26,252 bases of DNA, from contig CALMPB010000507.1 in the NCBI GenBank assembly GCA_937871985.1, positions 1-26,252 of the forward strand, in the 5' to 3' direction. The notes below the pieces were generated by a model. It worked only from the letters and a program-made list of their open reading frames with translations, made no database searches and was not told where the DNA came from. This document shows, piece by piece, positions 1 through 26,252 of this stretch. The stretch's first letter is position 1. Every line of letters begins with the position of its first letter. This DNA is from an uncultured Burkholderiaceae bacterium. Its GTDB lineage: Bacteria; Pseudomonadota; Gammaproteobacteria; Burkholderiales; Burkholderiaceae. The translations under genes and the position numbers were made by a program.

Positions 1-55
1 TGGTACAAAGGGTTTTTCTCAACCTGCCGCACCCGCGGCAAGTACCCCTGCATGA
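1..55 (+). CDS. C-terminal tail of an unidentified protein (partial)
   Basis: Reading from base 2, the frame gives GTKGFSQPAAPAASTPA and then a TGA stop at 53-55. A Pro/Ala-rich C-terminal tail of this kind is common in GC-rich betaproteobacterial proteins, so this is probably the end of a rightward gene that starts outside the window. Too little is present to name it. Frame 1 is also open for about 35 codons here, so the frame choice rests on composition only. The 240 bases between this stop and the MFS stop at 295 show no convincing gene. Confidence 0.35.
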   Translation, partial: GTKGFSQPAAPAASTPA

Positions 56-294
56 ATTGGGAATTATACGTTCCTGGAAAGCCGATGTCAGCCGGGCAAG
101 TCCTCTGAGTCAGTACGAGCATGTGGTCGGATCAAGTACTGAGTCGCTCGATTTGGAGGTGATATTGTTTAGTAATGATCTCCTTCTGCTCGGTTTCCTC
201 TCTACGCCTCAGCCTGTAAGGTTTTTGTCAGCCAGTTGTCTGTTGTCCAAGACGGTGTCATTTCAGTGTTCGAGCGGGCGTGAACGCTCATCTC

Positions 295-1710
295 TCATTG
301 CTTCTTAAGATGTTCACCCACATTGCGAGGCAGTTGAGCGAAGAAAGCCGAAGCGAGCACCGTGGATGCGCCTATCGCGAAAAATGCCCACATCACGTCA
401 ACTTGTTCAGTGTGTTGCGCGCCCCGCCAAGCCATGCTGGAGTCCAGAATGAGCGCGGCGCACCCGACTCCGATGCTCAAAGCAGTGTGTTGTCCCATGG
501 CGGCGAAACTGCTAGCGCGATTTGTGCTGCCGTTTGGCAGGTCTGCGTAGCCTATCGTATTGATGGCTGTGAACAGCAGTGAACGGATGGTGCCGCCGAC
601 AAATAGCACCCCGGCAACAAGCCATAGTGGCGTCTCGATAGTGAACAGGCCGCAAGCACATACGAATGAGCCCGCGAGCACGCTATTTGCAATTAGGACA
701 GCGCGAAATCCTGCACGGTTTATTATGCGGGTGGCCAGGGGTTTCATGGCAAGTGCGCCTGCGGCGCTTGTAAATATGATCAATCCCGCCGTTACTGGAG
801 GTAACCCGAAGGTTAGCTGTAACTGGATGGCCAACAAAAACGGCATTGCTCCGGCGCTCAGCCGGCACAGGTTTCCTGCGAATATTGAAACGGAAAAGGT
901 CTGGATCCGTAGTAGTGACAGATCAATGATTGGAGTCGTTATTCGGCGGGCATGTCGTGCATAGAGCAAACTGGATGTCAGGCCTCCTCCAAACAACAAA
1001 ACGACATAAAGACCAGAAATATTGCGGTTACCAATACCATTCAAACCTAGTAACAACAAGAAAAGAGCAATGCCACTCAGTCCAAAGCCTTTCCAATCCA
1101 GGGCCGGCCGGTCTTGCGCTACATCGTTTTCGACGAAACGGAAAACCAGCACGATGACCAGCAGGCCGATGGGTATATTGATGAGAAAGATCGAGTACCA
1201 CGGGAAATAGGTCACCAAAAAGCCGCCGAGAGGCGGTCCGAGAGTCGGGCCAAGCAATGCGGGTATAGACAGAAGAGCGATGGATTGCAGCAGTTGGTCT
1301 TTGGGTGTGATGCGTAACAGAATGGCTCGCCCTACCGGCACCATTATGGCTCCCGAGGCTCCTTGAAGAATACGCGCAGCGACCAAATGCTCGAGACTTC
1401 GAGATAAGGCGCAGCCCAACGAAGTCAGCATGAATAGCACGATGGCTATGAGGAATAGTCGTCGTGCGCCGAAGCGGTCTGCAGCCCAGCCGCTGGTTGG
1501 CATGAACACCGCTGAGGCCAACAAATATGCGGTAATTATTACATTGAGCTCGACCGGCTTTGTGTGCAGCGCTTGAGCCATGCTCGGAAGAACCGTCGCC
1601 ACGATCATCGAGTCCAGCGTCTGCATAAAGAGCGCGCAACCGACGATGAATGGGATCAATCGGATGGCCGTGCTTCGTCTGTTTGTTGGTTCGTTCTGTC
1701 TGTTTAGCAT
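295..1710 (-). CDS. DHA2-family MFS drug/metabolite transporter (EmrB/QacA type)
   Basis: This is an inner-membrane proton-coupled transporter of about 471 residues, the usual length for 14-segment DHA2 proteins. Near the N-terminus, LDSMIVATVLP matches the LDxTIVNVALP signature. Motif A (GWAADRFGARRLF, about residues 74-86) and the antiporter motif C (LLGPTLGPPLGGFL, about 152-165) are present, followed by the typical INIPIG. I chose the ATG at 1710; a GTG at 1755 would add 15 residues, and neither has a strong Shine-Dalgarno sequence. The gene diverges from the cupin operon across about 315 bp, so it may be co-regulated with that operon and export a substrate, intermediate or toxic analogue. 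That role is inferred from position; the family is clear, the cargo is not. Confidence 0.9.
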   Translation of the reverse strand: MLNRQNEPTNRRSTAIRLIPFIVGCALFMQTLDSMIVATVLPSMAQALHTKPVELNVIITAYLLASAVFMPTSGWAADRFGARRLFLIAIVLFMLTSLGCALSRSLEHLVAARILQGASGAIMVPVGRAILLRITPKDQLLQSIALLSIPALLGPTLGPPLGGFLVTYFPWYSIFLINIPIGLLVIVLVFRFVENDVAQDRPALDWKGFGLSGIALFLLLLGLNGIGNRNISGLYVVLLFGGGLTSSLLYARHARRITTPIIDLSLLRIQTFSVSIFAGNLCRLSAGAMPFLLAIQLQLTFGLPPVTAGLIIFTSAAGALAMKPLATRIINRAGFRAVLIANSVLAGSFVCACGLFTIETPLWLVAGVLFVGGTIRSLLFTAINTIGYADLPNGSTNRASSFAAMGQHTALSIGVGCAALILDSSMAWRGAQHTEQVDVMWAFFAIGASTVLASAFFAQLPRNVGEHLKKQ

Positions 1711-2025
1711 GGGCTTGTGAGGGTAAACCCGCAATGCTATCAGCGGACAGGCCACCTTTGTTTTTCGCTGGACGATCTGTTCTAAAAAAGAGCGTTATTA
1801 GGGTATTTTGCGGTGGTACATATCAATAAACTTCATGGTGTCGCAGGTCGCTTTCTATTGCGCTCAGACGAACTTACCGCCGCTTTGCGGATGTTGAGAA
1901 AAGCGAAATTTATATCACTTATCGATCAGTTGCAGAGGCGGGTGTGGGCGAAATGGCCGGCCGATCGCTGGATCGAGGCTTTGGTGGCCATGTGGTCCAA
2001 AGCATGCCGCTTCAATGGAGAACAT
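1711..2025. promoter_or_regulatory. Divergent intergenic region between the MFS gene and the catabolic operon
   Basis: This 315-bp stretch separates the leftward transporter from the rightward cupin gene and should hold both promoters. The frame of the cupin gene stays open upstream to 1813, but the extra 71 codons lack family-like features and the good ribosome site lies at 2017-2020, so I treat them as noncoding. The left half is AT-rich (for example TTATTAGGGTATTTTG around 1796-1810), which fits promoter DNA. The one clear structure is the dyad at 1978-2003. Confidence 0.5.
1978..2003. promoter_or_regulatory. Dyad symmetry just upstream of the cupin gene
   Basis: GCTTTGG (1978-1984) and CCAAAGC (1997-2003) form 7-bp perfect inverted arms around a 12-nt centre. 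The dyad ends 14 bp before the GGAG ribosome site and 22 bp before the ATG. It could be a repressor operator or a 5' leader hairpin of the operon. There is no direct evidence of function. Confidence 0.35.
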
Positions 2026-3183
2026 ATGTCTAATCAGTTTGACTTGACTTCCCACAGGAGTCTTATCGAGACAATGATGAAGGATGCCGATGATGCCCCC
2101 GATTCGGCTGCTGTCGAAACGGAAGGTCTTGAGCGGTGTTTCTACACATTATGGGGTCGCGAGGACGAAATTACTTGGGAGTTGCAGCCCTTAGAGGATC
2201 TAGTGGACAGCATTGTCCCCGGAACCGGGAGACAAGATTGGCGAAAGCTGCGCCCCTTCGACATGTTGCCTGATCCTGGCGCCGACAATAAAGGCGTGGC
2301 AAGAAAAAAATTGTATGAAGGAGAGCATGTCCGCATCAGCGCAGCGCATATTTCTTGCAGCGAACCGCATTTCGAGCGAGCGGCGGATTTCGACACGATA
2401 TTCATGCAGTTCTCGGGGGTGAGCGTCGTCGAGACGAGTTTCGGCATTTACGAGCTTTTCCCTGGTGAAGCGATCCTTATTCCCGCGATGGTGGTTCACC
2501 GCACGACAGGCAGCCCTGATTGCAGGCGTATGGAGTATCACGTACGTGAACTTGTTGCGACGCATCTGCCCGCCGCGACTGGGGAGCAGAAACTACGGTT
2601 CCAAGTGCGCCGCGAGGGAGAGGCGGCGGCGAAGCCGGTCGTGCCTGAAATCTCTCGTCCAGAGAATGGGGACATCCTCGAACACATGTCTCGCTGGGGC
2701 GATTTGCCCGGAGAGGATTTTTGGCTCAGGCGGACTTATAAGTGGCTGGTCGGGCAAGCTGATCGAGGCCGCAAGCCGCACAAGATTCGGCCGTTCGAGC
2801 ATTTCGTGCAAACCGTCGCGGCGACAAAGGATTTGCCGCCTGTGCGCACCGCGCTGTTGTGGGACAGTGCGACGTTTCGCCAGCGTGTTTACTCGAATCC
2901 GGGCCGGCAGCCGGCGCCGCATCGCGGGTATGACGAAGACGAGCTTTGGTTCCAGTTTGTCGGCCCGATCCGCGTCGAGACGGAGCACGCGGCATATTAC
3001 ATGGAGAACGGCTCTTACTCAATGGTCGAGGCCGGCTTGTCCCATACCAGCGAATCCACCCTTGATATGTACAGGCTGACCACGTATTCGCCCAAGCCTG
3101 TGCGCATGGTGGTGGATCCTGAGGCTCACCTGCGTCATACCACTTGGGTTGTGGATACGCTCGACGCCGATAAGGGCGAATAG
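2026..3183 (+). CDS. Two-cupin protein, possible ring-cleavage dioxygenase
   Basis: The product is 385 residues if it begins at the ATG at 2026, which has GGAG five bases upstream; a longer frame from 1813 is less likely. It has two similar beta-barrel halves. The first contains FDTIFMQFSG, a GEAILIP turn and H158 (about 115-160). The second contains HRGYDEDELWFQFVG and GSYSMVEAGLSH (about 299-340). The parallel FMQFSG and WFQFVG strands suggest internal duplication. Candidate metal ligands are H299, E304/E306 and H340, with H115 and H158 in the first half. Size and bicupin layout resemble gentisate- and homogentisate-type dioxygenases, but I cannot assign it to either. First gene of the operon, followed by a hydrolase and a zeta-type GST, which supports a role in ring or diketone cleavage. 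Function is inferred. Confidence 0.75.
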   Translation: MSNQFDLTSHRSLIETMMKDADDAPDSAAVETEGLERCFYTLWGREDEITWELQPLEDLVDSIVPGTGRQDWRKLRPFDMLPDPGADNKGVARKKLYEGEHVRISAAHISCSEPHFERAADFDTIFMQFSGVSVVETSFGIYELFPGEAILIPAMVVHRTTGSPDCRRMEYHVRELVATHLPAATGEQKLRFQVRREGEAAAKPVVPEISRPENGDILEHMSRWGDLPGEDFWLRRTYKWLVGQADRGRKPHKIRPFEHFVQTVAATKDLPPVRTALLWDSATFRQRVYSNPGRQPAPHRGYDEDELWFQFVGPIRVETEHAAYYMENGSYSMVEAGLSHTSESTLDMYRLTTYSPKPVRMVVDPEAHLRHTTWVVDTLDADKGE

Positions 3184-3228
3184 CACAGCGGAATGGATTA
3201 ATTTCAGTGATACGGAACGATTAAAGAC

Positions 3229-4377
3229 ATGACATCAGTAGCACCAAAGACTTTGGAACAGGTACAGGCGAATCTGCGCAATAGGCTCGAGTCGAGGAAA
3301 GCGCCTTTTCATGTGACAGATGTGGAAGCCGCGGCCAAGGCGATCGAGTCCTTGAGGGGAATCGACGGCGAGAATTGGGGAGCGGCTTGGTATGCGGCGG
3401 GACAAGAGTTTGAGAAGGCCGCCGAGCAGCAAGAAAGCGCGGGACAGCTCGAGAGTGCGAGTGAGCTCTATTTCAAGGCCTACGGACTTTATCATGCGGG
3501 CCGGTATCCGGTTCCCAATCATCCGAGCAAGATGCAGTGCTATAGAAAATCGCAATACTGCTATGTAAAAGGCGGTCAGCTTGCCGCGAACAAGATAGAG
3601 AGTGTCACAGTACCCTTTGACGGTCGGGAAAACGAAGGCAAAGAGGTGACGTTCTACGTGAGAAGGCGTCATGAAGCCAAGCCTAGCCCCGTTGTTGTCC
3701 GCTGGAGTGGAATCGATACCTGGAAGGAAGAGCGCAAGGATATCGACGATAAGCTGTTTGAAGCCGGCTTTTCAGTGATTACGATGGATATGCCGGGAAC
3801 GGGCGACGCTCCGGTTTTGGTGTCGCAGGACGGAGAGCGTCAGTTCGTGCCGGTCCTGGACTGGATTTCGACCCAGCCTGAATTCGATCCGAGCCGTGTG
3901 ATATTGATCGGAATGTCATGGGGAGGATACTGGGCGACGAAGCTGGCCTACATGTATTCCCATCGCTTGGCGGGCGTGGTGAACTGGGCGGGCCCCATAC
4001 ATTTCGGTTTCGATCGGGACTGGCTGCTGCAGTCTCAGCATGCCGATAGCTACCTCATGGATATCCAATCGGCGCGAGCCCGTTGCGTTGGCGGCAGCAC
4101 GTACGAAACCTACATCGACGCGGCGAGCAAGCTGTCGCTGTTGAACGCAGGCCTTCTCGATAACGCGCACCCGCCCATGCTTCTTATGAATGGCGACGCA
4201 GACAAGCAGCAGCCATTCGACGATTTCAAATTGCTATGTCTGTCTGGAAAGCCAAAATCAATGCGTCTTTTTCCTGGGGGCCATATGGGCTATACGCGCG
4301 AGACCATCCCGAGCCTCATCGACTGGATCCGAGGAGTAGCCGGTCTGCCAGATGGTAATAGCGAGAAGCTTCAGTGA
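3229..4377 (+). CDS. Alpha/beta hydrolase, FrsA / 2,6-dihydroxypseudooxynicotine hydrolase-like
   Basis: This 382-residue protein has a helical N-terminal region (about 1-120) followed by an alpha/beta hydrolase core. The nucleophile elbow is GMSWGG with Ser230. The acid is probably Asp325 in NGDADKQQP and the base His352 in PGGHMGY. This layout, including the N-terminal helical cap, is that of the family containing FrsA-type esterases and the nicotine-pathway C-C hydrolase acting on 2,6-dihydroxypseudooxynicotine. In this operon, between a bicupin and a GST, hydrolysis of a vinylogous diketone or other ring-cleavage product is plausible. The stop overlaps the GTG start of the GST gene by 4 bp, so the two are translationally coupled. 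The family is well supported; the substrate is unknown. Confidence 0.88.
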   Translation: MTSVAPKTLEQVQANLRNRLESRKAPFHVTDVEAAAKAIESLRGIDGENWGAAWYAAGQEFEKAAEQQESAGQLESASELYFKAYGLYHAGRYPVPNHPSKMQCYRKSQYCYVKGGQLAANKIESVTVPFDGRENEGKEVTFYVRRRHEAKPSPVVVRWSGIDTWKEERKDIDDKLFEAGFSVITMDMPGTGDAPVLVSQDGERQFVPVLDWISTQPEFDPSRVILIGMSWGGYWATKLAYMYSHRLAGVVNWAGPIHFGFDRDWLLQSQHADSYLMDIQSARARCVGGSTYETYIDAASKLSLLNAGLLDNAHPPMLLMNGDADKQQPFDDFKLLCLSGKPKSMRLFPGGHMGYTRETIPSLIDWIRGVAGLPDGNSEKLQ

Positions 4378-5006
4378 AGCTATATCACTTCTCCAAGTCG
4401 TCGGCGTCGCTTCGCCTGCGGATTGCACTTGCCGTGAAGGGGGTGCGTTACGGCTCTTCTAGCGTAAGCCTTGCTTTGCGTGAGCATTTGAGCAGTGAGT
4501 ACGGAAAGTTGCATCCGCAGAATCTGGTCCCGGCGCTGGAAGACGATGCCGGAACGATCATGATCCAATCGTTGCCGATCATCGAGTATCTGGACGAAGT
4601 CTTTCCTGAGCCTGCGCTGCTTCCGGCGGGGCCAGGCGAGCGAAGCTATGTTAGGGCGATAGCGCAAATCGTTGCCTGTGAAATTCATCCATTGAACAAC
4701 ATGCGTGTAACGAAGCATCTGCGTGATGTGTTGCATGTGACTCCTGAAGTCATTGAGCGCGATTGGACTTTCCATTGGCTCACGACGGGATTTCATTCTC
4801 TGGAGACATATTTGACGAGGGAGCGGCGATATGGCCGATTCTGTGCGGGAGAGCAGTTCACTCTGGCGGATATTTGCCTATATGCACAGGTATTCAGTGC
4901 TCGAAGATTCGGATTCTCCATCGAGGCATATAAATGCGTGGAAGCCATCGCCGAACAATGTGAAGCTGTGCCTGAAGTAGTCTTGGCAAAGTCTGTTGAT
5001 GGATGA
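4374..5006 (+). CDS. Zeta-class glutathione transferase, maleylacetoacetate/maleylpyruvate isomerase-like
   Basis: This is a 210-residue cytosolic GST. The N-terminal thioredoxin-fold domain carries SSASLRLRIAL (about 9-19), the zeta-class SSCxxRVRIAL motif with Ala in place of the Cys. It also has LVPAL with the cis-proline (51-55) and QSLPIIEYLDE (65-75) for glutathione binding. The C-terminal helical domain has ACEIHPLNN (101-109), a hallmark of maleylacetoacetate isomerases. Such enzymes perform glutathione-dependent cis-trans isomerisation of ring-fission products. It starts with GTG inside the stop of the hydrolase gene (GTGA overlap), so the two proteins are probably made together. The lost Cys may alter catalysis, but the conserved Ser is kept. 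The substrate could be a maleyl-type product of the upstream cupin; this is inference. Confidence 0.88.
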   Translation: MKLYHFSKSSASLRLRIALAVKGVRYGSSSVSLALREHLSSEYGKLHPQNLVPALEDDAGTIMIQSLPIIEYLDEVFPEPALLPAGPGERSYVRAIAQIVACEIHPLNNMRVTKHLRDVLHVTPEVIERDWTFHWLTTGFHSLETYLTRERRYGRFCAGEQFTLADICLYAQVFSARRFGFSIEAYKCVEAIAEQCEAVPEVVLAKSVDG

Positions 5007-5055
5007 GAGCAGCGTCGGATTTTTATTAAAAGCACCACCTATATGGAGACAAAAC

Positions 5056-6579
5056 ATGCAACAAGGCAGGTGTAAATCTAAACCCCTTTTTATCATGATT
5101 TCGTGGATTCTCTTGTGTCTGGGCTTTGTGCAGGGGCTGGCTCACGCGGCACAGGACTCGACAGTTCGCGTGGCGACGCGGGCTGCGTTCTCCGGCACTT
5201 TTGATCCAATCAAGAACCTTTCGACGCAAGAGCCTTATCTGAAACCGATATACGAGACATTGGTCACCCTTGGGCAGGATGGAAATCTTCAGCCGTTGTT
5301 GGCGACGTCATGGAAACACGAGGGTCTGACCTATAGCTTTGCGCTGCGTAAAGGCGTCACGTTCCAAGATGGTTCTGTGTTTGACGCAAACGCTGTCGTT
5401 GAGCATTTCATGCGCGGAAAATCGACTCCCGGGCCTTACGCTGCATTTTTTGCGAATGTAAAGAGCGTCACCGCGACTGGTGACTCCAATGTATCGGTAG
5501 TGCTGAATCGACCTTATCCCAGTTTCTTACTGCAGATTACATCGATACCAGGGATGATTGAAAGTCCCAAGGCCTCTCAGAAGCCAGATTTTGCGCAGAA
5601 GCCAGTGGGAACTGCACCATGGGTGCTAAACGAAGATGCGACGCGTCGGGGCAGTGTCGTGGTTTATAGGGAATATCCCGGCTATTGGGATAAATCGCAA
5701 CAGGGTGTCGGTCGGATCGAGGTTTACCAATACGCGAGCGAGGCAGCGAAACTGAACTCGTTGAAGAGTGGACGGATAGACGTCGCCGAGATTCAGGGAG
5801 ATCAGGTTGAGGAGACGAAAGCCGCTGGAATGAACGTTGATGTCGCGTTGGCGAATCGTTGGGTGGCGTTCGGCTTTTTCGACATGGAAGGCAAGCTTGT
5901 CCCCGCATTTGGCGACCGTAGAGTTCGAAATGCGATGATGATGGCTATTGACCGGAAAACCATCGCGGAAAAATTATACTTTGGGTATGCCGTGCCAAGC
6001 GTGCAGCCCTACGCCAAAGATCATTGGGCGCATGTGCCTGGCCTGGACGAGGCGTTTCCTTACGATCCCCAGCAGGCTCGGCGTCTATTGGCTGAAGCGG
6101 GCTATGCCTCCGGTTTTGAGTTCACAGTTCCTTCGTCACCGCTTTTCAAGGAAATCAACGAAGCGATGGCTGGCTATCTGGCTCAAGTCGGCATCAAGAT
6201 GAATGTCGAGATGGTCGCGGGAAGTCTGTATGCCGCGGCGAAGACCAAGAAGTATCCGGGCTGGCTTGTGTCCTTCCCGTCCATTGACCCTGACGATTAC
6301 CCTGCCAAACACCTCAATGAAAAGGGGCCCGGCAATTTCTTCGCATGGTCGTCGCCCAAACTTGAGAAATTGGCTGAAAAGACGTTCGCTGCCCCCGTTG
6401 ATGATTTGAGCGTGCGTGGTCCGGCCTACAGAGACTGGATCGATTATGCAGTGAGAGAAGGTTATTTCGTCGGCCTCGTGATTCCCCAGCAATTGCGGGC
6501 TACGAGCAGACGCGTGAAGCGGCTGCTCTGGCCAAAGGGCGCTCCGTATTTCGAATATCGCGGTCTGAAACTCGAGTAA
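5056..6579 (+). CDS. Periplasmic substrate-binding protein of a peptide/opine-type ABC importer (SBP_bac_5)
   Basis: The 507-residue product has a clear Sec signal peptide: a basic N-terminus, a hydrophobic core (FIMISWILLCLGFVQGL), and a likely cut after AHA near residue 31. Family-typical segments follow, including YETLVTLGQDGNLQPLLATS and the LRKGVTFQDG block, then a C-terminal lobe with the FTVPSS and GIKMNVE segments. I chose the ATG at 5056, with GGAGA seven bases upstream; a start at 4996 would overlap the GST gene and bury the signal peptide. It leads the importer genes and presumably sets transporter specificity. Binding proteins of this family also take opines, nickel and non-peptide ligands, so in this catabolic setting the ligand need not be a peptide. 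Confidence 0.92.
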   Translation: MQQGRCKSKPLFIMISWILLCLGFVQGLAHAAQDSTVRVATRAAFSGTFDPIKNLSTQEPYLKPIYETLVTLGQDGNLQPLLATSWKHEGLTYSFALRKGVTFQDGSVFDANAVVEHFMRGKSTPGPYAAFFANVKSVTATGDSNVSVVLNRPYPSFLLQITSIPGMIESPKASQKPDFAQKPVGTAPWVLNEDATRRGSVVVYREYPGYWDKSQQGVGRIEVYQYASEAAKLNSLKSGRIDVAEIQGDQVEETKAAGMNVDVALANRWVAFGFFDMEGKLVPAFGDRRVRNAMMMAIDRKTIAEKLYFGYAVPSVQPYAKDHWAHVPGLDEAFPYDPQQARRLLAEAGYASGFEFTVPSSPLFKEINEAMAGYLAQVGIKMNVEMVAGSLYAAAKTKKYPGWLVSFPSIDPDDYPAKHLNEKGPGNFFAWSSPKLEKLAEKTFAAPVDDLSVRGPAYRDWIDYAVREGYFVGLVIPQQLRATSRRVKRLLWPKGAPYFEYRGLKLE

Positions 6580-6593
6580 GTCTGGAGCTTAAC

Positions 6594-7541
6594 GTGCTGC
6601 GTTTTATAAGTATTCGCTTCTTGGCGCTGGTTCCCTTGTTTCTGCTGGTATCGGTTCTGTTGTTTGCACTTGAACCCTTATTGCCCAACGACCCAGCTCG
6701 ACTTATCGTCGGACCCGATGCGACTGAGCAGGTCTATCAGGCTGCACGGAAGGAATTGGGCTTGGACCAGCCATTGCCTGTGCAGTATGGTCGATGGCTT
6801 TTTAAGGCAGTCCAGGGAGACTTCGGCACATCGTATGTCAGTGGCGAAAGAGTTGGGAAGGCGATTGTCAGTCGTTTGCCAGTCACTCTTTCGATCACTG
6901 TGGTGGCAGGTTTGCTGGCGCTTTTGATCGGAACGGTCGTGGGTACCGTCGCCGCGCTATATCCAGGCGGTGCGCTTGACCGTTCAGTCTCCTCAATCTG
7001 TGCTCTGGGTATTGCTGTGCCCGATTTTTGGATTGGCATGATGCTGATCGCTATTTTTTCACTGAGGCTTGGCTGGGTTCCGGCGTCTGGCTACGTCGAT
7101 TTCTCGGTGAGCCCGTTGGACTGGATGCGCAGCATCATATTGCCGTCATTTGCGTTGGCGATCGTAAAAGGGGCGGCGCTCGCAAAACAGATGCGTGTTT
7201 CGATGATCGAAGTATTGCAAAAGCCCTATATCCGTACAGCCCGCGCCAAAGGTGCAAGCCGAGTCAGGACTCTCTTCTTTCATGCTTTACGTAATTCTCT
7301 TCAGCCCGTCGTCACCATATTCGGCGTCTACCTCGGACTGATGTTTGGCGGAGCTTTGGTCGTCGAGCGGGTTTTCGCGCTGCCGGGCTTGGGAAGTCTG
7401 GCTTTTGATTCAGTTCTCAGCAGCGATGTACCTATGCTGCAAGGCGTGATCTTGCTTTCCATTTTAATGGTCACAATCATGAACTTAGGAGTGGACTTGC
7501 TATATGGATGGCTTAACCCAAAGGTTCGGGTAACAGCATGA
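6594..7541 (+). CDS. ABC importer permease, DppB/OppB type
   Basis: This 315-residue inner-membrane protein has about six transmembrane segments, the normal size for DppB-type permeases. It has the N-terminal hydrophobic helix and PNDPARLIVGPDAT loop, then LGLDQPLPVQYGRWL and GDFGTSY, all standard in this family. The cytoplasmic EAA loop reads IRTARAKGASRVRTLFFHALRNS. The start is a GTG at 6594 with GGAG upstream. The stop overlaps the next start by 4 bp (ATGA at 7538-7541), so it is coupled to the permease-ATPase fusion, which supplies the second half of the channel. Confidence 0.93.
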   Translation: MLRFISIRFLALVPLFLLVSVLLFALEPLLPNDPARLIVGPDATEQVYQAARKELGLDQPLPVQYGRWLFKAVQGDFGTSYVSGERVGKAIVSRLPVTLSITVVAGLLALLIGTVVGTVAALYPGGALDRSVSSICALGIAVPDFWIGMMLIAIFSLRLGWVPASGYVDFSVSPLDWMRSIILPSFALAIVKGAALAKQMRVSMIEVLQKPYIRTARAKGASRVRTLFFHALRNSLQPVVTIFGVYLGLMFGGALVVERVFALPGLGSLAFDSVLSSDVPMLQGVILLSILMVTIMNLGVDLLYGWLNPKVRVTA

Positions 7542-9478
7542 GCAAAGAGATCGAATTGCTTTCTAAGGCGACTGCTGTGCGTGCACAAAAAAGAAACACA
7601 AGTCCCGTCCAACTTTATTTAATCGGGCGTTTGTTGCGAAATCGGGTTTTTCTATTTATGTCGTTCTTGCTGTTAGGCATTTGCGCGACTGCGATTTTCG
7701 GATCCCATTTTGTCAGGTATGACCCTAACGCACAATCTTTGGTCAATTCATTTTCCGCTCCATCATGGGACCATTGGCTTGGCACGGACAGATTCGGTCG
7801 AGATATTTTCGCTAGATTGGTAGGAGGCACTCGGGTCGCTATGTTCGCCGGCCTGGAGTCGACGTTGGTGGCTTGGCTTTTCGGTGTGCCGTTGGGAGTG
7901 TTTATCGGTTTCAAAGGCGGCTGGTGGGATCGCGTCGCAATGCGTTATGTCGATATGCTGAGTGCAGTACCGCCCCTCATTACGGCTCTTGTCATCATTG
8001 CCATCATCGGGAAAGGGCTGGTGACTGGAATGTTTGCAATAGGGTTTACTCTTTCCACAGCTCTGCTGCGTGTCTCTCGTGGCGCGACGCTCGAGATCCG
8101 TGAAGAATTGTTTATTGATGCAGCGCGGGTAAACGGCCTGAGTACGGGAACGATCCTGTGGCGACATATCCTGCCGAACATTGCTGAAGTATTGATCGTG
8201 CGCACGGCTCATATATTCGGGTTGTCGCTGATTGCCGAAGCTTCTCTAAGCTTTATCGGCCTTGGGGCGCAGCCTCCTACTTCAAGCTGGGGCACGATGC
8301 TTGCAGATGCTGCGCAGTATTTTGGACGCTATCCAGAGCAGGCGATTGCACCGGGTCTTGCCATTGCCATCACAGTATTGGCAGTGAACCTACTGGGGGA
8401 CATCGTCGGCGAGAATCTGGGCGCTGGCGCGAAAGCAGGATATCTGCGCGTCGAACCCACATCCAAAGGGGGGCCAGCGCTATTTGACCCTACAGCCTCT
8501 TATCTTGTTGAAGTATGCGGACTGGAGGTAGTAAGCGATAGCAGCGATAAGTCGCCGACGCCGATTTTATCTACAGTCGATTTTACGATACGCAGAGGAG
8601 AGGTGCTGGGGCTAGTCGGCGAGTCTGGGTCGGGAAAGAGCGTTACTTCCTTGGCACTGGCCGGCTTGCTGCCATCTGGCGTGCGCATATCAAGGGGGTC
8701 ATTTCGACTGGGAGGCTGTGAGTTGCTAGGCCCACAAGGCGTGGGATTCGAACACATGAGAGGAAAACACATCGGCTTTGTGTTTCAAGATCCTATGTCC
8801 AGCCTCAACCCATCGAAGACGATCTACAACCAACTGGCAGAACCTTTATTGCTCGCGGGTGTTGCTCGAGATCGAATTCGAACACGGGTCTTGGAGGTAC
8901 TTGAGCGGGTGGCGATTCCCGATCCCGATGCCCGCCTCGACAGCTATCCTCACGAAATGTCGGGTGGTATGGCGCAAAGGGTGGCTATCGCCATGGCGCT
9001 TATCAATGAACCTGAGCTATTAATCGTCGATGAGCCGACGACTGCGTTGGACGTCACGATTCAAGCGCAGATTCTTGATCTGCTTCATCGACTTAAAGAT
9101 GAGTTGAATCTTGCGATCTTGTTCATTACTCATGACCTTGGAGTGGTCGCGGACATTTGTGATCGAGTAGCAGTCATGTACTGCGGACAGATCGTGGAAT
9201 GTGCCCAGGCCGACATCCTCTTTTCGAAGCCAGTTCATCCATATACCCGCGGACTGCTCAGCATCGCGTCTCAGATGGAAAGTGGGGGACATGTACTCAA
9301 GTCTATCCCTGGAGCTATGCCAACCCCCGATGCGTGGCCAGGAGGCTGTAGGTTTCAACCGCGTTGCGAGCAAACAACCGCTGCATGCTTTCTAGAAATC
9401 GAGATGCGGCCTCTTGCCGAAACGCAGTCGGTGCGCTGCGTGCTGAGTATTCAAGAAGACAAAGAGGTGATGGCATGA
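7538..9478 (+). CDS. Fused ABC importer permease-ATPase (DppC-DppD type)
   Basis: One 646-residue reading frame joins two subunits that are usually separate. Residues about 1-300 are a DppC-type permease, with LGTDRFGRDIFARLVGGTR at 81-99 and the EAA loop DAARVNGLSTGTILWRHILP near 194-213. After a linker of about 20 residues, residues about 322-646 are a DppD-type ATPase. The ATPase has Walker A GESGSGKS (361-368), signature MSGGMAQR (474-481), Walker B LLIVDEP (494-500) and switch His532. The C-terminal oligopeptide-ABC segment has PGGCRFQPRCE, whose Cys residues fit the family's Cys-rich motif. The frame is continuous with no sign of a sequencing slip, and both ends overlap neighbours by 4 bp. 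Such fusions are known but are the minority arrangement. Confidence 0.93.
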   Translation: MSKEIELLSKATAVRAQKRNTSPVQLYLIGRLLRNRVFLFMSFLLLGICATAIFGSHFVRYDPNAQSLVNSFSAPSWDHWLGTDRFGRDIFARLVGGTRVAMFAGLESTLVAWLFGVPLGVFIGFKGGWWDRVAMRYVDMLSAVPPLITALVIIAIIGKGLVTGMFAIGFTLSTALLRVSRGATLEIREELFIDAARVNGLSTGTILWRHILPNIAEVLIVRTAHIFGLSLIAEASLSFIGLGAQPPTSSWGTMLADAAQYFGRYPEQAIAPGLAIAITVLAVNLLGDIVGENLGAGAKAGYLRVEPTSKGGPALFDPTASYLVEVCGLEVVSDSSDKSPTPILSTVDFTIRRGEVLGLVGESGSGKSVTSLALAGLLPSGVRISRGSFRLGGCELLGPQGVGFEHMRGKHIGFVFQDPMSSLNPSKTIYNQLAEPLLLAGVARDRIRTRVLEVLERVAIPDPDARLDSYPHEMSGGMAQRVAIAMALINEPELLIVDEPTTALDVTIQAQILDLLHRLKDELNLAILFITHDLGVVADICDRVAVMYCGQIVECAQADILFSKPVHPYTRGLLSIASQMESGGHVLKSIPGAMPTPDAWPGGCRFQPRCEQTTAACFLEIEMRPLAETQSVRCVLSIQEDKEVMA

Positions 9479-10443
9479 GTCTCCCGCTTCTGCAAGTCAA
9501 AGGTCTTAAAGTCGAGCTGACGGCTCGGCGCGGCGGTCAAAAAAAGGTTCTTCAAGCAGTTCGAGGCGTGGACCTCGATGTTGGTGTACATGAAACGGTA
9601 GGACTGGTGGGCGAATCCGGCTCGGGGAAATCGACTACCGCGCGCGCGATTCTTGGTTTAGTCCAGCCGTCCGCAGGATCGATTTTCCTGAACGGGAAAA
9701 GTCTCACGCAGGATTCGGAGGCAAGAGTTAGGAGCGCCGGAGTACTGCAAGCGGTTTTTCAGGACCCCCTGGCCGCACTTGACCCTCGGTTGACTGTGCT
9801 GGACAGCATCGCCGAACCTATGCGGAAGCATATGGGATTCAATCGTGCGCAGTGCACCGCAAGAGTGCGGGAGCTCCTGGCGATGGTCAACTTACCGACC
9901 AGGCTGGCTTTTAGCTATCCCCGCGATCTATCAGGTGGACAAAGACAACGAGTCAACATAGCTAGAGCGATCGCCACGGAGCCCGAACTGGTGGTACTTG
10001 ACGAGCCTTTAAGCGCGCTCGATATGTCGACGCAAAGCCATGTATTTAATTTGCTTGAATCGCTTCGTCAAGACCTAGGGATCTCTTACCTTTTTATCGC
10101 ACATGATCTAGCGATCGTGAATCATGCAAGTGCGCGTATCGCAGTGATGTACCTGGGCAGCATTGTGGAGATTGGAGATTCAGATACTGTCTACAAGAAG
10201 CCTATGCATCCTTACTCGAAGGCACTTGTGGCATCGGCGCCCGTAGCGAATCCATCGCTGCAGCTTGCCCGTAGACAGGAGCGAAGGCAATTGATCAAGG
10301 GCGATCTGCCCAGCCCGTTTTCACCGCCTTCCGGTTGCGCGTATCACCCACGATGCCCGCTGGCTTTTGGGCGATGCAAAAGTGAAGTACCAGATCTGAG
10401 GGAAGCGGGGGACGGGCGTAAGGTGGCTTGCCACCTCTATTGA
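9475..10443 (+). CDS. ABC importer ATPase, DppF/OppF type
   Basis: The 322-residue cytoplasmic ATPase pairs with the ATPase half of the upstream fusion. Walker A is GESGSGKST (46-54), the Q-loop region is VFQDPLAALDP, the signature is LSGGQRQR (152-159), and Walker B is LVVLDEP (172-178), followed by the switch AHD. The C-terminus has the oligopeptide-type Cys motif GCAYHPRCPLA. I chose the ATG at 9475, which overlaps the previous stop (ATGA) and has an AGAGG ribosome site; a longer frame from 9364 would run deep into the upstream gene. The importer set is therefore complete: binding protein, two permease halves and two ATPases. Confidence 0.93.
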   Translation: MSLPLLQVKGLKVELTARRGGQKKVLQAVRGVDLDVGVHETVGLVGESGSGKSTTARAILGLVQPSAGSIFLNGKSLTQDSEARVRSAGVLQAVFQDPLAALDPRLTVLDSIAEPMRKHMGFNRAQCTARVRELLAMVNLPTRLAFSYPRDLSGGQRQRVNIARAIATEPELVVLDEPLSALDMSTQSHVFNLLESLRQDLGISYLFIAHDLAIVNHASARIAVMYLGSIVEIGDSDTVYKKPMHPYSKALVASAPVANPSLQLARRQERRQLIKGDLPSPFSPPSGCAYHPRCPLAFGRCKSEVPDLREAGDGRKVACHLY

Positions 10444-10453
10444 ATTTTATTGT

Positions 10454-10470
10454 GGGCCGAATGTCGGCCT
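10454..10470. terminator. Hairpin after the importer genes (weak terminator or spacer)
   Basis: GGCCGA and TCGGCC (10455-10460 and 10464-10469) pair around a 3-nt ATG loop, extendable by one G-T wobble. It lies 11 bases past the ATPase stop. No T-run follows, so if it terminates it is not a classic intrinsic terminator; it could instead protect the 3' end of the importer mRNA. Confidence 0.35.
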
Positions 10471-10537
10471 ATATCGATGAAGTTGTCCATTCTGGGCAAT
10501 GAAACATATTTATGCGACAAACGCAGGAGAAGAGTGC

Positions 10538-11635
10538 ATGGGACACGATGTAGATGGAGAGATTGTTCGCAACGTTCCAAAAGGTTTGGAAAGAGGATTA
10601 AGGAACTATTGGTATCCGATTCTTCTCGCGGAGGAGTTGAAGGACAAGCCGGTATCTGTGCGCGTACTCGGTGAGGACATGGTGGTTTGGCGCGACTCGG
10701 AAGGAGCCGTTCATGTGTTCCCGGATTTTTGTCCGCATAGAAAGGTGCGCTTGTCGCTTGGAAAGGTGATCGGAGATGATTTGCAGTGCCCATTTCACGG
10801 CATTCGTTTCGATGGCAATGGGCAGTGCACGTTTATCCCGTGGGAGCCAGAGGGTTCGACACCGCCGAAGGGGTTCAAGGCACATTCTTATCCAGCCATT
10901 GAGCTACGAGGCTTGATCTTCTCCTATATTGGCGAACCAGATAAATTCCCGGTGCCGCCTCCTGAAGAAGAGCTGCCTGCGGAGCTGTTTGGCGAGAACA
11001 GGGCGATCGGATATCCCATGATTGAAAGCTGGAATGCCAATTGGCTGCTGGCGATTGATGGCGTTGATACGCATCATTTGCCCATTCTGCACTGGTCGGC
11101 CATCACGGACTACAACGGTCAGCCAGGGCTTGCCGCCACAACATCCCAGGAGAATCGACGGTTCAGTTCAGCCGACGGAACGATCGGTTCCGTGACCATT
11201 GAGGATGGGGAAGGCAATGTCATCGAGGCGGGGAAACGTGGGCACGAGTCGGAAGAGCTCTTCAACTTGCCTTGTAACTTTTCGCTGGCTATTACCGGGC
11301 GTCCAGGAACCAAGCCATATCACATTTATTTATGGTTCGTACCTATCGACGATGAAAACACTAGCGTTATTCGCTATGTGTGCCGTACTTGCGAAACGGA
11401 GGCGGAGCAGCTTGAGTGGGACAAATTTTTCCATGATGTGACCATGCCGCGTACGTTGAAGGTTTCGTCGGAAGACAAAATGATCGCCGAAGGCTTGCGC
11501 AGCCTTGAGTTCGGGCGCGAGGGTGAGCATCTGTTCAAACCCGATGCGGAAGTCATGCAGCGGCGCCTGGTGATACGTAATGCCTTTCTCGCGCAGAGGA
11601 ACGGCGAGCGCCATCTGCCCGTCAGGCAATCTTAG
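10538..11635 (+). CDS. Rieske non-heme iron oxygenase, VanA/demethylase-like
   Basis: The product is 365 residues from the ATG at 10538, preceded by AGGAGA seven bases upstream; an ATG 13 codons earlier lacks a ribosome site. The N-terminal Rieske domain has CPHRKVRLSLG and CPFHG, giving 2Fe-2S ligands C65, H67, C84 and H87. The catalytic domain has the mononuclear iron motif D177-x2-H180-x4-H185 in DGVDTHHLPILH. This arrangement fits single-component alpha subunits such as vanillate O-demethylase or phenoxybenzoate dioxygenase, which hydroxylate or dealkylate aromatics with electrons from a separate reductase. No ferredoxin or reductase gene is in the window, so the partner must be encoded elsewhere. 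It lies between the importer and a small cupin/ALDH/esterase group. Confidence 0.92.
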   Translation: MGHDVDGEIVRNVPKGLERGLRNYWYPILLAEELKDKPVSVRVLGEDMVVWRDSEGAVHVFPDFCPHRKVRLSLGKVIGDDLQCPFHGIRFDGNGQCTFIPWEPEGSTPPKGFKAHSYPAIELRGLIFSYIGEPDKFPVPPPEEELPAELFGENRAIGYPMIESWNANWLLAIDGVDTHHLPILHWSAITDYNGQPGLAATTSQENRRFSSADGTIGSVTIEDGEGNVIEAGKRGHESEELFNLPCNFSLAITGRPGTKPYHIYLWFVPIDDENTSVIRYVCRTCETEAEQLEWDKFFHDVTMPRTLKVSSEDKMIAEGLRSLEFGREGEHLFKPDAEVMQRRLVIRNAFLAQRNGERHLPVRQS

Positions 11636-11679
11636 TTATTTCGCCGCACACGTAGGAAGTGGCAAGCGTCCTTTGTTTT

Positions 11680-11703
11680 GCGCATCGCCCTTGTTCGATG
11701 CGC
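11680..11703. terminator. 8-bp hairpin between the Rieske and small cupin genes
   Basis: GCGCATCG (11680-11687) and CGATGCGC (11696-11703) are perfect 8-bp arms around an 8-nt loop. A run of six T residues lies about 13 bases downstream, just before the AGGAG ribosome site of the cupin gene. It could be a partial terminator that lowers downstream expression, or an RNA processing site. A strict intrinsic terminator would have the T-run directly after the stem, so the call is tentative. Confidence 0.45.
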
Positions 11704-11734
11704 CGGGCACGAGATCTTTTTTAGGAGTGTTTTT

Positions 11735-12262
11735 ATGTATAAGGCGCGACACGCTCGTCCAACAGAGTTGGTCAATGCTTCATTGGAGCAAATTTTGGCT
11801 CAACAAACGGGACGCTTCAGGGACAAAGCCTCTGACTGGAACGCGTTCGAGGACGCGAAGATAGAAGGGTTCAAACGGGCGCAGCACCGTTTTATCGGAG
11901 CAGGAGGCTCGGGCAAGTTCGATGATCCTTCAATAATACCAGCGCGTGGGTTTACGCTCAGCATTATGTTCGTCAATCCTGGGCAAGGCAATGCTGCCCA
12001 CACTCACGAAGTGGAAGAAGTATTTTTTGTACTGCAGGGCTTTCTCGATGTTTTTGTTCAGTCGGAGGACGGGAGGCAGCTTTGGACCCGGTTGGGCCCT
12101 TGGGAGTGCGTGTCGTGTCCACCGGGCGTCATACATGGCTATGAAAACAAGAGCTTGGAGCCAGTCTATTTCCAGGTAATGTTGGGACGCGCCAAGCCCG
12201 AAACCATGGGCTATGCAGATGATGACCTGTATCAGCGCCGCGATGCTCATCTGAAAGGTTAG
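11735..12262 (+). CDS. Single-domain cupin protein
   Basis: The product is 175 residues from the ATG at 11735, which has TAGGAG nine bases upstream. The first cupin motif is textbook: HTHEVEEVFFVLQG gives His89, His91 and Glu95. The second motif, PPGVIHGYEN, gives His134. All four metal ligands are present, so a metal site is likely intact. Small cupins of this kind act as dioxygenases, isomerases or decarboxylases, or as sensors, and the sequence does not distinguish these. Its position between a Rieske oxygenase and an aldehyde dehydrogenase argues for a catabolic enzyme acting on the same substrate. Confidence 0.82.
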   Translation: MYKARHARPTELVNASLEQILAQQTGRFRDKASDWNAFEDAKIEGFKRAQHRFIGAGGSGKFDDPSIIPARGFTLSIMFVNPGQGNAAHTHEVEEVFFVLQGFLDVFVQSEDGRQLWTRLGPWECVSCPPGVIHGYENKSLEPVYFQVMLGRAKPETMGYADDDLYQRRDAHLKG

Positions 12263-12301
12263 AGCGGCGCTTTGCATTCAGACGTTCTGGAAGAGAGATA
12301 C

Positions 12302-13744
12302 ATGCATAAAACTAACTTAGCGGTTGTACAGAGTTATATCGGAGGCGAATATCAGGCATGCGCTCACGGTTCAAGAATACCGCTTATCCATCCTGAATCG
12401 CTTCAAGTTGCGGGGCACATCGAGGAAGCCAACGCGGAACAGGTCGAGCATGCTGTGGCAGCGGGACACAAAGCATTCATCGGGAACCGGACGGTACCTC
12501 TGTTTCATCGGATAAGTTGGCTTAACGCTGCAGCAGGCCTGATGGAAGAAAGGAAGTCACAGATCGCGGAACTGATTCTGGAGGATGTCGGTAAGCCTCG
12601 CCGAATCGCAGAGGGAGAAGTCGTTCGATCCATTCAATTTGTCAGGGCCTGCGCTATTCAGCTTCAATCGATGGGCGGGGAGACATTGCCTCTCGATATG
12701 ACCGTGGCGGGCGCAGGGCGTTTCGGGTTTACTCGTAGAGTACCGTATGGAGTTGTTGCCGCCATTACGCCGTTCAATGCCCCGGCCAATTTGCTAATCC
12801 AGAAAATCGCGCCCGCTTTGGCGGCCGGCAATGCGGTAATCGTAAAACCTCATCTAGCCGCAAGCAGAACGACTTTGGCAATCGCCGAATGCTTCCATGC
12901 CGGCGGGTTTCCTTCGGGCCTGCTGGGCGTTGTCGTTGGCGATCGGATGCCGGTCGCCCCGCTGGTAACAGACCGCCGTATTCGGGCTATTACTTTTACA
13001 GGCGGCTCGGAGGCCGGCAATGCAATCGCGCGGCTTGCCGGCGCGAAGAAGTTCATCGCCGAGCTAGGCTCGAATTCAGCCAACATTGTCCTGGAAGATG
13101 CCGATCTGGGCGATGCGGCAAAAAAAATAGCTTCGGCGGCTTTCGAGGCGAGCGGCCAGCAGTGTGTCTCCGCTCAGCGAGTTATTGTCGCCGCGGCAGT
13201 CTATGAGGAGTTCCTTGCCCACTTAGTCGCCGCTACGCTGCAGCTCAAGGTTGGTTCCCCCAGAGACAAGGAGACAGATATTGGTCCTATGGTTTCGATA
13301 ACAGCTGCTGACAAGGTCATGGGAATGGCCGAGTCCGCGATAAAAGGCGGAGCCACATATGTGCTCGCGCCTAAACAAGAGGGGTGCTTCGTGACCCCTG
13401 GGATAATCGCAGACGATTCCGGTAACAGCTCAGTGTGGAAGGACGAGGTATTCGGTCCCTTGGTTGTGATCCGGCAAGCAAAAGACATCGGTGAGGCGCT
13501 TGATCTTGCGAATGATTCGCCCTTTGGGTTGCAGGGTGCAGTTTTCACCCGATCATTACCGGCCTCATTCGAGTGCATCGACGAGTTTGACGTGGGTTCC
13601 TTATGGATAAATGAGGCTAGCCGTTTTCGTCTGGATACTTATCCTTTCGGTGGTGTTAAAGACTCAGGTTTCGGGCGTGAAGGTGTGCGGTTTGCTATCG
13701 AGGAACTATCGCAACTGAAGTTTATTGGGATAAAGCCACGATGA
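12302..13744 (+). CDS. NAD(P)-dependent aldehyde dehydrogenase
   Basis: This is a 480-residue ALDH-superfamily enzyme of full length. The conserved Asn159 lies in TPFNAP, the cofactor segment is FTGGSEAGN (about 232-240), the general base is Glu254 in FIAELGSNSANIV, and the catalytic thiol is Cys288 in SGQQCVSAQRV. The usual ELGGxxP segment is replaced by ELGSNS, as in some phosphonoacetaldehyde- and lactaldehyde-type members, so the subgroup is not the classic benzaldehyde one. I chose the ATG at 12302; an in-frame ATG 10 codons upstream has a poorer context. Its stop overlaps the next start (ATGA at 13741-13744). It probably oxidises an aldehyde released by the Rieske enzyme or a hydrolase here. 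Confidence 0.92.
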   Translation: MHKTNLAVVQSYIGGEYQACAHGSRIPLIHPESLQVAGHIEEANAEQVEHAVAAGHKAFIGNRTVPLFHRISWLNAAAGLMEERKSQIAELILEDVGKPRRIAEGEVVRSIQFVRACAIQLQSMGGETLPLDMTVAGAGRFGFTRRVPYGVVAAITPFNAPANLLIQKIAPALAAGNAVIVKPHLAASRTTLAIAECFHAGGFPSGLLGVVVGDRMPVAPLVTDRRIRAITFTGGSEAGNAIARLAGAKKFIAELGSNSANIVLEDADLGDAAKKIASAAFEASGQQCVSAQRVIVAAAVYEEFLAHLVAATLQLKVGSPRDKETDIGPMVSITAADKVMGMAESAIKGGATYVLAPKQEGCFVTPGIIADDSGNSSVWKDEVFGPLVVIRQAKDIGEALDLANDSPFGLQGAVFTRSLPASFECIDEFDVGSLWINEASRFRLDTYPFGGVKDSGFGREGVRFAIEELSQLKFIGIKPR

Positions 13745-14676
13745 GCAACGATGCCATGAGTGTCCAGCCTTCAACTGTTGATCATCAAACCACCCTTTTT
13801 CTCGAGGAAATCGGGCCACGGTGGGGACTCAACGTCGCGGCCAATGTACGTCGAGTAGTCAAGCACTACGATCCGATTCTGGCAAAAGCGCCAAAAGAAA
13901 ATATCGTGGTGCACCGAAATATCCAGTACGGTTCGGGCGATGAGCGGCAGCAGCTGGACATTTTCACGAAGCCGGAATATTCATGCCGCCCGGTCGTGAT
14001 GTTCGTTCATGGCGGAGCTTTTGTAGAAGGGAGCCGTAACCGGAGCGATGAAGTGTATTCGAACGTTCTAAATTACTTTTCGAATCGCGGCATGGTCGGG
14101 GTTAATGTGGAGTATAGGCTTGCCCCAAAGCACTCTTATCCGGCAGGATCAGAAGATATGGCGCTTGCGGTCGATTGGGTGGTCGATAACATCGAGAAAT
14201 ATGGTGGCGACCCGAAGAATGTTTTTTTGATGGGGCATTCGGCTGGAGGCGCCCATGTCGCTTCTTATTGTTATGAAGAGCGTTTTGGCGCAAGAGAACG
14301 GGTCCGCGGTGCGATCATCATTAGTGGAAGGGTGCGCGCCGATAATAATGTCGCGGAAAATCCGAATGCCCATAAAGTAAGCGCCTATTACGGTAACGAC
14401 GCCTCGGTATATGAACGAGTGTCGCCCGTCAATCACGTGAGTTCACAAAGCCCCCCGACCTTCATCGCTTTTGCGGAATATGAAAACCCCTTGATCGATG
14501 TTTACTGTTTGGAACTCGCCTACAAACTGGCACTTGAGAACCGCAAGGCGCCCACTGTGGTGCGTGTCCCCCGTCATAACCATACGTCAATCATTGCTCA
14601 CCTGAATACTTCAGAGGATTGGTTGGGAAGGCAGTTATGCGAGTTCGTTTCAGCACACGCATACGCACAAGGTTAG
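13741..14676 (+). CDS. Alpha/beta hydrolase, HSL/kynurenine-formamidase-like esterase
   Basis: The 311-residue protein has the oxyanion motif HGGAFVEGSRN (about 90-100), which is HGGA rather than HGGG, and the nucleophile elbow GHSAGG with Ser167. His281 in RHNHTSI is the likely base; the acid is probably near 246-253 (EYENPLID). YRLAPKHSYPA is typical of the hormone-sensitive-lipase and arylformamidase-like group. No signal peptide is seen, so it is cytoplasmic. Translation is coupled to the ALDH gene by a 4-bp overlap. It may hydrolyse an ester, lactone or amide intermediate. It is clearly different from the hydrolase at 3229-4377, which has a helical cap domain. Confidence 0.87.
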   Translation: MSNDAMSVQPSTVDHQTTLFLEEIGPRWGLNVAANVRRVVKHYDPILAKAPKENIVVHRNIQYGSGDERQQLDIFTKPEYSCRPVVMFVHGGAFVEGSRNRSDEVYSNVLNYFSNRGMVGVNVEYRLAPKHSYPAGSEDMALAVDWVVDNIEKYGGDPKNVFLMGHSAGGAHVASYCYEERFGARERVRGAIIISGRVRADNNVAENPNAHKVSAYYGNDASVYERVSPVNHVSSQSPPTFIAFAEYENPLIDVYCLELAYKLALENRKAPTVVRVPRHNHTSIIAHLNTSEDWLGRQLCEFVSAHAYAQG

Positions 14677-14852
14677 AACACGATCATCTAGCTTTAAACG
14701 ATCTGCGTGTTGGCAGCAGCCCATAGCCGTCAGGGCAAGGGTAATAAAAGGAGGGGGCATATACATCGAATCAGAAGCATTCAAGCCGCAATGCCGCGGC
14801 TCCAAACGATTAATACAGAACTTATCCCAAATCAAAAAGTAAGGCATAACTA

Positions 14853-16037
14853 ATGAAATCACCAAATATTTCGAAAATGAAATCAGGCGCGCTTTTATTC
14901 GCTTTGATCATACCCTTCATGGCACGGGCACAGGACTCGACCAGCGTTACTTTCTATGGTGTTGTCGACACGGCGATCGAGTATGTGAACAACATTCCCC
15001 AGTATCAGAACGGTGTGGAGACCGGCAAGCACAGTTCCGTGCACTTCACCAACCTCACGTCCTCCGTTCCATCGCGCTGGGGGCTGCGCGGCCGCGAAGA
15101 TCTGGGCAATGGCTTGAGTGCCGTATTCAATCTCGAGTCCGGGTTCAACACGGGAACGGGCACCTCGGGGCAGGGGGGGCGTTTATTCGGACGTCAAGCC
15201 TGGGTCGGATTGAAGGGGGACTGGGGACAACTGGCTTTCGGACGCCAAAATAGCATGTTGCTCTACAGCCTTGTTCGTGCGGACATCATGGGCCCCAGCG
15301 CGCACGGTCTTGCCGCCTTCGACACCTTTATCCCCAACGCTCGCATTGACAACGCGATTACATACCGTGCCAATTTCAACGGATTCAAATTCGGAGCCGC
15401 TTATTCGCGCGGGCGTAACAGCGTCGCGGGGGTCACTCCTGCGGCGGCCAACTGTGGCGTCGATTATGGTGATCAGTCTGCGTGTTCCTCCTGGTCCGCA
15501 ATGATGGGGTACGATACCGCGAACTGGGGTGTAGCCGCAGGATACGACACGATGCGGGGTAACAATCCGGTGGTGAATTATGAAGGGCTCGCCGCAGGAG
15601 AGAACGATACCCACTGGACGGTCAACGGCTATGTCAAGTTTGATGCCCTAAAGATCGGTCTTCTGTATATGAATCACAAGACGGATGCGGCTCAAGGACT
15701 GAATAAAACAGCGCCTTTCAACTCCGGGCGATCACTTGGCGACCGCAGCGATATGTGGCAGCTTGGCGCCTCCTATCGATTAAGCCCTGCCGTTACGCTG
15801 GACGGAACGGTCAACTACCTGCGCTACAATAATGCGACCGAAAGCTCAAATGCTTGGTACTACGTTGCGCGTGCTACTTATTCGCTGTCAAAGCGTACGG
15901 CTGTATATGTGTCTGCCGCGTACATGAAAAACAAGGGGCTATCGGCGAACTCGGCAGCGAGCGGCACAGCACTCGTACTGGCACAGCAGGGTGGAAATCA
16001 AACAGCTGTGATGACTGGCCTGCGACATAGCTTCTAA
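14853..16037 (+). CDS. Burkholderiales-type trimeric porin (outer membrane)
   Basis: The 394-residue precursor has a signal peptide ending in ARA (about residue 26), then mature DSTSVTFYGVVDTAIEY, the usual first strand of Gram-negative porins in Burkholderiales. Family marks include SRWGLRGREDLGNGLSAVF, GLKGDWGQLAFGRQN and alternating aromatic strands. The C-terminus, GLRHSF, ends in Phe, as required for outer-membrane assembly. TAAGG lies upstream of the ATG. It follows the esterase by 176 bp in the same direction and precedes the AraC regulator, so it probably provides outer-membrane entry for the substrate of the region 1 pathway. It is a paralogue of the leftward porin at 24660-25718, but clearly divergent. 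Confidence 0.95.
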   Translation: MKSPNISKMKSGALLFALIIPFMARAQDSTSVTFYGVVDTAIEYVNNIPQYQNGVETGKHSSVHFTNLTSSVPSRWGLRGREDLGNGLSAVFNLESGFNTGTGTSGQGGRLFGRQAWVGLKGDWGQLAFGRQNSMLLYSLVRADIMGPSAHGLAAFDTFIPNARIDNAITYRANFNGFKFGAAYSRGRNSVAGVTPAAANCGVDYGDQSACSSWSAMMGYDTANWGVAAGYDTMRGNNPVVNYEGLAAGENDTHWTVNGYVKFDALKIGLLYMNHKTDAAQGLNKTAPFNSGRSLGDRSDMWQLGASYRLSPAVTLDGTVNYLRYNNATESSNAWYYVARATYSLSKRTAVYVSAAYMKNKGLSANSAASGTALVLAQQGGNQTAVMTGLRHSF

Positions 16038-16108
16038 CTTGCAACGGCCGGTGCTGCTTCAATGTTTGTGAAGCGCGCTCAACGAAGAGGAGCCGTGGGT
16101 CACAAACT

Positions 16109-16146
16109 GGCCAAGTCGAGCTAGGTGGCGCTCAATCGACTTGGCC
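16109..16146. terminator. Long inverted repeat after the porin gene
   Basis: GGCCAAGTCGA (16109-16119) and TCGACTTGGCC (16136-16146) are perfect 11-bp arms around a 16-nt loop, followed by TTT. The position about 70 bases past the porin stop fits a transcription terminator. The loop is long for an intrinsic terminator, but its ends can pair further (GAGC with GCTC). An operator for the downstream AraC gene is an alternative. Confidence 0.6.
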
Positions 16147-16255
16147 TTTCGAATTGTGGGTCCGGTGCGAATGCCTCCCCGGTGTTTGCCGATGGGGTGT
16201 GCAGAAAATATTAACAAACCAATCGGCTATCTGATGAGGTTCTGAGCTTGAAAAG

Positions 16256-16281
16256 GCGACTATCCCTATATATATGGTCGC
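16256..16281. promoter_or_regulatory. Dyad upstream of the AraC-family gene
   Basis: GCGACTAT (16256-16263) pairs with ATGGTCGC (16274-16281) apart from one wobble, around a TA-rich centre (TATATATA). It lies about 57 bp before the regulator's ATG, where a promoter or autoregulatory operator would be expected. The function is inferred from position only. Confidence 0.3.
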
Positions 16282-16337
16282 GTAGTAACGGAGGCGAAAC
16301 ACAGATATTCTTGGCAGCCAAAAAAACCGAGGTGTGA

Positions 16338-17294
16338 ATGGATATCTTAAGTGAAATTCTTTCCGGTGTTCGGGCCGAGCGTGCGATGTCCGCGCATTTC
16401 AAGCTGTCTGCCCCCTGGGGGCTATCTTCCGCTGGAGTCCGGTCACTACTGATTCGGATGTCAAAAGGCAGCCATTATTGGATGAAGGTGCGAGATTTGC
16501 CGCCGACTCGCGTCGATCCAGGCGAAGTGGTGCTTATTCAGCCCAACGTGGCTCACACCATTAGTTCCGATCCGGACGGCGGGAAAAGGCCGTTCTCGGA
16601 TTTATTCGCTGATCTGCATATCGAGCGTGTGGGAAGGCCTCTGGTTATTGAGTATGGAGGGGGAGGGCAAGAGATTGAACTTTACAGTCTCTTGTTGTGG
16701 CTACCGTCTTATTGCCACCGCATAATATTTGAGGCTTTACCGCCATTCGTACACGTGAACGCCCAGAGAAGCCGTTCAGTCGAGGTTCTGGCAATGGCGA
16801 TGCAGTCTCTAATCGAAGAGTCTTTCGCACGGCAGCCTGGATCCGAATTGTCTATGGTCCGGCTGGGTGAGCTGCTGCTTGTGAACATATTGAGCGAGCA
16901 GTTGCTGAAGAAAAATTTCGAAGGCGATGGATGGTTAAGGGGATTGGTGGATCCCCACATTATTCGCGCCTTGAACTGCATACATGCCGAGCCTGAAGTC
17001 CGATGGACTATGGATCTCTTAGCCAGTAGGGCTGCGATGTCGCGATCGAACTTTAGTTCCCGCTTCAAGGCGGTAATGGGTGTCACGCCCTTTGCTTATT
17101 TAACTAATCAAAGGATGCTTCGTGCGGCTTTCCTGATCGAAACGGGAGTTCGCAACGTGAAACAGCTGGCGGACGCGACTGGGTACGAATCGGAAAAAAG
17201 CTTTATTCGCGTGTTCGCTAATTGGAGCGGCATGACTCCCAGCCAATATGTCAAAAATAAGCACCCCGAGGGGGCGGGGAAGAGCACGCTTTAG
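16338..17294 (+). CDS. AraC-family transcriptional regulator with N-terminal cupin sensor
   Basis: The 318-residue protein has an N-terminal cupin-type ligand domain (about 1-200) containing LLIRMSKGSHYWMK and VDPGEVVLIQPNVAHTI. A C-terminal pair of helix-turn-helix motifs follows (about 215-310). The second HTH shows the family pattern VKQLADATGYESEKSFIRVFANWSGMTPSQYV. A GAGGTG ribosome site precedes the ATG. The layout matches the AraC group whose N-terminus is the Cupin_6 type, many of which activate catabolic or oxidative-response genes. It ends the rightward region 1 string, so it most likely senses the pathway substrate and controls the cupin/importer/Rieske/porin genes. Its binding sites cannot be read with confidence. 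Confidence 0.9.
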   Translation: MDILSEILSGVRAERAMSAHFKLSAPWGLSSAGVRSLLIRMSKGSHYWMKVRDLPPTRVDPGEVVLIQPNVAHTISSDPDGGKRPFSDLFADLHIERVGRPLVIEYGGGGQEIELYSLLLWLPSYCHRIIFEALPPFVHVNAQRSRSVEVLAMAMQSLIEESFARQPGSELSMVRLGELLLVNILSEQLLKKNFEGDGWLRGLVDPHIIRALNCIHAEPEVRWTMDLLASRAAMSRSNFSSRFKAVMGVTPFAYLTNQRMLRAAFLIETGVRNVKQLADATGYESEKSFIRVFANWSGMTPSQYVKNKHPEGAGKSTL

Positions 17295-17626
17295 GAAAAT
17301 ATAGCCGTGTTCGATGAGAAAGGGTTCTGACCGATCGTAATAGACATATCAACTGGCCACAAATAGTCAGTTTTTTGGTCGACCTATCGATTTCAACGAG
17401 AGCACTCGTCAAGACGGGGTGCATCCGCGCCAATAAGAGAAGCCGGCGAGCCTTGGGCTGGAGCTATGTTTGCCGTGTCCACGGCGTCTAATGGACTGAA
17501 TCACTCGACGTTATTTCAAGAAGCCTCTGCAAATAGCGGCTCCGCAGCTACGCCTAAGGATGTATGCCGCAGGTATGGCGAACTCATGTCGATACCTCTG
17601 AGAAAGCCCATTGGGTCTTGCCGTAG

Positions 17627-17645
17627 TGCGGGTTTCTACGCATAG
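17627..17645 (+). promoter_or_regulatory. 19-bp element shared with the porin promoter (copy 1)
   Basis: TGCGGGTTTCTACGCATAG here is identical to the reverse complement of 25894-25912. With the next two bases (AA) it contains a perfect 14-bp dyad, TTCTA-CGCA-TAGAA (17633-17646), similar in size to IclR-type operators. It lies 24 bp before the 27-bp element and about 95 bp before the gene start. Confidence 0.65.
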
Positions 17646-17669
17646 AACACTTTTTTGCCCTTGTTTAAA

Positions 17670-17696
17670 ATACAAAAACTATTTTCGAATACAAAA
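17670..17696. promoter_or_regulatory. 27-bp AT-rich element shared with the porin promoter (copy 1)
   Basis: The element begins ATACAAAAACTATTTTCG and continues with a second TACAAAA half-site 19 bp after the first. It matches 25830-25856 at 23 of 27 positions with no gaps. It ends 44 bp before the binding-protein ATG, where a repressor or activator would contact the promoter. The IclR protein encoded downstream is the obvious candidate ligand-responsive regulator, by inference. Confidence 0.65.
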
Positions 17697-17740
17697 CATA
17701 CTGATTCGTAGAACTCCGTGACCTTCGAAAGGAGAAGCCC

Positions 17741-18793
17741 ATGCGTCCCCCCTTGGCTGGACTTGAACATACCTTTTGTTATCGCTTTGCTTGTGCCGCG
17801 GCGGTGTTGATGGCGAGCTTCTCGATTTCGGCCCATGCCGAAGTGACCAATGCATCGGATCGTTGTGCCGCCGTCGATTTGCAGGCGGCTCCTGCCAAAC
17901 CCGTGGCCATACGATACGGCATAACGGGCGGCGGTGAAGAGCCGCTTGCCTTGTTATGGGCCGACCGGAAAAACTATCCCGGCAATGGTTCCTTTTATGA
18001 TTTGCAGCCACAAAAATTCAGGCCCGGCGACCGAATGACCGCTGTGCAGGCCGGCAGTCTGGATGCTGGCTCGATCACGCTTCCTGCCTTGATCACAGCT
18101 GTGAGGGTCGGGATTCCAATACGCGCTGTGGCGTCCATAGTCGAGACCAACAAAGACGATAATCAGGGCGCGTTTGCTGTGTTGCGAGAAAGCGGCATCA
18201 CAGATATCAAGCAGCTAAAAGGCAAGCGTATAAGCATATTGGGGCCAAACACAATCAGTGAATATTGGATCAAGAGCGCCCTTCGCAGAGCGGGATTGAA
18301 GCCTGGCGACGTCAGCTATGTGTCTCTTCCGATTCCTGCTAACGAGCAAGCGCTGCGTAACAAGCAGATCGATGTTGCATGGCTTGCCCGGCAGTTCCTG
18401 GCCAAGGCCGAGGCTGACGGGGGAGTCGATATCCTGATGCGCCCCATGCAGGCCACACAACAGGCGCATCCAACGACCATGGCGTTTTTCACCCAGCAAT
18501 TCTTGAAAGAACACCCCAAAGCCTTTTGCGCCTGGAGAAGAGATTACCAGAGCGCATTGGCCAACTGGGCAAAAAACCGCAGCCATTACTATCCAGCTCT
18601 CATCGCCGCGGGCTATGTCACTCCTGCCTCCGCGAAAGCGGGTCCGGATGGTGGGCGAGCGCCTGGAGGCAGGCTTAGTCTCGAAGACATCGATGCAACC
18701 ATCAAAGACATGGCGGACGCCCACTTCTTGCCCCCGGGCCCCCAGCTCGAGGCAAGCCAGCTCATCGAGAAAGGCTACACACTCACGCGTTGA
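17741..18793 (+). CDS. Periplasmic binding protein of a sulfonate/nitrate/taurine-type ABC importer
   Basis: The 350-residue precursor has a signal peptide with hydrophobic core FACAAAVLMASFSI and a likely cut after AHA (about residue 33). The mature part has the two-lobed SsuA/NMT1-like pattern. It includes AVQAGSLDAGSITLPALITAVRVG (gene product lobe 1), then GITDIKQLKGKRISILGPNT and the hinge region with LPIPANEQALRNKQIDVAW. A strong AAAGGAG ribosome site precedes the ATG. This family binds sulfonates, nitrate, thiamine precursors and various aromatic acids. With a flavin hydroxylase in the same operon, an aromatic or aromatic sulfonate ligand is plausible but unproven. It is the first gene of the region 2 operon. 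Confidence 0.88.
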   Translation: MRPPLAGLEHTFCYRFACAAAVLMASFSISAHAEVTNASDRCAAVDLQAAPAKPVAIRYGITGGGEEPLALLWADRKNYPGNGSFYDLQPQKFRPGDRMTAVQAGSLDAGSITLPALITAVRVGIPIRAVASIVETNKDDNQGAFAVLRESGITDIKQLKGKRISILGPNTISEYWIKSALRRAGLKPGDVSYVSLPIPANEQALRNKQIDVAWLARQFLAKAEADGGVDILMRPMQATQQAHPTTMAFFTQQFLKEHPKAFCAWRRDYQSALANWAKNRSHYYPALIAAGYVTPASAKAGPDGGRAPGGRLSLEDIDATIKDMADAHFLPPGPQLEASQLIEKGYTLTR

Positions 18794-18829
18794 TCGTGGC
18801 CTTTAATTAATGGAAATTAACGAAACAAC

Positions 18830-19588
18830 ATGATCAAAGTCGAAGCAGTTACCAAGACGTTCAAGCGACACCGTCATGCTTTTCAAGCACTTGGCCCTGT
18901 GGATTTGAATATCCGGCAAGGTGAGTTTGTTACCGTCCTGGGCTCAAGCGGTTGCGGCAAAAGTACTTTGCTGCACATTATCGGCGGATTCGAGACAGCT
19001 TCGACCGGGAGGGTCCTGATCAACGGGCAACCCATAACACATCCAACAAGAAAGCTTGGCATGGTGTTCCAGGAGGCCACACTTTTCCCCTGGAAAACAG
19101 TCTTGCAGAATATCGCCTGGCCGATTGAGCAGGCAGGTAAAAGTCGCAGCCAGGCCCTGACCGAAGCCACGGTGTATTTGGATAAGGTCGGCCTGCACCG
19201 ATTCGGGCGTGCCTATCCTTACGAACTTTCTGGTGGTATGCGCCAGCGCGCAGCCTTGGCGCGAACGCTTGCTATGCAGCCCGATGTCCTGTTGATGGAC
19301 GAGCCTTTTGGGGCTTTGGACGCGCAGACGCGCGAGGAAATGCAAGAAGAGCTCACCCGCATGTGGCAAGAGTCAGGGCTTACGGTTATTTTCGTCACGC
19401 ACGATATTACCGAGTCGATTTTTTTGGGAGACCGCGTCGTCGTGCTGGGCCGAAAGCCTGGCACCGTTGTAGAAGAGTGCGTTATTGATCTGCCGCGCCC
19501 CCGCAGCGCCCAAACCAAAGCCGATCCCAAGGTGCAGGCGTACCGCACCCACTTGTGGGAATTGATTCGACAAAGCGCTTCATCCTGA
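18830..19588 (+). CDS. ABC importer ATPase, SsuB/TauB type
   Basis: The 252-residue cytoplasmic ATPase has Walker A GSSGCGKST (38-46), the Q-loop at VFQEATLFPW, signature LSGGMRQR (133-140), Walker B LLMDEP (154-159) and the switch His191 in FVTHDITE. The short length and LFPWKTVLQNI segment are typical of the nitrate/sulfonate/taurine group. It lies 36 bp after the binding-protein gene and 4 bp before the first permease gene. Between the binding-protein stop and this start is a small AT palindrome (TTAATT/AATTAA). Confidence 0.94.
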   Translation: MIKVEAVTKTFKRHRHAFQALGPVDLNIRQGEFVTVLGSSGCGKSTLLHIIGGFETASTGRVLINGQPITHPTRKLGMVFQEATLFPWKTVLQNIAWPIEQAGKSRSQALTEATVYLDKVGLHRFGRAYPYELSGGMRQRAALARTLAMQPDVLLMDEPFGALDAQTREEMQEELTRMWQESGLTVIFVTHDITESIFLGDRVVVLGRKPGTVVEECVIDLPRPRSAQTKADPKVQAYRTHLWELIRQSASS

Positions 19589-19592
19589 GTCC

Positions 19593-20399
19593 TTGACGCC
19601 AAAACAAATGATCTACAGAAATAGAAAGCCCAGTTCCGAGCTTTGGGCCATCACGCTAGGTTTTCCCTGCGTCCTCATCGTTCTCTGGGAAGTCGCGGCT
19701 CGCAGCCATGTTTTCCCCGGCTATATGGTGGCGCCATCAACCATACTGAAAGAATCATGGAACCTGATTACGCATGGGGAGATATTCACGCAGGCGGGAG
19801 CCAGTTTATATCGAACCTACGTCGGTTTTGTGATCGGTTCGGCCATTGGTGTCGCTCTGGGGCTGCTTTCGGGCGTATCCCGCGTGACGCAGGATTTGTT
19901 CGATACGGTGCAAGGCTTCGTGCACTCCATACCAAAGATTTCTTTGTTTCCGGCCATTGCTATTTGGCTTGGGTTTTCCGATGCATCTCGAATCATCATT
20001 ATTTCGCTCAGCTGCTTTTTTCCGGCCTATTTGAATGCCATGAATGGCGCGCTGGGTATCAACCCAAGTTTTATCTGGCTGAGCAAGAACAATGAGGTCG
20101 GCCGGCTGCGGTGTTTCATGGAAGTTGTCGTTCCGGCGAGCCTGCCTCGAATTTTCGTAGGCCTTCGCATCAGCCTTATGGTCGCATTCATTCTGATGGT
20201 GGCAACTGAGGTCATCGGCCATTCGGATGGGCTCGGCTCTTTGGCGATGTCTGCATACGAAAACGGCGAATATGCCGAAATGTATGCCGCAATCTTGTTC
20301 ATAGCAGTGGCTGGCTACTGTTCCAATCTCGTGTTGCAGCGTGTCGCATCGGCCCTGTGCCGCGGCCAGATGCTCAATCAGGAGAGCTCACAGAGATGA
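19593..20399 (+). CDS. ABC importer permease 1, SsuC/TauC type
   Basis: This 268-residue inner-membrane protein has about six transmembrane segments and the family layout, including PSIPKISLFPAIAIWLGFSDASR-like spacing around residues 105-135. The coupling loop is VVVPASLPRIFVGLRIS (about 175-190), followed by EVIGHSDGLGSL. The start is uncertain: TTG at 19593 or ATG at 19608, five codons later; neither has a strong ribosome site, and coupling to the ATPase gene just upstream is likely. The stop overlaps the second permease start by 4 bp. Confidence 0.9.
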   Translation: MTPKQMIYRNRKPSSELWAITLGFPCVLIVLWEVAARSHVFPGYMVAPSTILKESWNLITHGEIFTQAGASLYRTYVGFVIGSAIGVALGLLSGVSRVTQDLFDTVQGFVHSIPKISLFPAIAIWLGFSDASRIIIISLSCFFPAYLNAMNGALGINPSFIWLSKNNEVGRLRCFMEVVVPASLPRIFVGLRISLMVAFILMVATEVIGHSDGLGSLAMSAYENGEYAEMYAAILFIAVAGYCSNLVLQRVASALCRGQMLNQESSQR

Positions 20400-21151
20400 G
20401 TAAACGCTCAACCATCGCCAAACTGCTGGGCGTGCTTATATTCCTTGGCATCTGGCAAGGCTTTGCCGTCCTCAGCAGCACACGAATGTTTCCCAGCGCG
20501 ATTACCGTATTTACTCAGCTGGGTTATCTGTTGGCCTCAGGGGTTCTGCTCGACAACGCACTATCCACGCTGTCAAAAGGGTTTGCCGGGCTCGCGCTTG
20601 CCCTTGTTGCCGGATCATTGCTTGGAATCGTTTGTGCCAGGAACCGCTACTTCAACGCAGCTCTGAATCCTCTGGTCTCTGTGCTCTATCCAGTGCCGAA
20701 ATTGGCGCTCTACCCCGTAATCATCCTCATTTTCGGCCTGGGGGCCTGGTCGAAGATCGTTCAGGTTGGACTGGAGTGCTTTTTCCCGCTGTTTGTCCAA
20801 ATGTATGCGGGCACCCGTGCCATCCCCAAGAGCTTGCTGTGGCTGGCCTCCAATAACCAGGTCAGGGGCTGGCAATTGCTAAGGGATGTCCTGCTGCCGT
20901 CATTGCTGCCTTCCTTGCTCACGGGCCTGCGTATCGCCACGCCCATCATGCTGATTGTCATGAGCGTCACTGAGTTTATTGGAGAGTCCAGTGGCCTGGG
21001 ATATTTGATTGTGCGTTATTCGTCCTATTTCGACCCGGCTTCCGCGTTGGCTGTTGTTGTCACGCTTGGGCTGCTCGGGCTGGGAGCTGACCGGCTGATC
21101 GTATGGTCACGCGCCAAGGTCGTGTTCTGGGAAAAACAAGTACAGCTGTAG
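20396..21151 (+). CDS. ABC importer permease 2, SsuC/TauC type
   Basis: The second permease has 251 residues and starts at the ATG at 20396, inside the stop of permease 1 (ATGA), with AGGAG 11 bases upstream. It has about six membrane segments, YPVPKLALYPVIILIFGLGAW in the middle and the coupling loop VLLPSLLPSLLTGLRIA, then EFIGESSGLGYL. It is clearly homologous to permease 1 but divergent. Most SsuC-type importers have one permease gene and form homodimers; here a heterodimer is implied. Confidence 0.9.
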   Translation: MSKRSTIAKLLGVLIFLGIWQGFAVLSSTRMFPSAITVFTQLGYLLASGVLLDNALSTLSKGFAGLALALVAGSLLGIVCARNRYFNAALNPLVSVLYPVPKLALYPVIILIFGLGAWSKIVQVGLECFFPLFVQMYAGTRAIPKSLLWLASNNQVRGWQLLRDVLLPSLLPSLLTGLRIATPIMLIVMSVTEFIGESSGLGYLIVRYSSYFDPASALAVVVTLGLLGLGADRLIVWSRAKVVFWEKQVQL

Positions 21152-21182
21152 TTAGGTAAGCGAACCAAGGAGATTTCAAGAG

Positions 21183-22733
21183 ATGTTAAGGCAACAACAC
21201 GATGTCGTTATTATTGGTGCGGGGCTGGCCGGCCTGTCTGCCGCCGTCTTTTTGGCGCTGAACGGCGTACGTGCCGTTCTGATTGAACGGCATCCGTCCA
21301 CGTCGGTCTTGCCCAAAGCGCGGGGCCAGAATCCCGTGACAATGGAAATGTTGAGGGTCGCCGGCATTACCGATGCCATTCGTGCGGCACGGCCGCCAGG
21401 CAAACCCGCTATCACCTCTTTAGTTTCGGAGAGCTTGACCGGCAAGGTGATTTACGACCATATTGCCCATCGGCCGGATTTTTCGCGGTTTTCGCCGGAG
21501 ATTCCAGGGATGGCAAGCCAGGCGAGGGCCGAAGAAGCTCTGCTTGATCGAGCGCGGGAGCTCAATGTTGATATACGTTTCAATTCAGAATGCGAAAGTG
21601 TTGCCGAGCGGGAAGATAGCGTAGATTTACGTATTCGTGATCTTCACCATGGCTCGACCTACGCAATTACTTCTCAATATCTGATTGCATGTGACGGTAT
21701 TCGAGGCAACACTAAAGAGCAGATCGGTATTGCCGACCATGGAGTGGGTCACCTCAAGTCGGTCACGGCCGTGCGTTTCAACGCCGACCTGTCTCGCTGG
21801 GCGGGTGACAACTCGATGGTAATTCATTATGTGCAAAATACCGATCTCCCCGATGACTCTGGTATTCTGGTCAGCACCGACTATAAAAATCAATGGGTTG
21901 CCAATTTTTCGTCCGATGCTGCCCGGACACCGGAGGAAACCCGCCACCTGATATATATTTTGCTTGGCCTGACGGAAGACCAGTTGGACATCGAGATCAC
22001 CGGCGAAACCACCTATAACTATTCGCACCGTATTGCTGATCGCCTCAGTACTCAGCGAGTGTTCTTAACCGGCGATGCGGCCCATGTCATGCCACCCACC
22101 GGCGGCCAGGGGGGCAATACGGCTTTGCAGGATGGGTTCTATCTTGGGTGGAAATTGGGTTATGTAGTGCGCGGCATTGCGGGGCCGGGATTGTTGGCCA
22201 GCTACGATATAGAACGGCGCCCCTACGCGGAAGTTGTATGTACGTGGCAGGCTGCCAATTTGGCCGAACGCCGTGATATGAAGAGTCTGGCGGAAATTAC
22301 CGGTGATCCTATCGATCACGCCACAATGATGTTCGGATATGTTTGCGTTGACGGGGCATTTGTGAAACATCCGGATCAATCGACGCCTTCGCTTGAGTAT
22401 CCCTTTGAAGATCCAAGTGCTCCGACGGCGATGCCGGGGGCCCGGGTCCCATATGTCTATCTCAACAGCAATGGGAAAAAGTTCAATACACGCCATTATT
22501 TGAGTCAACAGTTTCAAATCTATACTGATAGCGCTGCCCTGGTCGAGAGCCTTCAGGCTGTGGGTGCTGAACTTGGTGTTCCTCAGCAGACTACGCTTGT
22601 CGAGTCTGTAGAACCGCTGAAAATACAACCGGGCAATGCTATGTTGATTCGTCCGGATGGGGTCGTCGCATGGCGTGGCAATAGTGCGGAAAACCTGAAA
22701 AGCGCATATCAGACGATTCTGGCGCGCGCCTGA
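21183..22733 (+). CDS. Group A FAD-dependent aromatic hydroxylase (phenol hydroxylase/MhpA-like)
   Basis: The 516-residue flavoprotein contains the Rossmann motif GAGLAG (12-17) with Glu35 at the end of strand 2. It also has the DG motif ACDGIRG (Asp171-Gly172), the GD motif LTGDAAHVMPP (Gly297-Asp298) and GGQGGNTALQD (about 307-317). The C-terminal region (about 410-516), with MLIRPDGVVAWR, is the thioredoxin-like tail of the phenol-hydroxylase, MhpA and TfdB group. Such enzymes use NAD(P)H and O2 to hydroxylate aromatics, usually ortho or para to an existing hydroxyl. AAGGAG lies ten bases before the ATG. It is in the same operon as the importer, so it probably performs the first attack on the imported compound. 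Confidence 0.93.
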   Translation: MLRQQHDVVIIGAGLAGLSAAVFLALNGVRAVLIERHPSTSVLPKARGQNPVTMEMLRVAGITDAIRAARPPGKPAITSLVSESLTGKVIYDHIAHRPDFSRFSPEIPGMASQARAEEALLDRARELNVDIRFNSECESVAEREDSVDLRIRDLHHGSTYAITSQYLIACDGIRGNTKEQIGIADHGVGHLKSVTAVRFNADLSRWAGDNSMVIHYVQNTDLPDDSGILVSTDYKNQWVANFSSDAARTPEETRHLIYILLGLTEDQLDIEITGETTYNYSHRIADRLSTQRVFLTGDAAHVMPPTGGQGGNTALQDGFYLGWKLGYVVRGIAGPGLLASYDIERRPYAEVVCTWQAANLAERRDMKSLAEITGDPIDHATMMFGYVCVDGAFVKHPDQSTPSLEYPFEDPSAPTAMPGARVPYVYLNSNGKKFNTRHYLSQQFQIYTDSAALVESLQAVGAELGVPQQTTLVESVEPLKIQPGNAMLIRPDGVVAWRGNSAENLKSAYQTILARA

Positions 22734-22740
22734 GCCTGCC

Positions 22741-23622
22741 ATGAAACGCGTGTTGGTAACGGGGGCAACGGGGCGGATAGGCGGCTTATTGGTTCGTCGT
22801 CTGCTTGATGATGGTGTGGCGGTTCGCGTACTCGTTCGGGATTTAGGCCGCGTTCCGCCTCAACTACGCCAGGCGGAGATCGTTCCCGGAGAGTTCGAAG
22901 ACCTGGCGCTTATGAAGCGCGCTCTAACTGGCATCGAGCGTGCGTTCTTTTATACCCCCCCCAACCTCGATCCGCGTTTATTTCCGCTTGCCGCTGAGTG
23001 CGGTGTGAGACACGTCGTATTGCTGTCTTCTGCGTCGGTAACCAAGGTTCCGGCGCAAAGCCGCAATCCCATTGCCGAACGGCATCGCAGAGCCGAAGAG
23101 TCCATACAGCAGAATGGGCTTGGTTGGACGTTTTTGCGGCCCGATCTGCTTGCGTCAAATTGTTTGCAGTGGGCGGCATCCATTCTGGAGCGCGACGAAG
23201 TGCGTGTCGCCTACCCTGAATCGTTGCGTAATCCCGTGCATGAAGATGATGTCGCGAATGTGGCTGCCCGCGCCTTGTTGACATCCGGGCTTGACCGGCA
23301 GGCCCTTACCTTGACCGGGCCCGGCATGCTCACCATCAAAGAGCAGGTACAAAAGATCGCAGAGGCCGTCGGCCGTCCCATTCGCTGTGTGCGCATCAGC
23401 CCTGAGGACGCTGTGGCGGAATACCTGGCCAGCCACCCTACGGCATCCTTCTCTGTGGCTCGCCTCCTGGTGGAGTATCAACACAAAACGGTCGCGCAGG
23501 CGCCGGCCAGCACTCCCGACTTTACCCACGCAACGGGCTTGTCCGCCAAAACGTTTGCTGCTTGGGCGTGGGATAATAAAAGGGAGTTCATGCCTGAATT
23601 CGGTACAATACGCGGCAGTTGA
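22741..23622 (+). CDS. NmrA-family NAD(P)-binding protein
   Basis: The 293-residue protein begins MKRVLVTGATGRIGGLLVRR, with the glycine-rich GATGRIG (8-14) dinucleotide motif of NmrA-type atypical short-chain dehydrogenases. HVVLLSSASV and WTFLRPDLLASNCLQW follow the same family. It starts 7 bp after the hydroxylase stop, so it is co-translated. Members act as redox sensors, as NADPH:quinone oxidoreductases (QorB), or as reductases. Here it could recycle a quinone made by the hydroxylase or sense NADP status. The catalytic Tyr-x3-Lys is not obvious, so a sensor role is also possible. Confidence 0.85.
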   Translation: MKRVLVTGATGRIGGLLVRRLLDDGVAVRVLVRDLGRVPPQLRQAEIVPGEFEDLALMKRALTGIERAFFYTPPNLDPRLFPLAAECGVRHVVLLSSASVTKVPAQSRNPIAERHRRAEESIQQNGLGWTFLRPDLLASNCLQWAASILERDEVRVAYPESLRNPVHEDDVANVAARALLTSGLDRQALTLTGPGMLTIKEQVQKIAEAVGRPIRCVRISPEDAVAEYLASHPTASFSVARLLVEYQHKTVAQAPASTPDFTHATGLSAKTFAAWAWDNKREFMPEFGTIRGS

Positions 23623-23699
23623 TATATTGGATTCAGCTGTTACCGGCAGCATCGCGGGAACGATATCGATATTCCGGATTTTGATGAAACCCAGATCGT

Positions 23700-23737
23700 G
23701 GGACAGCTTGGCTGTGAAATGCCTGGCAAGCTGTCCC
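23700..23737. terminator. Long inverted repeat between the NmrA-family and IclR genes
   Basis: GGGACAGCTTG (23700-23710) and CAAGCTGTCCC (23727-23737) are perfect 11-bp arms around a 16-nt loop. It lies 78 bp after the NmrA-family stop and 32 bp before the regulator's ATG, with no T-run after it. It may end the enzyme operon, or may be the regulator's own operator or leader hairpin. A smaller dyad, GGAACGATATCGATATTCC, lies upstream at 23657-23675. Confidence 0.5.
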
Positions 23738-23768
23738 GCAAATCCCCGGGTTGCAAGAGAGCGCCCAA

Positions 23769-24605
23769 ATGAAACAGGATCCCCCACAGCAGTTGGCCGA
23801 AGATGATGAAAAGGACCCGTATTGGGTTGACGCATTGGCTCATGGGTTAACCGTTTTGCGTGTCTTCGAGCACTCGCAAGAAGGCCTTAATCTGTCTGAT
23901 ATTGCGCTTCGCCTGGGCTGGAGCCGCACTAAGCCCTATCGCTATCTTCATACGTTGGAGCGATTGGGCTATCTGAGCCGCAACGAGGCGACCAAGCGGT
24001 ATCGGCCCACGTCGCTTACGATGACTTTGGGCTATACATACCTGAGCGGGCTGTCACTGATAGAGCTGGCGCAGCCAGCAATCAATCTGCTGCGGGATCG
24101 GGTAGGCGCCTCGGTGCATTTGGGGATTCTTGAGCAGAATCATGTTGTGTATATTGCCAGTGCCCGTGTGGCGTTGATGCCAGTGGTCAATCTTCACGTC
24201 GGGTCAATTGTTCCGCCGTATGCGACGTCTATTGGCCGCATGCTGCTTGCTCATCTGGATGAAACGGCATTGCAAGCCATCATAGGCAAGGGACCTTTGC
24301 CGGCTCTCACCGAGCATTCGATAACCGATCCGCAGATGTTCAGGAAAATGTTGCGGCAGTCGCAAGTGCGCGGCTATACGATGACCGATGAAGAGTTCCA
24401 TCCAGGGGTTCGATCCATTGCAGCGCCTATTCGTGACCGGGATGGCACTGTCGTCGCAGCGGTAAATGCCACATCCATCATACAAAAATTTTCCGACGAG
24501 TTCATTGCCCAAACCGTCATACCTTGCGTCCTTGATGCAGCCAGGGACATTTCGCGCGGGCTTGGCTATATGGGCAAAGAGACGGTGCAGACGACATCGC
24601 AGTAA
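23769..24605 (+). CDS. IclR-family transcriptional regulator, PcaR/PobR-like
   Basis: The product is 278 residues from the ATG at 23769 (AGAGAG eight bases upstream); a TTG at 23751 would add six residues. The N-terminal winged helix (about 20-85) contains LNLSDIALRLGWSRTKPYRYLHTL. The ligand-binding IclR domain follows, with ATSIGRMLLAHL, EFHPGVRSIAAPIRDRDGTV and AAVNATS. The DALAHGLTVLRVFE opening and HPGVRSIAAP core place it near the beta-ketoadipate regulators PcaR, PcaU and PobR, which respond to aromatic acids. It lies between the importer/hydroxylase operon and a convergent porin. It is the best candidate for the protein that binds the elements shared by their promoters, and it is separated from the enzyme genes by 146 bp with its own dyads. 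Confidence 0.92.
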   Translation: MKQDPPQQLAEDDEKDPYWVDALAHGLTVLRVFEHSQEGLNLSDIALRLGWSRTKPYRYLHTLERLGYLSRNEATKRYRPTSLTMTLGYTYLSGLSLIELAQPAINLLRDRVGASVHLGILEQNHVVYIASARVALMPVVNLHVGSIVPPYATSIGRMLLAHLDETALQAIIGKGPLPALTEHSITDPQMFRKMLRQSQVRGYTMTDEEFHPGVRSIAAPIRDRDGTVVAAVNATSIIQKFSDEFIAQTVIPCVLDAARDISRGLGYMGKETVQTTSQ

Positions 24606-24659
24606 AGGTGTGGCCTTGCGATTGTTACGGTTTGCTGCACCGCCCCAAAGGAATGCATG

Positions 24660-25718
24660 CTAGAAGCGATGACGCATGCCTACCGCTACGCTGGTTGCAG
24701 AGCTGTAATTCGTTATTTTGTCGTACATGGTCAGCAAATAAACATCCGTGCGTTTTGACAATGAATAATCATAAGCGCCGGAGACTGTATCGCGTTTTAG
24801 CTTTTGGCTTCCGGTATCGCGATCGGTGCGCGCCCAGCTCACCATAAACTTCCCTTTCCCCGCGGGGACGCTGGCGCCCAGTTGCCATGTTTTATCTTTC
24901 AGGGGCGTGTTGTGGCGTGATTGCTGATAACTGCCATATAGCTTGAGCCACTTGAAGTCGTAGCTTGTTCCTCCGAACCACGTGGTTTCCTCTGTTAGAA
25001 CGGGCCCCAATGGCAAGCCATCCGGATTGTTCAGGCGTACATGCTGGACAAATGCCGTAGCCATGAATGCCCCATTACGATAAATCACGTTCGCGCCGGC
25101 ATTGCTCTTGCTGTTATCCTGGTCGCCCGTGCCGAACTGGTATACAACGGTACCCGTCAAGCCACCTATGCTGGGAGTTTTGTACTCCAGGCTGTTGCTC
25201 CAGCCGGCATCGCCGTTTATTGCGCTTGTCCAGCTCGGGCCTCGAGTTCCAATGGTCGGCATGTGGGCATGTACATATAGTGGCGACGATGTGGTGGAAG
25301 CGCCGAAAGGATTGGAAAATACAAGTGGATAGAAATTAGGCGCGTGGTTTCGTCCTAGCTTTACCGCTCCCCAGTCCCCTTTGAGGCCTACTGTGGCTTG
25401 GCGGGAGAAGAATGTGTCGCCGGGCCTGGATCGAGAGCCTTCCCCATTATTGACTTGGAAAAAGCTTTCCAGATCGAATGTCGCCGTCAGATTGCTGTTT
25501 ATCTGCTCTCTTCCCGAAAGCCCGAACCAGGATGTCGTCAGTCCGCCATTACCTACCGTATTCGACCTTCCCGGCTCGCCACTGAACTTCATGCTGCCGA
25601 CATAGGCGTCAACAAGCCCGTGCAAGGTGACTGTGCTGGCGGCCTGAGCGGGGGCGATTGCGGCCAAGCACAAAACAGTGAGTGTTGCGCATGCAAAGTT
25701 GCGGTGGTGCCTGTTCAT
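24660..25718 (-). CDS. Burkholderiales-type trimeric porin (outer membrane), second paralogue
   Basis: The 352-residue precursor starts at the ATG at 25718, with CCGGAGA seven bases upstream; the open frame to 25850 crosses the promoter and is unlikely to be translated. The signal peptide MNRHHRNFACATLTVLCLAA ends near APAQA, followed by ASTVTLHGLVDAYVGS. GLKGDWGAVKLGRNHAP and the C-terminal VGMRHRF with final Phe are family marks. It is about 40 residues shorter than the porin at 14853-16037. It converges with the regulator gene (54 bp apart, no clear terminator between) and shares two promoter elements with the importer operon. It is therefore probably the outer-membrane entry channel for the same substrate. 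Confidence 0.95.
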   Translation of the reverse strand: MNRHHRNFACATLTVLCLAAIAPAQAASTVTLHGLVDAYVGSMKFSGEPGRSNTVGNGGLTTSWFGLSGREQINSNLTATFDLESFFQVNNGEGSRSRPGDTFFSRQATVGLKGDWGAVKLGRNHAPNFYPLVFSNPFGASTTSSPLYVHAHMPTIGTRGPSWTSAINGDAGWSNSLEYKTPSIGGLTGTVVYQFGTGDQDNSKSNAGANVIYRNGAFMATAFVQHVRLNNPDGLPLGPVLTEETTWFGGTSYDFKWLKLYGSYQQSRHNTPLKDKTWQLGASVPAGKGKFMVSWARTDRDTGSQKLKRDTVSGAYDYSLSKRTDVYLLTMYDKITNYSSATSVAVGMRHRF

Positions 25719-25829
25719 AGAGTCTCCGGATATTGAGTCGCGTCGCTGTAGGTTGGAGGTGCATATCCCGATTGCACCAAGAGCAACCCCTACGCTGATG
25801 CACGACTGCTTTTTTGGTGGGTGTTTGTA

Positions 25830-25856
25830 ATTCAAAAACTTTTTTCGCATTCAAAA
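25830..25856. promoter_or_regulatory. 27-bp AT-rich element shared with the importer promoter (copy 2)
   Basis: The element begins ATTCAAAAACTTTTTTCG and has a second TTCAAAA half-site 19 bp after the first. It matches 17670-17696 at 23 of 27 positions. It lies about 112-138 bp upstream of the porin ATG, on the promoter side. It overlaps the 19-bp palindrome at 25850-25868. Confidence 0.65.
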
Positions 25857-25868
25857 AACTTTTTTGAA
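25850..25868. promoter_or_regulatory. 19-bp perfect palindrome in the porin promoter
   Basis: TTCAAAAAACTTTTTTGAA is a perfect 9-bp dyad around a central C. An imperfect copy (TTCAAAAACTTTTTTCG) lies 19 bp to the left, so two near-palindromes sit almost two helical turns apart, which suits cooperative binding of two dimers or one tetramer. A/T tracts of this type also bend DNA. Confidence 0.5.
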
Positions 25869-25893
25869 ATATAAACGCTATCGAAACTACGAG

Positions 25894-25912
25894 CTATGCG
25901 TAGAAACCCGCA
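25894..25912 (-). promoter_or_regulatory. 19-bp element shared with the importer promoter (copy 2)
   Basis: The reverse complement of this stretch, TGCGGGTTTCTACGCATAG, is identical to 17627-17645. In the direction of porin transcription it lies 37 bp before the 27-bp element, the same order as in the importer promoter. Its dyad is less perfect here, because TAGCT replaces TAGAA. Confidence 0.65.
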
Positions 25913-25929
25913 GCGCGGCAATGCCGCGC
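25913..25929. repeat. 17-bp GC-rich perfect palindrome
   Basis: GCGCGGCAATGCCGCGC has perfect 8-bp arms around one A and abuts the shared 19-bp element directly. It may extend the regulatory site or mark its outer edge. No matching palindrome lies next to the other copy of the 19-bp element. Confidence 0.4.
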
Positions 25930-26060
25930 AATATGAGTCGTTTCAAGGGGGAAATGTTGAAGGCGTTTCAGAAGAGGAGCGCGCTTGGCGCACTCACATC
26001 GGCGGGGCGTTTGCGATGGGGAGCGCGGGTGCGAGTAGGCCCCGCGGTTGCACGAGGGTT

Positions 26061-26132
26061 GGGAATCACGGTTCCCGTTGTTGCGGTGTGAGTGGCAATG
26101 TCCGGCATTGCCTCTGGAAATACGCTATTTCC
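26061..26132. terminator. Three consecutive hairpins downstream of proB
   Basis: Three small perfect stems follow each other: GGGAA/TTCCC (26061-26076), GGCAATG/CATTGCC (26094-26112) and GGAAATA/TATTTCC (26116-26132, 3-nt loop). The last begins 17 bases past the proB stop on the minus strand, the expected place for proB transcription to end. None has a clear T-run, so a combined termination or mRNA 3'-end protection role is tentative. Confidence 0.4.
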
Positions 26133-26149
26133 GGTACCTGGATGCTGGC

Positions 26150-26252
26150 CTATTCCGAGTCTGTGCGCTGCTTGGGCGCTTGTTCGGGAGCGGCCGTTGC
26201 CGCGCCCTGGCGGCGCACGAAAACCATATTGTCGCGGTGCATGAGCTCCTGG
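26150..26252 (-). CDS. proB: Glutamate 5-kinase, C-terminal end (partial)
   Basis: The minus strand from the window edge reads QELMHRDNMVFV, then a 21-residue Ala/Gln/Pro-rich tail and a TAG stop at 26150-26152. The (V/L)HRDN/DMV segment is the characteristic end of the PUA domain of ProB (E. coli ends VHRDDMITR), the first enzyme of proline synthesis. Only 33 residues are visible, so the name rests on this short match. The tail is longer than in E. coli. The gene is a housekeeping flank of the catabolic block. Confidence 0.6.
   Translation of the reverse strand, partial: QELMHRDNMVFVRRQGAATAAPEQAPKQRTDSE

Follow-up and report, generated by a model that had tools for sequence, protein, structure and literature searches.

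The window analyzed here is the whole stretch of 26,252 nucleotides from an uncultured Burkholderiaceae bacterium (contig CALMPB010000507.1), in which an ABC importer operon faces a porin gene and a gene for an IclR-family regulator lies between them. The operon begins with an NMT1/SsuA-like ABC substrate-binding protein (17741 to 18793, + strand), followed on the same strand by an ABC ATPase (18830 to 19588), two ABC permeases (19593 to 20399 and 20357 to 21151), an FAD-dependent aromatic-ring hydroxylase whose solved relatives include RdmE, RubL, and GrhO5 (21183 to 22733), an NmrA-like NAD(P)-binding protein (22741 to 23622), and the IclR-family regulator (23751 to 24605). The porin (Porin_4) is encoded on the − strand at 24660 to 25718, its start being probably the ATG at 25718, which stands after GGAG, rather than 25850 as listed by the open reading frame tool. 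An AraC-family regulator (16338 to 17294, + strand) lies upstream of the importer. A binding protein 80% identical to that of the window (P0002) is encoded on a metagenome contig. In a plasmid collection, no DNA match to 17300 to 26252 was found, the importer promoter gave weak matches only (E of 1 or more), and relatives of the binding protein occurred in 165 records, all below 60% identity and none spanning 80% of the protein. The hydroxylase had no match in the viral contigs searched.

The first-pass annotation reported that the importer and porin promoters share an identical 19-bp element and a 27-bp element at 23/27 identity. The 19-bp element, TGCGGGTTTCTACGCATAG, is indeed exactly identical at 17627 to 17645 (+ strand) and 25894 to 25912 (− strand), and it is the sole repeated 19-mer on both strands of the window, 19 being the longest word length tested. 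The longest common substring of 17295 to 17740 and 25720 to 26252, the latter region reaching the window end and taking in some coding DNA, is 19 bp, compared with at most 12 in Markov shuffles (n = 300). The hexamer TTGCCG, which starts 9 bp upstream of the element, is also common to both promoters, and at the importer the shared block may begin there (17618 to 17623). Relative to transcription the order is the same at both promoters, namely, 19-bp element, gap, dyads, and gene, as had been described; the gap sizes of 24 and 37 bp given with it arose because different dyads had been picked at the two promoters. In collinear register the gap from the 19-bp element to the first dyad is 17 bp at both, and this spacer is identical between the promoters at 5/17 positions, which is chance level.

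Beyond the spacer, each promoter carries an array of AT-rich, IclR-type 16-bp dyads at a spacing of 19 bp; the importer array has two dyads and the porin array has three. Dyad 1 of the importer (17663 to 17678) contains the −10-like hexamer TAAAAT (17666 to 17671), and dyad 2 (17682 to 17697), with the sequence TTTTCGAATACAAAAC, is the best single dyad of the window. At the porin, dyad 1 (25861 to 25876) contains the −10-like TATATT (25868 to 25873, − strand), followed by dyad 2 (25842 to 25857) and dyad 3 (25823 to 25838), which is nearest the gene. The −10-like hexamers (each 5/6) occupy the same place in both promoters; sigma-70 promoter scans returned no consensus promoter at either the importer or the porin site. 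On recomputation the 27-mers at 17670 to 17696 and 25830 to 25856 again gave 23/27 identity with both in + strand orientation, compared with 9/27 with each in its direction of transcription, and the unit is inverted at the porin because it is part of a dyad-symmetric site. Over two dyads in collinear register, the promoters are identical at 26/38 positions.

Tandem dyads 18 to 22 nucleotides apart near the gene start, as expected of IclR operators, are present at both promoters (19 bp) and in seven relatives (18 to 20 bp). The dyads do not conform to the published group 1 and group 2 IclR consensus sequences: the best fits were 12/17 and 10/15 at the importer and 14/18 and 12/16 at the porin, and these were reached in 85%, 85%, 15%, and 9%, respectively, of 300 shuffles. 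Finding the dyads required a weight-matrix model; in WIN_SBP and L002 they were missed by a simple scan for inverted repeats.

The regulator encoded between the operon and the porin belongs to the IclR family, with scores of 52.7 bits to HTH_IclR and 137.1 bits to IclR_C against Pfam cutoffs of 22 and 24. It had been labeled PcaR/PobR-like, and the likeness stands insofar as TIGR02431 (PcaR/PcaU/PobR) is its best NCBIfam match; at 211.1 bits versus a curated cutoff of 284.75, the label does not extend to membership of that subfamily. Its recognition region, GWSRTKPYR, follows the pattern G-W-x-R-(T/S)-K-P-(Y/F)-R that is common to the window protein and seven orthologs. Locus L007 has an unrelated IclR protein with a different recognition region and is without dyads.

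With a dyad model built from four ortholog promoters, the two window promoters scored 30.4 and 28.5 bits, the best other site scored 13.6, and the maximum in 200 shuffles was 22.2. These four first sites were chosen by eye with the window promoters already known, and the test in the window is therefore not blind. A leave-one-out tandem model based on orthologous importer promoters only ranked the window's two promoters at the top (37.6 and 31.3), with the next site at 14.4 and the maximum of 60 shuffles at 18.2. The models that ranked the L009, L011, L012, and G004 sites had been built without them; five of the six genomes having both an IclR ortholog and the operator contributed training sites, and model R1 includes the window sites as well.

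Conservation in orthologous clusters, which the first-pass annotation had made a touchstone of its proposal, was found for the importer dyads. In leave-one-out analysis, the importer promoter was the top site and lay above the shuffle maximum in 7/7 loci with an IclR ortholog nearby, and an importer promoter with dyads was found in 0/6 loci without one. Half of the latter (3/6) have a site away from the importer slightly above the shuffle maximum (L004, 10.9 versus 10.4; L005, 13.5 versus 9.2; L008, 13.2 versus 11.3). Among 40 other genomes, neither an IclR match at an E of ≤1e−45 nor a dyad operator at an E of ≤0.01 was found. No facing porin was found among the orthologous loci examined; in L001, L003, and L007 a porin 35 to 40% identical to that of the window lies downstream of the operon in the same orientation, and no separate porin operator is therefore expected there. 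At the level of sequence, these comparisons establish that, from genome to genome, the dyad array accompanies this IclR clade. The local IclR protein had been put forward as the common regulator of both shared elements. For the 27-bp element, that is, the dyads, this is strongly supported, and the element very probably serves that protein as its operator; binding of the dyads by the IclR protein is predicted with high confidence.

The proposal fails for the 19-bp element, which had been placed in the same regulon. With up to two mismatches allowed, the element occurs in none of the seven genomes holding the cluster, its best match upstream of the seven orthologous operons with dyads has 8 or 9 mismatches, like control words, and its frequency in 399 genomes is at chance level. 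A lack of conservation in orthologous clusters had been named beforehand as evidence against the common regulon, and for the 19-bp half this is what was found. Its distribution is not that of a component of the IclR site, and the element is separate and lineage specific. In our reading, a second factor besides IclR would bind here, with about even chances that this factor is an activator. The AraC-family protein encoded at 16338 to 17294 is a rather doubtful candidate for that activator, by position only; homologs (38 to 47% identity) are found in 8 of the 399 genomes, and those eight loci (about 3.9 kb each) contain nothing nearer the 19-bp element than 6 mismatches, the same as control words.

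A different assignment of the dyads would have them read by an IclR paralog encoded at another genomic locus, with the local protein regulating something else. There are several IclR proteins per genome to draw on (1 to 16 matches at an E of ≤1e−20 in the seven genomes searched), and in G004 (Pigmentiphaga kullae) the importer cluster has neither dyads nor an adjoining IclR gene, the clade member being elsewhere in the genome, while dyads serve other genes. However, this genome contributed no site to training and has two strong dyad sites, one of which lies about 2.2 kb from the gene of the closest IclR homolog (53%; next, 34%; 16 IclR matches), the second being far from it. The clade member is also the clear best IclR match in five cluster genomes (49 to 62% versus at most 33%), with one genome having no other match, and together with the occurrence of dyads at the importer only where the cluster's own clade is nearby, this makes a paralogous reader improbable.

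The 19-bp copies invite explanations of their own. They are exact and inverted, they bracket the whole importer-to-porin block, and neither was found in the relatives examined, all of which would suit a mobile element of 8.3 kb (17627 to 25912) with the copies as its terminal inverted repeats rather than as regulatory sites. We rejected transposon ends, which we consider very improbable, because no target-site duplication of 2 to 10 bp was found at the copies and no mobility-like gene is among the eight annotated genes between them; in addition, the inverted similarity extends outward (TTGCCG) and restarts inward at exactly equal distance, and both copies are at promoters and oriented with transcription. 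It is also unlikely that the porin promoter arose as a copy of the importer promoter, with the 19-bp identity a leftover and not a working site. The collinear layout, the identical spacing, and the position of the porin directly behind the operon in some relatives would fit such a copy, but all 19 bp of the element were kept while the spacer drifted to chance level, which neutral drift hardly explains. A de novo search of nine related promoters aligned GGG-W4-CCC-like sequences in seven (score of 56.2 versus a maximum of 39.0 in eight shuffles), strictly so in three (L001, L002, and L012) and in the first half only in L008, and the start GCGGG-W3 is common to these and the 19-bp element, which could thus be a variant of a recurring upstream element. 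The GGG-W4-CCC-like element was not returned, however, when the search was restricted to six IclR-type loci, and among 52466 window positions its model places the 19-bp copies at ranks 217 and 568 when symmetrised and at ranks 2236 and 4284 when directional. On these ranks we rejected it as the ancestor of the 19-bp element, and the variant reading has very little probability.

We return, then, to dyads read by the local IclR protein and a separate 19-bp site. The operon for the importer and hydroxylase and the porin gene opposite it quite probably constitute one local regulon of the IclR protein encoded between them, as predicted from sequence, and a regulon of a familiar kind is well supported. 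Dimers of IclR would sit side by side on the dyad array and would most likely repress, because the −10-like hexamer sits inside dyad 1, until the substrate or product releases them; we propose that the outer-membrane pore, the inner-membrane importer, and the hydroxylase would therefore be made together. PcaU and PobR are activators, and simple repression is less favored for that reason; that IclR acts mainly as a repressor nevertheless seems fairly likely. A second factor, probably a lineage-specific activator, would occupy the 19-bp element, which is kept at exactly 17 bp from the array on its upstream side and whose end would fall at the position of a −35. More tentatively, both promoters may be two-input switches, with IclR over the −10 region and a lineage-specific factor on the 19-bp element replacing the −35, such that pore and importer appear only when both inputs agree, an arrangement that could be a recent addition to older IclR control.

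The closest parallels are among IclR-family regulators of aromatic catabolism. PcaU and PobR of Acinetobacter, regulators of the beta-ketoadipate pathway, have the same IclR domain layout and, in what PMC8222616 sets out of their operators, repeated half-sites of alternating direction, as here. The window system differs in that its protein is under the curated cutoff, its dyads are AT rich and off the published consensus, the genes it would control encode an ABC importer, a flavin hydroxylase, and a porin, and its IclR protein probably represses rather than activates. The same source describes tandem dyad spacing of 18 to 22 nucleotides for 94 IclR ortholog groups, with TtgV as a structural reference (PMC8222616). 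The window dyads resemble these in being 19 bp apart and near the gene start; as far as the groups are described there, the window differs from them in having a porin array of three dyads and, at a fixed distance upstream, a distinct 19-bp element. In Sphingobium, PheR is an IclR-family repressor of phenanthrene catabolism; its minimal motif is GCAACG, and comparative transcriptomics is the source of the envelope effects described for it (PMC13273656). As with PheR, one IclR protein would tie aromatic catabolism to outer-membrane functions; in contrast to what that account gives for PheR, the window porin promoter bears its own predicted operator. Beyond PheR, literature searches on IclR operators and on IclR control of a porin with an ABC importer found no clear precedent, which is not proof of absence, and found no study of this IclR clade.

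The clade can thus be assigned a concrete predicted operator, specific enough to be found across whole genomes. The regulon would join a pore in the outer membrane with an importer in the inner membrane and a ring hydroxylase, and a shared substrate is therefore predicted for the cluster; this also offers a direct way of searching for the inducer of the cluster. The 19-bp element, at its fixed distance, offers a clean test case of how a regulon acquires a second input within one lineage.

A literature search for GGG-W4-CCC strings returned nothing useful. The GGG-W4-CCC-like element may itself be real, judging from its counts: summed over seven genomes there are 75 sites versus 28 for the reversed control, with G003 going in the opposite direction (1 site versus 3).

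On the + strand of the window, genes for an ABC importer (binding protein, ATPase, and two permeases), a flavin-dependent ring hydroxylase, an NmrA-like protein, and an IclR-family regulator (23751-24605) are faced by a porin gene on the - strand. A local IclR regulon comprising the importer, hydroxylase, and porin is a well-supported prediction from sequence comparison. The 19-bp element that the first-pass annotation described as identical at the importer and porin promoters is indeed an exact match (17627-17645, + strand, and 25894-25912, - strand). The 23/27 identity claimed for a second, 27-bp element was reproduced with both copies on the + strand; read in the direction of transcription, the copies agree at only 9/27 positions, and the 27-bp unit is therefore inverted at the porin. 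The gaps of 24 and 37 bp reported between the elements had been measured to different dyads. Gap-free alignment of the two promoters, anchored on the 19-bp element, gives a collinear register with a 17-bp spacer (5/17 identical) followed by 26/38 identical bases.

A model of a 16-bp dyad-symmetric site, the predicted site of the IclR protein, was built from four orthologous promoters and resolved the 27-bp region into tandem dyads, all 19 bp apart, at the importer (17663-17678 and 17682-17697) and the porin (25823-25838, 25842-25857, and 25861-25876). The four best dyads in the window are among these five; the fifth, 25861-25876, ranks sixth and is outranked by a dyad within the beginning of the window's other porin gene (14868-14883). 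With models lacking window sites, the top tandem scores in the window were 37.6 and 31.3, at these two promoters, against 14.4 for the next and a maximum of 18.2 in 60 shuffles.

With the binding protein, at least 67 proteins were found, the window's own included (best 7,995 candidates scored), and 46 were aligned; when genome contigs were scanned with the alignment, 13 loci emerged (L001 to L013). The order of genes running from the binding protein through the hydroxylase is kept in 13/13 loci, and NmrA follows the hydroxylase in all except L011, which ends inside the hydroxylase. The cluster is rare: among 399 genomes of one family only two have it, and the contig scan had already picked up both. 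An IclR ortholog (49 to 62%) lies in the fetched stretch of seven loci (L001, L002, L003, L009, L010, L011, and L012), and these orthologs share with the window protein the recognition region G-W-x-R-(T/S)-K-P-(Y/F)-R. At L004 to L008 (about 10 kb read to each side) and L013 (a short stretch), no ortholog was seen; its absence applies to the neighborhood, rather than to the whole genome.

The first four ortholog sites were chosen by eye in upstream DNA with the window promoters already seen. In leave-one-out scans, with models lacking the window and the tested locus (L009, L011, and L012 were left out together), the top tandem dyads lay directly upstream of the importer in 7/7 loci with an IclR ortholog (scores of 20.0 to 38.6, against shuffle maxima of at most 14.3) versus 0/6 without one nearby, which favors the shared IclR regulon proposed earlier. 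Sites at L004 (10.9 versus 10.4), L005 (13.5 versus 9.2), and L008 (13.2 versus 11.3) slightly exceed their own shuffle maxima and lie away from the importer; the sites near the importer at L006 and L013 score low (2.2 and 4.8). A TTTGACTnnATCAArTA dyad instead precedes the importer at L004:9908, L005:9779, L006:9824, and L008:9745, with no neighboring IclR gene. These four operons seem to have another regulator, which we take to be MarR-like.

Whole-genome scans used R1 (A2), a model built from sequence alone on nine tandem pairs, three from the window and six from L001, L002, L003, L009, L010, and L011. In the five genomes that supplied training sites (G001, G002, G003, G006, and G007), the importer promoter was the top site, and at E ≤ 1 the only addition was a weak site in G006 (E = 0.27). 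The Pigmentiphaga kullae genome (G004), which supplied no training sites, has two strong sites (best E values, 6.3e-5 and 1.7e-4). One directly precedes a gene labeled from its translation as a flavin monooxygenase (379 residues); the genome's closest IclR homolog (53%; next, 34%), with the recognition region GWSRSKPYR, is encoded about 2.2 kb from this site. The other, L037:8895-8929, is far from that IclR gene and begins 57 bp upstream of the coding sequence for another ABC binding protein, NMT1-like by its translation. G005, with a best IclR match of about 30%, has no R1 site. Forty further genomes gave no IclR match at E ≤ 1e-45 and no operator at E ≤ 0.01 (best 150 operator candidates in 14 of the 40), and an empty operator scan alone is not evidence of absence. 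Three results count against reading the dyads as IclR operators: of the six genomes in which regulator and operator occur together, five are training genomes; G004, the genome of L004, has its IclR clade member elsewhere and no dyads at its importer cluster; and the window dyads fit published IclR consensus sequences no better than shuffled DNA does.

At L002, a second tandem site (17842-17876; score, 26.0) lies upstream of a gene that adjoins the IclR gene and reads in translation as 3-hydroxyisobutyrate dehydrogenase-like. It is possibly another regulon member and is absent among the R1 sites at E ≤ 1 in that genome.

At L001, L003, and L007 a porin gene lies downstream of the operon, in the same orientation; L007 lacks an orthologous IclR gene nearby. 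The porins of these three loci are 35 to 40% identical to the window porin, which is only 29% identical to the window's other porin. The window porin gene stands apart from the operon and faces it, under a predicted operator of its own that is longer than that of the importer. On the simplest reading, the operator would have kept the porin coexpressed when its gene lay outside the operon.

The 19-bp element did not prove to be conserved in orthologous clusters, and this part of the regulon proposal fell: none of the seven dyad-bearing orthologous promoters contains it (their closest matches have 8 or 9 mismatches, as do those of control words), and it is absent from seven genomes with up to 2 mismatches allowed. 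A search of 399 genomes, in which the query carried an additional G, found it once, with 2 mismatches, versus 3 hits for the reversed control. The two promoters have the same spacing between the element and the nearest dyad (17663-17678 or 25861-25876), and the 3' end of the element occupies the -35 position relative to a -10-like TAAAAT or TATATT inside that dyad. The best -35 matches are 3/6 and 2/6, and no consensus promoter was found at either promoter. The element is a candidate activator site. The sign of the IclR regulator (activator versus repressor) and the identity of the element's reader are both matters of inference; position alone makes the product of the AraC gene (16338-17294) a candidate for the latter. 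GCGCGGCAATGCCGCGC (25913-25929), a palindrome whose 8-bp arms flank a single base, adjoins the outer side of the porin copy, and GCAATGCCGCG also occurs before the window's other porin (14788).

A second catabolic block, at 1813-16037, contains a 456-residue protein without a Pfam hit, alpha/beta hydrolases, a GST, a peptide-type ABC importer, a Rieske oxygenase, a cupin, an aldehyde dehydrogenase, and another porin; its best tandem score, 14.4 at 5020, is below the shuffle maximum. The sole GGG-W4-CCC sequence of the window, GTGAGGGTAAACCCGCAA (1717-1734), lies in the MFS/cupin divergent region. Similar sequences could be aligned in 7/9 related importer promoters, with a strict match in 3, and the pattern RGGGWWWWCCCY was found 75 times versus 28 for its reversed control, summed over seven genomes. 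The window ends, at about 26150-26252 (- strand), in what is presumably the C terminus of a glutamate 5-kinase.
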